From assembly GCF_000430765.1 (NCBI RefSeq), contig NZ_AUMQ01000038.1:1-56790 (forward strand): a stretch of 56,790 nucleotides of DNA. The letters run 5' to 3'. This document shows positions 1 through 56,790 of the stretch, in pieces. The translations under genes and the position numbers were made by a program. Under the pieces are notes generated by a model. That model was not told where the DNA came from. It ran no database searches and saw only the letters and a program-made list of their open reading frames with translations. Position 1 is the first letter of the stretch. Each line of letters starts with the position of its first letter. The stretch comes from Peribacillus kribbensis DSM 17871. GTDB taxonomy: Bacteria; Bacillota; Bacilli; Bacillales; DSM-1321.

Positions 1-334
1 AATCCTTTCATGCGACCATCAAAAAGGAATTAATCTATCGCAGAAGATATACCACTCGAAAAGAAGCCGTCCAGTCCATCACGAACTATATAACAAGCAG
101 GTATAACGAAAAAAGGAAACATTCGACCTTGGGCTATTGTTCTCCCAATAATTTTGAGAGAAAGCATCTTCTGAAAGCAGAGAAACAGAGCTCCTTAAGT
201 AACCATTTAGCTTAAAAAGTGGTGAGTCCCGGTGTAGGACTTGTCACTTTTCAAGCTTTACCAAACGAAGTGCGGTAGTAGTTTCGCTAAATAAGCAGCT
301 CAAAAAACAGTGTCCACTTTCTTGACAGAAGTCC
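1..334 (+). mobile_element. Right end of an IS3-family insertion sequence, cut by the window edge
   Basis: This is the last part of an IS3-family element. It holds the transposase C-terminus (3-215), a short non-coding stretch, and a terminal inverted repeat at 310-334 that ends in GAAGTCC. The repeat is the reverse complement, with one mismatch over 25 bp, of 56700-56724 at the other end of the window. Both copies point the same way, so each window edge cuts a copy of the same element. Beyond the tip lies one arm of a hairpin repeat. Confidence 0.85.
3..215 (+). CDS. IS3-family transposase, C-terminal fragment (5' end outside the window)
   Basis: This is an open frame of 70 residues entered from the left edge and ending in TAA. 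It reads as the end of an IS3-family OrfB integrase domain: a HATIKKELIYRR segment that follows the catalytic glutamate, then RYNEKRKHSTLGYCSPNNFE, the usual 'YN..R.H..LGY.SP..FE' ending. The catalytic aspartates lie outside the window. It differs clearly from the transposase at 462-1313, so two distinct IS3-family elements are present. The frame is intact as far as it can be seen. Confidence 0.85.
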   Translation, partial: SFHATIKKELIYRRRYTTRKEAVQSITNYITSRYNEKRKHSTLGYCSPNNFERKHLLKAEKQSSLSNHLA

Positions 335-336
335 AA

Positions 337-405
337 TCTTCCCCTTATTTCCCCTGAAAAGTGCTCCATTCTGAATTTAGAGGGAATTTCTCCCCTTATT
401 TTCCT
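337..405. repeat. Partial AAGGGGA-type hairpin repeat beside the IS
   Basis: The stretch carries an orphan right arm (CTTCCCCTTATTT, 338-350) and a second hairpin with arms AGAGGGA and TCCCCTT around ATTTC near 380-396. It matches the second half of the larger repeats at 17977-18295 and 18320-18650. The missing left arm of the first hairpin would sit on the other side of the IS. Confidence 0.7.
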
Positions 406-408
406 TAT

Positions 409-427
409 AAAAAAACCCGCCTCTTGG
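409..427. terminator. Left half of a rho-independent terminator split by an IS
   Basis: AAAAAAACCCGCC followed by TCTT is the left arm and loop of a terminator. The matching arm GGCGGGTTTTT is at 1724-1734, on the far side of the inserted element. Joined, they give an 11-bp perfect stem with a four-base loop. CTCTTGG is present directly at 421-427 and again at 1719-1725, as expected for a target-site duplication. Confidence 0.75.
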
Positions 428-461
428 ACTTACCCCTGTCAAGTAGACAGCTCTAAAAAGA

Positions 462-1313
462 CTATGCAGCCATCGTGATTCGATATTCAATTGGAGCACG
501 ATGGTTTAGTCGTTTTTGGAACCTTTTATAGTTGTATTCATATATAAATGTCTCTATCGCTTGTTTTAATTCTTCCTCTGTTTTACAATCTGTTTGATAC
601 AACATTTCTGTTTTGAAGTGGGAAAAGAACGATTCAATGCAGGCATTATCCAGGCAGTTTCCTTTGCGAGAGTGGCTGCCCTTAATGCCGTATTTGCTCA
701 ATCGTTTGTTGTATTTCTTAGACGTGTACTGGAATCCCTGATCCGAATGGAGGATGGTTCCGTGCACGTTTCTTTTTATATTTAATTCCTCCAAAGTATC
801 CAAAACTAGTTTCATGTTATTTCTGTCTGATAGCCTCCATGAAACGATTTCATTATTATAAAGGTCCTGTATAACAGACAGGTAATAAAAACGATTTTGA
901 AAGGGAATGTAGGTTATATCCGTTACCAGGACTTCATTTTCTTTTCTCTCTTTGAATTCCCTGTTGACTAAATTAGGGTACACTTTGGATCCCTTTTTAC
1001 CAAAGTATCTCCATTTCTTTCTAATGACCGGCTGGATTTCCATCCCTTTCATTAATCGATATACCTTCTTATGATTCACTTTACATCCCTCTTCCTTAAG
1101 GGCCACTACCATTCTTGGATAGCCATACTCCTTGTGTTTGAGATGGATGGAGAGCATCAAATCCATTAAATCCTGATCCATTTCCTTTTTTCTTTCACGA
1201 GACTCCTTTGTCTTCATCCATTTGTAATAGCCAGATGGATGTACCTCCGCTATTTCAACAAGCCAGGTAATAGGATATGACCCTTTCATCTCATGAATGA
1301 TTTCGAATCTCAC
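462..1313 (-). CDS. IS3-family transposase OrfB (DDE integrase)
   Basis: This 283-residue protein cuts and joins IS ends. An N-terminal HTH_21-like segment (HPSGYYKWMK, about 26-35) precedes an rve integrase core with the DDE triad: aspartate in VTDITYIPF, aspartate in HSDQGFQY and glutamate in NACIESFFSHFK. The C-terminus carries YNYKRFQKRLNHRAPIEY. The start is GTG and overlaps the orfA stop as GTGA. In IS3 elements OrfB is usually made as an OrfAB fusion by -1 frameshifting, and an AAAAG run just before the orfA stop is a possible but weak slip site. The gene looks intact and possibly active. Confidence 0.93.
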   Translation of the reverse strand: MRFEIIHEMKGSYPITWLVEIAEVHPSGYYKWMKTKESRERKKEMDQDLMDLMLSIHLKHKEYGYPRMVVALKEEGCKVNHKKVYRLMKGMEIQPVIRKKWRYFGKKGSKVYPNLVNREFKERKENEVLVTDITYIPFQNRFYYLSVIQDLYNNEIVSWRLSDRNNMKLVLDTLEELNIKRNVHGTILHSDQGFQYTSKKYNKRLSKYGIKGSHSRKGNCLDNACIESFFSHFKTEMLYQTDCKTEEELKQAIETFIYEYNYKRFQKRLNHRAPIEYRITMAA

Positions 1314-1633
1314 TGCTTTTCTGAGTTCACCTGCCCGTGAAGATTTGGATATTGCTTTTTTAAGTATTCGACCTGCGCCTTATAATAATCCCGTTCTTCC
1401 TCTACACTTTGAAACTTGGTTTTTAGACGTCCAGTAGCCAATTTTCCCCTTTGATCACTAAGTTTCTTACCTTCCTCAATTTTATTCACCCAATTTTTTA
1501 GCTGAGTAGGACTACGCAGCCCCAAATGAGCAGACAGAGAATCGTAACTGCCTTCACCATTCATGTACATGTCAACAGCTTTCAACTTAAATTCCTCTGT
1601 ATACTTTTGAAAAGTTTGTCCCTTTTTAGCCAT
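1310..1633 (-). CDS. IS3-family OrfA (HTH DNA-binding transposase subunit)
   Basis: This 107-residue protein has the HTH_Tnp_1/IS3 OrfA layout. A helix-turn-helix sits at about 10-60 (YTEEFKLKAVDMYMNGEGSY, then LGLRSPTQLKNWV) and a coiled coil follows (VEEERDYYKAQVEYLKKQYP) that normally mediates dimerisation. It binds the IS ends and acts with OrfB. Its stop overlaps the OrfB start. The gene is full length for the family. Confidence 0.92.
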   Translation of the reverse strand: MAKKGQTFQKYTEEFKLKAVDMYMNGEGSYDSLSAHLGLRSPTQLKNWVNKIEEGKKLSDQRGKLATGRLKTKFQSVEEERDYYKAQVEYLKKQYPNLHGQVNSEKQ

Positions 1634-1718
1634 AGAAAAATCCCCTCCAAATAGAGTGTAACACCCAAGGTAAAATCTTGGGCTTTTTTACACTATCTAC
1701 TTAAAGGGGATAATATCA

Positions 1719-1735
1719 CTCTTGGCGGGTTTTTA
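1719..1735. terminator. Right half of the split terminator, downstream of the ASCH gene
   Basis: CTCTTGG then GGCGGGTTTTT completes the stem begun at 409-421. Before insertion it would have ended transcripts of the minus-strand operon finishing at 1763. With 1.3 kb now between the arms, a working hairpin is unlikely. Confidence 0.7.
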
Positions 1736-1762
1736 CTTGAGTCGGAACATGCGGCTTTCCCC

Positions 1763-2218
1763 TCATTCCCTCGCATCCACTAACTCAAAGCGCTCGCAGA
1801 CAAGAAGCATATCTTCTTTAAATTCCAATCCAAGGGGCTTGAGCTCTTTCGTGAAAAATTCCTCGTGGACTCTTTTCCAGTAAGCATAGGTGCGGTCCCC
1901 TTCTCCTTCGGCAACTGCGAAGTCCTCGGGCACTTCGTTCATCGGAAGGATGGTCACCTCCGTCGTACGGATGATGGCGGAAGGAACCTCTTCGCTGCTC
2001 AGGACGATGCTGTAATCCCCGATTGCCGGCAGCGGTTCGTTTTCTCTTTTATAAAATAGATAGCCCGAGCAGGTGGCGGTTTTAATGCCCTTCACGACCA
2101 GTTCCAGCAGCTGGTCCGGCTCGCCGCCGAAGCTCCATGCGGTGACTTTTTCCGGCTGCGGCTTCCCCTGCTCCTGCCAGTAGGTGTTCCAATATTGCTG
2201 TGATGCTTCGTTCATCAT
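1763..2218 (-). CDS. yhfF: ASCH-domain protein, YhfF family
   Basis: This is a 151-residue cytosolic protein of the ASCH (PUA-like) superfamily, YhfF/COG4405 type. The family hallmark is seen in VTAWSFGGEPDQ, VVKGIKTATCSGY and the acidic GDYSIVLSS and IIRTTEVTILP strands. ASCH proteins are predicted RNA or nucleotide binders; the substrate here is unknown. The start is ATGATG preceded by AAAGGAG. It is the last gene of the regulator/kinase/ABC operon, 17 bp after the permease, and is followed by the terminator that an IS has split. Confidence 0.82.
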   Translation of the reverse strand: MMNEASQQYWNTYWQEQGKPQPEKVTAWSFGGEPDQLLELVVKGIKTATCSGYLFYKRENEPLPAIGDYSIVLSSEEVPSAIIRTTEVTILPMNEVPEDFAVAEGEGDRTYAYWKRVHEEFFTKELKPLGLEFKEDMLLVCERFELVDARE

Positions 2219-2235
2219 AAAGACTCCTTTTTCAA

Positions 2236-2925
2236 TTAGATATCAGCTTTTTCGATGTTTCTAAAAGACAGCCAGGCTGCTGCAAAGCCCACGATAGCAA
2301 GAACAGTCGGAATTGCCATGAAGGAAAACGCGGTCTGTTCTCCCATGGTTGAAGATGTTAACGATACTAAAATAACAGCGGTTACGATGGTGGCAGGCAC
2401 CGATTTTTTTCTCATGCCGAAGTACAGGGGAATAAGGCTTATTCCTGCGGAGACTGCAGCGATCACCAGAGCATCCCTTGCACTCGTCGCAATCACCTCT
2501 GCAGTCAGCTGTCCAGGAACCAGGTGCAGAAGACTATTTGCTAGATAGTAGAATCCATCCACAAAGATGGTGGAGAGAAAAATGGAGCTGAAAGCAAAAC
2601 CAGCCACGATGATCAGCTTTGATAGGATGATTTTTTTCCGCTGAATCGGATACATAAACATTAAGGCAATGGAGCCGCTCCTGTATTCGTCGATAATCAA
2701 TTTAGAGATGATTACTGCGGTGAAAATGGTAAAGATGGCACGGACCAGCACGCTTACAGCGGCAAATGCGGTCTGATAATCTGCGAATTTTTCTTCTGTG
2801 AAATTCATGGAAATCAAGAGGACAAATGCCACCATATTGGCAATCATGACATTCTTCCAATATTTTTGTAGCTGAAACTTTTTGATTTCAAGCATTATGA
2901 GTTTACGCACTGATTTCGCCTCCAT
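2236..2925 (-). CDS. ABC-2 type transporter permease (bacitracin/lantibiotic exporter-like)
   Basis: This 229-residue integral membrane protein has about six hydrophobic segments, starting after a basic N-terminus (from about residue 26). It carries the ABC-2 motif region SKLIIDEYRSGSIALMFMYPIQRKKII, where the coupling helix meets the ATPase. It overlaps the ATPase gene by 23 bp, so the two are made together. Size and gene order resemble B. subtilis ycbLMNO, as far as I recall, and the BcrA/BcrB group. The substrate is unknown; export of or protection against a peptide antibiotic is an inference from context. Confidence 0.85.
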   Translation of the reverse strand: MEAKSVRKLIMLEIKKFQLQKYWKNVMIANMVAFVLLISMNFTEEKFADYQTAFAAVSVLVRAIFTIFTAVIISKLIIDEYRSGSIALMFMYPIQRKKIILSKLIIVAGFAFSSIFLSTIFVDGFYYLANSLLHLVPGQLTAEVIATSARDALVIAAVSAGISLIPLYFGMRKKSVPATIVTAVILVSLTSSTMGEQTAFSFMAIPTVLAIVGFAAAWLSFRNIEKADI

Positions 2926-3826
2926 TGATCAAATTCAGGAAATAGTCCTCAAGCGATGAGTTTTTCCGGTGCATGCCGTTTATGACGACCGAGTGCAGGA
3001 TCAGCTCTTTTGAAAGCTCCCCAAGCTCGACGCCAGCATCGTAAATCCTTAATTTTTCATCATCCATGACTTTGAAATTCTTTAAACGCAGGACTTCCTC
3101 TACCACATAAATCGCCTTATGCAGATCATTGACCACAACCTCGATATACTCGGTATTCTGCTCCTTGATTTCATGCATGGACACCTCGCGGATGAGCCTC
3201 CCTCCGCTGATCACGCCGATGGTATCTGCGATCTGCTCCATTTCCCTCAGGATGTGAGAGGAAATCAGCAGCGTAATTCCATATTCCCGGCTCAGCATGT
3301 GAAACAGATCCCGCAGCTCCTTGATCCCGACCGGATCCATTCCGTTGATGGGTTCATCGAGGATCAGCAGCGAAGGCTTCGTAATGATGGCCCGCGCAAT
3401 GCCGAGGCGCTGCTTCATGCCGAGGGAAAAATCCTTGACCGATTTATGTTCAATATCCTTTAGCTTCACAAGGTCCAGAGCGGAGTTGATGGCCTTAGAA
3501 TCATAGTAGCCCATATATTCGCAGTGCAGCTCCAGATTTTCCCTTGCCGTCAGCTTGTCGTAAAAGGCCGGGTATTCAATGATGCTGCCCATTCTTTTAA
3601 GAACTTCGTAGGATACATTCTGCAGCTTTTCTCCGAACAGTTCAATTTCTCCGCTGGTGGGCTTCACCAGATTGGTCAGCATTTTCATAAGCGTCGTCTT
3701 GCCGGCGCCATTAGGTCCCAGAAAGCCGTAAATCTCTCCTTTTCGTACTTTCATGTTGACGCGTGAGACAACTTCCCGGCCTTTGTAGGTTTTGGTCAAT
3801 TCATTCGTTTTAATGATATAGTCCAT
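2903..3826 (-). CDS. ABC transporter ATP-binding protein, BcrA type
   Basis: This 307-residue ATPase powers the adjacent permease. Walker A is GPNGAGKT (about 38-45), the ABC signature FSLGMKQRLGIARA (about 133-146), Walker B LLILDEPINGMDP, and the H-loop ISSHI. The roughly 80-residue C-terminal extension is typical of drug and bacitracin exporters. The upstream kinase gene ends 100 bp away, and a sensing two-component system next to such a pump is the standard antibiotic-resistance module. The length fits the family. Confidence 0.92.
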   Translation of the reverse strand: MDYIIKTNELTKTYKGREVVSRVNMKVRKGEIYGFLGPNGAGKTTLMKMLTNLVKPTSGEIELFGEKLQNVSYEVLKRMGSIIEYPAFYDKLTARENLELHCEYMGYYDSKAINSALDLVKLKDIEHKSVKDFSLGMKQRLGIARAIITKPSLLILDEPINGMDPVGIKELRDLFHMLSREYGITLLISSHILREMEQIADTIGVISGGRLIREVSMHEIKEQNTEYIEVVVNDLHKAIYVVEEVLRLKNFKVMDDEKLRIYDAGVELGELSKELILHSVVINGMHRKNSSLEDYFLNLINGGEISA

Positions 3827-3926
3827 TTCCTTACTTCCCTTCGTCTTATTTGATTTTATTTTAATCCTTGAAATTTTCTTTTTTATTAATCAAATCTTAC
3901 AAAATTCTTAAGTAAGGAAAATGGAT

Positions 3927-4856
3927 TCAATAGGTGGCTTTTTTCAGCTTTATTGTGAAGGTGGTTTTTTCATACGGTTTGCTTTCTAGGGAGATGCCTC
4001 CCCCCATGGCTTCCGCCAGACGCTTTGAAATCGTAAGGCCGAGCCCGCTTCCCTGGTACAGCTTATTTCTCGAGTCCTCAAGCGTGTACATCCGCTCAAA
4101 CACCAGATCCTGATGAAGGACACTGATGCCTTTCCCTCTGTCCCAAACATCCATGAAGATCCACTGGTCATCCTCCCTGACCTGAATCCCAACCGTTTTT
4201 CCTGCACTTCCATAGGAAATGGCATTGCTCAAAAGATTGCCAAGCACCCGCCCAAGCTCATCCTCATTTCCGAGCGCGTAGACATCCTGAGGAGGAAGCT
4301 CGATCGCCACTTCAAAATCCTTGCTGGTGAGAAGTTCATAATAGTCCAGCAGGCTCTTACGGCATACTTCATTGATATTGATCCGGGTGATCGCGATATC
4401 CTTATCCTGCGCCTCAAGCTTGGCCAGGTAAAAAAACTTCTGAATCAGCCCTAAAACCTCCTGGGTCTTGGTATGCACCTTTTGGAGAAGTACCCGGGAT
4501 TCCTTAGGGTCCGGTTCCGACTGCAGCATTTCGGCATAGCCAAGGACAACGGTCAGCGGCGTTTTGAGGTCGTGGGATATATTCGAGAGCATCTTCCTCA
4601 TGGACAGCTCGGTTTTATTGTAGTGGGCCTGAGCTTTTTGATTCCGCTCCAGCAGCCGGTTCACTTCTGTCAGAATGGATTTCACCGCTTCATCATCCGT
4701 GTGGAAAAGCAGCTTCTCATCCGTATCCGAATCGATGATTTTCTTCAGCTTTTGCTGGATGTAGGACAAACTTTCTTTGTAATGCCGGTTCCTTCTATAT
4801 TGAATGAATATAAAAGCGAGAAGCAGGACCAGTACTCCCGCTAGAATGATCGTCAT
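3927..4856 (-). CDS. Membrane sensor histidine kinase
   Basis: This 309-residue kinase has one N-terminal membrane helix (about 3-19) and no evident extracellular sensor domain. A HisKA domain holds the phospho-accepting His95 in NISHDLKTPL. The HATPase domain shows the N-box (NLLSNAISY), G1 (DRGKGI), F-box (VFERMY) and G2 (GSGLGLTI). Kinases with almost no outside loop often read the state of a neighbouring ABC transporter, which would suit this locus. The start ATG lies directly against the response-regulator stop codon, so the pair is translationally linked. Confidence 0.93.
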   Translation of the reverse strand: MTIILAGVLVLLLAFIFIQYRRNRHYKESLSYIQQKLKKIIDSDTDEKLLFHTDDEAVKSILTEVNRLLERNQKAQAHYNKTELSMRKMLSNISHDLKTPLTVVLGYAEMLQSEPDPKESRVLLQKVHTKTQEVLGLIQKFFYLAKLEAQDKDIAITRININEVCRKSLLDYYELLTSKDFEVAIELPPQDVYALGNEDELGRVLGNLLSNAISYGSAGKTVGIQVREDDQWIFMDVWDRGKGISVLHQDLVFERMYTLEDSRNKLYQGSGLGLTISKRLAEAMGGGISLESKPYEKTTFTIKLKKATY

Positions 4857-5558
4857 CTAAAGGTCCCCCAGTTTATAGCCGATGCCCCACAGCGTTTTAA
4901 TATAGCGGGGCTGGGAAGGCTGTTCCTCAATTTTTTCACGGAGCCGCCTCATATGCACATTGATGACATTCTCATCTCCATAATATTCATCCTCCCACAC
5001 GATGCTGTAGATCTGTGCCTTCGTATAGACCCGGTTCGGATGAGACAGAAATAGCCTGAGAATTTGGAACTCTTTTGATGTCAGCTTAATGTCCTTCCCC
5101 TGCTTTTCCAGCGAAAAATTGTCCAGATCGAGGATTAAATCCCCGACAGCAAGGGTCCTTCTTTCTTCCTGGGAGGGCTTTTGCTGCGAGTAGCTCGTCG
5201 CCCTCCTGATCGCCGCCTTCACCCGGGCAACCAGCTCAATCATCGAAAAAGGCTTCGCAATATAATCATCTGCCCCAAAACCGAGACCAAGAGCCTTATC
5301 CAGATCTCCATCCTTTGCCGACATAATTAAAATCGGCACGGAGCTCTTCTCCCGGACTCTCTTCAAAAACTCCATTCCATTCAGCTTCGGCAGCATCAAA
5401 TCCAGGAGAATCAAATCAAACGCTCCCTCCCAGAAAGTCCGCAAGGCCTCCTCCCCATCAAAAACCGCCTTTACATCAAACCCCTCTTTTACAAACTGAG
5501 TCGAAACCATTTCACTGATGGCTGTGTCATCCTCCACTAGCAGAATTTTATTTGGCAT
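4857..5558 (-). CDS. OmpR-family response regulator
   Basis: This 233-residue DNA-binding regulator is paired with the kinase that follows it. The receiver domain has the acidic pair VEDD, phospho-acceptor Asp53 (LLDLMLP) and Lys102 (AKPF). The winged-helix output domain (about 135-230) contains LTSKEFQILRLFL and the recognition segment DENVINVHMRRLREKI. It probably activates the downstream ABC transporter genes. It opens the operon, with AAAGGAGG seven bases before ATG. No clear operator was identified upstream, where the GCATG repeat begins about 100 bp away. Confidence 0.94.
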   Translation of the reverse strand: MPNKILLVEDDTAISEMVSTQFVKEGFDVKAVFDGEEALRTFWEGAFDLILLDLMLPKLNGMEFLKRVREKSSVPILIMSAKDGDLDKALGLGFGADDYIAKPFSMIELVARVKAAIRRATSYSQQKPSQEERRTLAVGDLILDLDNFSLEKQGKDIKLTSKEFQILRLFLSHPNRVYTKAQIYSIVWEDEYYGDENVINVHMRRLREKIEEQPSQPRYIKTLWGIGYKLGDL

Positions 5559-5657
5559 GAGGTGTCCTCCTTTCGTTTTCTTAATAGATTATGTATGTTT
5601 GATTTACTGCTTGCTGAGCCAGCTGATGAGCCTGTGTTTGGGGCTTATCCGGGGGTT

Positions 5658-5954
5658 TCGAGCATGATTCTATGAAACTCGAGCATCCTCCCGAGATATC
5701 GAGCGTGATCCCGGGAAAATCGCGCATGTTCCTCCCATTATCGCACATGTTTCTATGAAAATAGCGCATGCTTTTTTAAACAAAATGCCGTGCTGGCCGG
5801 CACCTGCACTTTTTCTTAATTTAGGCTTCATTCCCTGGTTCGAGCATGATTCTTTCGAAACCGAGCATCATCCAGGCACTATCGAGCATGGTTACGAAAA
5901 AATCGCGCATGTTCCTCCCATTATCGCGCACGTTTCTATGAAATCAGCGCATGC
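5658..5954. repeat. Two blocks of a degenerate 21-bp tandem repeat with GCATG core
   Basis: Block 1 (5658-5771) and block 2 (5840-5954) each hold five units of about 21 bp plus a partial unit. Units begin TCGAGCATG or TCGCGCATG and alternate two spacer types (TTCTATGAAA and TTCCTCCCATTA). Corresponding units of the two blocks are nearly identical, for example TCGCGCATGTTCCTCCCATT in both, so the blocks arose by duplication of an array. The units carry partial palindromes (GCATGC, GCGC). No open frame is credible here. Function is unknown; the spacers are too short and too similar for CRISPR. Confidence 0.85.
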
Positions 5955-6070
5955 AGACGCTGGACCGGACGAAGAGGGCGCTGGTCTATGTCTTGATTCT
6001 CCTGAGAAGGATAGTCCGCCGCTTTCCAACACCCCAGCATTCCAACCAATATCCGCATTCATCCCACTCA

Positions 6071-6097
6071 AAATAAAAGAGCATGCCACGATGCTCC
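6071..6097 (-). terminator. Terminator after the Nudix gene
   Basis: Read on the minus strand, GAGCAT, a six-base loop and ATGCTC are followed by TTTTATTT. It lies 12 bp past the Nudix stop and ends the four-gene operon. Confidence 0.75.
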
Positions 6098-6108
6098 TTC
6101 TTTCCATT

Positions 6109-6576
6109 CTATATATGAGAGATCTGCTCCCGCTTTGTAAGCATTTCTTCAATGAATGCGATGTGGTCGGTAAATAGGGGCTGGGGCAGTTGGTCCAGTT
6201 TGAAGAAGGCGGTGGCGGCGGTTTCTGGGCTGGGGCTGGCCAGGTTTCCTTCGTACTTTTCGCAGGTGAAGATGACTTGAACCAGTGATGCCTGGTCGCC
6301 ATTTGCGAAGGTTTTGTCGTATTGGGGGCCTGAATAGATGCCGAAGAGCTCGAGCTCCCCAAGTTTCAGGCCGGTTTCTTCGTAGACCTCGCGGTATGCG
6401 GTTTCTTCGAGGGTTTCACCGATTTCCATAAAACCGCCAGGGAGTCCCCATTGCTGATTGTCGGATCTCTGCTGAAGCAGGAGGGCATTTTCTTCATTGA
6501 ACACGAAGGCTCCGGCACATACCATAATGACTTTTTCGCAGCCCACCATCGATCGCAGCTTGTTTATATAATCCAT
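6109..6576 (-). CDS. Nudix hydrolase
   Basis: This 155-residue pyrophosphohydrolase splits a nucleoside diphosphate linked to some other group X. The full Nudix box is visible: GGFMEIGETLEETAYREVYEETGL spans the GX5EX7REUXEEXGU pattern, with the catalytic glutamates in REVYEE. The preceding LLQQRSDNQQWGLPGG is the common substrate-side strand. The substrate cannot be predicted. It is the last gene after the methyltransferase, HAD and small membrane genes, 15 bp downstream of the last. Confidence 0.92.
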   Translation of the reverse strand: MDYINKLRSMVGCEKVIMVCAGAFVFNEENALLLQQRSDNQQWGLPGGFMEIGETLEETAYREVYEETGLKLGELELFGIYSGPQYDKTFANGDQASLVQVIFTCEKYEGNLASPSPETAATAFFKLDQLPQPLFTDHIAFIEEMLTKREQISHI

Positions 6577-6591
6577 ACGCTCTCCTTTTTA

Positions 6592-6780
6592 TTACATGAT
6601 TTCAAGCAGCAGTAAAATAACCACACTCTGGGCAAGCGTGATGATCACATCTTTTTTCCAGTAGGTTTTTCCGAAGGGGCTCCATGTTCCTGCCAGAAAG
6701 CTGAACAATCTAACGACGAGAAATAAGACGGCCCAAATGGCCAGGAAGCTTATTACGGTAAACACCCTTTTCCCTCCCAT
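6592..6780 (-). CDS. Small two-helix membrane protein, unrecognised
   Basis: This 62-residue protein has two hydrophobic stretches (about 8-28 and 45-61) around a loop with GTWSPFGKTYWKKD. The ATG overlaps the HAD stop as ATGA, but a GTG five codons later (6765) has a better ribosome site (GGGAGG seven bases ahead) and would start directly at the first membrane helix. I do not recognise the family. Tight coupling to the HAD and Nudix genes argues that it is real. Confidence 0.6.
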   Translation of the reverse strand: MGGKRVFTVISFLAIWAVLFLVVRLFSFLAGTWSPFGKTYWKKDVIITLAQSVVILLLLEIM

Positions 6781-7319
6781 CAGCTATCCATGATTTCTTC
6801 TAAAAATTCAAGGGCCTGCGTTAAATCCTCGGCAATATAATCCGGCTGAGCTGCGCCGGAGGATTCCTCATTGACATATCTTTTGTACGCTTCATTCCCG
6901 GCCCCTGTCAGCACCAGGATCTTCAGGCAGCCCGCCTGTCCCGCAGCCTCCATGTCTTTCCAGCGGTCGCCGATCACCACACAATTTCCAAGATTTAACC
7001 TGTGCTTTTGGGCTGCTTCTTTCAGCATCCCGACCTGGGGCTTGCGGCAGGCACAGCCATCCTCCGGATCATGAGGGCAGATATACACGTCATCAAAACC
7101 AAATTTGAGCAGCTCTTTTTCAAAGTCGCGGCTGGACGCCTCGCCTCTAGAAATTCCCGGCTGATTGGTAAACGATAAAAGCAGCAGCCCTCTCTGCTTT
7201 AGTTCTTGCATCACATAAGAGGTGAACGGAAAAAGCCTGAACTTTCCCGGATAGATGACACCATCTCCGCCGCCGATGGTTCCATCTCTGTCTATAAAAA
7301 CAGCCTGAATATCCTTCAT
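6780..7319 (-). CDS. HAD-IIIA phosphatase (histidinol-phosphate/GmhB-like)
   Basis: This 179-residue phosphatase of the HAD superfamily, subfamily IIIA, has nucleophile motif DRDGTI (Asp at about 10 and 12), motif II TNQPG, and motif III/IV CRKP and GDRWKDMEAA. A zinc loop CPHDPEDGCACRKP matches GmhB and HisB-N enzymes, which remove phosphate from sugar bisphosphates or histidinol phosphate. No heptose pathway is visible here, so the substrate is open. ATGA overlaps join it to the genes on both sides. Confidence 0.88.
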   Translation of the reverse strand: MKDIQAVFIDRDGTIGGGDGVIYPGKFRLFPFTSYVMQELKQRGLLLLSFTNQPGISRGEASSRDFEKELLKFGFDDVYICPHDPEDGCACRKPQVGMLKEAAQKHRLNLGNCVVIGDRWKDMEAAGQAGCLKILVLTGAGNEAYKRYVNEESSGAAQPDYIAEDLTQALEFLEEIMDS

Positions 7320-8113
7320 TTTGTTCGTGCCACAAAGAGGCCGGAGGATTTGGTAATCTTCAATATCCCTCCGCCAAGTGTTCGTTTGGTTTCAAGAAAT
7401 CCCTTGAAAGAAGCCAGTTTTTCACCAGTTAAATAGTCGTTTAGAATTCCGGCGGATAAGATATAGCGGATCACGGCATCGGTATCGGGTACGGCCATCC
7501 CATCTTCATATAAGAGCAGGTCCACTTCCGGAAAAAATCCCTCGAGCTGCTCCCGCCCGTTTTCCAGGCCATACTGTACGGCATGCTCATAGGTGGAAGG
7601 AAACCTCAGCTCAGAATCAAATTCAGCAACCCACTCATTAAGTTCTGCCATATGTGTTACTCCATTTGTCGATGAATACAATACTCCTCCAGGCCTCAGT
7701 ACTCTTTTTATTTCCTGTAGTGCCTTTTTTCGGTCAGGAACATGATAAAGCATATGGTTTGCCATGACCACATCAAAGGAGTGGTCTGCAAAAGGGATGT
7801 CTGCGGCATTCAGCTGCTGAAAATCTATGTTCGCTGCTTCACCTATATTCTTCTTGGCATCTGCCAGCATCCCGGTGGAAAAATCCGAAAGGGTGATATC
7901 CCAGCTTTCAGGAATTCGGTCTTTGTTTTTCGCCCAGACGGCGCCGTTTCCGCAGCCCAGCTCTAATATTCGGGCATGAGACGGAATGTGATAGGATTCA
8001 AAAAGCCAGACATGCCAGTCTTTTGGATTCAGACTGTATGTTTGATGAAATTGGATCCGGTCATCCAAATTTCCTGAATTTTTATATTGTAGGGTCGTTT
8101 GCTCTGCGTTCAT
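7316..8113 (-). CDS. SAM-dependent methyltransferase (class I)
   Basis: This 265-residue methyltransferase has motif I LELGCGNGAVW (about 50-60), the acidic ribose-binding residue in ITLSDFS, and the post-I/II segment FDVVMANHMLYHVPD with LRPGGVLYSS, a Methyltransf_11 pattern. It probably modifies a small molecule; the target is unknown. AAGGAGAC precedes the ATG. It opens a four-gene run (methyltransferase, HAD, small membrane protein, Nudix) linked by ATGA overlaps. Confidence 0.88.
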   Translation of the reverse strand: MNAEQTTLQYKNSGNLDDRIQFHQTYSLNPKDWHVWLFESYHIPSHARILELGCGNGAVWAKNKDRIPESWDITLSDFSTGMLADAKKNIGEAANIDFQQLNAADIPFADHSFDVVMANHMLYHVPDRKKALQEIKRVLRPGGVLYSSTNGVTHMAELNEWVAEFDSELRFPSTYEHAVQYGLENGREQLEGFFPEVDLLLYEDGMAVPDTDAVIRYILSAGILNDYLTGEKLASFKGFLETKRTLGGGILKITKSSGLFVARTK

Positions 8114-8330
8114 TTTATGTCTCCTTAAAAATATTCACTCATACTCATTCGGCATGGCAGACAAAAACCCTTTTTATTTTCTTACTTGATTTCTGCAGCC
8201 TTGATATTTTTAAAGAAAGCCAGATATTTTCTCAATCATCCCATGGAATCGTAAAGCTGAACGGGTACAGGATTCAGTTAATCAATCGTTTAATTAATCC
8301 AGAAACGCTGTTTTGATGCTGGTTCTCGCA

Positions 8331-8399
8331 TTATTCAAACATTTGATTAAAGACTCTGATTTGCTCATAATCGTCGCTGTTTCGCGGCAAGCTCCACAT
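8331..8399 (-). other. Possible 22-residue ORF or gene-start relic
   Basis: A ribosome-site-like AGAGGGA precedes ATG and 22 codons (MWSLPRNSDDYEQIRVFNQM..) ending in TAA, 12 bp past the kinase stop. It may be the stub of a lost downstream gene. The rest of 8114-8330 shows nothing I can support. Confidence 0.25.
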
Positions 8400-8411
8400 T
8401 ATAAATTCCCT

Positions 8412-8996
8412 CTAATTCTCTAAAACCAAGCCAGCATTCTTTTCCGGCTCCACCTCTCTTATATAATAGTCTTCAGCCTTCCAATACCGTGTCTCAAATT
8501 TCTGCATATCACCCTGGGCATCAGTGCTCTCCCGGGCAAACCTTGTGTCTCTATCACTCTTTAAAAATACGATAAAGTCAAAGAAGCTCTTCCATTCCTC
8601 GCGCTGCAGGAAAACGCCTTCAATGAGGATCACGCCTTGATCCGGAAGCTGGATCGTTTGTTCAACTAAGGAGTCGTTTTCTCCATCATATTTAAAAAGA
8701 GAAAGCTTATCCTCTTTTTTCAGCTTTTCGAATAAATCATTCCGCAGGCCCTCCACATCCCACTGCAGGCCATAATACTCGAACCATGGCTCCCGGCTGG
8801 TGTTATAGCGCTTTTCCCGTTGTTGTATGTAATCGTCGATATGAAGAAGGACAACAGGAACATCCTGCAGCTCCCATACCAGCCTGCAGGCCAGGGTGCT
8901 TTTCCCTGAACGGCTGAGGCCGTCGATGCCGATAATGGTTCTTCCCGATTTGTGTAATCTATGAATGCTCTCGATTAGCTCCTTTATTTGAATCAC
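8412..8996 (-). CDS. P-loop kinase, uridine-kinase-like
   Basis: This 194-residue nucleoside/nucleotide kinase-like protein has Walker A GLSRSGKST (about 25-33), the acidic DDY of uridine kinases (HIDDYIQQ) and a Walker B-like VILIEGVFLQ. A lid with basic residues (SDRDTRFARES) follows. The family phosphorylates nucleosides, pantothenate or other small alcohols; the substrate here is not known. ATGA overlap with the upstream oxidoreductase indicates one transcript. Confidence 0.8.
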   Translation of the reverse strand: MIQIKELIESIHRLHKSGRTIIGIDGLSRSGKSTLACRLVWELQDVPVVLLHIDDYIQQREKRYNTSREPWFEYYGLQWDVEGLRNDLFEKLKKEDKLSLFKYDGENDSLVEQTIQLPDQGVILIEGVFLQREEWKSFFDFIVFLKSDRDTRFARESTDAQGDMQKFETRYWKAEDYYIREVEPEKNAGLVLEN

Positions 8997-9973
8997 CCCT
9001 TGACGTCCAAAATGACCTTGCCTGTACTTTTCCGGCTTTCAACCCATCGATGAGCCTCGGCTGCCTCTTCTAGAGCAAAATGACGGCCAATTTTCATTTG
9101 CAGCCTGCCTTCCGCTAAAAGAGCCAGAACCTTTGCGGCTGTTTCCTGGAGGATTTCCGGCCGCTGCTTTCTGGTCGTGCCAAGGCTGAATCCTAGGACA
9201 GAACGGCAGCTCGAATGGAGGTCCTTGGTCAAGATGGTTCCCGGCGCTCCGCCGGAATTACCGAAATGAATGAGACGCCCATATGGAGCCAGGCAGTCCA
9301 GGCTCTCCTCGGTCACCCGTCCTGCGATGGAATCGAGGATAATATCGACGCCTTTTCCATCGGTCCACTCCATTACTTTTTCGGCAAAAGGTTCATTTTC
9401 ATAGCAAATCACCTGATCCGCCCCAGCCTCCCTGGCGATTTCCGCCTTGCCAGCATTCCCGACTGTCCCGATTACCCTTCCCGCTCCCAAAATGTTTGCA
9501 AGCTGGATCGCTGTAGTCCCCACGCCCCCTGCAGCTGCATGAACCAAAACCGTTTCGCCTTTCTGGATCCGGGCAAGATCCTGCAGCAGCTTATAAGACA
9601 AAAACGATACCGTCGGACAGGCAGCGGCTTCTTCAAAAGAAAGTCCATCTGGAATGGCATAAGTAAGATTCTTATTAGCTGCTGCATACTCCGCATAGGA
9701 CCCTGAGGCCGGAAAAGCGATGACCCTCTGGCCAATTTCAAAATGGCTGACATTGGCACCTCTCTCCACAATCAGCCCCGCCGTATCAAGCCCCGGAATA
9801 TAGGGAAGCTTCCCTTTCCCCTTTTTTCCATACCGCGAGTTGATATCCGCATAATTCACGGAAGTCTTCTCCACCTGGATCAGTACCTGATCAGGACTGA
9901 TCTCAGGCCGGTCAGCTTCAGCATATTTCAAGACCTCCGGACCGCCATATTCCGTAACTAAGACTGCTTTCAT
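8993..9973 (-). CDS. NAD(P)H:quinone reductase-like zinc-free MDR oxidoreductase
   Basis: This 326-residue medium-chain dehydrogenase/reductase of the quinone oxidoreductase type has an N-terminal GroES-like fold (about 1-120) and then a Rossmann domain with HAAAGGVGTTAIQLA (about 146-160). Zinc-binding cysteines of alcohol dehydrogenases are absent, as expected for QOR. It would reduce quinones or enones with NADPH. GGGGGAGAG precedes ATG. It is the first gene of a pair with the P-loop kinase, and the functional link is not obvious. Confidence 0.87.
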   Translation of the reverse strand: MKAVLVTEYGGPEVLKYAEADRPEISPDQVLIQVEKTSVNYADINSRYGKKGKGKLPYIPGLDTAGLIVERGANVSHFEIGQRVIAFPASGSYAEYAAANKNLTYAIPDGLSFEEAAACPTVSFLSYKLLQDLARIQKGETVLVHAAAGGVGTTAIQLANILGAGRVIGTVGNAGKAEIAREAGADQVICYENEPFAEKVMEWTDGKGVDIILDSIAGRVTEESLDCLAPYGRLIHFGNSGGAPGTILTKDLHSSCRSVLGFSLGTTRKQRPEILQETAAKVLALLAEGRLQMKIGRHFALEEAAEAHRWVESRKSTGKVILDVKG

Positions 9974-10122
9974 ACTCTCTCCCCCTTTTTACTGTTACTT
10001 CCAGTATATTTCATCAACCATATTATGGGGTAATTGCAATATTTTATATGGGTGTATAAGCGAATCTTATTTCTTGCCGGGATATAACCTGGTCGACCTC
10101 CGAGATTCCTCCTCCTATTCCA

Positions 10123-10152
10123 TAAAAAAACAGCCCTCAGCGAGAGGACTGC
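10123..10152 (-). terminator. Terminator overlapping the subtilase stop codon
   Basis: On the minus strand CAGTCCTC and GAGGGCTG pair (one wobble) and are followed by seven T. The subtilase TGA lies inside the hairpin. Confidence 0.85.
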
Positions 10153-12545
10153 TTTACTATGATTACTGCAGAGGCGCTGCGGGTACCTGCAGAATCCATT
10201 GCGGCTGCGTATAGTTTTGTGCCGGCTTTTTGCGGTGATATGGACCTTTTGAATTTGCCGTTTTTATCGGCAGTTGTTTTATAGGTTTTGCCATTGATTT
10301 TGATTTCAATAGCAGAATGTGCGGCCGCCTGTCCGCTGACGGTGCTGGATGTGCTCCACACCTGATTCAGCCTTGGCTGTGCAGGAATAGCTTTTGCTGC
10401 AGGTGTTTTATACACACTGCTTTGATTGCCTGCTGCATCTTTGGCGTAATAATAAATGATCGTTCCCGCCTTTTGGCGGGGAATGGAGATGGTAAAGCTG
10501 CCAGCCGCATTTGCTTTGGCCGTATACGTTTTTGTGCCGATTTTTACAGCGGCTGATGCGTATCCTTCTGTGCTTCCTGTAATAAAGGAGGCTGTATTGT
10601 ATATTTTGTTAATTTTAATCGGCGGCGGCGTTTGATCTTTTACAATGACCTTTGTTACTGCGCTCGTATTCAAGGCCTTGTCACTCGCTGAAATTTCGAA
10701 GATGGTGCCGGCCTTTTGCTTCGGGATGGCAATCGTGAAGCTGCCTGTATTCGTTGATACTGCTTGATAAACGGTAGTGCCCGCTTTTGCCTGAACCGTC
10801 GACCCTGGTTCGCTCTTGCCTGTAAGACGGCTGTCTCTGTTAGAAATTAAGTTCACTACAGGCGGTGCAGGAGGTGTTTTGTCTTTTACAATAACTTTTG
10901 TTACTGCGCTTGTGTTCAAGGCTTTATCACTCGCTGTAACTTCAAGAACTGTACCTGCCTTTTGCCTTGGAATAACCATCGTAAAGCTGCCAGTGTCCGT
11001 TGATACTGATTTATAAATGGAAGTGCCCGCTTTTACCTGAATCGCAGCACCCGGTTCGCTTTTTCCTGTAAGAGTACTGTCCTTATCGGAGAATACATTC
11101 ACGATCGGCGCGGCAGGGGGCGTTTGATCCTTTACCTTGACAGTGACCGTCTTGCTTTCATTGCCGGCTGCATCAGCTGCTGTGACCTGGACGGTTGTTC
11201 CAGCGGCCAGTTTTGGTACTCCTATTGAAAAATTCCCATTCGCATCAGCGCTTGCTTTCCATGTACCGCCGGATGTCTGGATGGTTACTGTCGCTCCTGG
11301 CTCTGCCCTGCCGGTGATGATGGTTGTCTGATCCGAAATCTCATTAAGGACAGGAGACGAAATTTCTTTTATGAAAATGGCTTTTTCAGCATCGACAAGG
11401 CCGTTTCCATAAAACCAGTCCTTGCCCGGGGCCCCCAGGTCATCAGCCGTTGAAAAGAGCCGGTTTGCCACCTCATCATTCGTGAGACTGGGATCTCTTG
11501 CCCAGACGAGGGCCGCAGCACCTGCTACAACCGGTGAAGCCATTGAGGTGCCGCTCATGTAGCCATATTCATTTCCAGGCAGTGTGGAAGCAATGGATGT
11601 GCCGGGTGCCGCTATATCCACATTCTTTCCATAATTGGAGAACGTGGAGGGATTGTTGTATCTGTCTGTAGAGCTTACCGAAATGACATTGTCATAGGAT
11701 GCCGGGTAGCTGCTGCTGCTTGATGTATCATTGCCGGCGGCTGCTACGATAAGGACACCGTGTTGATAGGCATATTGAATCGCCTGGTTAAACGCATCAG
11801 AATACTGATAGCTTCCCAGACTCATATTGATGATTTTTGCGCCTTGGGCAACCGCATAATAAATGCCTTCGATAACATCAGAGGTATAGGCGCCATCTCC
11901 TGTAAAAACATTGATGGCGAGAATTTTAGCATCGGGGGCAATCCCGTCCAACCCTTTTTTATTATCCATGGAGGCCGCAATGATTCCGGCCACGTGAGTC
12001 CCATGATCGCTCACCGGAACATCTCTGTCATTGGTGACCGCATTATAAGAGGCAACGATATTTCCTGCCAGATCCTCCTGGTATATATCAAAGCCCGCAT
12101 CCAGCACAGCGACCTTAATACCGGCACCCTTTGTCCTGTCCCAGGCCTGCTGGGCATGAATTGCCGGAAGGTGCCATTGATACGCATAAAAAGGGTCATT
12201 TGGAACGTAATTCGCTTTTATCATATAATCCGGCTCTGCGGAAACGATATCCTTCCTGGCTTCAAGGCTGTCAGCCACCTGCTCGGCATCCCTGCCTTTT
12301 GGTACATGGATGGAAATGGTCTGCTTGCTGCCTACCTGCTTGTCCTCGACAGCCAAGCCCTTTGTATCGGCCGCGGTCGGTGTATCCTTAAAACGGACTA
12401 TTACTCTGTCCGTCATCTGTTCTTCCCCGGAGGCATGATACTCCCCCAGGCTTGTCCCATTTGCATGGGCTCTTATAGTAAAAGAAAGTGTACATGCTGA
12501 TAAACAGATTACTAGAATAAATGGAATCTGCCATTTTACTTTCAT
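10137..12545 (-). CDS. Secreted subtilisin-like serine protease with five Ig-like repeats
   Basis: This 802-residue secreted S8 peptidase has a signal peptide (about 1-28), an inhibitor-like prodomain (about 45-110) and a catalytic domain (about 120-390). The triad is Asp149 (VAVLDAG), His181 (DHGTHVAG) and Ser334 (SGTSMASP), with oxyanion Asn272 (AAAGND), close to the thermitase/fervidolysin type. Five repeated Big_6-type domains of about 80 residues follow, each with a GSF..IP.QKAGT core. Such repeats tether or space enzymes at the wall; no LPXTG or SLH anchor is seen. AGGGAGG precedes ATG. Probably an intact extracellular protease. Confidence 0.93.
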   Translation of the reverse strand: MKVKWQIPFILVICLSACTLSFTIRAHANGTSLGEYHASGEEQMTDRVIVRFKDTPTAADTKGLAVEDKQVGSKQTISIHVPKGRDAEQVADSLEARKDIVSAEPDYMIKANYVPNDPFYAYQWHLPAIHAQQAWDRTKGAGIKVAVLDAGFDIYQEDLAGNIVASYNAVTNDRDVPVSDHGTHVAGIIAASMDNKKGLDGIAPDAKILAINVFTGDGAYTSDVIEGIYYAVAQGAKIINMSLGSYQYSDAFNQAIQYAYQHGVLIVAAAGNDTSSSSSYPASYDNVISVSSTDRYNNPSTFSNYGKNVDIAAPGTSIASTLPGNEYGYMSGTSMASPVVAGAAALVWARDPSLTNDEVANRLFSTADDLGAPGKDWFYGNGLVDAEKAIFIKEISSPVLNEISDQTTIITGRAEPGATVTIQTSGGTWKASADANGNFSIGVPKLAAGTTVQVTAADAAGNESKTVTVKVKDQTPPAAPIVNVFSDKDSTLTGKSEPGAAIQVKAGTSIYKSVSTDTGSFTMVIPRQKAGTVLEVTASDKALNTSAVTKVIVKDKTPPAPPVVNLISNRDSRLTGKSEPGSTVQAKAGTTVYQAVSTNTGSFTIAIPKQKAGTIFEISASDKALNTSAVTKVIVKDQTPPPIKINKIYNTASFITGSTEGYASAAVKIGTKTYTAKANAAGSFTISIPRQKAGTIIYYYAKDAAGNQSSVYKTPAAKAIPAQPRLNQVWSTSSTVSGQAAAHSAIEIKINGKTYKTTADKNGKFKRSISPQKAGTKLYAAAMDSAGTRSASAVIIVKQSSR

Positions 12546-12690
12546 TTTTAATCCTCCCTATTAAAACGTCCATAATCCTGGGTGACTGAAAAAGGGCAGA
12601 ATGATTGTTTTAGGTTTGACACCTCTGTTTCTATTATTTTTGTATATTATCGGCGTAAAACCGCCATTGTTTATATGCAAGCTGCAAGTG

Positions 12691-12722
12691 AAAGGGCCGC
12701 CCTTAAAGGACAGCCCTGTTTT
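12691..12722. terminator. Hairpin after the 2-hydroxyacid dehydrogenase gene
   Basis: A 10-bp stem (GGGCCGCCCT with AGGACAGCCC, two wobbles) lies 14 bp past the stop at 12732. The T-run is weak on the minus strand (TTTC) and slightly better on the plus strand (TGTTTT). Confidence 0.55.
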
Positions 12723-12731
12723 ACTATTATT

Positions 12732-13694
12732 CTATACCACCACATGCTTAGGCGTTCTCTGCTTTAACGCCAACAAAAGATTCTCTGCCGCCAGTTCTGC
12801 CATGCGGGTGCGTGTCTGGATGCTGGCACTGCCAATATGGGGGATGGCAGTGACGTTGGGCAGGGTGAGCAGTGGATGATCTAAAGCGACGGGTTCCTCT
12901 TCAAATACATCAAGGCCTGCACTCCATATTTCTCCTTCCTTTAAAGCATGGTATAAGTCGTGTTCATTGACGATTCCGCCGCGCGCCGTATTGATGAGAA
13001 CAGCGGTCTTCTTCATCAAGGAAAGTTCACGCTCTCCGATGAGGTTTTTGGTTTCAGGTGTGTACGGAGTCAGGATACAAATGAAATCAGATTTTTCCAG
13101 CAGGCTGTCAAGCTCTTCGAATCGGATGTCCAGCTCCTGTTCGATCGTTTCCTTTCGGCTCCGATTGTGATAAAGGATCTTCATATCAAAGCCTTTCGCC
13201 CTCTTTGCCAGTGATGCCCCGATTCTTCCCATGCCGATAATCCCAAGGGTCGCGCCATAGATGTCCTGCCCGGTCAGCTGCATGGGGGACCAGGTCTGCC
13301 ATTTTCCGTTCCGCAGGTAATCCGAGGATTCCACGATTCTTCTCGCTGCTGCCATCATAAGGGCAAAGGTCAGGTCGGCGGTTGTCTCTGTTAAAACCCC
13401 GGGTGTATTGGTTACCGTGATTCCTTTTTCTTTGGCTGCTTCTATATCGATATTGTTATATCCGACGGCCATATTGCTAACAACCTTCAGCTTTTCTGCC
13501 TTCTCCAGCAGGGCCCTGTCTATCGATTCGGTCAAAAGGCAGAACAGGCCGTCCGCATTCACGATTTCTTTTTCGAGCACTTCACGGGGCACCGGGATAT
13601 CGGACTCATTCCACATTCTGATTTCACATTCTGCTTCAATACTCGATAACACTGCATCTGGAAGTCTTCTTGTTATATATACTCTTGGTCTCAT
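12732..13694 (-). CDS. D-isomer 2-hydroxyacid dehydrogenase (glyoxylate/hydroxypyruvate reductase-like)
   Basis: This 320-residue NAD(P)-dependent dehydrogenase has the Rossmann motif GMGRIG (about 151-156), the substrate arginine in NTARGGIV, and the catalytic histidine in IPHIGSAS. It resembles GyaR/YvcT reductases that convert glyoxylate or hydroxypyruvate. An upstream in-frame ATG at 13730 exists, but AAGGGAG nine bases before the ATG at 13694 and homology starting RPRVYITRRLP favour the shorter form. It appears to be a single-gene unit. Confidence 0.9.
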   Translation of the reverse strand: MRPRVYITRRLPDAVLSSIEAECEIRMWNESDIPVPREVLEKEIVNADGLFCLLTESIDRALLEKAEKLKVVSNMAVGYNNIDIEAAKEKGITVTNTPGVLTETTADLTFALMMAAARRIVESSDYLRNGKWQTWSPMQLTGQDIYGATLGIIGMGRIGASLAKRAKGFDMKILYHNRSRKETIEQELDIRFEELDSLLEKSDFICILTPYTPETKNLIGERELSLMKKTAVLINTARGGIVNEHDLYHALKEGEIWSAGLDVFEEEPVALDHPLLTLPNVTAIPHIGSASIQTRTRMAELAAENLLLALKQRTPKHVVV

Positions 13695-14044
13695 CCAAGC
13701 CGCTCCCTTCCAATGGATAAGAACAGGCATGCCCTGCCTGCTCCGGGTCCTTTTTAAATTCTACATGAGACAGCACTTCTCCTCCATAGGGATGGCGGGC
13801 TCCTTAATTCTGGCCAGTTTTCAGTATTCCGGAATGGAGTCTAGTTGGCCCTGGTTCATAATGGGGCCCCCGGATACCCAGGCTCCCGGGCTGAGCGGTC
13901 TTTAGCTATTTGATCTCGGCTGATCGAGGTGCACCACTGTCCGCTTTAAATTATGTCTATATGATCTTTTTTCGGTGATATAAAAAAAAGGCTCTCTCAA
14001 AAGGATGTTCAATCCCTTCAAGAGAAGCCTCTCTAAAATTAAAC
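13695..14044. other. Intergenic, 350 bp; terminator at its left end only
   Basis: This lies between the diverging control region of the dehydrogenase (12732-13694, minus) and the end of the amidase gene. Apart from the amidase terminator at 13982-14030, I see no gene or recognisable site. Confidence 0.5.
13982..14030 (-). terminator. Terminator of the amidase gene
   Basis: On the minus strand a stem AGGCTTCTCTTGAAGG pairs with CCTTTTGAGAGAGCCT across a ten-base loop, followed by eight T. This is a strong intrinsic terminator. Confidence 0.92.
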
Positions 14045-15592
14045 TTATTGATAAAACTTAACCAGCCCGTTAAAAATGCCCTGTGCAGCTTTTTTCTGGT
14101 ACGCTGTGGTGTTGAGCAGTTTTTCTTCGGACGGGTTGGAGATGAAGCCGACTTCCACAAGGACCGCCGCCATATGGTTGTATTTTACGACATAGAAATT
14201 CTCTGTCTGGGCTTTGCGGTCTTTCATTCCGGTTGCTTTGACGAGCTCGGACTGGATGTCCCTTGCAAGCTCTGATTCGTTCACATAGCCTGTGTGGTAG
14301 TAGGTCTCTACCCCTGATGCTGCAGATGAACCGGAATTGGTGTGGATGCTGATGAAGGCATCCGGTTTATACTTGTTGCTGATCGCTGTTCGCTCGCTCA
14401 GCTCCGGCTTCCTCTGAGTATCGGTGGTTCTTGTCATGATAACCTTCGCTCCTGCTGCTGTAAGCAGTGCCTTCAGCTCGTTTGCTGTCTTTAGGTTGAT
14501 GGTTTTTTCGTAAGAATTTTTCCCTACAGCTCCTACATCGACGCCTCCATGCCCTGGATCTACTACGAATACTCTTCCTGACAAAGCTTTTTTAGCAGCA
14601 GATGAAGCGGCTGCCGGATTTGAAGCTGCAGAAGGAGCAGCTGTCGTTAGATAAGAGAGAGAAACCCAGCCTGTTTTTCCAGCGAATGTTTGAATTCTTG
14701 CCCATGTACCCTTCTTCTCGTAGACCATTACTGCTTCATTATGCTTGACCGTGGTGGTGACGGAAGCTGTGAGCGATGCTGAGGTGCGGACATTCAGCGC
14801 AGACGCTTTGACATAATATTTCGTTCCTGCCGGGGCCGGCTTAGATACAGCTTCCGGCTTGGCAGGGGCTTTTGTGGTTAAATAACTCAGAGATGCCCAG
14901 CCTGTTTTTCCTGAGGCTGTCTTGAGTCTTGCCCATGTGCCTTTTTTCTCGTAAACAGTCACTGCTTCGTTTTTCTTTATAGTTGTGACGACAGAAGCTT
15001 TGGTGGTTCCAGAGCTTCGCACACTCAGGGAAGTGGCTGTTACATAATATTTTGTGCCAGATGCCGCTGCTGCAGTCGCTGGCTTGAATGCGGCTGCAGG
15101 CTTGGCAGGGGCTTTTGTCGTTAAATATGATAAAGATACCCAGCCTGTTTTTCCTGAGGCCGTCTTGATTTTTGCCCATGTGCCCTTTTTCTCAGTAACC
15201 GTTACTGCTTCATCTTTCTTCACGGTTGTGACGACGGAAGCTTTAGAGGTTCCCGAGCTGTGCACATTCAGGGACGTGGCTGTTACATAATATGTGGTGC
15301 CTGTCGCATTTGCTGCTGGTGCCGTATAAGCTTTAAGGTATTGGGAGGACACCCAGCCGGTTGATTTTCCGTTGGGAACCTTTGTCCAAGTGCCTTGCTG
15401 GCCGAGGATGGTCACAATTTGATTGTTCTTTAAACTGCCCACAACTTTATAGTTTGAACCTGGATTCTGCCTAATATTAAGAGAGCTTGCATTGACCTTC
15501 ATCTGTGTGGCTGCTGATGCACTGCCAATATTATAAAAAGCGAATGAACTCAATAAGGATAGTGATACTGTCAGCTTTGCTATATTCTTCAA
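14045..15592 (-). CDS. Secreted N-acetylmuramoyl-L-alanine amidase with four SH3 domains
   Basis: This is a wall autolysin of about 515 residues. The likely start is TTG at 15592, with AAAGGTGG nine bases ahead and a normal signal peptide (KNIAKLTVSLSLLSSFAFY); the ATG 16 codons upstream has no ribosome site. Four bacterial SH3 domains follow, each with SLNVRSSGT..ASVV and GKTGWVSLSYL, separated by Ala/Pro linkers. The C-terminal Amidase_3 domain has Zn ligands in DPGHGG, the glutamate of EKTINL and SIHTN, and catalytic Glu in VEVGF. It cleaves the amide bond between MurNAc and the stem peptide. Near-identical SH3 repeats point to recent internal duplication. Confidence 0.93.
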   Translation of the reverse strand: MKNIAKLTVSLSLLSSFAFYNIGSASAATQMKVNASSLNIRQNPGSNYKVVGSLKNNQIVTILGQQGTWTKVPNGKSTGWVSSQYLKAYTAPAANATGTTYYVTATSLNVHSSGTSKASVVTTVKKDEAVTVTEKKGTWAKIKTASGKTGWVSLSYLTTKAPAKPAAAFKPATAAAASGTKYYVTATSLSVRSSGTTKASVVTTIKKNEAVTVYEKKGTWARLKTASGKTGWASLSYLTTKAPAKPEAVSKPAPAGTKYYVKASALNVRTSASLTASVTTTVKHNEAVMVYEKKGTWARIQTFAGKTGWVSLSYLTTAAPSAASNPAAASSAAKKALSGRVFVVDPGHGGVDVGAVGKNSYEKTINLKTANELKALLTAAGAKVIMTRTTDTQRKPELSERTAISNKYKPDAFISIHTNSGSSAASGVETYYHTGYVNESELARDIQSELVKATGMKDRKAQTENFYVVKYNHMAAVLVEVGFISNPSEEKLLNTTAYQKKAAQGIFNGLVKFYQ

Positions 15593-15886
15593 AAGTTTGC
15601 TGCCACCTTTCTTTTCGTTTTTCCAATGACAAAGTTTCATAGTTATTCAGGAGATGTGTGCCCTGGTTATAACGGCAGCAACAGTTTAATCATCGGGTAA
15701 TTAGGGTAAATGTTTAGGTTAATTTTAGAGATAAGATAAATTGTAATAAAATTGAAATAATCCTGTGATATTTTGTAAATTTTTGAGAAAAGACCTTGTT
15801 CATCAATCTGAAATATTTAACGCGTATAATAGAATCAAAAATAGGAGATTCTCTATGATTGTCCATATTATTCCTGAAAACTTTAG

Positions 15887-16364
15887 CTGAAGCCGCAGCC
15901 TGTAGTGTGGGAAGCTTTTGTGCGGGATGCGGCCGAAAGCCTTTATGTCCGGATGCAGGAAAAGGAGATTTCCCTTGAGCTATCCTTCAAGGGAGACCAG
16001 GAAGCTGCAGAGATTGACACTGAGAGAATGAACCAGATTTTATTCAACCTCCTCGACAATGCGATCCGCCATAGAGAAGGGCCGTATCAGCCTGTATTCC
16101 AGACTCTCTCACCAGCAATTGTTGGTGGAAATCCGCAATACAGGGGGCGGCATTGCCCCGGATGTCCTGCCCCATATATGGGAGAGATTTTATACTGAGG
16201 AATCCTCCCGTTCTTCCCACAGGGAGAGAAGCGGGCTCAGCCTTGCCATCACCAGGCAGCTGGTAGGGTTAATGGGCGGAAGCATCGAGGCTGCATCCAC
16301 ATCGGAAGAGGCCATTTTCACCTTTCAGATCCCTGTTAAAACAGACAAGCTGCCCCATCCTTGA
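15887..16364 (+). pseudogene. Histidine-kinase ATPase-domain remnant, frameshifted
   Basis: Only the C-terminal third of a sensor kinase remains. The first frame reads LKPQPVVWEAFVRDAAESL to the N-box (NQILFNLLDNAIRH). Around 16070 the coding signal jumps one frame and continues with LVEIRNTGGGIAPDVLPHIW, ERFYTEES, a G2-like SGLSLAI and a normal end. The H-box and membrane part are missing. A short ATG frame with an AGGAG site (15856-15891, MIVHIIPENFS) precedes it and may be the leftover start. No partner regulator is adjacent. Confidence 0.8.
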
Positions 16365-16380
16365 GGGCAGCTTGTTTTTA
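16346..16380 (+). terminator. Terminator after the kinase remnant
   Basis: AAGCTGCCC and GGGCAGCTT form a perfect nine-base-pair stem, followed by GTTTTTA. It overlaps the end of the remnant. Confidence 0.85.
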
Positions 16381-16382
16381 TA

Positions 16383-17029
16383 TTATTTTCGATCAGCCTT
16401 TAGCTGCTTTTTCAGTTCTTTTACAGAGATGCCCTTAGCCTTTCCTGCTCTTTCAGCTCCTGGCGCCGCTTCTTTAATTCGTCGACTGTGATGCCTTTCT
16501 TTTCAGCCGCCTGTTTGAGAAGCTCTTCACGTTTTTCTTTATGTTCGGCCTTCAGCTTTGCTTTCCATTCCTTGACCGTAATTCCCTGTTTTTTCGCCTG
16601 TTCCTTAAGGGAAGCAATCTGTTTTTTTAATTCTTCAACGGTAATGCCCTTTTTTTCTGCTGTCTTTTTCAGCAATTGCTCACGCTTGGCCTTATGCTCT
16701 TTCTTAAGCTCGGCCTTCCATTTTCTTACCGTGATGCCCTTTTCAGCAGCCTGCTTTTTAAGCTCCTCACGCTTCTTCTTTAATTCCTCAAGACTGATGC
16801 CTTTCTTTTAAGCAATCGCCTTGAGTTTTGCTTCTCTGTCTGCTGTGCGCTCTGCCTTTAGCTTTCCCCTCAATTCCTTGACACTGACCCCCTGCTTGGC
16901 CGCCTCCTGCTTCAGCTGGTTTTTATCCAGCTTCTGATTATCAGCAGCATAAGCAGAGATTCCAAGTGACCCTAGAGCTACCATTGCTCCGAGACTTGTC
17001 CCTATGATCTTCTTTTTCATATTCAGCAT
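16383..17029 (-). pseudogene. Secreted Lys/Glu-rich repeat protein broken by a TAA and a frameshift
   Basis: The start is ATG at 17029 with AAGGGGA ahead, a signal peptide (MKKKIIGTSLGAMVALGSLG) and about seven helical repeats of the type (K/Q)GI(T/S)V(K/E)ELK. An in-frame TAA at 16808-16810 falls where the repeat predicts glutamate (AEKKGI), so GAA to TAA is likely. The frame then stays open to about 16455, where one base is missing; the other frame finishes as GKAKGISVKELKKQLKADRK before TAA. Family unknown to me; I infer an extracellular, mainly coiled-coil protein. Confidence 0.8.
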
Positions 17030-17296
17030 ATTTCTTCCCCTTTCTGTTCGTAAAGGATGGTATATGGATAGTATAGCCATGGTTTGTTTCAGGATTATTT
17101 CAGCGTGATTTTTTCTTTTGGAATTATAGAGAAGAAATTTTTTTCAGGACAGGTGTGACCTTGCGGAAAGCGAGGGAACCTTGTTCCAAACAGCAAAATC
17201 GGAGTACCTAATTCCAAGTCTCTATAAAAGGAAAAAACGCAGTTAAAGGAAGAAGACACATGATACTAGTTAAAATTCTACTTTTTATAAAGGTAC

Positions 17297-17638
17297 TTAA
17301 GTAGAACGCAATGGATCCTGCTCTCGCAGGCAGCAAAAATAACGGAAAAATATCAAGTCGGCTATCCATTCTACCAGGGTTCCCATCAAGGCTCCCAGAA
17401 CGAGAAAAAGCAAGATTCCGTACCAAACATTTACCTTCCACTTTTTTAATTGAACATACAATTAAATCCCGCTGATACAAATGATATACGGTAAACATGA
17501 GTATGATAGGTTCATAGTCATTTCACCGGATTGATCCTCATTCGGCCCGCTCGGCTCAAATGAATAACTAAAGCCAAGATACAAAATAACAGAAGATACA
17601 AGGGAAGCCAGCCCAGAGCCTCTTAAATACTTGATCAT
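17297..17638 (-). pseudogene. Small membrane protein interrupted by an in-frame TAA
   Basis: ATG at 17638 is preceded by AAGGTGG at seven bases. The same frame runs 113 codons to TAA at 17297-17299 but is broken by TAA at 17462-17464 (codon 59), after ICISGI and before LYVQLKKWKV. Both halves carry convincing membrane helices: LASLVSSVILYLGFSY, LPYIICISGI and WYGILLFLVLGALMGTLVEW. The stop is most simply a TAT/TAC/GAA-type codon mutated to TAA. I do not recognise the family. The continuity of frame on both sides is the main evidence. Confidence 0.65.
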
Positions 17639-17755
17639 GCTATTACCACCTTTTTTTATTTATCTGTAACTTGAATAACACCAGATGGATCTCTGGCATA
17701 AATAACCCCGTGTTTAGACATACTGGTTGTATATATCAAGTACCGGGGTGGGCAT

Positions 17756-17899
17756 ATGAATCCTTTAAAAAGAATCTTTCAGAATCTGATCGACGACAAG
17801 GAATTTAATTATGAATTGAGCATGGAGCTGGATAATACGGAAACAGAGAATATGGGGATTGTGGATCATAATGATCCGGAGTTTTATTCTAAAGATTAA
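17756..17899 (+). CDS. Small acidic protein of 47 residues, unrecognised
   Basis: ATG follows GGGGTGGGC at suitable spacing. The product starts MNPLKRIFQNLIDDKEFNYE and ends in an acidic tail with NDPEFYSKD. A hairpin with T-run follows 40 bp later (17940-17967). It is charged, with no membrane helix, cysteine pair or signal peptide. Start, stop and terminator make a coherent small gene, but I know no homologue. Confidence 0.5.
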   Translation: MNPLKRIFQNLIDDKEFNYELSMELDNTETENMGIVDHNDPEFYSKD

Positions 17900-17939
17900 G
17901 GGACTGTCTGACTTTACATTTCAAAATGAAGCTTGAATG

Positions 17940-17967
17940 TTGAGGTAAAACTCAATCCCTTTTTTAA
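17940..17967 (+). terminator. Short terminator after the 47-residue ORF
   Basis: TTGAG and CTCAA pair around GTAAAA, then TCCCTTTTTT. The stem is only five pairs, so it is moderate. Confidence 0.5.
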
Positions 17968-17976
17968 TTAGGGTTA

Positions 17977-18295
17977 TTCGGTAACCAAAATAAGGGGAGA
18001 TTTTCCCGTTATATCAAAACTGGATCCCATTTCGAGAAAAATAAAGGGAGTTTTTACCGTTATGGTACTAAATTTACCTCATTTTCGGATTTTTTAGGTA
18101 AATAAAGGGAATTCCTCCCTTTATTTAGGCTGGTTTTAGGCCACTTGATGAATTAAGGGGAATTTCTCCCCTTATTTATTCGCTCGGGTGCATCCTAGAT
18201 GAAGAAGCCAGTCGAACCTCAACAAAACAATTTGTTTATCTCCGCCTGCTTTATTTTACCCTATAGCTCCGGTCAGGTTTACAACCAGCCCCTTG
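17977..18295. repeat. Direct repeat copy 1: four-hairpin AAGGGGA repeat plus peptidase-gene tail
   Basis: Four hairpin-like modules lie in order. They are ATAAGGGGAGATTTTCCC; AAAGGGAGTTTTTACC; a perfect 12-bp stem TAAATAAAGGGA/TCCCTTTATTTA (18099-18127); and AAGGGGA/TCCCCTT (18155-18173). After them comes a copy of the terminator region and the last codons of the C39 peptidase gene (LVVN), ending abruptly at 18295. One terminator arm is missing in this copy. It is about 90% like copy 2 by eye. Confidence 0.85.
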
Positions 18296-18319
18296 TAAGT
18301 GTTTAATAAAAGTCCTTGA

Positions 18320-18650
18320 TTCGCTAACCAAAATAAGGGGAGATTTTCCCGCTATATCAAAAATGTATCTCATTTCGAGAAGAATAAAGGGAGTTTTTAC
18401 CGTTATGGTATTAAATTTACCTCATCTTCGGATTTTTTAAGTAAATAAAGGGAATTCCTCCCTTTATTTAAGCTCTTTTTAGTCAACTTGATGAATTAAG
18501 GGGAATTTCTCCCTCTATTTCTCCGCTCGGGTACGTCCTAGATGGAGAAACCCGCCGAACACAACAAAAGCAGGTGGAGAAAACGATTTGTTTATCTCCG
18601 CCTGCTTTATTTTACCCTATTGCTCTGGTCAGTTTACAACCAGCGCCTTT
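18320..18650. repeat. Direct repeat copy 2, running into the peptidase gene end
   Basis: Same order of modules as copy 1, offset by 343 bp, and continuing through the complete terminator (18566-18608) into the last codons of the C39 peptidase gene. Copy 2 is therefore the parental copy and copy 1 the duplicate. Confidence 0.85.
18566..18608 (-). terminator. Terminator of the C39 peptidase gene
   Basis: On the minus strand AGCAGGCGGAGA pairs with TCTCCACCTGCT (one wobble), followed by TTTTG. It starts about 20 bp past the stop. Confidence 0.75.
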
Positions 18651-19753
18651 TTGCCCATTGCATTGTACACACTGGTGAAGGCCGACTTGGACAGCTTTAC
18701 GTCCTTTTTATTGGCTTCGCTGTCATTAAAGTAGACATAGTTGGCATCGACGCCGGTTACGGTAATGCAGTGAAGCGGTGTTGGTGCGTTGATGGTCTTG
18801 CCGGCGTTGGTTTTCCAGGTTCTCTTGTTCGGCATCTTGTAGTTAATGGTGAACCAGACTAGTACCGGTTTTCCTTTTAGTACATATGATTCCACTTCAG
18901 AGAAGCTTCTGCCGGTTAAATTGACGCCGCCGCTGCGGTAGGAATCCAGCACTCGTTTCAGTGGTCCCGGGTTGATGGTATAGCCATTGCCAAACGGCGT
19001 ACCGACAAATCCTACATCCGGATCTCCCCAGATCTTGATTGAGCCGTTGGAATTCCGGACCAGCTTCGTTGTATCGCGCGGCAGCTTGTTGGCGATGGTG
19101 GTTTTGCTGACCTTGATTCCATAATAATTCAGCGCCATTGTCAGAGCAGTCGCCTCACATCCGCTTGGAAGCTCAGGTCGCTGGGAAATCAGCGGAACAT
19201 TGATTCTCTTAGAAGCGGTGGAGCCAGAGCTGTAAGGCTTGAGATACTGAGAGCTGACATAGCCGATTTTGCCGGAAAAGCTCACCTTTGACCAGCCATT
19301 GCTGAGCTTTTGGGTGACAGTGACTTTTGAGCCTTCTGTAAACTTCCCGATCAGTTTATAGTTCGTACCTGCACCGGAGCGGATATTCAGGACATCTGCT
19401 GTAACGATATAATAGGATGTTGACGCTGCAGGAGCTGCAGCTGCTTTTAAGTATTGTCCGCTTACATAAGCGGTTTTTCCTTGATATGTAATCTTGACCC
19501 AGCCATTGCTGAGCTTTTCCAGTCCCTGGACCTTGGTTCCTTTTGGCAGGCTTCCGAGCCTCGCATAATTGGTTCCCGCCCCTGAGCGGACAATCAGGCT
19601 TGATGCTGTGACCGTATAGGTGACTGTAGCAGCCTGCACGCTGTTAGAGTGTGACTTAGAAAACGGAAGTTCCGGGCTCATCAGGCTCCCTCCAAGAATG
19701 GCAGCTGCCAGGACGCCTTTCGTAACGTTCTTCCGTAAAGACTTCTGCGACAT
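18629..19753 (-). CDS. Secreted C39-family peptidase with two SH3 domains
   Basis: This 374-residue secreted protein has a signal peptide (about 1-42) and two bacterial SH3 domains (about 44-103 and 113-172, each with SGAGTNY and GYVSSQYLK), which bind peptidoglycan. The C-terminal C39-like papain-fold peptidase (Peptidase_C39_2) has Cys199 in LPSGCEAT, His328 in PLHCITVTG and Asp344 in YFNDS. Likely substrates are wall-bound peptides or proteins. AGGAGG lies seven bases before ATG. The 3' end has been duplicated downstream (17977-18295). Confidence 0.88.
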   Translation of the reverse strand: MSQKSLRKNVTKGVLAAAILGGSLMSPELPFSKSHSNSVQAATVTYTVTASSLIVRSGAGTNYARLGSLPKGTKVQGLEKLSNGWVKITYQGKTAYVSGQYLKAAAAPAASTSYYIVTADVLNIRSGAGTNYKLIGKFTEGSKVTVTQKLSNGWSKVSFSGKIGYVSSQYLKPYSSGSTASKRINVPLISQRPELPSGCEATALTMALNYYGIKVSKTTIANKLPRDTTKLVRNSNGSIKIWGDPDVGFVGTPFGNGYTINPGPLKRVLDSYRSGGVNLTGRSFSEVESYVLKGKPVLVWFTINYKMPNKRTWKTNAGKTINAPTPLHCITVTGVDANYVYFNDSEANKKDVKLSKSAFTSVYNAMGKKALVVN

Positions 19754-20090
19754 TTTGTTCTCCTCCTGTAGTAGTTTTCGAATGTTAGCAATCTACTTAT
19801 CAAGTTAGAAGATTTGGCAGCTTTAGTCTACTAATATGCTAGAAACTGGCGGAAATTGAATCGAAAGACATAGGTTCTCTAGTAGTCTTTAACCCATGAG
19901 CAGAGAGGGACAATTTAATCAAGGCCCTTCCTACTCTATATTCAACATTCACAATACGAGTTTATAGTTTGTAAATAAATCTCACAAAAAAATGAAACAT
20001 TTTTGCTTCATGGCCCGTCTAATAGAGTGAATACCCCTTAGTTTGCCTGGTATATGCTTCAGCCATATGCCGGGCTTTTGTTCATTCAAA
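19754..20090. other. Intergenic, 337 bp
   Basis: This holds the upstream region of the C39 gene. Near 19984-20013 there is a weak minus-strand hairpin (ATGAAGC with GTTTCAT) followed by seven T. No gene is supported. Confidence 0.4.
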
Positions 20091-20166
20091 AAAATAGAGG
20101 CTGCCACAGAAGAACCCGGAACCCCGACATCAGGTTCCGGCTCCTCCGAGCGCAGCCTCTTTTTAT
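20091..20166 (-). terminator. Long-stem terminator of the MHS transporter gene
   Basis: AGAGGCTGC and GCAGCCTCT form the base of a long hairpin, with an inner GGAACC/GGTTCC stem. A run ATTTTTTT follows on the minus strand. It overlaps the stop codon region. Confidence 0.85.
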
Positions 20167-21500
20167 AGATGGATATTCTTTTTCTGATCCTCTTTGGCAG
20201 CATTATGCTCGGCTTCGATATGTGAGTCTTTCGATGATTCCCCCATGAACCAGTAGGTCAGCAGGCTGATTGCCACACATCCCGCCACATAATAATAGAA
20301 GATCGATTCTGAACCGATGCTTTTCATCCATAAAGCAATGAATTCTGCTGTCCCCCCGAAGATGGCAACCGTAAGGGCATACGGGAAGCCTACACCCAGG
20401 GCGCGGATTTCGGTCGGGAACAGCTCGGCCTTTACAATGGCATTGATCGAGGTGTAGCCCGTCACAATAATGAGGCCGGCCATCATTAGCAAAAAGGCGG
20501 TAACAGGGCTGTCTGTACGTGATAAGAGCAGGAAAATCGGCACCGTCAGCAGCATTCCCAGGATGCCAAAGGAAAGAAGGAGCGGGCGCCTGCCGATCCG
20601 GTCTGACAGCATGCCTGCGAGCGGCTGGATGATGACAAATAATAAAAGCGCAAAGAAGTTGATCCAGCTGACCGTCTCTTTTTCAAGGCCCACTGTATTG
20701 ACCATGAATTTTTGCAGATATGTGGTATAGGTATAAAACGCCACGGTTCCTCCGAGGGTTAATCCGACTACCGTCAGCACGGCCTTAGGATATTTCCTCA
20801 GTGCTTTGAGGGTTCCGGCCTTTTCTCTGCTCTTTGAATCCATTTTGGTGAACTGCTCCGATTCATCCATGGTCCGCCGAAGCCATAAAACAGCCAGCGC
20901 CCCCAGTGCCCCAATCACAAACGGAATTCTCCAGCCCCAAGATTTCATATCAGGCTCATCCAGCAGCTGCTGAAGAATAATCTGTACGCCAAGAGCCACA
21001 AGCTGGCCGGCAACCAGTGTTACATACTGGAAGCTCGAATAAAAGCCGCGACGCCCGCTGCTTGCCATTTCAGACAGATATGTAGCGGACGTCCCATATT
21101 CCCCGCCAAGTGATATTCCCTGAAGCAGGCGCGCCAGGACCAGTATAACCGGCGAAAGAATCCCGATTGTGCTATAGCCCGGTGTAAAAGCAATGATCAG
21201 CGACCCGCCCGCCATGATTGTGACGGACAGGGTTAATGCAGCCCGGCGTCCATATCGGTCCGCATATCTTCCCATGATCAGGCTGCCCAGCGGCCGCATT
21301 AAAAATCCAACAGCAAAAATGGCAGCCGTATTCAAGAGCTGGCTCGTTGAATCCCCTGCCGGGAAAAACACCGAAGAAAAATAGACAGCAAAAGCTGAAT
21401 AAACATACCAGTCATACCATTCAATCAGGTTTCCGACTGATCCTTTAAAAATGTTGCCGGTTATGCGCCTCGATTCTGCGCGATCCAAAGACTGTGACAA
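20163..21500 (-). CDS. MFS metabolite:H+ symporter (MHS family)
   Basis: This 445-residue transporter has 12 hydrophobic segments. The MHS hallmark GNLIEWYDWYVYSAFAVYF lies in helix 1 and the MFS loop motif GRYADRYGRRAAL between helices 2 and 3; RIGRRPLL repeats it in the second half. Members (ProP, KgtP, ShiA types) import dicarboxylates, betaine, proline or shikimate; the substrate is not readable here. The start is TTG, with GGGAGGA seven bases ahead. A near-consensus cre site (21525-21538) lies just upstream, so CcpA repression is likely. Confidence 0.9.
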   Translation of the reverse strand: MSQSLDRAESRRITGNIFKGSVGNLIEWYDWYVYSAFAVYFSSVFFPAGDSTSQLLNTAAIFAVGFLMRPLGSLIMGRYADRYGRRAALTLSVTIMAGGSLIIAFTPGYSTIGILSPVILVLARLLQGISLGGEYGTSATYLSEMASSGRRGFYSSFQYVTLVAGQLVALGVQIILQQLLDEPDMKSWGWRIPFVIGALGALAVLWLRRTMDESEQFTKMDSKSREKAGTLKALRKYPKAVLTVVGLTLGGTVAFYTYTTYLQKFMVNTVGLEKETVSWINFFALLLFVIIQPLAGMLSDRIGRRPLLLSFGILGMLLTVPIFLLLSRTDSPVTAFLLMMAGLIIVTGYTSINAIVKAELFPTEIRALGVGFPYALTVAIFGGTAEFIALWMKSIGSESIFYYYVAGCVAISLLTYWFMGESSKDSHIEAEHNAAKEDQKKNIHL

Positions 21501-21524
21501 TGAAGATTCCTCCCTTGAAGTTAT

Positions 21525-21538
21525 GGTAAGCGCTTTCT
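21525..21538. promoter_or_regulatory. CcpA cre-like operator upstream of the MHS transporter
   Basis: GGTAAGCGCTTTCT matches 13 of 14 positions of the cre consensus TGWAARCGYTWNCW. It lies about 25 bp before the TTG start, next to the ribosome site, where CcpA binding would block transcription. Confidence 0.7.
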
Positions 21539-21692
21539 GTTAAAATTTTATCACTATTATATTATCTATGGTAATTTAATGATTTTACGGATTAAAAGGA
21601 TTGTGGGCAGAGTTCTTTACAAGGTTAAAAGATTGATATATTATAGGTAAGGTTAATTCCTACTATATTCATAAGAAAAGAGGGAGAAGACA

Positions 21693-22949
21693 TTGGCACA
21701 ACCCGCCACAACCACTCATGAAAATTGGGATTCTAAGTCTACAACTGTTGTAGTCAAAAAGCTAAGTCCCATGCAGAAGCCTTTGGTTATCCTTGGTGCC
21801 CTTATTGCCATTATTTTATATATTGCAATCGTAACCACTTCTACCTGGACTCAGGGCACATTGTTTATCATCGGACTCGCACTCGGCATCACCCTTTTAT
21901 ATGCCCGCTTTGGATTTACCTCCGCCTTCAGGCGCTTGATGAGCGTCGGAAATGTACAGGGGCTGCAGGCGCATATGCTGATGTTCGCAGTAGCTTCTAC
22001 ATTGTTCGCCATCATCTTAAGCTCAGGATTCAGCTTTACAGGAATCACGCCTAAAGGATATGTTTCTCCTGTCGGTGTCAGCGTCCTAGTCGGAGCATTC
22101 CTATTCGGTATCGGCATGCAGCTCGGAAACGGCTGTGCATCAGGAACTCTTTACTCCCTGGGCGGTGGATCTTCGTCCATGATCCTGACTCTGATCGCAT
22201 TTGTCGCAGGATCAGTTCTTGGAGCCTACAACTTTGAATTCTGGCAAAACACACCGGCCCTTCCGCCCATTTCTATCGCAGAATCCACAGGCCTCGGCTA
22301 CTTCGGCGGCTGGGTTGTCCAAATGCTGGCATTTGCCTTGATTTATTGGATCAGCGTGAAGATTGCCAAGAAAAAAAATCCGCCAATGATGAAGCCGCTG
22401 CCGACTACCACCGGCTTTAAGAAGATCTTCCGCGGCTCATGGCCCTTATTCGCGGCAGCCATCGTACTGGCACTGTTAAATGCCTTGACTTTAACAGTCC
22501 GCGGTAATCCATGGGGAATCACGTCTGCCTTTGCCCTTTGGGGAGGCAAATCACTCATGGCTATGGGAGTGGACGTGACTCATTGGGTATACTTTGCAGG
22601 ACCTAACGGAGCAGCCCTGAAGAATTCTGTCCTGATGGACTCTACCAGCGTCATGAACTTCGGCATCATCCTTGGAGCCTTTCTGTCAGCCGCTGCACAG
22701 GGAACCTTCAAGCCTGGCAAAATCAAGCCTGGTGTTGCCGGAGCTGCTATCGTCGGCGGCCTCATGATGGGATACGGCGCCCGCCTGGCCTTCGGATGCA
22801 ACATCGGAGCCTACTTCAGCGGGATCGCCTCTTTCAGCCTTCACGGCTGGGTCTGGGCCATCATGGCCATGGCCGGAACCTTCCTGGCCCTCTACATCCG
22901 CCCGCTCTTCGGACTGAGCGTACCAAAATCGAATGACTCTATATGCTAA
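21693..22949 (+). CDS. YeeE/YedE (TsuA-type) sulfur-compound transporter
   Basis: This 418-residue polytopic membrane protein of the YeeE/YedE family is related to thiosulfate importers. Family marks include the paired cysteine loops: Cys147 in GNGCASGTLYSLGGGS and Cys369 in FGCNIGAYFSG followed by SLHGWVWA. In TsuA such cysteines relay thiosulfate through the pore. The start is TTG behind AGAGGGA. The usual TusA-like sulfur carrier gene is not adjacent, and a terminator follows directly. The exact substrate (thiosulfate or another sulfur or selenium species) is not known. Confidence 0.87.
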   Translation: MAQPATTTHENWDSKSTTVVVKKLSPMQKPLVILGALIAIILYIAIVTTSTWTQGTLFIIGLALGITLLYARFGFTSAFRRLMSVGNVQGLQAHMLMFAVASTLFAIILSSGFSFTGITPKGYVSPVGVSVLVGAFLFGIGMQLGNGCASGTLYSLGGGSSSMILTLIAFVAGSVLGAYNFEFWQNTPALPPISIAESTGLGYFGGWVVQMLAFALIYWISVKIAKKKNPPMMKPLPTTTGFKKIFRGSWPLFAAAIVLALLNALTLTVRGNPWGITSAFALWGGKSLMAMGVDVTHWVYFAGPNGAALKNSVLMDSTSVMNFGIILGAFLSAAAQGTFKPGKIKPGVAGAAIVGGLMMGYGARLAFGCNIGAYFSGIASFSLHGWVWAIMAMAGTFLALYIRPLFGLSVPKSNDSIC

Positions 22950-22955
22950 ACTGTG

Positions 22956-22983
22956 AACCCCCGCCTTTGTGCGGGGGTTTTTG
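22956..22983 (+). terminator. Terminator of the YeeE/YedE gene
   Basis: AACCCCCGC and GCGGGGGTT pair perfectly, followed by TTTT, 7 bp after the stop. Confidence 0.93.
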
Positions 22984-23113
22984 GCTGCGGTCCTCTTTGG
23001 GGATAACACCCTTTGGGGGACTGTTAGTGAAGGAGCGAAGGAGATTACAGTTAAGAAAGTTTAAAACAAGGACAAATGGCTATAATATAAGCACCCTTTT
23101 CATCCAAAGAAAT

Positions 23114-23146
23114 AGCCCTTCTCATTGTCGAGAGGGGCTTTTTTTG
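23114..23146. terminator. Terminator, first of three CCCTTCTC hairpins
   Basis: AGCCCTTCTC with GAGAGGGGCT (one wobble) around ATTGTC, then seven T on the plus strand. Nearly the same hairpin recurs at 23971-24006 and 25244-25278. Confidence 0.85.
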
Positions 23147-23151
23147 TAGTT

Positions 23152-23875
23152 TTAACTGCATTCAACCTTTTTTTGTCTCTGCTGTAGGGTGCCCATATGA
23201 ATTTTTGCTACACTAATAGCCGAGTATGTCGGCCTGGCAATACTTAAGAATTTTGCACTGGTCGATGTATTTGCCCCACGATGTCCAACCTTCAATACAT
23301 CTACTTTGGAGATTAACTTTTTGGCCATCATATCATTGTCGGATTTGAATTCGGGATTCCCAGTTAATAAGAATTTTTTCGCTCCGTGTTTAACCATGAG
23401 TATGCCACTCCAGTCATTCAGACTGTGCATGCGTTTTTACAGGAGCGATGAATTTAAATTCAGTATTTTTGTCTTTATCAGGAATTACTACACCGTTTTG
23501 AGCGGTTTTAATGGTCAGCTTTTTGTTTTTAACTGCGGTCAGGAAATGCTTAAAAGCATCGGTAGTATGAGAAACCTTTGGAGCATAAACAGATTTTACA
23601 TTAAAGGCTTTAATTACTTCATCCAAACCACCTATACAGCGTCCGGATGGGTAGATACACAGCTGTTACTTTTTGTTTCTTTAAATAATTTACAACGGTA
23701 GCCCCCAGATCTACCGCATCCACTAATACAGTTTCACCAGTAGTTGACTTAATAAAAATTGAATCATCTTGCCCAACATTAATTACATGACTGAAAGCGT
23801 GCTGGTAGCTGCTTTAGATAAGGATGTACCAGCTGTCAAAGAAATTAATAGATTAATACTTAAAAGAATGTTCAT
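23152..23875 (-). pseudogene. ComEC-like metallo-beta-lactamase-fold hydrolase, multiply frameshifted
   Basis: ATG at 23875 follows GGGAGG. The pieces read: a signal-like N-terminus; HVINVGQDDSIFIKSTTGE, the usual HVLDVGQGDS start of this family; STHPDA then GGLDEVIKAFNVKSVYAPKV; NDWSGILMVKHGAKKFLLTG; KVDVLKVGHRGANTSTS; and a frameshifted KNSYGHPTAETKK end. At least four frame changes are present. The metal motif HxDxDHIGG has lost its centre. The intact type is a secreted or lipoprotein MBL-fold protein related to the ComEC C-terminal domain. Confidence 0.85.
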
Positions 23876-23970
23876 TTTTCAACCTCCCAGCAATCAAATT
23901 ACCATTTTGTATAATACTTGCTATATTTATTTAGTAAATATAATAGAAATTTTTTACAGAACAAGACATA

Positions 23971-24006
23971 AAAAAAGCCCTTCTCATTATCGAGAGGGTC
24001 CTTTTT
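23971..24006. terminator. Terminator, second CCCTTCTC hairpin
   Basis: AGCCCTTCTC and GAGAGGGTCCT around ATTATC, followed by five T on the plus strand and A-rich sequence upstream, so it may work both ways. Confidence 0.75.
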
Positions 24007-24109
24007 GGGATTATTTACTAGGAATTATTTTTTATAAAATCACCACTTATTAGAAATTTGTAGGTAGAATGGAAGAGCTGTAAATTTCGAGATAGGAGAG
24101 AATATACAA

Positions 24110-24865
24110 ATGTGGGATGCTTTAGCTTTTATTGGACTAATGGCTTTTCTTATTTTTATGGTACTGGCAATTATTTCAATCTTTAAAAAGTGGGGGAAGA
24201 CTAAGCGATTCTTTTTATTCGCAGGAGTTGCAATAGTCTTGTTTATAGTAGGAGCAATTAACGCACCAACTACAACTGATACTGCGCAAAGCAATGTCAA
24301 AACAGAGGATGTTGAAAAGAATACTAGTGTTAAAGGTGAAGATACACAAACTAACGATGAAAAAGGAAATGAAACTCAAGAAGAATTACCTACAGAACAA
24401 ACTAAATATACATATATGGCTGAGGAAATGATTCCATCATTAACAGATGAAACTTTAGAATTAAACGAGAAAACTAAATCTTTTATGACTGAACATTACA
24501 AGTTGTTCCCGGCCAAAACTGCTGCAGATATTGCACAAGCTAAAAAGATCACTGATTCAAGTGTATCCTCCAAGCATTTAAACAAGAATGCGGATCCATA
24601 TTTAAATAAAATGACTGTCTTTACAGGAACAGTAGTTTCTATTGAAGAGACCAAGTCAAATGATGAAACAATAACTCTGATTCATGCGGTTGATAATGAA
24701 ATGCAATCATACCAAGTTTTACTTTTCAAGCCTGCTGGCGATGTATTTGAAGATGATAGAATTCGATTCTGGGGTGTGCCAGCTGGGCCGTCATCATTTA
24801 AAAATGTATCAGGTGGAACAACAAACGTACAATTTTTTGTAGGATCCCATGTGGAAAAGATATAA
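24110..24865 (+). CDS. Membrane-anchored protein with acidic linker and OB-like C-terminal domain
   Basis: This 251-residue protein has two N-terminal membrane helices (about 5-25 and 33-50), a Thr/Glu/Asn-rich linker (about 52-98) and a globular domain (about 130-251). That domain contains MTVFTGTVVSIEETKSND, YQVLLFKPA and DRIRFWGVP, alternating strands that resemble an OB fold. Bacterial proteins of this layout are common but uncharacterised. AGGAGAG precedes ATG by 11 bases. Base composition is AT-richer than the neighbours, consistent with acquisition. A DUF898-like gene follows after 12 bp. Confidence 0.6.
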   Translation: MWDALAFIGLMAFLIFMVLAIISIFKKWGKTKRFFLFAGVAIVLFIVGAINAPTTTDTAQSNVKTEDVEKNTSVKGEDTQTNDEKGNETQEELPTEQTKYTYMAEEMIPSLTDETLELNEKTKSFMTEHYKLFPAKTAADIAQAKKITDSSVSSKHLNKNADPYLNKMTVFTGTVVSIEETKSNDETITLIHAVDNEMQSYQVLLFKPAGDVFEDDRIRFWGVPAGPSSFKNVSGGTTNVQFFVGSHVEKI

Positions 24866-24877
24866 ATAAGGATTTGA

Positions 24878-25240
24878 ATGAGGGGTAGAAGGATGAGCTC
24901 TGAAGCTGTTTTACAACAATCGGAACCTTTGGTTATCGGTGATTCAAAATTCGATGGGGGACTTTTTCAATACATTGGATGGTCAATCTTAGGGTTTTTA
25001 GTAACCGTTTGTACACTCGGAATTTGTTATCCGTGGTCAATAACTATGATTTATGCATGGAAAATAAACCATACAATAGTGGAAGGCCGACGTTTGAAAT
25101 TCACTGGAACAGCAGTTGGATTGTTTGGCAATTGGATTAAATGGTGGTTTCTATGTGTCATTACTATAGGAATTTATAGTTTTTGGTTATTCATTGCCTT
25201 AGAAAAATGGAAGGCAAAACACACCAAGTTCGAAAATTAA
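24878..25240 (+). CDS. DUF898/YjgN-like small membrane protein
   Basis: This protein of 115-120 residues has a DUF898-like pattern: SKFDGGLFQYIGW, a hydrophobic hairpin VTVCTLGICYPWS, INHTIVEGRRLKFTG and a final GIYSFWLF helix followed by KWKAKHT. Two or three membrane helices are likely. Function is unknown in the family. ATG at 24878 (AAGGA ahead) or at 24893 (GAGGGG ahead) could be the start. It shares a transcript with the gene before it and ends at a terminator. Confidence 0.65.
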   Translation: MRGRRMSSEAVLQQSEPLVIGDSKFDGGLFQYIGWSILGFLVTVCTLGICYPWSITMIYAWKINHTIVEGRRLKFTGTAVGLFGNWIKWWFLCVITIGIYSFWLFIALEKWKAKHTKFEN

Positions 25241-25243
25241 AAT

Positions 25244-25278
25244 AAAGGCCCTTCTCAATTTTGAGAGGGGCCTCTTTA
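25244..25278. terminator. Terminator, third CCCTTCTC hairpin
   Basis: AGGCCCTTCTCAA pairs with TTGAGAGGGGCCT, then CTTTATA. It serves the plus-strand pair 24110-25240 and possibly the broken minus-strand gene next door. Confidence 0.85.
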
Positions 25279-25507
25279 TACAGTTTTTACCCTTTCTGTG
25301 ATATCGTTTTCTCCCATTATAAATCACTTTAACCACTTTAGATTCAGTGAAGTAACCCGACAGCTTCTTAAGTTTTTTAATCCACTCGTATGCAACAGCT
25401 GCAGCTTCCTGGTCCGGATCTTCTTTAAATCTCCTGGCGTTAACCGGGAAAGGACCTCTTTGAATAGTTTTAATCCCATTAACTGATAAGATCCTCGAGA
25501 CTGATAT
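25276..25507 (-). pseudogene. Fragment of an unrecognised small protein, frameshifted near its end
   Basis: The frame reads ILSVNGIKTIQRGPFPVNAR, RFKEDPDQEAAAVAYEWIKK and LSGYFTESKVVKVIYNG. At a GGG run near 25305 the coding sense passes to another frame ending ENDITERVKTV and TAA (25276-25278). There is no start codon; TGA stands at the 5' edge. A stretch of this length with a strongly protein-like composition in a small, frameshift-linked pair of frames looks like a decayed gene rather than chance. Family unknown. Confidence 0.5.
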
Positions 25508-25510
25508 TCA

Positions 25511-25867
25511 TTAAGCAGATATTGTTTTCCCTTCAGTTTTCTTGGCAGCCATCATGATGCCAGCAATCAAAAGCAAGATGCCCGGTATGAAGTAGATCGA
25601 TAAAGTGTAAAGAATGCCCATGACCAACATAAAGATTCCCCAGCCGCGGCTATTGTTTTTGATTTTGAAGGTGGCCACCCAAATCAATACCAGCAGCGGA
25701 ATGCTAATAATGGAATATCCCAAACTGTATAAAGAGAAATTAGATGCGCCCTCATCAGTTATTAAAGCAAATCCTGCCATCGAAGTAATTAAATTGCCGA
25801 TTGCCCATCCTATTGTTAATAAGATCGTACCGATGAGCGATAAAGTAAACTCTGCTGATCTTTTCAA
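25511..25867 (-). CDS. DUF4064-like four-helix membrane protein
   Basis: This 118-residue protein starts MKRSAEFTLSLIGTILLTIG, as DUF4064 proteins do, and has four hydrophobic segments (about 7-29, 42-60, 65-80 and 90-108) with a short basic tail. The function of the family is unknown. GGGGGAAGAGG lies before ATG. It forms a single-gene unit on the minus strand. Confidence 0.7.
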   Translation of the reverse strand: MKRSAEFTLSLIGTILLTIGWAIGNLITSMAGFALITDEGASNFSLYSLGYSIISIPLLVLIWVATFKIKNNSRGWGIFMLVMGILYTLSIYFIPGILLLIAGIMMAAKKTEGKTISA

Positions 25868-26247
25868 TCCTCTTCCCCCTTAAGTTTGCATCATCCTTTT
25901 ACGATTATAATCCTTCGAAGTCTCAACTATTCGTAATCTTTATCCGGATGGGAAGAACACGCAGGTATCTTGTACGTGATCAATGAACTAAAGAATCTAT
26001 TTCTCCATCCACAACTCCTCTGTGCAGATGCTGCCAGAAGCAGGGACTTTTACTGGTGCCGGTGTGGGAAGGCTTAGGAGCAGCAGGCTTCCCCTTCCCG
26101 GATCATTTCCCAGCGCGGGAGCTGTACCATTTCCAGAGCTAAGGATATTTCCGGTCTCTCAGGGATTCATGCTCAGCATGACCCCGCATAATTTTTTCCA
26201 TTTCCACACATTCTACTACTATCTACGTACATAAAGGAATGATGTTG
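25868..26247. other. Intergenic, 380 bp
   Basis: A plus-strand open frame (26022-26234) has no ribosome site and an unlikely composition, so it is not called. The region must hold the promoter of the alkaline phosphatase gene, but I could not identify it with confidence. Confidence 0.4.
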
Positions 26248-27885
26248 ATGAAGCGATTTTCGGTGATTTTTACGGCAGTCTTTTTGTGTATGCCGCTTCT
26301 TCCGTCAGCAGCGAAGGCTGAAGGAAGCACAGGAAAGCCAAAGAATTTTATTATGATGGTCATGGATGGGACGAACTCGGATGCAGTCACACTGGCGCGC
26401 TGGTATAAGGGCAGGAAGCTGGCCCTGGATGATATTCTGGCCGGAGGGGCGAGGACCTACTCCTATCGATCCGCCATAACCGATTCAGCGGCGGCCGGCA
26501 CGGCTCTTGCCACAGGCAGGAAGACGATCATACATTCCATCGGTATGACACCGGCTGATCAATCAGGAATGCTGAAGCCTGGGACGGAAGGAAGCAGCCT
26601 GAATCCTGGACGGCAGCTTACGGAAAGTGCGCTTCAAAACAGCCTGGTACCTGCGGCCTCTATTCTGGAAGCAGCCAAGCAGGCGGGCAAGGCGACAGGA
26701 CTTGTGTCTACCTCTCCTATTCAGCATGCCACCCCTGCAGCATTTTCTGCTCATGTGGAGAACCGGGCAAATTTTGATGACATCGCAGAGCAGCAGGTGT
26801 ATCAGGGCATCGATGTGGTCCTCGGGGGCGGAATGAATTCTCTTCTGCCTGAAAGGAGGCGGGACAGAGAAGATCTGGTGAAGGTGATCTTTAACAGCGG
26901 CTATGCCTTTGCGGATAAGCGGACCGTGATGGAGCAGGCCGGCAGCGGAAAGCTCTGGGGGGCCTTTGCTCCTGATGATATCGCTAATGAGCTTGACCGC
27001 AAGCGTTATTTTCCCCAGCAGCCAAGCCTTGCTGGGATGACTAAAAAGGCCCTTCAGTCTCTTAGCAAGAATAAGAATGGGTTTTTTTTATTCGTAGAGG
27101 GCAGTAAGGTGGACTGGGCGGCTCATTTGAATGACCCGGTAGGAATGATCAGCGAAATCTTAGGCTTTGACGACGCGGTAAAAGAAGCACTGGATTTTGC
27201 GAAAAAAGATAAGAATACCCTGGTGGTAGCGGTGACGGACCATGGAAACAGCGGACTTTCAATCGGCAGCCATAAAACGGATTCTTCCTACGCAGTCAGC
27301 CCTCCAGAGGAATTCATCAAGCCGCTGAAGAAGGCGAAGGTTACTCTTGAAGGAGCCATGCGGCTTTTGAAAAAGGATCATTCCAACCTGAAGGAAGTGG
27401 CCGATCACTACGGAATCACTGACCTGACTGCTGCTGAATGGAAGGCGTTAAATGGAGCGAAGACCGACCTGGAGCTCCAGAAGCAGCTTTCCTCCATGCT
27501 TGGCAGCCGGGCTAAGCTTGGCTTTACCACGTACGGCCACACCGGGGAAGATGTCTTTTTATATGCCTATGGACCGGGCAAACCGGACGGACTTGTGAAT
27601 AATGTGGATATTGCCCCGCTTGCGGCAGGCTATTGGGGAGTGAATTTGGATGAGCTGAGCGGCAGGAGATTCAAGGACGGTGCGGGCTATTATAAAGCTC
27701 TTGGCTATACCGTCAGCACCAATCTCAAAAATCCGGCAAACCCCGAGCTCGTCGCCAAAAAGGGACAGACTGTTATCCGGATTCCCGCCAACAAAAACAA
27801 CATGATCAAAAACGGCAAAACCCTCCCCCTAAAAGGCGTGACTGTCTATGTCCGGGGTAAGTTTTATCTAAGCACTGGGAAATAA
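26248..27885 (+). CDS. Secreted alkaline phosphatase (PhoA superfamily)
   Basis: This 545-residue phosphomonoesterase is exported by a signal peptide (about 1-24). Metal Asp40 is in MMVMDGTN and nucleophile Ser80 in ITDSAAAGTALATG. Further metal ligands appear in VEGSKVDWAAH, AVTDHGN and FTTYGHTGEDV. It releases phosphate from monoesters outside the cell. Three in-frame ATGs occur; AAAGGA is best spaced for the third (26248). Compared with B. subtilis PhoA/PhoB it carries a C-terminal extension (about 480-545). Probably part of the phosphate-starvation response; I could not verify a Pho box. Confidence 0.9.
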   Translation: MKRFSVIFTAVFLCMPLLPSAAKAEGSTGKPKNFIMMVMDGTNSDAVTLARWYKGRKLALDDILAGGARTYSYRSAITDSAAAGTALATGRKTIIHSIGMTPADQSGMLKPGTEGSSLNPGRQLTESALQNSLVPAASILEAAKQAGKATGLVSTSPIQHATPAAFSAHVENRANFDDIAEQQVYQGIDVVLGGGMNSLLPERRRDREDLVKVIFNSGYAFADKRTVMEQAGSGKLWGAFAPDDIANELDRKRYFPQQPSLAGMTKKALQSLSKNKNGFFLFVEGSKVDWAAHLNDPVGMISEILGFDDAVKEALDFAKKDKNTLVVAVTDHGNSGLSIGSHKTDSSYAVSPPEEFIKPLKKAKVTLEGAMRLLKKDHSNLKEVADHYGITDLTAAEWKALNGAKTDLELQKQLSSMLGSRAKLGFTTYGHTGEDVFLYAYGPGKPDGLVNNVDIAPLAAGYWGVNLDELSGRRFKDGAGYYKALGYTVSTNLKNPANPELVAKKGQTVIRIPANKNNMIKNGKTLPLKGVTVYVRGKFYLSTGK

Positions 27886-27888
27886 CTT

Positions 27889-27924
27889 GGGAAATGGGGT
27901 CAGACTCCATTTCCCCTTTTTTTC
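27889..27924. terminator. REP-like hairpin acting as terminator of the phosphatase gene
   Basis: GGGAAATGG and CCATTTCCC pair around GGTCAGACT, followed by seven T. The loop and stem belong to the GGAAATGGGG/GTC(A/T)GAC family seen elsewhere in the window (47728-47768, 51.2-52.0 kb). Confidence 0.85.
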
Positions 27925-28102
27925 CCATAATAAGCTGTTTAAATATCTAAAGAGTTTAACAAGATTAGCTGTTAAACTAAAGGAAAAGACTAAAATGGTT
28001 TTTACATGTTACGCCCGCTCGATATACATTAGCCGGAAATTCCCCGCGTGAATTCTCATACCTACACGAATAACCAGTATGAATAACAAGAGTACCTTTC
28101 GC

Positions 28103-28130
28103 AAAAAAAACCATCAGCTCCGGCCGATGA
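28103..28130 (-). terminator. Terminator of the wall-polymer cluster
   Basis: CATCGGC and GCTGATG pair (one wobble) across CGGA, then GGTTTTTTTT on the minus strand. The glycosyltransferase TGA is inside the hairpin. Confidence 0.8.
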
Positions 28131-29658
28131 TTTTTTTGATGGTGTTTTTGATTTTGGTTTTTATGGTGTTTTTGGTGATGCGCAGGCTGAGGTTGCCGTG
28201 CTTGGTTTTGTATAGGATTCCGTATAGGTTTTTGGTCTCGGCCGGATATTTTGGCTTTATCCGGGTGGAGATCCGGACCCTTCCCGGGCGGTGCTGGGCT
28301 TTGTCCCCTTCTAACCGGAAGTAGAGGTCATAGATCCCTGGATCACATGTCTCGAATGCACGCAAATTGATATTGAGCTCGAATTCCTGGCTTTCAAAAG
28401 GATATACCGCTTCTGACTCAGCAGCCCTCAACGGCGGAAGACCAAGGGGAATTACTCCTGTCTTCCGTCCTTCCGCATAAAAGCTCCCCTTGAATTCCCC
28501 AGATGCTTTCGGCACCGTTAGCTGCCCCTTCAGTATCCAGCCACGTGATTCCCTGACTTCCCTGACCATGATTTCCGGCTTAAGATCCCTTGTGACCTCA
28601 TACTCACCAGCAGTGCCTTTCAGGATAAAGTTCTGCCCTTTCTGAGAAACGATTGGCTCGGTCTCAGTCCCGGTGTACATCCGTGAAAAGAGCAACAGGT
28701 CCTCATCCGCCCTCTTCATCAGCAGATCATAAAACCTTTTTTCCCTATATGGAAGCCTCCGGGCTGTTTCACCTGGAATTCCTGCAATAAAGTCTGTGAC
28801 TTCCTTCAGCCATACTTCCCTTTCCTCAGGGGCAACAAGTGCATATTTCAGCACATGGAGGCCCAGCACATCCAGAAGGCTTTTTAGGTCATGCTCTGCC
28901 GCAGCCTTCGGATCAGCCTGGGTTTCAAGCAGCCATTCCCGATTCAGCTGAAGCTGGCTGAGACGGTCCCTCGTATTCTGCAGCCTCATCTGCTGCTGGG
29001 TGATGGAAGGCTTGTCCTCATTTTCCCTGACTCTCCAGTGGTAGACCACTTCTGGTGTGACCGCGATTTTGCCGGCAAGAAGAGCCCCTCTCATCGTCAT
29101 GTGAAGATCCTCGTAATACTTGCCTTCCGTAAAGTACAATTGATGTTCCGTCAGGAATTCCTTTTTCCACAGCTTGTTACAGGCGATGCTGTCCTGAAGC
29201 ATTTCAGGCGTTTCCCGGATGGATGACACACCTTTTTCCTTATACAAATGAAAATCGACCTGTCTTTTAGTCAGGTAATCACGTTCCCCTGAAATCCGCA
29301 GTGTTTTGCCGACGGCATAATCCGCTTCATGCATCTCAGCAGCTTCCACAAGGCTTTTGATAGCCTTTTCGGGGATTGTATCATCCGAATCTAGGAAAAA
29401 TACATACTTCCCTTTGCTTAAAGCAATGCCTCTATTCCTGGTAAAGCCAAGTCCTTTATTTTCCTGGGTGTAAAGGGTAAACCTGGGCTCTGCAGCGGCA
29501 TATCTTTTTACAATTTCCTCACTGTGATCCGTTGAACCGTCATTGATGATGACAGCTTCCCAATCAGGATACGTCTGCTTTTCGACCGACTGAAGGCATT
29601 CATCTAAGAAAGGAGCTGCGTTATATACAGGGATCACAATGGAAACGAGCACGGACAA
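28114..29658 (-). CDS. Family 2 glycosyltransferase with C-terminal extension
   Basis: This protein of about 514 residues has a GT-A domain (about 4-220) with VSIVIPVYNAAPFLDECLQS, NDGSTDHS, the metal-binding LDSDD and a later WRVRENEDK. The remaining ~290 residues include beta-rich sequence also seen in TarS/TagF-associated enzymes. It should add sugars to a wall polymer. Of several candidate starts, TTG at 29658 has the best-spaced GAGGTG. It is the last gene of the minus-strand cluster and follows a GT2-TagF fusion after 93 bp with a terminator between, so it may have its own promoter. Confidence 0.85.
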   Translation of the reverse strand: MSVLVSIVIPVYNAAPFLDECLQSVEKQTYPDWEAVIINDGSTDHSEEIVKRYAAAEPRFTLYTQENKGLGFTRNRGIALSKGKYVFFLDSDDTIPEKAIKSLVEAAEMHEADYAVGKTLRISGERDYLTKRQVDFHLYKEKGVSSIRETPEMLQDSIACNKLWKKEFLTEHQLYFTEGKYYEDLHMTMRGALLAGKIAVTPEVVYHWRVRENEDKPSITQQQMRLQNTRDRLSQLQLNREWLLETQADPKAAAEHDLKSLLDVLGLHVLKYALVAPEEREVWLKEVTDFIAGIPGETARRLPYREKRFYDLLMKRADEDLLLFSRMYTGTETEPIVSQKGQNFILKGTAGEYEVTRDLKPEIMVREVRESRGWILKGQLTVPKASGEFKGSFYAEGRKTGVIPLGLPPLRAAESEAVYPFESQEFELNINLRAFETCDPGIYDLYFRLEGDKAQHRPGRVRISTRIKPKYPAETKNLYGILYKTKHGNLSLRITKNTIKTKIKNTIKKIIGRS

Positions 29659-29704
29659 AATCCTCACCTCAATCTCATAAAATTTTCCTCGAATCTGCTG
29701 ACGT

Positions 29705-29736
29705 GAAAAAAGAGCAGCTAAAACGCAGGCTCTTTT
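29705..29736 (-). terminator. Terminator after the GT2-TagF fusion gene
   Basis: AAGAGC and GCTCTT around a 13-base loop, followed by TTTTT on the minus strand. Confidence 0.65.
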
Positions 29737-29751
29737 TCCACTGTTGATTTT

Positions 29752-32415
29752 TTACTTAAATACTCTCTCGATGACCTTCTGGGCTGCATGTCCATCTTCT
29801 ATGCTGCCGAATTCCTCAGCAAAGCTGTGAAGGGCCGGGTCAAAGGCCTGGAGCTTCTGCGGGTCGTTTATAAAGGCAATGACTTCCTCGATGCTTCTGC
29901 AGACAGGTCCCGGAGCCTTTTCGACCAGATCAAAATACGTTCCTCTTCTTGATAGATATTCTTCGAGGTCATACGTATAAAGGATGATCGGCCGTTCTAA
30001 AAGGGCGTAATCAAACATAACAGAAGAATAGTCTGTAACGAGTGAGTCGGCGATCAGGTAGAGCTCCTGGATGTCCTGATAGGTAGAGGCATTCTTGATA
30101 TTGGATGGCAGGTCCTTGCTTCCGATTCTTTCGGACAATAAATAATGAAGGCGCAGCAATACCACTGTATCCTCACTGACAGACTGGCTCAGGGTCTGGA
30201 TATCCCGAAGCGTCTTTTGGAAGGAATTCGGATCCCAATCACGGAAGGTTGGTGCAAACAGCACCACCTTTTTCTCCGGAGAAAGACGGAAGTGATTCTT
30301 CACCTTCTGGATGACGTCCTGCGGCTTTTGGATCACGATGTCATTCCTTGGATATCCGGATTCAATGATTTCCCCGCCATATCGGAAGGCTCGTTTAAAA
30401 ATCTCAGTGCTGTACGGGTTAGGAGATACAAAGTAATCCCAGGCATTGGTCTGTACGCGGAGCTTTGCAAGCTCTTCATCAGATGGCAGCTTCTTCTGGT
30501 CATAGCCCATTCGTTTCAAAGGAGTCCCATGCCAGGTCTGCACATACACCTGATCCTTTTTCTTCCGGGTCAGATGCGCGATTCCCTGATTGTCGACCCA
30601 GAACTTTGAGCGCACTAGATAATAGTAATGCTTGAGACTTCTTCTTTTCACCTTAACGACGTTTCCTGGCACCTCTACCGCATCCGGATTTTCAAATGAC
30701 CAGATAAATTTATACTGCGGATGGCTTTTCCGCATTTCTTCATAGATATACTTAGGGCTGTCACTATATTGTTTACCCATATGGCTTTCAAATAGCACCC
30801 AGTTCGGTTTAACTGAAAGCTTTTTAAAGAAATTCTTCGCATACGGGCTGAATACCTTCTCCAGAATGCCAGGCTCTTTGCTCGCTGCTTTTCGTTTATT
30901 CAGCATCCAGGCAGCCTGATCTTTCTTTTTGAGCGGCGCTACTTTTACCGCGAATGAGTTTTTATTATTGATAAACAGCTGTCTTGAGTAGGTGCTGTCT
31001 TTGACTCTGAGATTTGGCAGATGGGCGATGACAGGTTTCTTCACCAAATATCGGTGAAGATTTCCCTGATGACTTACATTCAGGAATAAATAATAGTTTC
31101 CGGGTACTACATGATTCAGCGGCAGAAGCGCCTTCCCCCCGGAAGTCTGACGGGAATAAATGACCGCCCCCGTCTGCCGGTTTTTCAGCATCCAGGAGTA
31201 ATAGGCCTCTGAATTTGTAATAGACTCCATCGTGGCATTCCAGTCAAAGGTCAGTGCATCCTGTGTCAACTCAAGAGAATCAATGGAAACGGAGAATTCC
31301 AGGTTTTCCATCTTTAAGAATTTCTCATGGTTCCTGCCTTCCGCTGTTGTTTTAAAATAATAGGAGCCGCCTTTTGAATAGACTCTTGGAATCGAAGTCG
31401 GCAGATGCTCCTTATAAGATAAGAAGTCCTGGAAGCCCTGTTTATCGCCGATGTACAGAAGATAATACATGATCCGTTCTTTTTCCGGAAGCCTGATGAA
31501 CGCGTATGCATCCATGACTTCATGCATGTACTCATAAATTAATTCATGGAATTTATTTTTGTAATCCTCATCAAATTCCAGATAATCATTGGTATACAGT
31601 TTCAAGTCATGACGAAGAAACTTATTGTTCTTGTTTGCTTGATAAAGAATATCCCCATGCTCGCGAAGGAAGGCGTCAAAAAGACGGTGCGCAACAATCC
31701 GGTTCTTGAAGTTATCAAACTCAAACCGGCGGTTGGTAATCGATTTGACATCCGCATTTTCCACTACCCGCCAGTAATAGACCGGCTCTGGAATAATGCT
31801 GAAGGAGTCTGCAAGGAAATAAGCCTTCCCGGTGAAAACAATATCTTCATAATGAATTCCTTCTGGAAACCGAAGCTGATTTTGATCAAGGAATGAACGT
31901 TTGTAGATCTTATTCACCGATAAGCTGTCAAACAGCATCATGCTGAATTCACGAATGTTAATATTGGTCCGTTCCATATTATAAATTTGTCTCTGGTACC
32001 AGATCTCGTAATTATTCGTACGGATGACCTGGCCGCCGACAAAATCAGAACCGGTCCGTTCAATGGCTGCTACCATTTTTTCACACGCATCGATGGTATA
32101 CCAGTCATCTCCATCCAAAAACATCACGTATTCCCCAGTTGTATGGGCAATTCCTGTGTTCCGTGGTGTACTGCAGCCACCACTGTTTTCCTTAAGGTGA
32201 ACTGCCTTGAATTTTGGCTTGTCCGCCACAAATTTATCAATCAGTTCTCCTGTTGCGTCCGTGGAAAAGTCATTGACCACACAAACCTCCATGTCTTCAA
32301 AGGTTTGTTCATGAAGCGATTCAAGGGCTTCTTCAATATACAATTCGTTATTGTAGGCAATGACCACTACTGAAAGCTTAGGCGGCTTTTGATTGATGTT
32401 CATGCTGTTCGTCAT
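29752..32415 (-). CDS. Bifunctional family 2 glycosyltransferase / CDP-glycerol glycerophosphotransferase (TagF-like)
   Basis: This 887-residue cytoplasmic enzyme joins two activities. The N-terminal GT-A domain (about 13-250) has VVVIAYNNELYIEEALESLH, NDFSTDA and LDGDDW. The C-terminal domain (about 530-885, PF04464) has QTWHGTPLKRMGYD, SPNPYSTEIFKRAF, SGYPRND and TDYSSVMFDYALLERP, the TagB/TagF hallmarks. It would polymerise poly(glycerol phosphate) and add a sugar. AGGAGG precedes ATG; ATGA overlap joins it to the GT4 gene upstream. The tagGH exporter in the same cluster supports a wall teichoic acid role. Confidence 0.9.
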   Translation of the reverse strand: MTNSMNINQKPPKLSVVVIAYNNELYIEEALESLHEQTFEDMEVCVVNDFSTDATGELIDKFVADKPKFKAVHLKENSGGCSTPRNTGIAHTTGEYVMFLDGDDWYTIDACEKMVAAIERTGSDFVGGQVIRTNNYEIWYQRQIYNMERTNINIREFSMMLFDSLSVNKIYKRSFLDQNQLRFPEGIHYEDIVFTGKAYFLADSFSIIPEPVYYWRVVENADVKSITNRRFEFDNFKNRIVAHRLFDAFLREHGDILYQANKNNKFLRHDLKLYTNDYLEFDEDYKNKFHELIYEYMHEVMDAYAFIRLPEKERIMYYLLYIGDKQGFQDFLSYKEHLPTSIPRVYSKGGSYYFKTTAEGRNHEKFLKMENLEFSVSIDSLELTQDALTFDWNATMESITNSEAYYSWMLKNRQTGAVIYSRQTSGGKALLPLNHVVPGNYYLFLNVSHQGNLHRYLVKKPVIAHLPNLRVKDSTYSRQLFINNKNSFAVKVAPLKKKDQAAWMLNKRKAASKEPGILEKVFSPYAKNFFKKLSVKPNWVLFESHMGKQYSDSPKYIYEEMRKSHPQYKFIWSFENPDAVEVPGNVVKVKRRSLKHYYYLVRSKFWVDNQGIAHLTRKKKDQVYVQTWHGTPLKRMGYDQKKLPSDEELAKLRVQTNAWDYFVSPNPYSTEIFKRAFRYGGEIIESGYPRNDIVIQKPQDVIQKVKNHFRLSPEKKVVLFAPTFRDWDPNSFQKTLRDIQTLSQSVSEDTVVLLRLHYLLSERIGSKDLPSNIKNASTYQDIQELYLIADSLVTDYSSVMFDYALLERPIILYTYDLEEYLSRRGTYFDLVEKAPGPVCRSIEEVIAFINDPQKLQAFDPALHSFAEEFGSIEDGHAAQKVIERVFK

Positions 32416-33581
32416 TTTTCATTTCCTCCTATTTCTTCAAATAGGTCATACCATTGTGATTTAATGTATTCTTTATCAAACCTCGCACTGCTTTCATACG
32501 AACGCTGGCTGAATTCATAAAATAGCTCAGGGTTTGTTAAAAGCCGTTTCATCTGGCGGCTTAGAAGCTGGATATCGTCCACTGGTGTAACATAGCCATT
32601 TTTATAATCGCCGACAATTTCCCTGATGCCCGGCGCGCAGTCTGTCGAAATACACGGAAGACCGCAGGATTGTGCTTCAATCAAGGACATGGGAAGACCT
32701 TCTGCTTTGGAAGATAGAACGAATAAGCTTGAAGCGGATAAGGCTGCCTGTACATCCTTTGTCTGCCCCATTAAGAAAACCCGGTCATTCAAGTCAAGAA
32801 TATCGATCAGCGTCTGAAGTGACTTTTCGGCAGGTCCTTCTCCATAGATCTCGAGCTTCCAGCCAGGGAGATCCTGAGCAATACGGGAAAACGCTTCAAT
32901 TAAAATATCAAACCCCTTTGCTTCGATCAGCCTTCCTGTAGAAACAATGGTTTTGCTGCTGTACAGCACTTTTGGATCCACCTGTTTCCTGAAGGGAGTG
33001 GGATTATAAATCACTCCTACATTCGAAAAGCCCTGGCCCTCAAAGTGGTCGGCATCCTTCTGGGTCAGCAGAAGGAATTTGGAAACCTGGCGGTAATATC
33101 GGAGAATCCGTTTATAGCGGCTGGAGGCTTTGGAAGCGATGTAGCTCTCATGACTCTGGCCGATGATTTTCACATTCGGTCTGTAGAGAAGCGGCTGCAC
33201 CCACTGCATCCCCCATACCTGGATCACAATCACGAAAACCTCCTGATCTCCATACTTATCAAAGAATTTTTCGACTTCCTGCTTTCTTTTGGCCAGTTCC
33301 CGGCGGCGCTTCAGTTCCTTGGCTACCGTATTAAGCCGGAACGCCTTCAGATTAGAGGAAAGCTCCTTGGGCGCGGTCGCACGGTATCCATTCTTCTGGA
33401 CGATCTGTACCGGTATATCTTTTGAAAAGTAGCTTGGAGCATCTTTTTGCTCATTTATGCTTAACACGGCAACATTGTGCCCATCCCGGACAAAGTCCTC
33501 GGCTAAGATTGACGCAACACGCTGGGCACCACCGTGGCCATTATATTCATTTAAAACAAAGACAACATTTCTCTTTTGCAT
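32412..33581 (-). CDS. Family 4 glycosyltransferase (GT-B)
   Basis: This 389-residue retaining glycosyltransferase has the N-terminal motif NGHGGAQRVASILAEDF and the C-terminal donor-binding region VSTGRLIEAKGFDILIEAF, YGEGP and SSKAEGLPMSLIEAQSCGLP with the E-x7-E motif. A basic insertion (about 85-105) is notable. It is probably a poly(glycerol phosphate) or polymer glucosyltransferase similar to TagE in role. It is translationally coupled to the TagF fusion downstream. Confidence 0.88.
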   Translation of the reverse strand: MQKRNVVFVLNEYNGHGGAQRVASILAEDFVRDGHNVAVLSINEQKDAPSYFSKDIPVQIVQKNGYRATAPKELSSNLKAFRLNTVAKELKRRRELAKRKQEVEKFFDKYGDQEVFVIVIQVWGMQWVQPLLYRPNVKIIGQSHESYIASKASSRYKRILRYYRQVSKFLLLTQKDADHFEGQGFSNVGVIYNPTPFRKQVDPKVLYSSKTIVSTGRLIEAKGFDILIEAFSRIAQDLPGWKLEIYGEGPAEKSLQTLIDILDLNDRVFLMGQTKDVQAALSASSLFVLSSKAEGLPMSLIEAQSCGLPCISTDCAPGIREIVGDYKNGYVTPVDDIQLLSRQMKRLLTNPELFYEFSQRSYESSARFDKEYIKSQWYDLFEEIGGNEK

Positions 33582-34018
33582 GCCTATACTCCTCGTATTC
33601 CATATTTAGAGATCCATGCGGAGGCAGCCTGAATTTTCGAACCTCCTTGTTCCGCTTAGAGTTTGATAGGAACGGGCAAGGTTTGTATCAATGATTTGAG
33701 TCTGTCTCCAAAACGGAAAACCTTGGCAAAAATGCCATTACTAAATCCCTTACTCTGCTCGCTTTTGTTCTCAAATCAGCGTTTCCAGTTCCTCATTTAA
33801 AAACAAAAACGGTCCAGTTACTGCTTAATATACCCAGCATCGGCCGGATAAGCAGGTGCAGCCGACAATAATTTTAACAGGGACTGCCGTTATTCCTCAA
33901 TACTCACGAATTTTTTTAATATGAATGAAATATTTCGTGCGTTCCTTCACATACCAAGACACTATATGGCCGGAAGGCGGAAAGCATAACAGACTTCCCG
34001 CCTTCCGGCTATAGGTCA
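33582..34018. other. Intergenic, 437 bp, within the wall-polymer cluster
   Basis: The gap holds the tagH terminator (33963-34014) and presumably the promoter for the GT4/TagF pair. I see no gene in it. Confidence 0.5.
33963..34014. terminator. Long hairpin after tagH
   Basis: TATAGCCGGAAGGCGGGAAG pairs with CTTTCCGCCTTCCGGCCATA across nine bases. There is no T-run, so it may be an mRNA 3'-end stabiliser or attenuator rather than a full stop. Confidence 0.7.
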
Positions 34019-35656
34019 TTATTTAACTGTCATGCGAAGATATTTCGTGCTCGTCTGAATATCTATTTCGCGGTCCTTCCACAAGAAGGGCTCGGATGGG
34101 TATTCCTGGCGTTTGGATGCCCACACAGGAATCAGGAGCTCATGGCCCGGTTTATTCTTCATTTGGTAGGTCATACGGTATTCATACCTGCCCGGCCGAA
34201 GATGATCTAAAGATATACCAGCCCTGAATCCAGCGAAATTATAGTTCTTCCCCTGTGGATTAAAGGAAGGATTTTCTGTGATTTCATCCGTCTCCCTTAA
34301 TTCGACGGGATACATTTCTTCTTTAAATGACTCAAGGTTCACCACATGGAGGGTCACCCCGGCGTCTTCAGGAGAGCCGACCTCGTAGCCTCTGACAAAG
34401 CAGACTCCCTCCAGATTCAGGGTTCCTTCTTCAAACCAGATCTTATTAACCTGCTCCTGCACTTTATCAACGTTTTCCACGAGTAAAGCAAGCGTGTTAT
34501 TTTCGACCTTTATCTTATTTATATAGCGGCTTTTCATATCCTCAGTAATATTCAGATCTAAATTACCGGCCCATAAAGGAAATTCCCCTTCCTTGTGTTC
34601 CTCTTTATATCGGACAAGGAAAGAATATTTGCCTGGCTTTAAAAAGCCGGAAAAATCCTGTTCATCGATCGAAATCCGGAAGCCGGAAGTATCTTTTTTC
34701 TCATCCGGCAGAGAGGAATCTCCTTTATAAGAAGAGAGTGCAAGCGGCTTTGCGATCGCTTCTCCTGTCCTTGTATCTTTTACCACCAGCTCATAGCTTC
34801 CCTTAAAATCGGGAGCACTGCTGTACAAATATCCCTCCAGCCCGATCGACAATCCGCTCTCGCCTGCTTCCGGAGAAACATTCTCGATGGAATGGATGAA
34901 CTCAAGAGATGATTTGATTTCATCCAGCTTTTTTCTTCCGCTCATGAATTCATTATAAATGGAGCCGATCTGCTTGGAATCTCCAAAGGCGATGAGTTCT
35001 CCCTGATTGATCCAGGCTGCTTTCGAACAAAAATTTTCCACGGCATTTTTATCATGGCTGACAAAAATGATGGTTTTCCCCTGCTCTTTGAACTCATTCA
35101 TCTTGTTCATGCACTTTTCGCGGAACATAGAGTCCCCGACCGCCAATGCTTCATCGACAATGAGAATATCCGGATCGACATTCACCGAAATGGCAAACCC
35201 AAGCTTAGCCCTCATCCCTGAGGAATAGTTTTTGACAGGCTGGCTGATGAATTCCCCAAGCTCGGAAAATTCAATGATTTCATCCACCTTTTCCAGCATC
35301 TGTTCTCTGGAGTATCCGAGCAGGACACCCTTCATAAAGATGTTTTCATACCCGCTCAGCTCAGGGTCAATGCCCGAGCTTACATCCAGGAACACCAGTG
35401 TCCCGTTCACATCTACCGTACCAGAGGAAGGATCGGCGATGCCTGTGATGATTTTCAGGAGCGTGGACTTTCCGGAGCCGTTTTTGCCGAGAACACCGAT
35501 GGCCTCACCCTTCGGAAAATCGATCGAAACATCATGAAGCGCCAGAAATTCCTTGTGCAGCTTTTTTTTCGTCACGACTTCTTTAATCGGGCCCCATTTA
35601 TCTTCATATAACTTATATTTTTTCGTCAGTTGTTTGACGCTAACTGAAATATCCAT
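34019..35656 (-). CDS. tagH: Teichoic acid ABC exporter ATPase TagH
   Basis: This 545-residue ATPase drives export of wall teichoic acid through TagG. Walker A GKNGSGKST (57-65), signature YSSGMRAKLGFA, Walker B ILIVDEALAVGD and the polysaccharide-exporter form of the ABC domain (first 250 residues) are clear. The last ~290 residues form two related Ig-like or Wzt-C-like segments (FSGFLKPGKYSFLVRYK; DHLRPGRYEYRMTYQ), which could read the polymer. AAAGGCGG precedes ATG, 23 bp after tagG. Confidence 0.92.
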   Translation of the reverse strand: MDISVSVKQLTKKYKLYEDKWGPIKEVVTKKKLHKEFLALHDVSIDFPKGEAIGVLGKNGSGKSTLLKIITGIADPSSGTVDVNGTLVFLDVSSGIDPELSGYENIFMKGVLLGYSREQMLEKVDEIIEFSELGEFISQPVKNYSSGMRAKLGFAISVNVDPDILIVDEALAVGDSMFREKCMNKMNEFKEQGKTIIFVSHDKNAVENFCSKAAWINQGELIAFGDSKQIGSIYNEFMSGRKKLDEIKSSLEFIHSIENVSPEAGESGLSIGLEGYLYSSAPDFKGSYELVVKDTRTGEAIAKPLALSSYKGDSSLPDEKKDTSGFRISIDEQDFSGFLKPGKYSFLVRYKEEHKEGEFPLWAGNLDLNITEDMKSRYINKIKVENNTLALLVENVDKVQEQVNKIWFEEGTLNLEGVCFVRGYEVGSPEDAGVTLHVVNLESFKEEMYPVELRETDEITENPSFNPQGKNYNFAGFRAGISLDHLRPGRYEYRMTYQMKNKPGHELLIPVWASKRQEYPSEPFLWKDREIDIQTSTKYLRMTVK

Positions 35657-35679
35657 TGATTATCCGCCTTTCGCGAAAC

Positions 35680-36468
35680 TCACATTATGTCCAGGAAGAT
35701 CGGCTTCATGCGTTTGTACATATAATTTCCCAGCGCAAACAGAATCAGCACTACAATCCAGAAGTAGAGTGTGTATACCGGATGCTCCCAAAAACCTGAT
35801 TTAAAAAGGATGGAATCACGGTATCCCTGGACAACGTAATGAAAGGGATTTAATTTGACGATTTTATCAAAACGGCCCGCATTATCTACATTCCATAAGA
35901 TTGGGGTCATCCAAAACAGGAAGATTAATACGGTATCCAAAAAACGGCCGAAATCCTTGCTTATGGCCACAAGGGGAGCGGTCACCGCACCAAGGCCAAG
36001 GAGGAGCATCAGGCCGGCAAAATCATAATAAACCACCTGCAGCCAGAACCACGAAGGATCAATGGAAAAGGCCATGACTGCCAAAATGACGACCAGCAAG
36101 ATGATGTGGGTATAAAATGAATACATAATCTGCACAGCCGGCAGGATGGCAATCGGGAACGGCGTATTTTTAATAATATGCCTCTTTCCCCGGAAGGCTC
36201 TTGATGAAAGACGGAAGCCGTCATTCATAAAGAACCAGGAAACCATTCCAATCGCAAGCCAGGCTATATAAGGTGCCCCATCAACAGGCTTTCCGGCTCT
36301 TGAACCTATTTGAAATACGAACCAGTAAACAGCGATCCTCATCAGCGGATTGACAAGCCCCCAGATGGATCCAAGGACTGTTCCCGCATATTCTCTTTTT
36401 ATTTCATGCAAGGATAATGCGTGGACCATTTTTCTCCTTTGCCACATTTCCTTATAAATATCAAACAT
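35680..36468 (-). CDS. tagG: Teichoic acid ABC exporter permease TagG
   Basis: This 262-residue ABC-2 permease has six membrane helices. The N-terminal amphipathic stretch LSLHEIKREYAGTVLGSIWG with NPLMRI is the family signature, and the late NPFHYVVQGYRD segment is also typical. It forms the channel that moves lipid-linked wall teichoic acid across the membrane. Length matches TagG. Adjacent to and 5' of tagH, as in other bacilli. Confidence 0.93.
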   Translation of the reverse strand: MFDIYKEMWQRRKMVHALSLHEIKREYAGTVLGSIWGLVNPLMRIAVYWFVFQIGSRAGKPVDGAPYIAWLAIGMVSWFFMNDGFRLSSRAFRGKRHIIKNTPFPIAILPAVQIMYSFYTHIILLVVILAVMAFSIDPSWFWLQVVYYDFAGLMLLLGLGAVTAPLVAISKDFGRFLDTVLIFLFWMTPILWNVDNAGRFDKIVKLNPFHYVVQGYRDSILFKSGFWEHPVYTLYFWIVVLILFALGNYMYKRMKPIFLDIM

Positions 36469-36485
36469 ACGTGTATCTCCTTTGG

Positions 36486-36511
36486 TTAAAAGCCCGGATC
36501 TGCCGGGCTTT
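36486..36511 (-). terminator. Terminator between galE and tagG
   Basis: AAGCCCGG and CCGGGCTT form a perfect stem, then TTAACC. The T-run is short, so some readthrough into tagG is likely. Confidence 0.65.
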
Positions 36512-36531
36512 GGACTGGCATGCAGCCTTAA

Positions 36532-37545
36532 TTATTCAAATCCATTCGGATTCTTCGACTGCCAGTTCCATGAATCCTTCACCATATCATCCAGGGATTT
36601 CTCAGCGCGCCAGCCGAGCACCTTCTCAGCTTTTTCAGGGTTGGCATAGCTTTCTGCGACATCCCCAGGGCGGCGGTCCGTAATTTCGTACGGAATTTCC
36701 CTTTCTGTAGCCTCACGGAAGGCATTCACAAGGTCAAGCACACTGTAGCCTGTGCCTGTCCCAAGATTGAAGGATTCTACTCCTTCGTGGGTTTCCAGGT
36801 ATTCAAGGGCCTTTAAGTGGCCTTTCACAAGGTCCACTACGTGGATATAATCGCGCACTCCTGTACCGTCATGCGTCTCATAGTCATTGCCGAAGACAGC
36901 CAGCTTTTCTCTCTTGCCGATAGCTACCTGTGTGATATATGGAGTCAGGTTGTTCGGGATTCCATTCGGATGCTCGCCGATCATTCCGCTCACATGCGCT
37001 CCAACCGGGTTGAAATAGCGCAGAAGGGCAATTTTCCATGTGCTGTCAGATACGAACAAATCACGGAGGATTTCTTCGACCATCAGCTTGGTGCGGCCAT
37101 ATGGATTAGTCGCGGAAAGAGGGAACGACTCATCGATCGGAACAGTCGTTGTATTTCCGTACACAGTCGCAGACGAACTGAAGACCAGCTTCTTCACATC
37201 ATGCTTGGCCATAACCTCGCACAGATTGATGGTTCCAGTCAGGTTATTATGGTAGTACTTTAATGGAATAGCCACAGATTCACCCACAGCCTTCAAGCCG
37301 GCAAAGTGCATGACTGCGTCAAAGCTGTACTTCGAGAACAGCTTTTCCAGTGCATCGCGGTCCAATAAATCAATATTATAGAATGGGAAGTCCTTCCCTG
37401 TAATTTTCTTAACGCGTTCAATGGACTCCTGCTTGCTGTTGGACAGATTATCCAAAATCACAATCTCATATCCGCTATTCAAAAGCTCAACCGCGGCATG
37501 GCTCCCAATATAGCCTGCACCGCCAGTAACCAAAATTGTCATCAT
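36532..37545 (-). CDS. galE: UDP-glucose 4-epimerase GalE
   Basis: This 337-residue NAD-dependent epimerase interconverts UDP-glucose and UDP-galactose (or the GlcNAc/GalNAc pair). The Rossmann motif GGAGYIGS sits at the N-terminus. The catalytic SSSATVYG serine/tyrosine set and NPYGRTKLMVEE (YxxxK) follow, and EIPYEITDRRPGDVAESYA closes the sugar site. The start is ATGATG, with GAGG upstream. Placed first in the wall-polymer cluster, it probably supplies galactose-type sugars to the glycosyltransferases. Confidence 0.95.
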   Translation of the reverse strand: MMTILVTGGAGYIGSHAAVELLNSGYEIVILDNLSNSKQESIERVKKITGKDFPFYNIDLLDRDALEKLFSKYSFDAVMHFAGLKAVGESVAIPLKYYHNNLTGTINLCEVMAKHDVKKLVFSSSATVYGNTTTVPIDESFPLSATNPYGRTKLMVEEILRDLFVSDSTWKIALLRYFNPVGAHVSGMIGEHPNGIPNNLTPYITQVAIGKREKLAVFGNDYETHDGTGVRDYIHVVDLVKGHLKALEYLETHEGVESFNLGTGTGYSVLDLVNAFREATEREIPYEITDRRPGDVAESYANPEKAEKVLGWRAEKSLDDMVKDSWNWQSKNPNGFE

Positions 37546-37894
37546 CCTAACCTCACTTTAACCCAAAATGTAAAACTCAATCATTCATTAAATTCCATAT
37601 AAACCTTACATAAAATACAGCTTGTCAGAATATGCAGCCTCTTGTCAGCTGTTGCATAAATCAAATGTAATTATAACCGAAACCGACAAAAAAATATAGG
37701 GACGCCCATCAGAGTACCCCCCTCATTGGCCCCCTTATGGTGACTGTCCACATTTCCTCGGCTTACATCACCCCTAGAATGCCGGTGTGACAGGCATTTT
37801 CTTAGGGGCCTGACCCCATATCCCAGCTTTATGCTTAAAGTTGTTTTGAGAGGATTCCATATTATGGAGAAAAATGCAAGTTGGGGGGATTTGG
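37546..37894. other. Intergenic, 349 bp, with REP-like motifs and a hairpin
   Basis: The region separates galE and a broken plus-strand gene. At 37771-37808 CCCCTAGAATGCC pairs with GGCATTTTCTTAGGGG. Around it are REP-like strings GTGACTGTCCACATTTCC (about 37740) and GGGGCCTGACCCC (37805-37817). galE promoter elements could not be assigned. Confidence 0.5.
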
Positions 37895-38241
37895 ATGGAA
37901 AGGAAGTTGAAAGCCAGTACTATTATTTTTCTATTACCGCTCTTATTTTTATTCTTCAGTTCGAATGCGTCAGCTGCAGTGAGATTTATGGGGAGTGATT
38001 TGCGTGAGAAAAGGCAGGAATTCGAGCAGCGCTGGAATCATCCTTATTTCCGCTTTGTCCTGAGGCTGGTGACCGGTGTCTGGGGGACGGCACTTCTTAT
38101 GGATGGGATATCCGTACCATTTTGGTGTTTGAATTATCGGTTTCTGCGTTTCTCGCTGTATCCTCAGTTTTTTTATGGATACTTGGAGTAACCATTGCCT
38201 GGACGGTCCTGTATCGAAAGAGTGCAGCGGCCAGGCTATAA
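37895..38241 (+). pseudogene. Small membrane protein with a frameshift
   Basis: ATG at 37895 has GGGGGG ahead. The first frame codes a signal or anchor helix (KLKASTIIFLLPLLFLFFSS) and a charged region to LRLVTGVWG. Near 38085 the sense moves to another frame (GTSYGWDIRTILVFELSVSA, then a second helix FLWILGVTIAWTVLYR) ending at TAA 38239-38241. The rejoined protein would have about 115 residues and two or three helices. Family not recognised. Confidence 0.65.
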
Positions 38242-38263
38242 CAGCATCTGAAATACAATAAGA

Positions 38264-38850
38264 ATGGAGCAGGTTTCTGTGACTACTGCAACGATATACG
38301 ATAATCCCAGCTTTCAGCACATCTTATCCGTTACAGAGAAACTATTTTGGAAATAGGCTGTAAGAACACGACCCTTCAGGAAATAATTAAGGCGTCCGGC
38401 CTGTCTAAAGGTGCCATTTATCACTATGTGAGCAGCAAGGACGAGCTTTTCGGGCTGATTTTTCAGAATAAATTGCAGGAAATTAACAACTAGTTCCATC
38501 TGGAAGCCGAAAAAAGAGGGTGAAGCCGCGAGAAAGTTCCAGCTGGTCACTGATCATTCTTATGGAAGGCAAGCCTGATGATGTCACCAGCTTGATCCTC
38601 GTCTACCTGTTGAGTCTGGATAGTGAAAAGGTAAAAGACATTCCGAATTCCATCTACCAGTTCAGCAGGGGCATCGCCAGACAGTGAATCGAAACGGCCA
38701 GCAGCGCGGCGTTATTCCCAAAGATCTAAATGTTGAAAAAATGGCAGCCCTGCTTTTGACCTTCTCCTATGGCCTCCGGGTCAAGTAAATTCTATCCCTG
38801 AAGAGGACTCCTTTGAGGCGGAGGACATCTTCCGGCTGATCATAGGGGGA
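38264..38850 (+). pseudogene. TetR-family regulator, degraded
   Basis: The N-terminal helix-turn-helix is recognisable: TEKLF, then after a one-base loss in a T-run LEIGCKNTTLQEIIKASGLS and KGAIYHYVSSKDELF, the TetR signature. TAG then stops the frame at 38491-38493. Further pieces such as MAALLLTFSYGLRVK and EDSFEAEDIFRLIIGGL follow in changing frames up to a REP-like hairpin. The gene is dead. It probably once controlled a neighbour, perhaps the broken membrane gene. Confidence 0.8.
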
Positions 38851-38865
38851 CTGTCCCCATTTCCC
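38843..38865. repeat. REP-like motif
   Basis: AGGGGGACTGTCCCCATTTC: the GGGGAC/GTCCCC palindrome followed by ATTTCC. It is the same type as at 51247-51272 and 51984-52006. Confidence 0.7.
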
Positions 38866-39316
38866 GATTACTTCCCAAGTAAAAGACTTGGATTGCGGAG
38901 TCTTCTTCTAATTTGTGCCTCTTATAGTACGTAGAATCCAAAAGGGTTACAAAACACCATAAGAGAGATTTTCAAGAATTGTGCTAACGGCTTAATTTTC
39001 AATAGGAAAGATTAAGAGCAGGGCAAGTCGGATGAAATCTTGATAGATTGTATAACCGGAAACAACAGTATTGTAAGTGCTTTCCGTCTTCGTTTTTAAT
39101 ACTTGGAGTCTTGGCTGGTTAAACACATGTGGATTAACAAACCTACAGATTTTATTTTAGGTCATTTTTACTATTTTACTAAAAAAATAGATTAAATGTA
39201 AAAAAATTACTTTACTATAGGCTCTTAGTGATAGTACAATTTGAATGTTGTTTTTATGACAAATTATTCTTGTGGGTCGAATTATCTATCGGGATATTAC
39301 AATATGGAGGAGAAAC
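38866..39316. other. 451-bp upstream region of the glucanotransferase gene
   Basis: AT-rich leader with no gene. A cre-like site lies at 39072-39085. The 190 bp after it, ending in the GGAGGAG ribosome site, should contain the promoter. Confidence 0.5.
39072..39085. promoter_or_regulatory. Possible CcpA cre site upstream of the glucanotransferase gene
   Basis: TGTAAGTGCTTTCC matches 12 of 14 positions of TGWAARCGYTWNCW, with a C-to-T change at the central CG. Catabolite control is usual for amylase-type genes. Confidence 0.4.
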
Positions 39317-42031
39317 ATGTTTAAAAAGAACCACTTTAAAAAAGGTTTAATCATTGGTACGATTTCATTGTTGACAGCAGCAAGTTTTCAGTTCACACCT
39401 TCTAAAGCGAAAGCCTATACTTCCAGCGAGACTCTGGATAACCGTGTGATTTTTCAAAGTTTTAGCTTATATCAGCCTTACGAAAGCAATATGTATAAGG
39501 AATTGTCACAAAAAGGCGATTTGTTAAAAGAATGGGGCGTCACAGATGTTTGGATGCCGCCGGCCTACCGTTCCTTTGGTATGGCGCGCTACATGGAAGG
39601 ATATGCAATCAGTGACCGCTATGACTTAGGGGAATTTAATCAGGGGCCAAATGGTACAACAGCAACAAAATATGGTACTAGTGAAGAGTTAAAGAGTGTT
39701 TTAAACACATTGCATACGAAGGGGCTCAAAGTGCAGGAAGATTTAGTCCCTAACCAGATGCTTGGACTAACAGACCGGGAAGCAGTTCTTGTAAGACGCA
39801 CTGACAATAATGGAAATCTGTTCAGAAATCCTTTCATGACCGGGAATTACTCAAAAATCCGTGCTGATCTTTACTTAGCCTATACTAAGGGAGGCGGCCA
39901 GGGGCAGCAGAAGTACGGGTATATTAAACAATGGAATAAAAACTATTTCAATGGCACATCGCTTCAAGGTCAGGGAATGGGCCGGATCATGACGGATGAA
40001 AATGGTACACCATATCGCTACTTAGGACCTGGCAAGAGTGATAATTATCTTCCTGATTGGTTAAGTGAAGCCGGCGATGTAGGGAAAATAAATAATGTGG
40101 ATGGATACTTATCGATTGATGGCTGGTATGCTGCTAAAGATGCAGCAACATCAGATCAATACTGGAAACCTATGCTGACTCGTTACAGTGCTGATTACCA
40201 GGCCTATATGAAGGAACATGGATACGAGACAATTGATTCCATTATTGAGGGAGATAATGGTGACATTGCGAAAAAGACCGACGCGTATATCCAATCAAAG
40301 CCAGCTTACGGATATGGTTCTGAAGACAGATCCTATCAAAATGACAATTCAGGCATAGACGGCATGGACCAGTTCCTTTTTGTAGGTGAAAATGGACTGA
40401 CCAATCATGGCATTAATCGGACCATCGGAAATAATAACGAGTTCTTAGTGGGAATGGATATTGACAATTCTAATCCGACCGTGCAAAAAGAACAAATTAA
40501 CTGGATGAATTGGTTAATCGATACCTATAAATTCGACGGATTTAGGATAGATGCAGCGAGCCACTATGATAAGCAGGTCCTGCTTGATGAAATGGATGTT
40601 AAGAAAGATCATTTTGGATCGGACCAAAATAATCATTTGAGCTATATAGAATCTTATTCGAATGTCCAGAATCAATTTGAAAAGGAATATGGTAATGGGC
40701 AGCTGGTCATGGACCACAATTTATACTACTCATTACAGAATGCCTTGGCCAGGGGTACAAATAAGCCGGGAGCATTAAAAACGATCGCTTCTAATTCAGT
40801 TGTCAATCGAACTGCCTCTAGTATTGTAGATCCGACACCGAACTGGTCTTTTGTAAATAACCATGACCAGGAAAAAAATCGTGTTAACAATATTATACTT
40901 GGACTAACAGGCATTAAACCTGACCAAAAATATGCACCAGGCCAGGAAAAAGCACTGGATGCGTTATATACAAAGGAAAACGAAACAAAAGCCCTGAATA
41001 TGTATAATGAAGATATGAAACAAATCGTAAAAAAATATACTCAGAGCAACGTAGTCAGCCAGTATGCATTTTTGCTGACGAACAAAGATACCGTTCCTAC
41101 AGTTTTTTATGGGGACTTGTTTAAAACAAACAGTTCATATATGAAGGAAAAGACGCCTTATTATACATCGATCACGAACATCCTAAAGGCAAGAAAAGCA
41201 TATGCGTATGGAAAACAGGCAGTCACTTCTTATCAGACCAATACGTCGACTAAGACAGCCGGCCAGGATTTGATTGCAAGTGTACGATATGGCAAAGACC
41301 GGAATACTGGAATTGCAACTGTAATTGGAAACAATCCGAAGACAGATTCCATCATTAAGGTAAATATGGGAACACAACACGCCAATCAGGTATTCAAGGA
41401 TGCAACAGGATTTGACACAAATAAGCTTGTGACTGACAGCAAAGGTGTATTGACTGTACACGTTAAAGGAACCAGCAACCCTCAGGTTACAGGTTATATC
41501 GGAGTATGGACACCTTCCAAGGATAAAACTCCTTCAATTTCATGGACTAAATCCAATTATGACGTGTATCAGGGCAAAAAAGTAAAAATCCAGCCGCAGT
41601 TAAAGAATTCAGCATCTAAGATCACTTCCGCGAAATACAGCACTTCCAACAAGGATATCGCTACAGTTGACAGCGCTGGGAATGTGTCAGGAAGCAAGAA
41701 AACAGGAAAAGCGACTATTTCCGCTACAGTCACAACGGCAGATCATTTTACTCTCTACACAACCGTTCAGGTGAATGTAAAGACGAATGCTGTAACCCTT
41801 AAGTATAATAGCGCTACCTTAAAAAAGGGCAGCAAGGCAACTATATCCGTTAAACTTTCTACGGATAAAATTAAATCGGTGACTTACAAATCATCAAATA
41901 CCAAAATCGCGACGGTCAGCTCATCCGGACAAGTTACAGCAAGAAACAAAGGCAAAGCAATTGTAACAGCGAGCTATAAGACGGTTGGCGGGTATGTGGT
42001 AACAAAGATATATACAGTTACTGTAAAGTAA
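39317..42031 (+). CDS. gtfC: Secreted GH70 GtfC-type 4,6-alpha-glucanotransferase with Ig-like domains
   Basis: This 904-residue secreted enzyme has a signal peptide (about 1-33) and then a GH70/GH13-like barrel. Motifs occur in the unpermuted order: I EDLVPNQ (about 141), II DGFRIDAASHYD with nucleophile Asp412, III SYIESYS with acid/base Glu445, IV FVNNHDQEKN with Asp517. Motif IV NHDQ.KN and the absence of circular permutation match GtfC enzymes of Exiguobacterium and Bacillus, which turn starch chains into alpha-1,6-linked glucans. Two Big_2-like domains (about 735-904) end the protein, as in GtfC. GGAGGAG supports ATG 39317 over the upstream frame start. Substrate inferred. Confidence 0.8.
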   Translation: MFKKNHFKKGLIIGTISLLTAASFQFTPSKAKAYTSSETLDNRVIFQSFSLYQPYESNMYKELSQKGDLLKEWGVTDVWMPPAYRSFGMARYMEGYAISDRYDLGEFNQGPNGTTATKYGTSEELKSVLNTLHTKGLKVQEDLVPNQMLGLTDREAVLVRRTDNNGNLFRNPFMTGNYSKIRADLYLAYTKGGGQGQQKYGYIKQWNKNYFNGTSLQGQGMGRIMTDENGTPYRYLGPGKSDNYLPDWLSEAGDVGKINNVDGYLSIDGWYAAKDAATSDQYWKPMLTRYSADYQAYMKEHGYETIDSIIEGDNGDIAKKTDAYIQSKPAYGYGSEDRSYQNDNSGIDGMDQFLFVGENGLTNHGINRTIGNNNEFLVGMDIDNSNPTVQKEQINWMNWLIDTYKFDGFRIDAASHYDKQVLLDEMDVKKDHFGSDQNNHLSYIESYSNVQNQFEKEYGNGQLVMDHNLYYSLQNALARGTNKPGALKTIASNSVVNRTASSIVDPTPNWSFVNNHDQEKNRVNNIILGLTGIKPDQKYAPGQEKALDALYTKENETKALNMYNEDMKQIVKKYTQSNVVSQYAFLLTNKDTVPTVFYGDLFKTNSSYMKEKTPYYTSITNILKARKAYAYGKQAVTSYQTNTSTKTAGQDLIASVRYGKDRNTGIATVIGNNPKTDSIIKVNMGTQHANQVFKDATGFDTNKLVTDSKGVLTVHVKGTSNPQVTGYIGVWTPSKDKTPSISWTKSNYDVYQGKKVKIQPQLKNSASKITSAKYSTSNKDIATVDSAGNVSGSKKTGKATISATVTTADHFTLYTTVQVNVKTNAVTLKYNSATLKKGSKATISVKLSTDKIKSVTYKSSNTKIATVSSSGQVTARNKGKAIVTASYKTVGGYVVTKIYTVTVK

Positions 42032-42046
42032 AGATCATTTCCATTA

Positions 42047-42081
42047 AAAAGGGCCAAAGAACACATTCTTTGGCTCTTTTC
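42047..42081. terminator. Terminator of gtfC
   Basis: GGGCCAAAGAA pairs with TTCTTTGGCTC (one wobble) and is followed by TTTTC, 20 bp after the stop. Confidence 0.88.
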
Positions 42082-42254
42082 TATGACTAATGCGAGGAAT
42101 AGAAAGAAAAAAGGACCTTTGGGTTTTTGTTGAATTGATCGGAATTACGATAAAGATTGTATTTCTTTTCGTTAAATGTAGGCCATCTCGACATGAATGA
42201 TTTTTGTATATATAGTGTACTGGGCCGATTGACGGTTTGTAAATACGCTTCCTT

Positions 42255-42971
42255 TTAAAAAAAATGTTCTTCCAGCCAGGCAAGCGTATGCTCCAGCATA
42301 CCCAATGTAATGGTGTGATTCACATTTGAAAACAGTTCAAGCTGCACCTGATTCGTTACTCTTCGGGCTGCTTCAAAAAAAGCTTGCTGACCTGCCGGAT
42401 TGATGGAGGTATCGTCTTTTCCATGAAGTAACAGGATGCTTCTATCCTTCAATTCATGGAGGAATTGAATGGGGTCATATTTCCGGATCTCTTCCTGGTC
42501 AGGATAAGCCTGTGATCCTTGGTTTTGAAAGATTCTTTCAGAAACTTCAAAGGCAGAAGAGCCATTGATATTGATAAGCCCATCATATAGAGGCGATTGG
42601 GCAAATGCTCCGCTTGCAATGAAGCCTCCCATGGAACTTCCTAAAAGGACGAGCTTCCTCTCTTTTTCCTTTTTTAATTGCCTGGCCAGATTTTCCCCTT
42701 CCTGCACGCTTTCCAGAATCGTTTTCCAAAAGTACTTCTCCATTACATCCTTTCTAAAATGCCGGGACAGGCACTGGCGTGAATCATGATAGAGAATTTC
42801 CAGGATGATGACCTCATAGCCCCACTTGGCCAGCAGGTTCCCAAGAAACGCCTGATCCTCCGCTCTGGTTCCCCAGCCATGATACAGCAGCAGCATTGCA
42901 TTCTTGCCTGTGCCTTCCGGTTGGATATGAAAGCACGGAATGCCTGCAATTTCAGTATGTATAAAACTCAT
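42255..42971 (-). CDS. Alpha/beta-hydrolase (YitV-type esterase/dienelactone hydrolase-like)
   Basis: This 238-residue cytosolic serine hydrolase has an oxyanion region LLLYHGWGTRAED, the nucleophile elbow GSSMGG (Ser at about 113), acid LLLHGKDDTSINP and histidine NVNHTIT. It resembles B. subtilis YitV and other small esterases; the substrate is unknown. Its ATG overlaps the stop of a broken HIT-family gene (ATGA), so it was once the second gene of an operon. Confidence 0.85.
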   Translation of the reverse strand: MSFIHTEIAGIPCFHIQPEGTGKNAMLLLYHGWGTRAEDQAFLGNLLAKWGYEVIILEILYHDSRQCLSRHFRKDVMEKYFWKTILESVQEGENLARQLKKEKERKLVLLGSSMGGFIASGAFAQSPLYDGLININGSSAFEVSERIFQNQGSQAYPDQEEIRKYDPIQFLHELKDRSILLLHGKDDTSINPAGQQAFFEAARRVTNQVQLELFSNVNHTITLGMLEHTLAWLEEHFF

Positions 42972-43255
42972 AATCTATTCTTTCTCCCATCACAGTACGG
43001 ATGTGGCTCGCCTGAAACCACATGCCAGTGAAGATGCTTGGAATCCTGATAGTCTCCGAGATTCGTAAGGACCCGGCAGGCGCCATACTGGGCGGTCACC
43101 TTCTCCGCAGTCTCCTGGATCACCCTCATAAGCTCGATCAGCAGAGGGGTATCCTTTTCTGATAAGGGAGGCGATATGCCGTTTGGGAATAACGACTATG
43201 TGGACGGGCCAGCAGGGTTTTGTATGATGATAAAGGACAGCAATGGAAATTAAAG
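42968..43255 (-). pseudogene. HIT-family (histidine triad) hydrolase, truncated and frameshifted
   Basis: From about 43255 the frame reads IAVLYHHTKPCWPVHIVVIP and KRHIASL. After a frame change near 43170 it continues with EKDTPLLIELMRVIQETAEK and the triad DSKHLHWHVVSGEPHP. It stops at TGA overlapping the esterase ATG. The N-terminal ~30 residues of HIT proteins are missing. The intact enzyme type splits nucleotide-linked phosphoramidates or dinucleotides. Confidence 0.8.
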
Positions 43256-43412
43256 AGAATCTAAGCTAAATAGAAGTGATACATGATTAGAACAAAGTTG
43301 ACCGCAATTCTTGTAAACCTCATGTTAACACCATCCTATTCAGAATATCCTGCCTCGTTACAGCCTAAACTTAACACTGGTTTATTGAGAAGAAATTAAG
43401 TTGATGTAAAAA

Positions 43413-43568
43413 TTAACCACTAAAAGCTGTAATTAAGGATCTTTCTCGCTTAGGTTTATTTCTCTCTCTGAGGATTTCAATAACAAAGTGGTATGGCATA
43501 TTCAGGACTTCGTTGATATCCTTTCCATTTTTTATTACATCGAGGTTGAGTTCCTTCCAGCCGATCAC
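43413..43568 (-). pseudogene. 51-residue coding remnant, possibly phage-tail related
   Basis: From GTG the frame reads VIGWKELNLDVIKNGKDINE, VLNMPYHFVIEILRERNK and PKRERSLITAFSG before TAA. Its composition is clearly protein-like, and the ending resembles short phage tail-assembly proteins I have seen, but that is only a resemblance. No ribosome site precedes it, so it is likely the tail end of a lost gene. Confidence 0.35.
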
Positions 43569-43642
43569 GTTTGATAATTAGTTTTTTTATATGTTATAAA
43601 AAGTTAACATTTGGACTTTTAAAAGGCGCTCTTTGTAGAATT

Positions 43643-43782
43643 TTAGTACCTCATTTTGTTGCTTTGTTTTCGAATCCTCCTGGAAACCTCTAAGCCATCA
43701 AGTTTTGGGAACATCCAATCCAGAATAATGAAACTCCAATCACTTTCTTCAATTTTTTGGTCAGAAACAATACTTTTGTATT
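43643..43782 (-). pseudogene. Response-regulator receiver fragment
   Basis: The minus strand reads SIVSDQKIEESDWSFIILDW then MFPKLDGLEVSRRIRKQSN before TAA. ILDWMFPKLDGLEV is the receiver core around the phospho-acceptor aspartate. Nothing of the output domain or kinase is present. The rest of 43256-44024 shows no gene. Confidence 0.65.
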
Positions 43783-43905
43783 AAAAATCTGGGATTTAAT
43801 CTTCAAAAATAGAAGTGATTCCATGGTTTTAGTTTTTTCATTCGAACCGTCTATTCAACTGTGGGGGGGCATAGCTTGGAATGGCTGTTCACAATTAAAG
43901 GTTCA

Positions 43906-43962
43906 AAGCAAAAAGAAGACTTCACCCCTATCATAGATAGTGGACCGTCTTATTTTTGCTTT
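43906..43962 (-). terminator. Terminator after the GDPD-PhoD gene
   Basis: GCAAAAATAAGAC and GTCTTCTTTTTGC form the outer stem, with an inner CTATC/GATAG pair. TTTTTGC lies on the minus-strand 3' side, about 60 bp past the stop. Confidence 0.65.
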
Positions 43963-44024
43963 ATTTCGTGCCCTGAACTGCGGCAAATTAATTTGTCAAC
44001 ACCCATAGACTCCCTTTTATTTTT

Positions 44025-46235
44025 TTAGTTTTCAAGTTGGAACGTTTGGCTGTAATGAACCTTTCCGTTTTCATCGCGTATTTCCACGCCTGCTTGATTT
44101 TTAGCCGGATCTACACGGAACACACCGAAGTTGAAGAAATTACCTTCCGCATACAAGCTTTCAGGACCGAAGGTAGGATCCAATGCAGGAGGATTGATTT
44201 TTACTGCCCCGATTGGACCGCTGATCAGTTCGTGATAATCTGTTTTGCCGTCATGATTTGCATCGTATTTGATCACTTCGGCAAAATGCACATCGGTTGA
44301 GACGAAATAGACATTTTTGATTCCTTTTTCAATGATAAAATCCGAGATTTTTTTGAACTCATTTTCAAATCCTGTCGGGTCATTAGGGTCGGCATTATTT
44401 CCATTTGCCCAGCCATCCCTGACGTCTTTCTTTCCTGTCGGAATGGAGATTGGCACTGTCGTAACGACAAATTTCACCTTAGCCTTTGAGTCTAGCAGCT
44501 GCTGTTCAAGCCAGTTTAACTGTTCTTGGCCAAGCATTGTTTTATCCGGGCCATCCGCCATGGTGTTCGGAGAGCGGTACCCGCGGTTGTTGAGCATGAT
44601 CATATCCATCGTATTGCCCCATGAATACTTGTGATAAAGCTTGTCTCCTGCACTGCGTTCACTTGAAATCGGCCAATAATCCTTAAATGCACGCAAACCG
44701 GTTGGAGTCAGCGGTTGGGAGGGGCCAGAAAAGTCATTGGTCACTTCATGATCATCCCAAATGGCATACGTTCCTGCTTTCTGTAAAAGACTGCGTAAGC
44801 CTGCATCTGTACGATTCTCTTTATATTTTGCCCAGTAATCCTGTACGGTTTGGGAAGGAGGGTTAGGAACAGCCGGTGTCTTATTGTCGGCATAGATGCT
44901 ATCCCCGAGGAACAGGAAGTAATCCGGATTTAATGCAGACATTGCCTGGAACGATTTGTACGGCGGAATTTGTCCCTGACCGCCAGTGTCTCCGCCCCAG
45001 ACCATCGTTACTGGTTTTAGACTGTTTTTCTCAGGCACTGTTTTAAATGATCCCTTCACCGAATAGTCACTGGATAGGGCATGTGCACGATAATAATAAG
45101 TCGTATCTGCCTGTAATCCATCGACCTTCATATGGACAGTGTAATCTTGTTCCGATCGTGCAAGGCCGGTTTTTACGATTGGATGTCTAAAACTGCTATC
45201 GGTTGAAATTTCAAATTGCACTTTGGCCGGGCCATTCGTGCGTGCCCATAGTGTGGCAGAAGAATCCGTTACATCACCGCTTGCAACCCCATGTGAAATA
45301 AAAGGCTTTTCCATTAGATCTGCAAGCTGGCCAGGATTGCTCGTGAACTCTCCATCAACACCAAGAGAAAGCATGGAAACCATATCATCCTGTGTATTTA
45401 CTGTCCGCGGCTGAACGAGAAGATGGTTTTCGTGGGCAGCTTCCATGAAGGTTGGAACGACCAAATCTTGACTTGGTCCTACACCTGCTGCGTAATCAGA
45501 AATCCGCTTGAATTCCTGGAATACATCTTTACCTTGCAGCATATCCGCCGTATATAGCTGAATCCGTTTTACATCCGGTGCCAGGGATTGCAACTTACGA
45601 AGGCTGTCCTCACTGAATGATTCAAAAACAAGATTCTTGTTATTGAGGGCATTATATTTTTTCAAAGTCTCAACAAGTTTCTCTTCCATTCCAGGATCAA
45701 CATTTGGTGCTTTTGTTTCAATATAAAGGCCAACTTTTCCATGACCCTTTTCTTTTACAAATTGAATCGCTTCTTCCAGAGTGAGCACACGATGTCCTTT
45801 ATATTCCTTTTCTTTATCCTCATGACGTGCCCCGCTTGCATCCAGACGTTTAATTTCTTCCAGCGTGAAATCTTTCACCAGCCAAGGTGCACGGTCTGGA
45901 TAAAGTTGCTTCGCATTTGTTGTTGCCGCTAGAGAATCATCATTCATCAAAATTAAGTGGCCATCCTTCGTCATTCGAAAATTCAGTTCAACGTAATCTG
46001 CATGCCTATTAATTGCCTGCTTGAAGGCTGCATATGTATTTTCTGGGCCAAAGGCGGATGCACCCCGTTGGGCAATGACGGAAACATTTGAGGAAATCGG
46101 ACGTAACGTACTTTGCCCATTGTCCGTAGATGTTGCTTGGCTGCTTGTACTTGGGGAGGCGAAAACCGCCATAGAAGCTCCTGAAGATACTGTTAGGGAC
46201 AGACAAGCAAGCCCAGCTATAAAACTCTTTTTCAT
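44025..46235 (-). CDS. Secreted GDPD-PhoD fusion: inactive GlpQ-like domain plus PhoD phosphodiesterase
   Basis: This 736-residue exported protein starts at ATG 46235 (AGGGG nine bases ahead) with a signal peptide (about 1-27). Residues about 47-310 align with GlpQ-type glycerophosphodiesterase (VIAQRGASAFGPENTYAAF; YVELNFRMTKDGHLILMNDD; YIETKAPNVDPGMEEKL). The catalytic HRG histidine is Gln56, the ELD aspartate is Asn85 and the MHDE histidine is Asn98. Residues about 312-400 are a PhoD N-terminal Ig-like domain and 407-732 a PhoD metallophosphoesterase (GGDTGGQG, FLGDSIYADN, IWDDHEVTND, STDVHFAEV) that looks complete. Both families act on teichoic acid in B. subtilis. I infer a dead binding domain tethered to an active diesterase. 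Confidence 0.9.
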   Translation of the reverse strand: MKKSFIAGLACLSLTVSSGASMAVFASPSTSSQATSTDNGQSTLRPISSNVSVIAQRGASAFGPENTYAAFKQAINRHADYVELNFRMTKDGHLILMNDDSLAATTNAKQLYPDRAPWLVKDFTLEEIKRLDASGARHEDKEKEYKGHRVLTLEEAIQFVKEKGHGKVGLYIETKAPNVDPGMEEKLVETLKKYNALNNKNLVFESFSEDSLRKLQSLAPDVKRIQLYTADMLQGKDVFQEFKRISDYAAGVGPSQDLVVPTFMEAAHENHLLVQPRTVNTQDDMVSMLSLGVDGEFTSNPGQLADLMEKPFISHGVASGDVTDSSATLWARTNGPAKVQFEISTDSSFRHPIVKTGLARSEQDYTVHMKVDGLQADTTYYYRAHALSSDYSVKGSFKTVPEKNSLKPVTMVWGGDTGGQGQIPPYKSFQAMSALNPDYFLFLGDSIYADNKTPAVPNPPSQTVQDYWAKYKENRTDAGLRSLLQKAGTYAIWDDHEVTNDFSGPSQPLTPTGLRAFKDYWPISSERSAGDKLYHKYSWGNTMDMIMLNNRGYRSPNTMADGPDKTMLGQEQLNWLEQQLLDSKAKVKFVVTTVPISIPTGKKDVRDGWANGNNADPNDPTGFENEFKKISDFIIEKGIKNVYFVSTDVHFAEVIKYDANHDGKTDYHELISGPIGAVKINPPALDPTFGPESLYAEGNFFNFGVFRVDPAKNQAGVEIRDENGKVHYSQTFQLEN

Positions 46236-46244
46236 TTTTTTCAA

Positions 46245-46733
46245 CCCCTAGTTCATTTTTGCTTTCGTACTTTAAACTACAGGGGAAACGTTAAGTTTTG
46301 TTTACAAGAATACTAACTTTTAGTAAAATCCTGGAATATCAAACTTTTCGCTTAGTTTACAAATGAAAGATAGATTTATTCTCCTAAGACAAAATGCCCA
46401 ATTAACGATTTTTTACAGTCACTTATGGTAAGGGGAATATCATCATACACATCTAACTGTTTTTGTATTCAGTACATTCCAATCATAAACCTCACATGGC
46501 GAAGGAATGATAGGGCGATTGACCCGTTGAGACTTTGTCCATTATGATTGGTATCTATCTTCCAAAAGCAAGTGGTGAATTAGTAGCTTCAGGATGGCCT
46601 TTTACAATTTGAATATTTATTCTTCCTGCCGAATCCAGTATAAGGCTCGACATATAATCACTTTTCCCAGAACTATTTATACCAATACTCCAACTTGTCA
46701 CCCTTCTTATTCTCACTAAACCTATAAAACAAT
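46245..46733. other. Intergenic, about 490 bp
   Basis: AT-rich region upstream of the GDPD-PhoD gene. TTTACA strings occur at about 46301 and 46355, but not at regular Pho-box spacing, so no operator is called. No gene is supported. Confidence 0.4.
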
Positions 46734-46760
46734 GTAAAAAAGGCTCCTATGGGAGCCCTT
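46734..46760 (-). terminator. Terminator of the SleB-type hydrolase gene
   Basis: GGCTCC and GGAGCC pair across CATA, followed by TTTTTT on the minus strand. Confidence 0.88.
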
Positions 46761-46775
46761 TCCATTAATTAATCT

Positions 46776-47393
46776 TTATATAGCAAATGAATGGCTTCCG
46801 ATTTGCCTGATAACATGACGGGAGAAAATCCAGTTATCACTGGCAAGACGCGGGTTATAGTAATACAACGCACCACGGCTCGGATCCCACCCAAGGTATG
46901 CATCCCTTGCTGCCTGGTATGCTGAAGAATCAGGGGTTAAAAAGTACTGGCCATCCTGTACTGCGGAAATAGCATTCCTTTGGAAAATAACCTCTGATAT
47001 GGTATCAGGAAACATATTTGATTGGACTCGATTCAAAATGACAGAAGCTACTGCTACCTGCCCTTCGTAGCTTTCACCACGTGCCTCTCCATAAACAACA
47101 TGTGCCATCATGTTGATGTCCTCAAATCTTTTTGATGTTTTAGGACCTACCATTCCAAGTGCCTCAATATTAAAATCCTTTTGGAATCTTTTCACTGCAT
47201 TTTCTGTAACAGGGCCATAATAGCCTGTAACATGAGAATTAAAATAACCCATTTCCTTTAAAATTGTCTGAGTATGTATAACCTGTTCCCCAGTTGAACC
47301 AACAGATAACTGTGCCGCTTCAGCTGCCCTAAGTGAGAAACTAAAACTTAAAACAAAAACCCCAAGGCAAATCAAATTTTTTAAAAGCTTCAT
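46776..47393 (-). CDS. Cell-wall hydrolase, SleB/CwlJ type with peptidoglycan-binding domain
   Basis: This 205-residue secreted hydrolase has a signal peptide (about 1-26), a PG_binding_1 domain (about 28-88: GEQVIHTQTILKEMGYFNSH and AVKRFQKDFNI) and a Hydrolase_2 catalytic domain (about 93-204). The catalytic glutamate is in VYGEARGESYEGQVAVA, and SVILNRV.. and DNWIFSRHVIRQIGSHSFA complete the pattern. It is similar to the lytic transglycosylase SleB of spore cortex germination; the short length could also fit a vegetative or spore-coat paralogue. A normal single-gene unit. Confidence 0.9.
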   Translation of the reverse strand: MKLLKNLICLGVFVLSFSFSLRAAEAAQLSVGSTGEQVIHTQTILKEMGYFNSHVTGYYGPVTENAVKRFQKDFNIEALGMVGPKTSKRFEDINMMAHVVYGEARGESYEGQVAVASVILNRVQSNMFPDTISEVIFQRNAISAVQDGQYFLTPDSSAYQAARDAYLGWDPSRGALYYYNPRLASDNWIFSRHVIRQIGSHSFAI

Positions 47394-47565
47394 TATGTCC
47401 TCCTTGTTATTGTAATACCTTTAAGTATGTATACTCCCCTTTCCTTGAGGTAGTTTCCCTGTGCTATTTTTTTTAAACAAATTTAATTAAAAGGGTAATA
47501 TTTTACCAGGTTTAAATTCATAGTTTTACAAAAAATATCCTTCATAACCAACAGCGAACCCTCTA
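47394..47565. other. Upstream region of the SleB-type gene
   Basis: AT-rich, no gene. A possible sporulation promoter could not be assigned. A coding remnant begins at 47566. Confidence 0.35.
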
Positions 47566-47712
47566 CTACACTGCCAGAAGAGACTCGGTTAGTTTTTCGG
47601 CATAATCAACCCGGTGCCTAAAGATGCGCCCATCCACCTTTAGAACGGGCTGACCCATTAATCTAGAAGCAACATACGAAGAGTGAATTTTATATAATGT
47701 TATACCGACCTT
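47566..47712 (-). pseudogene. 48-residue coding remnant, unrecognised
   Basis: The minus strand reads KVGITLYKIHSSYVASRLMG, QPVLKVDGRIFRHRVDYAEK and LTESLLAV to TAG. The frame has no start codon and begins after TAA. The GQPVLKVDGRI segment resembles thioredoxin-fold proteins, but this is weak. It is probably the tail of a deleted gene, cut at the REP-like hairpin just upstream. Confidence 0.35.
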
Positions 47713-47727
47713 TTAATTACTTTTCCT

Positions 47728-47768
47728 GCCTGTTGGGAAATGGATTCAGGTCCCATTTCCCAACAGGC
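47728..47768. repeat. REP-like perfect hairpin
   Basis: GCCTGTTGGGAAATGG and CCATTTCCCAACAGGC form a 16-bp perfect stem with a nine-base loop. The GGGAAATGG core is shared with 27889-27924. There is no T-run. Confidence 0.85.
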
Positions 47769-47770
47769 AC

Positions 47771-47800
47771 AAAAAAATCCCGCAGGAGGTTCCTGCGGGC
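47771..47800 (-). terminator. Hairpin with T-run on the minus strand
   Basis: CCCGCAGGA and TCCTGCGGG pair around GGT, followed by seven T on the minus strand. It has no intact gene ahead of it and may have served a lost one. 47801-48145 holds the regulator's upstream region only. Confidence 0.75.
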
Positions 47801-48145
47801 AATTGGAGCCGGTGTCACCCGGTCCATTTGTCGAGTACTAAAACTTAGGGTTGAAGAATTACTGAATCGTGCAATTCGGCTGACTTTGATTTCTCAAGTA
47901 GTCCTGCTTTTCATAGGCAATGGATTATATTAACATGGAAGAAAGAGTAAAAATTCAGTTCTTTTCCTTGTTAACCAGAAATTATAAGTCATTACAGATA
48001 TTTAATCATATTTTCATAAAGTCTCAAAACCTGCTTAATCCCCGCATAATAGGATTAATTCGTTAATACTCTTGTTTTTAAGTAGTTTATTTGGTGTTTG
48101 CTACTAATGTATAATTATATGAATATTTCGAAGGAGGAGCTTCAG

Positions 48146-49060
48146 ATGGACTTTTCCTTGATCGGACAGAAAATCAGAGAGGTCCGATTGCAGCTGGGAA
48201 TGTCCCAGAAAGAAGTCTGCGCGGGAATTTGCAGCCAGGCGCAAATCAGCAAAATCGAAAAGGGCGAGGTATATCCTTCCGCTCCTACCCTTTATCAAAT
48301 TACAAAGAGACTGGGGCTTGACCTGAATTATTTTTTTGAAGGAGGCATCACCCAGCGGCAGGATTATGTGGATGAAGTTAAGAGCCAGCTAAAGGCAGCG
48401 CGGAGAAATGAAGATTATCAGCTGATCAAAGATCTTGTGAGGGCAGAGCTTTCGAATCCCATTTTCATGAACAATCAGGAAAATCGGCAGTTTTTACTCT
48501 GGCACAAAGGAATTTTTGAGTATAAGCTTGATAAGAACACAGACAAAGCCCTTGGGACCCTAAAGCAGGCACTTGCTATCACACATAAAAAGGACAATAT
48601 CTGGACTGAGACCGAGCTTGCGATTGTGATTTCAATCGGCTCAATCTACAGCGGGGAAAACCGGCTTGATGAGGCAATTGAAGTATTCAGGAAGACCCTT
48701 GCCTATGTAACCAATAAAATGAATATTGAAAGCCAGTCGATCCTGCCTTCGCTCTGCTTTAATTATTCCAACGCGCTGACCTGTGCTTCCCATTATGAGG
48801 AATCGATTCAATGCTGCCGGCAGGCAATTGAATGGCTGATTCAGCATGATAATATGTTTTTGCTTGGCGAGCTTCATTATAATATCGGCTATAACTATGA
48901 GTTCATGGGACAAGCCAGGGAGGCTTTCCGATATTACGAAAAGGCTGTGCGGATATTCACGCTTCAGAAGCAAACCAGGCAAATACCCTACATACGTGAA
49001 AAAATGGAGAGATTACAAAATGAGGCTGGTCCTCATTCAACTGGAGGAACGGGTTCATGA
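48146..49060 (+). CDS. XRE-TPR transcription regulator (PlcR/NprR-like layout)
   Basis: This 304-residue regulator has an N-terminal helix-turn-helix (about 5-60: IGQKIREVRLQLGMSQKEVC, ISKIEKGEVYPS) and then TPR-like helices (about 85-290: AIEVFRKTLAY, GELHYNIGYNYEFMGQAREA). This is the build of RNPP quorum sensors that bind a short peptide. No pheromone gene is visible next to it, so a peptide ligand is speculative. ATG 48146 has AAGGAGGAG. ATGA overlap couples it to the YknW-like gene, which it probably controls. Confidence 0.87.
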   Translation: MDFSLIGQKIREVRLQLGMSQKEVCAGICSQAQISKIEKGEVYPSAPTLYQITKRLGLDLNYFFEGGITQRQDYVDEVKSQLKAARRNEDYQLIKDLVRAELSNPIFMNNQENRQFLLWHKGIFEYKLDKNTDKALGTLKQALAITHKKDNIWTETELAIVISIGSIYSGENRLDEAIEVFRKTLAYVTNKMNIESQSILPSLCFNYSNALTCASHYEESIQCCRQAIEWLIQHDNMFLLGELHYNIGYNYEFMGQAREAFRYYEKAVRIFTLQKQTRQIPYIREKMERLQNEAGPHSTGGTGS

Positions 49061-49713
49061 TCTTTCGTATCTTTGATGGCTTGCTGCATCCGGCAAAGCT
49101 AAGAAATGAATTGGCTGAAGCTGAAGCTGTCAGCGGGCTGCCGCTGCGGGTGGTCCTGGCCTTTATATCAAGTTTATTTTTATTTTCTCTGAGCGGTTTT
49201 TTAGGAGTCGGCTCTGAGCATTTATCCGGAAAGGCTGCTGTATGGAGTCCTGCCGACTATGAAGGAATTAAATTGTTTTTTCTGGGCGGCCAATTTCTAT
49301 CCGGACTGTTTTATGCACTTATCATTCTTTACTTTTTTGGTTTGTTTTTTCACATATTATTTGAAATTGATTTTCACAAAATACTGGCGGTCCAGCTGAT
49401 CGTGCTCGTGATCAGTCTTGCGGGCAAAGCCGTCTCCACCCTGATGGGTACTCTGGGAGGGATCCCGGTGTCGGCTTCCCCTTTTTCTCTCGGAGTCATC
49501 GGCCATTATCTTACGAATTACGAGCCCGTCTTGTACTTTCTTGGCCAGATCTCCCTTTTTCAGGCAGCGGCAATCGTGTTCCAGATTTATATGTTCCGCG
49601 CTTTGACCCAAAAGAGGACAGGCATCATTACAATATGGGTTCTTGTTCTGCATGTCTTGTTCTGGATCATTGAAGCAATTTTACTTTCTATTAATCTGGC
49701 CAAATTTCTGTAG
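49057..49713 (+). CDS. YIP1-family membrane protein (YknW-like)
   Basis: This 218-residue protein has a cytoplasmic N-terminus (RIFDGLLHPAKLRNELAEAE) and five hydrophobic segments, the YIP1 pattern. In B. subtilis the YIP1 protein YknW works with the adaptor YknX and the YknY-YknZ ABC transporter against the SdpC toxin; here a YknX-like gene follows 14 bp later, which supports the assignment. Function in assembly of such an export complex is inferred. Confidence 0.75.
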   Translation: MIFRIFDGLLHPAKLRNELAEAEAVSGLPLRVVLAFISSLFLFSLSGFLGVGSEHLSGKAAVWSPADYEGIKLFFLGGQFLSGLFYALIILYFFGLFFHILFEIDFHKILAVQLIVLVISLAGKAVSTLMGTLGGIPVSASPFSLGVIGHYLTNYEPVLYFLGQISLFQAAAIVFQIYMFRALTQKRTGIITIWVLVLHVLFWIIEAILLSINLAKFL

Positions 49714-49727
49714 AGGAGGGCTCCGCC

Positions 49728-50975
49728 ATGAACAAAAAAGCCATTGCGGCAGTTTCCATTCTGGCAGCTACATTCATAGCACTTAATCTTTTTCTTATTT
49801 TTAAAGATGATAATAAAATCAAGCGGACCTCCTATCTCAATAAATGGCAGGCTGCCAAAAAGCAGACGCTGCGAAAGGAGCTTCCGGCATCCGGGGTCGT
49901 CATTCCGGAAGAAGAACAGTATGTACACCATGATCCCAAGAAAGGGACCTTTCAAAAATTCCTTGTTAAAAAAGGAGACCAGGTAACGGCCGGGACTCCG
50001 CTTTACACATTCGTTCCTCAGGATCACGAGGAGCTCCAGCAGCAGCTGGAGTCGCAGAAGTCTGCGGCTGAAGGAGAATTACAGAGCATCAAAGAGCATA
50101 TCGACAGCCTGACTAGCTATAAAAGCAGTCTCGAAACTTCCAGCACCGATACGTATGCTGCAGCAGCTGACCCGGCGGCCAAGGATCAAACCAGCCCAAA
50201 TGATTTAAAAATTTTCGAGCTTGAAAAAGATCTTTACAGCCTGGAAGCCGATCAGTCCCGGATGCAGGCAAGGGTGTCGGCCATTGACAGCCAGCTGTCC
50301 TCCTTAAGCACTGACAGCTCAGAGGTGAGTGTCGAAAGTGAAGTGGACGGTTATGTTTCGGATATAAAGCAGAGCCTGAAGAATCCGCTTATTACCATCA
50401 GCTCCATAAAAACGGCAGTTGCCGGCTCACTGTCAGAAAAGAACAGGCAGGATGTCAAGGAAGGCATGGAGGTGCGGATCCTGTCCCAGAGGGGCAATCA
50501 TGAATCAGCTGGCGAGATCACGGCTGCTTCTAACTTTCCTGAAAAAAAGCCTGAGGTGAAATCTAAAAGCTCTTATGCGTTCCAGACTTCCATTGCCAAG
50601 CAGAAGCCTTTCGCGCTTGCCGGCTCCCATGTGGATGTGCAGATCATAACAAAAGAGGCTAAGGGAGCTGTCGTTGTACCAGAGGAAGCTCTCCTGAAGG
50701 AAAAGGAGCGTTATTATGTATTTGCGCTCGGATCGGACGGTCTTCTGCATAAAAGGCAGGTGGAGCCCGGATTTACAGTGGATGGCAAGCGGGAAATCAG
50801 ATCCGGTCTGAAGTCTGGAGATGCGGCTGCCTCCAATTACAAAGAGGTTGTAGAAAATAAAGGGCCCTTCTTTACCCAGCTTCATGCCGAAGACCTGCAG
50901 GCGTCCCGGCTAAAAAAACTCCTTGAAGGCAAGAAATGGCTCTTGTCCTTCTTCAGCGGAGTAAAAAATGGATAA
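49728..50975 (+). CDS. HlyD/MacA-type membrane-fusion adaptor (YknX-like)
   Basis: This 415-residue protein is anchored by one N-terminal helix (about 5-24). It has a split biotinyl-lipoyl-like domain (KGTFQKFLVKKGDQVTAGTP, then SEVDGYVSDIKQSLKNPLIT), a coiled-coil hairpin (about 100-190), and a beta-barrel and membrane-proximal part with VVPEEALLKEKERYYVFALG. Such adaptors join MacB-type ABC permeases. The expected yknY/yknZ ATPase and permease genes are absent; a terminator follows at once and then mobile-element relics. AGGAGGG lies seven bases before ATG. Confidence 0.85.
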   Translation: MNKKAIAAVSILAATFIALNLFLIFKDDNKIKRTSYLNKWQAAKKQTLRKELPASGVVIPEEEQYVHHDPKKGTFQKFLVKKGDQVTAGTPLYTFVPQDHEELQQQLESQKSAAEGELQSIKEHIDSLTSYKSSLETSSTDTYAAAADPAAKDQTSPNDLKIFELEKDLYSLEADQSRMQARVSAIDSQLSSLSTDSSEVSVESEVDGYVSDIKQSLKNPLITISSIKTAVAGSLSEKNRQDVKEGMEVRILSQRGNHESAGEITAASNFPEKKPEVKSKSSYAFQTSIAKQKPFALAGSHVDVQIITKEAKGAVVVPEEALLKEKERYYVFALGSDGLLHKRQVEPGFTVDGKREIRSGLKSGDAAASNYKEVVENKGPFFTQLHAEDLQASRLKKLLEGKKWLLSFFSGVKNG

Positions 50976-51013
50976 AAAAATTCCTGGGCAGCATCTGCTC
51001 AGGAATTTTTATT
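50976..51013 (+). terminator. Terminator of the regulator/YknW/YknX-like operon
   Basis: AAATTCCTGGGCAG and CTGCTCAGGAATTT pair (one mismatch) across CAT, followed by TTATTTATTT. Confidence 0.88.
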
Positions 51014-51459
51014 TATTTACTCGTTTCATTTTATCCAGAAATTCTTTGGTCAATCGCTTTTCACTTTGAGAAGCCATACTTTTAAGGAGAGGCCTCTTCC
51101 TTTGCTGCGATTGATTCACACATAATCCATTAAAAGAAGCAAACTTCAACTACTACCCCTCCTGCCTTCATCCTGGTGCCCATCAGACCGAACACTCACT
51201 TGCTACTATATACCCGGATCCCTCAGGTCTAAACATAAAAAATTCGAGAAATGGAGATTGTCCCCATTTCCTTGCCCTTCAACCCTTGTGCCGCTTGATT
51301 TTAACTATCTTTTTTATGGGGTCTGTCCCTATTTCCCGTAGTTTTTTTGAATAGGGATGGAGTTGAAAATGTAGTATAATGAAAAAATACGTTCTTTTCC
51401 TCCGGCTGCTGATGCCGGCATTTTCTTGCTGGTTCCAGGCGCCCTGGAAAAGAGAATGG
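51014..51459. other. Intergenic, about 450 bp, with two REP-like motifs
   Basis: REP-like strings are at 51247-51272 (GAAATGGAGATTGTCCCCAT) and 51316-51338 (ATGGGGTCTGTCCCTATTTC). No intact gene is seen. Confidence 0.6.
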
Positions 51460-51930
51460 TTAGTTATTTTCAACTAAATATTTGGGAAAGGGTGATGCGG
51501 CAGAGCTGGTTTCTGCCCTCGGCTCTGCGCAGAGCCTGTAATTTCCTGCGGATCCTGGAAATACTGGCGGCTTTTCGTGGATGAATTGATCCATGGATCC
51601 AAGCATCTCGGCGTAGTATCTTCCTTGGAAAACATGTCCATCCTGTTGGTAGCGCCTATTAATATAGAAGAAGTACCTCGTGTTCAGCTTTTTCATGACC
51701 GGTGCGGTTGGACACTGATGGTTTCGCGCGGGGAGAATGGACTTGATTGCACTGGCTTCTGGCAGCATCGACAGCTGCGTATTCGGAACCTTGTCATCGA
51801 GAAAATGATCGGCACGGCGATTTTCGTCGCAGATGATCATAAGTGCACCGGAATGCCAGCATGGCATTTTCTAGTTATTCGTTTATCTCCTTTTTTGGTT
51901 TTGAATATACACGTTTTACAAATACATTTT
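51460..51930 (-). pseudogene. REP-associated tyrosine transposase (RAYT, Y1_Tnp) relic
   Basis: The longest frame (51460-51867) retains ICDENRRADHFLDDK, KKLNTRYFFYINRRYQQDGH and VFQGRYYAEMLGSMDQFIHE, which match the conserved 'NRR..IF.DD', 'LNTRY..YFNRR....GHVFQGRY.A' blocks of IS200-like REP transposases. The HUH segment (TNHxHL) is reduced to ARNHQCPTAP, and the C-terminus is scrambled after QFIHEK. The start region is also shifted. It is inactive. REP-like palindromes stand on both sides. Confidence 0.75.
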
Positions 51931-51937
51931 GAAAAAA

Positions 51938-52006
51938 AGGGTCAGACCCCATAAAAAAGTATGTTTCATAGGGTTTTTGGCTCAGGAAATGGGGACAGTC
52001 CCCCTA
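51938..52006. repeat. Pair of REP-like motifs upstream of ywqB
   Basis: AGGGTCAGACCCCA (51938-51952) and AGGAAATGGGGACAGTCCCC (51984-52006). Both are palindromic cores of the REP-like family in the window, here beside the transposase relic and just before the ywqB ribosome site. Confidence 0.7.
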
Positions 52007-52022
52007 GTGAGGAGGATTTGGT

Positions 52023-53636
52023 TTGGATGTTTTGAAGGTTGGGGAGCTTTTGCTGGAGGTTTTGGATCGGGATGATGCCGAGGCTGCGGAGGCAGTCCAG
52101 AAGGGATTTGCTTTGCATAGCCGGGGGCTTGTGTATCGTCTTGCGGATTTTGGCGAGGAAATTACGGCCACGGTCCAGGACGAGGGGACAAAGAAGGTGT
52201 ATCTCGACTGCATCATGCCTCAGGAAAGCAGCTGTTCCTGTAATTGGGGCTTTATGTGCCAGCACCAGATTGCGGTCTTCCTGACAGCCTATGCCCGGAA
52301 GGCAAGTGCGATTTCATGGCTGTCCTCATGGAAAGGAACTTCCAAGTCTCCTGCCGAGGAGCTAAGCAATGTGATTCCGATCACTAGTGCAAAGGAATTA
52401 CTGAAGCAGAAGACCTCCATGAGCCGGGATTACTCCACCTGGAAAAAGTTCACGAAGAGCAGCTTTAAGAGCTATATCCTTGAAAATAAAACCATGCCTG
52501 AATATATGCTGGACCGGATGCTCTCAAGCTTTAATCAGCGCATAAGGGAAAAAGCGCCGCTTGAACGTGAATGGCGGCATTTATATGACTTTATTACAAA
52601 TTATATTGTATTTCTGGAATGCCTGAAGCTTTTAAATGCTGAATCGAGCCCAAAGGTCTCTCTTTCCTTTTTCCACGACCTGGCCGCCGATCTGGCCGAG
52701 GAGCTTCAGGATATGGTCCTTTCAATCGGAAGACAGTCCCAGCCATTCGCCTTCGATAAAATGCTTGCCGGGATCAAGGATGAAGCTGAGCAGCTTCTCT
52801 CCGGCCGCAATCCCCTTCAGTTTGAACGCCTGGAGCTCTACCGCTCACTCTGGAGGCACCTTTTTAATTCCAAGGACTGGCGCACCGCTGAATGGGACCG
52901 GCTTCAATCGGAGCTGGATGAGCCTCATTCGGAAATAGAGAAGCTTTCTCTTCAGGTTGCAGCCATCCACCTATCACTTCTGCTGAGTAAAGATGAAGAG
53001 GCCCGGAGCCTGATCGATGGACTGCCCCCTTCAGCCAGCCCTTTTCTCTATTCATGGCTGCAGCGGGCCATCGAGACGGGCAATGAGAAGCGGACCCTCT
53101 TTTTTGTGGAGCATGTGATAAACAGGATTGGAGCCTATTTAGGAGCCCTCCACTCCTATTATGAGCGGTCTGACTTTGTTAGGACCTTCGCCATGCCGAT
53201 CAGGGTATTCTGCCAGGAGACCAAGAAGTCCGATCTTTTGGAACGGTTTTATAAAGAGACGCTTCCCTACAGCTTTCTCGAATATGCGAGGATGCTTCTG
53301 GAACAGAAGGAATACCGGCGCTGGGTCGAGCTCCAGGTGATTTCCGGCGACGGACTCAGCATGGTGTCAAACGAGACCATCAAGATCCTGCAGAAGGAAG
53401 AACCGTCCCTTCTGCTGCCGCTCTATCATCATGTGGTCTTTACAAGCCTTGAGCAGAAGAACCGGCCAGCTTATAAAACGGCCGTCCGTTACTTGAAAAA
53501 GCTGAAAACCTTATATAAAAAATTAGATCAGGAAGAAAGATGGGCTTATTTCTTGAACCATCTCACCGTCTCTACCAAGCGTCTGCGGGCCTTTCAGGAA
53601 GAATTGCAAAGGGGTAAGCTGATCCATGTGGAATAA
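52023..53636 (+). CDS. ywqB: SWIM zinc-finger protein, YwqB-like
   Basis: This 537-residue protein carries a SWIM zinc finger, CSCNWGFMCQH (Cys71, Cys73, Cys79, His81), after a ~65-residue N-terminal domain. The remainder is helical and without known domains. SWIM fingers bind DNA or protein and are often encoded beside SNF2 helicases, as here and in B. subtilis ywqB-ywqA. The start is TTG, with GAGGAGG seven bases ahead. The last 11 bases overlap the helicase gene. Confidence 0.87.
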   Translation: MDVLKVGELLLEVLDRDDAEAAEAVQKGFALHSRGLVYRLADFGEEITATVQDEGTKKVYLDCIMPQESSCSCNWGFMCQHQIAVFLTAYARKASAISWLSSWKGTSKSPAEELSNVIPITSAKELLKQKTSMSRDYSTWKKFTKSSFKSYILENKTMPEYMLDRMLSSFNQRIREKAPLEREWRHLYDFITNYIVFLECLKLLNAESSPKVSLSFFHDLAADLAEELQDMVLSIGRQSQPFAFDKMLAGIKDEAEQLLSGRNPLQFERLELYRSLWRHLFNSKDWRTAEWDRLQSELDEPHSEIEKLSLQVAAIHLSLLLSKDEEARSLIDGLPPSASPFLYSWLQRAIETGNEKRTLFFVEHVINRIGAYLGALHSYYERSDFVRTFAMPIRVFCQETKKSDLLERFYKETLPYSFLEYARMLLEQKEYRRWVELQVISGDGLSMVSNETIKILQKEEPSLLLPLYHHVVFTSLEQKNRPAYKTAVRYLKKLKTLYKKLDQEERWAYFLNHLTVSTKRLRAFQEELQRGKLIHVE

Positions 53637-56520
53637 ATCAAAAATACTTGTAGATGTCCAGATGCATAAAGATGGCCAGTTTATGATAACCGGCCGGGAT
53701 GAAAATCATCATAATATCCCTATCCAGACCTTAAGGAAGCTGTTCTTTACCTGGGATGAATCCAGCTTCTACGGGACGATGCTTGAAACAAAGGGCTATG
53801 AAAAGCTGGCGGGTGTCCCTGTCGATGCCTGGGGCATGCTGAGTGTGTTCGGAAAAGAAACCTTTAACAGCTTTATTGAATGGGATTGGGGAGACTTTGC
53901 CTCCTTCTGCCTATCGACTGCCCATTCCCTGCTGGAAGGCTTCGAGCAGGGAGTCCCTGTCCCGGATTTTGCGCGCCTTCTGCGTGAAGAACCTGCCTGG
54001 GACCTGCCTCCTGGTATTCTGAATGAATTTGATTCAGGCTTTCTCGAGGAGCCGCTGGCCGTTCCCTTGGCCGCAGCAGGAATGAATGCCGGCAGGGAAC
54101 AGACCGTCAAAGCCCGGGAATTTCTTGAAAACTGGTATAATGCGGCAGCCTCTCAATACTTAGCGCGGACGGTAAGCGAAGAGCGCTGGCAATCCACGAT
54201 CAAGGGATTTTCTGAAGCAAGTACAACTCCGGAGGAGCTTCAGGCATACTTCACTCCCGAGCGCTGGCAAAAATGGCTGAATCCAAAAGAGGACACGAAA
54301 CCGTTCACGACCGTTCTCCGGCTTACAGAGCCTGAAAACGGAGAAGGTCCGTGGATCCTTGAAACCATGCTCAGATCCAAAAAAGATGAAACAACTATTC
54401 TTCCTTTTGCAGGAAAAGGCCGCCAAAAGCCGCCAAAAAGCTGGCAGCCCTTCTTGGATGAAGCAAAGCAGGAAGTGGAGGACTGGGCGAAGCTCGCTCC
54501 CTATTTACGGGCAGAGGGCACCTTTATCAACGAACTGGATGAGGCCGAGGCCTGGGACTTTTTAACGAATGAAAGTGAAAAGCTGATCTTCCTCGGAGCA
54601 GAAATTCTGCTTCCATCCTGGTGGCAGGCCATCCGCGAGGCTTCTTTCCGCGTGAAGGCACGTGTAAAAAGCACGCCGTCCTCGCGTGGGCCTTCCTATG
54701 TCGGTCTGCAGGCACTGATGGATTTCGACTGGCGCTTCTCCATGAATGGAGTCGACTTTTCAGAAGCCGAGTTTCAAAAGATGGTTGAAGAAAAGCGGCG
54801 CCTCATCTATGTACAGGGGCAATGGGTGAAGCTCGATCCCGCCTTTATCCGCCAGATTCAGGATATGATGCACGAGGCAGAGAAAAAAGGGCTCCAGCTC
54901 AGCGATCTCCTTCATCAGGAGCTGTCTCCGGCGGAGGAAGAAGACGACGCTGCAGGAGAAGACGATGATATGCTGAGGATCCAGTTTGAGCTGAACATGG
55001 AGCTGAAGCGCCTGATGTCTTCTCTCAGGGAAACAAGATCCATTCCGGTTGTTTCTCCGACTGAAAACCTCCACGGGACATTGAGGCCTTACCAGATCCA
55101 GGGATTAAGCTGGCTTTACTTCCTGAGGGAGCATGGCTTTGGTGCCTGTCTCGCCGATGATATGGGACTTGGAAAAACCGTTCAGATCATCGCTTATCTC
55201 TTGAAAGTGAAGAGTGCTGGCAGCGGGGACAGCCAAGAGGCAGACGGAAAGCCTGCCCTCGATACATCCCTGATCATCTGCCCGACATCCGTTCTTGGAA
55301 ACTGGCAGCGGGAGCTTGAACGATTTGCTCCCGACCTGAAGGTGTATCTGCATTACGGCAGCAGCCGGCCAAAGGATGCCGAGTTTTATGAGACGGTCAA
55401 GGATTATGATGTGGTGCTCACTTCATACGGCATCACCCATCAGGATACCACCGAGCTTGAATCCATCCATTGGTCGAGCATCATTCTGGATGAAGCGCAG
55501 AATATTAAAAACGCCGGCACTAAGCAGTCCAGGGCTGTGAGAAAGTTACAGGGTACGCACCACATCGCCCTCACAGGAACACCGATGGAAAACCGTCTGA
55601 GCGAGCTCTGGGCCATCTTTGATTTTATCAACAAAGGCTATCTGGGAACGCTCGGCCAGTTTCAGGAGAAATATGTGGGTGCCATTGAACGGGAGCAGCA
55701 GCAGGGGAAAATCAAGGAGCTTCAGCATCTGATTCAGCCGTTCTTATTAAGGCGGACCAAAAAGGATAAAGAAGTCGCCCTCAATCTTCCGGATAAGCAG
55801 GAGCAGAAGGAATTTGTTCCACTGACAAGCGAGCAGGCTTCCCTGTATGAACAGCTAGTCCAGGATACCTTCTCCCAGATCGAAAAGCTGTCTGCGATGG
55901 AAAGAAAGGGCATGATCCTTTCTCTATTAGGCAAGCTTAAGCAGCTTTGTGACCATCCTTCTCTCTATCTGAAGGAAGGTGTGGAGCAGCATGAAGCGGC
56001 ACGTTCCGGAAAGCTCGAGAAGCTGGTCGAGCTGATTGATGCAGTCCAGGATCAAAAGGAAAGCTGCCTCATTTTCACCCAGTATATCGGAATGGGAGAA
56101 ATGATGAAGAATCTGCTGCAGGAACGCTTCGGCCTGGATGTGCCTTTCCTGAACGGAAGCATGCCGAAGGCCAAACGGGATGAACTCATTGCCGACTTCC
56201 AGGAAGGAAAATTCCCGATCTTCATCCTATCCTTAAAGGCTGGCGGAACAGGGCTCAATCTGACGGCAGCCAATCACGTCATCCACTATGACCGCTGGTG
56301 GAACCCGGCCGTTGAGAACCAGGCAACAGACCGTGCCTACCGGATCGGCCAGAAGAAGTTCGTCCATGTCCATAAGCTCGTCTCCACAGGGACACTCGAG
56401 GAAAAAATCGATGCTATGCTTGAGAAAAAGCAGGCCTTGAACGAAGAAATCCTCAAGGGCGAAACCTGGCTCACCGAACTGTCCGACAAGGAACTGCTTG
56501 ACCTTGTTGCTCTTTCTTAG
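53626..56520 (+). CDS. ywqA: SNF2-family DNA helicase/translocase, YwqA-like
   Basis: This 964-residue SWI/SNF ATPase has an N-terminal bacterial SNF2-associated region (about 1-470) before motif Q/I (LRPYQIQGLSWLYF, LADDMGLGKTVQ near 505-515). Motif II (ILDEAQNIKN near 620), motif III (ALTGTPMENRLSELW) and a helicase C-domain (TGLNLTAANHVIHYDRWWNP, DRAYRIGQ near 900) follow. It moves along double-stranded DNA and may act in repair or transcription with its SWIM partner. Length and domain order fit YwqA. Confidence 0.94.
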   Translation: MWNKSKILVDVQMHKDGQFMITGRDENHHNIPIQTLRKLFFTWDESSFYGTMLETKGYEKLAGVPVDAWGMLSVFGKETFNSFIEWDWGDFASFCLSTAHSLLEGFEQGVPVPDFARLLREEPAWDLPPGILNEFDSGFLEEPLAVPLAAAGMNAGREQTVKAREFLENWYNAAASQYLARTVSEERWQSTIKGFSEASTTPEELQAYFTPERWQKWLNPKEDTKPFTTVLRLTEPENGEGPWILETMLRSKKDETTILPFAGKGRQKPPKSWQPFLDEAKQEVEDWAKLAPYLRAEGTFINELDEAEAWDFLTNESEKLIFLGAEILLPSWWQAIREASFRVKARVKSTPSSRGPSYVGLQALMDFDWRFSMNGVDFSEAEFQKMVEEKRRLIYVQGQWVKLDPAFIRQIQDMMHEAEKKGLQLSDLLHQELSPAEEEDDAAGEDDDMLRIQFELNMELKRLMSSLRETRSIPVVSPTENLHGTLRPYQIQGLSWLYFLREHGFGACLADDMGLGKTVQIIAYLLKVKSAGSGDSQEADGKPALDTSLIICPTSVLGNWQRELERFAPDLKVYLHYGSSRPKDAEFYETVKDYDVVLTSYGITHQDTTELESIHWSSIILDEAQNIKNAGTKQSRAVRKLQGTHHIALTGTPMENRLSELWAIFDFINKGYLGTLGQFQEKYVGAIEREQQQGKIKELQHLIQPFLLRRTKKDKEVALNLPDKQEQKEFVPLTSEQASLYEQLVQDTFSQIEKLSAMERKGMILSLLGKLKQLCDHPSLYLKEGVEQHEAARSGKLEKLVELIDAVQDQKESCLIFTQYIGMGEMMKNLLQERFGLDVPFLNGSMPKAKRDELIADFQEGKFPIFILSLKAGGTGLNLTAANHVIHYDRWWNPAVENQATDRAYRIGQKKFVHVHKLVSTGTLEEKIDAMLEKKQALNEEILKGETWLTELSDKELLDLVALS

Positions 56521-56571
56521 TGTTATCGGAAAGGGCTGGCCGTTTTCAGGTGCTTTGCCGAAATGAAATGT

Positions 56572-56603
56572 GAGACTCGCCAACGATGGCGAGTCTCTTT
56601 ATT
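56572..56603 (+). terminator. Terminator of ywqB-ywqA
   Basis: GAGACTCGCC and GGCGAGTCTC pair perfectly across AACGAT, then TTTATTA. Confidence 0.9.
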
Positions 56604-56629
56604 AGGAGTACATTGAGTTACCCGCAAAA

Positions 56630-56699
56630 TCAAAATAAGGGGAGATTTTCCCATTATTTGCTGGATGGAGCCCATTTCAGGAAAAATAAGGGGAAGTTT
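56630..56699. repeat. Partial AAGGGGA hairpin repeat at the right edge
   Basis: AAAATAAGGGGAGATTTTCC, then about 30 bp later AAAAATAAGGGGAAG, cut by the IS at 56700. It matches the first part of the repeats at 17977 and 18320. Its last arm is the exact complement of the arm left at 338-350. Confidence 0.75.
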
Positions 56700-56790
56700 G
56701 GACTTCCGTCAAGAAAGTGGACACTAATTTTAGGATAACTTTTAAAATGATGGCTTGTTTTGTATAAACTAAATGTTTCCCTAGGTAGGA
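56700..56790 (+). mobile_element. Left end of an IS3-family element, cut by the window edge
   Basis: The terminal repeat GGACTTCCGTCAAGAAAGTG (56700-56724 in full) is the inverted partner of 310-334. The remaining 66 bp are the leader before orfA. It has the same orientation as the copy at the left edge. Confidence 0.8.

Follow-up and report, generated by a model that had tools for sequence, protein, structure and literature searches.

A predicted secreted GDPD-PhoD fusion protein of Peribacillus kribbensis with a probable lineage-specific loss of GDPD function

The window that we analysed, a 56,790-nucleotide stretch of Peribacillus kribbensis DSM 17871, encodes a protein in which a GlpQ-like GDPD domain is joined to a PhoD_N and a PhoD domain, and in which the GDPD half is predicted to be catalytically inactive. 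We consider it likely, with a probability of roughly 0.7, that a secreted two-function enzyme has lost one of its functions in this lineage. The family would comprise secreted, probably phosphate-starvation-induced bifunctional enzymes of Neobacillus-like and other Bacillales: their GlpQ-type domain would split glycerophosphodiesters to liberate glycerol-3-phosphate, and their PhoD-type metal domain would cleave both phosphodiesters and phosphomonoesters. In the window lineage the gene would occupy a variable slot near a teichoic-acid cluster and would have lost its GDPD active site; the GDPD domain would still adopt its predicted fold without hydrolysing anything, leaving the PhoD half as the working enzyme. 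The genome encodes three other GDPDs, all of which keep their motifs, and redundancy with these could be the reason for the loss.

Domain Organization of the Fusion Protein

Minus-strand positions 44025-46235 form a single unbroken frame, from an ATG at 46235 to a stop at 44025, that encodes 736 residues and lies in an open frame of 739 codons. Pfam assigns GDPD to residues 57-302 (E 1e-38), PhoD_N to 315-399 (6e-21) and PhoD to 426-682 (6e-46), with scores of 134 bits against the GDPD profile PF03009 (cut-off 23.6), 75.2 against PhoD_N (cut-off 30) and 157.6 against the PhoD profile PF09423 (cut-off 27). With the signal peptide recognized by eye, the protein has the family order signal peptide-GDPD-PhoD_N-PhoD. 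A preliminary description, made from the sequence before any database search, had read these four parts in one frame; the frame and the Pfam matches agree with it, the signal peptide again being a reading by eye. The features of the gene are as follows:

44025..46235, minus strand: GDPD-PhoD_N-PhoD fusion gene, 736 residues (frame reading and Pfam)
46158..46235, minus strand: putative Sec-type signal peptide, residues ~1-26 (KK, hydrophobic stretch, VFA/SP), assigned by eye
45330..46067, minus strand: GDPD (GlpQ-like) domain, predicted to be catalytically incomplete (Pfam and predicted structure)
45039..45293, minus strand: PhoD_N Ig-like domain (Pfam; 0 of 31 otherwise invariant sites changed)
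44190..44960, minus strand: PhoD catalytic domain, mapped metal ligands retained (Pfam and alignment)

Lost and Retained Residues of the GDPD Active Site

The active site of GlpQ consists of His43, Arg44, Glu70, Asp72, His85, Glu152, Gln188, Phe190, Tyr259 and Phe279 (PMC7086022, section 5); by alignment, the equivalents in the window fusion are, in the same order, Q56, R57, E83, N85, N98, E173, E205, F207, R277 and F297. On this alignment the window fusion lacks both presumed acid/base histidines, one Ca ligand out of three and the equivalent of Tyr259, while Arg57, Glu83, Glu173, Phe207 and Phe297 of the pocket are retained. What catalysis would require is accordingly incomplete: two histidines and one of the Glu/Asp/Glu Ca ligands are replaced, with E83 and E173 still in place. 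The sequence contains every motif noticed earlier, namely QRG (Q56), ELN (N85), MND (N98), ENT, TKDG, YIETK and PGMEEKL, and to these observations we add a four-residue deletion in the GSWF(N) block near residue 134, Arg277 in place of a pocket aromatic residue, R104A and G134S. The altered sites, all located by alignment, are:

46068..46070, minus strand: Gln56, codon CAA; His in the other fusions (GlpQ His43)
45981..45983, minus strand: Asn85, codon AAT; Asp in the other fusions (GlpQ Asp72, a Ca ligand)
45942..45944, minus strand: Asn98, codon AAT; His in the other fusions (GlpQ His85)
45828..45839, minus strand: four-residue in-frame loss in the GSWFN block, ~residues 133-136, its exact place depending on the alignment
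45405..45413, minus strand: QPR (275-277); HPW or HPY in the other fusions, QPY in locus L053 (GlpQ Tyr259)

Two further differences were considered as losses and rejected. H275Q is not diagnostic, because L053, whose other motifs are intact, also has Gln at this position, and H66N (ENT for EHT) is frequently seen among GDPD-only relatives. At the Gln188 site the window fusion has Glu, as do the fusions at L021, L022 and L023. At each of the residues 56, 66, 85 and 98, a single base separates the window codon from that of L022, the fusion of Neobacillus novalis NBRC 102450. Both the GlpQ alignment and the comparison with the other fusions support the predicted loss behind the earlier claim that the GDPD half is dead; it should hydrolyse nothing.

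The fold, by contrast with the active site, had been described as kept, and it is predicted to be intact. A model of the GDPD half from a 37-row alignment has a pLDDT of 93 and a pTM of 0.90, values to be read with the caution that an alignment of functional relatives can inflate the apparent stability of a decayed domain. The best Foldseek match of this model is 5t9b, B. subtilis GlpQ with glycerol-3-phosphate (E 1.8e-28, TM 0.87/0.89). The window domain thus has the predicted GDPD fold in common with B. subtilis GlpQ (5T9B) and keeps the equivalents of Arg44, Glu70, Glu152, Phe190 and Phe279, but differs in having Q/N/N for His43/Asp72/His85, Arg for Tyr259 and Glu for Gln188, in the deletion of a loop block, and in its fusion to PhoD.

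The PhoD Half

B. subtilis PhoD (2YEQ) combines PhoD_N and a metallophosphatase domain, as does the window fusion. In PMC4223295, mutation of the Fe and Ca ligands Cys180, Asp207, Asp265, Asp266, Asn271, Asn272 and Asp436 abolished or strongly reduced activity. The Asp and Asn ligands align, their equivalents in the window fusion being D445, D494, D495, N500, D501 and D648; Asp in place of Asn272 is a natural PhoD variant according to the same paper. The Fe ligand Cys180 differs: its equivalent is most likely D416 in GGDTGG, by a manual motif match (the HMMER path puts Gly opposite Cys), and an Asp at this site would correspond to the Asp-type PhoD subfamily that PMC4223295 describes. We assigned Y448 as the tyrosinate ligand by position. 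Nine window-specific changes fall at invariant PhoD sites; none is at a mapped ligand, and S443L, T446S and T646S are nearby.

Against the Pfam PhoD profile the PhoD halves of the fusions score ~160-187 bits and standalone PhoD proteins 408-424. The window fusion is the sole PF09423 match in its genome. The same is true of the fusion in 20 of the 29 fusion-bearing genomes, the window genome included, and the other nine add a standalone PhoD. Standalone PhoD proteins, with frames of 585-638 codons, occur in 12 of the 34 genomes searched.

Homologous Fusions

A scan of genome contigs yielded three fusions and whole-genome searches yielded more, in the order of the window genome, in the families of three genomes with hits, in the genus of one such genome, and in the class. 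Whole-genome searches of the genus and family of the window genome found no other fusion: the only one of 43 genomes of the family with a fusion-scale match was the window genome itself. For the order and class, larger groups were sampled evenly and at most two candidates were scored per genome, so some fusions may have been missed. Matches were present in 363 plasmid records, none of them with a place covering 80 percent of the protein.

The 31 other full-length fusion rows include three identical pairs (L021 and L088, L022 and L099, L023 and L100) and represent 28 distinct fusions, with 57.8-76.7 percent identity to the window fusion over the best tblastn segment. The N. novalis fusion and the 27 others share its three-domain order and PhoD motifs, but they keep HRG, E-x-D, HD and GSWF, which the window fusion does not. 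The GSWF block and H, D and H at the three sites are kept in 28 of 28. The same three residues occur in all 76 unique GDPD-only segments, which derive from 80 fetched loci and are not a random sample, and the full H/E/D/H/E set occurs in 75, L019 differing solely by a Lys at the Glu173 position. No second dead GDPD copy was found among these 28 fusions and 76 segments; among the fusions found, the loss is confined to the window copy, whose departure at the three sites exceeds what chance would give. A pseudoenzyme clade with conserved Q/N/N, as the preliminary description had envisaged, finds no counterpart here (0 of 28), because every other distinct fusion that we found retains H, D and H, the outcome that the description itself had named as speaking against it.

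Architectures within the family vary, since five proteins (L108, L109, L110, L114 and L115; ~401-409 codons) consist of GDPD and PhoD_N with no PhoD domain. Their two modules resemble those of the window fusion (53-63 percent identity per module), but unlike it they have intact GDPD motifs and lack the PhoD catalytic domain; no PhoD remnant was detected at E 0.01 in ~1.5 kb of flank. Genomes G957 and G980 encode such a protein in addition to a full fusion.

In the open-licence literature, judged by titles and the starts of abstracts, we found no description of a GDPD-PhoD fusion, and PMC11495043, in the portion available, names GDPD and PhoD domains separately only, not as a fusion. The fusion family is the more useful lead, since it could represent a one-protein scavenger that takes glycerophosphodiesters to phosphate. 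Together, the predicted bifunctional GlpQ-PhoD proteins of the relatives and the single-function version predicted for the window genome would form a natural pair, with which one could ask what is gained by fusing two phosphodiester hydrolases and what happens when one half becomes dispensable.

Evolutionary Rates and Constraint on the GDPD Half

In a codon model on 10 taxa, the window branch has an omega of 0.283 in GDPD against a background of 0.069 (2dlnL 18.5, p 1.7e-5) and of 0.12 in PhoD against 0.058 (p 0.008), a mild acceleration; PhoD_N departs in the opposite direction (0.039 against 0.127, p 0.024, its branch length of 7.3 being saturated). In both halves, omega is 0.035-0.068 on the four control branches, L093, L021, L087 and L096. 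An omega of 1 is rejected for the window GDPD branch (p 0.0096); if the domain was constrained first and neutral later, arithmetic from omega would make ~23 percent of that branch neutral.

The window fusion and the 24 closest rows (21 distinct) are 63.2-70.1 percent identical over GDPD and 79.6-86.2 percent identical over PhoD, and the window branch on a fixed 29-sequence tree measures 0.287 in GDPD, 0.300 in PhoD_N and 0.126 in PhoD, or 0.097, 0.067 and 0.054, respectively, as a share of the remaining tree length. The GDPD:PhoD ratio of these shares has a median of 1.96 in a site bootstrap and is 1 or less in 2 of 60 replicates. Of the positions that do not vary among these 24 rows, the window fusion has changed 21 of 128 in GDPD, none of the 31 in PhoD_N and 9 of 181 in PhoD, an excess of GDPD over PhoD with a Fisher p of 0.0014; if invariance across all 31 rows is required, the excess weakens to 13 of 94 against 9 of 148 (p 0.064). 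The highest leave-one-out control, L093, which has intact motifs, is changed at 13 of 141 GDPD and 9 of 190 PhoD sites.

Within the GDPD half, the changes show no significant clustering at the active-site residues of the literature (hypergeometric P 0.12 for the 24-row set, 0.05 for the 31-row set), and there is no excess at GDPD-wide conserved sites (5 of 44 vs 16 of 84, one-sided P 0.92). At 58 GDPD-wide conserved positions the window fusion departs 11 times and six intact-motif fusions 7-9 times.

The preliminary description had argued that substitutions at separate sites in an otherwise clean gene reflect selection rather than decay. Neither part of this argument is supported: omega is raised fourfold and the active site is not significantly enriched in changes, and an intact frame does not demonstrate selection on the GDPD half because the PhoD half downstream needs an open frame regardless. 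The rates fit relaxed constraint on the GDPD half along the window branch after a loss of function. Because omega is below 1 and the fold is predicted to be intact, the domain may still be constrained, and it may have a residual structural or binding role.

We also considered that an older GDPD half had been brought in by recombination. This is unlikely, because the neutral-scaled window branch lengths of the two halves agree (GDPD 1.23, PhoD 1.34). Pairwise synonymous distances for GDPD and PhoD are uneven, at 1.11 and 0.71 to L094 and 0.98 and 0.96 to L022.

A tentative alternative is that the GDPD half now does no more than help the exported PhoD half to fold or serve it as a spacer, with the GDPD active site drifting while the GDPD core is held. 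This would accord with an omega between the background and 1, with the intact predicted fold, with the in-frame nature of the sole length change in the GDPD half, and with the unchanged state of PhoD_N at 31 of 31 invariant sites. With a single sequence, however, it is inseparable from a recent loss, and the standalone PhoD proteins of 12 of the 34 genomes manage without a GDPD domain. It is compatible with the lineage-specific loss that we favour, to which it would add a reason for the kept fold.

Genomic Setting and Substrate

The window contains a teichoic-acid cluster 6.5 kb past the 3' end of the fusion gene, and an alkaline phosphatase gene:

28114..37545, minus strand: teichoic-acid synthesis and export cluster (profile search)
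26239..27885, plus strand: PhoA-type alkaline phosphatase, PF00245 (profile search)

The cluster encodes GT2, GT2-Glyphos_transf and GT4-type proteins, an ABC ATPase, a membrane protein with no Pfam match, and a GalE-like epimerase; from their order and size, we take the ABC ATPase and the membrane protein to be TagH/TagG-like. At 29752-32415 lies the gene of an 887-residue protein in which a GT2 glycosyltransferase is joined to a CDP-glycerol glycerophosphotransferase domain, and two congeners have counterparts with 70-81 percent identity. This joining suggests a polymer whose chain contains or carries sugar. Between the cluster and the fusion gene, positions 39272-42031 encode a GH70-like enzyme (PF02324) with Big_2 domains (PF02368). 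A cell-wall hydrolase (PF07486) with a peptidoglycan-binding domain, at 46776-47393, adjoins the fusion gene on the same strand.

In the two congeners the cluster and its flanking regulator are syntenic, and the interval holds a PhoA gene and others and no fusion gene. The absence of the fusion from this interval suggests a gain in the window lineage or a loss in the others; the reading that we favour includes a putative horizontal acquisition. A conserved neighbourhood was dropped as a clue to function, the neighbours differing in the four loci L022, L117, L118 and L119. Those of L022 appear, by eye, to be lipoteichoic-acid synthase-like, transporter-like and glycosyltransferase-like genes.

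The preliminary description had proposed that the protein degrades wall teichoic acid. The cluster near the gene agrees with this role in the window genome, but the role does not extend to the family as a whole: PF04464 (CDP-glycerol glycerophosphotransferase, TagF/TarL-type) has no match in 15 of the 29 fusion-bearing genomes (G362, G088, G313, G577 and 11 more), so a polymer made by PF04464 enzymes is not the substrate everywhere. Candidate substrates in these genomes are lipoteichoic acid, the head groups of phospholipids and external polymers.

The host polymer itself might explain the loss, if sugars on the teichoic acid blocked GlpQ-type exo-cleavage and PhoD-type cleavage alone stayed useful. 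GlpQ has been proposed to require an unmodified C2 hydroxyl (PMC7086022, section 5), and the window cluster encodes the GT2-Glyphos_transf fusion and other glycosyltransferases, with counterparts in the two congeners. Several genomes with an intact-GDPD fusion are, however, also rich in Glyphos_transf (up to 8), and we consider this explanation unlikely.

A Binding Role for the GDPD Half

That the dead GDPD domain is retained to serve the PhoD half without catalysis, by binding teichoic acid or by regulation, seems to us improbable. In its most specific form, a selected pseudoenzyme would bind poly(glycerol phosphate) and present the polymer to the PhoD site, and the high-confidence fold prediction, the retained pocket residues (Arg57, Glu83, Glu173, Phe207 and Phe297), the GDPD omega below 1 and the position of the gene near the teichoic-acid cluster would all suit such a role. 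We nevertheless regard this form, too, as a poor candidate. The pattern is absent from all 28 other distinct fusions, omega is four times the background and the changes show no significant concentration at active-site residues. The pocket has moreover lost one Ca ligand, both phosphate-contacting histidines, an aromatic residue and the GSWF block. A full-length model of the window fusion from a four-row alignment has a pLDDT of 35, which gives no relative placement of the two sites. Were a binding role real, an enzyme domain would have switched to a binding domain within a fusion, while the close relatives of that fusion are predicted to have kept both activities.

An error of sequencing or assembly, for which one could cite the single copy seen, is very improbable, because numerous independent amino-acid changes and the in-frame loss of four residues leave the 739-codon frame intact.

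A Candidate Pho Box Array Upstream of the Fusions

We take TTHACA to be the form of the Pho box in B. subtilis, and used it in a four-box test and a two-box test upstream of the fusions, with start codons chosen by a simple pattern that may be wrong for some loci. Upstream of the window fusion the four-box test gave:

46289..46327, minus strand: degenerate four-box TTHACA-like array with an 11-bp period, at -92, with 7 of 24 mismatches

Pho boxes are characterized in PMC4415409 as direct repeats of 11 nucleotides, and those of B. subtilis are said there to have similar features. The window array has a shuffled P of 0.025; only that of L102 is poorer and that of L053 equal, 26 of the 28 others being better. 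Pho regulation of the window copy is uncertain, because its array is degenerate and the two strands of the window hold 15 sites at least as good, the array itself included. The two-box test found no pair upstream of the window fusion. Complete loss of the Pho box in the window was considered and dropped, since the four-box test places the degenerate array at the homologous position.

Four TTHACA-like repeats with an 11-bp period occur upstream of 27 of the 28 other distinct fusions, for example L104 (shuffled P <=0.035), starting at -81 to -102 in 25 of them, at -70 in L103 and at -128 in L053; the four-box test found no array at L102. We consider the four-box array a candidate PhoP site, and the fusion family is probably under Pho (phosphate-starvation) regulation. 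In the two-box test, a pair lies at -102 to -88 in 14 of the 28 others (shuffle mean 0.1, highest 2 of 28).
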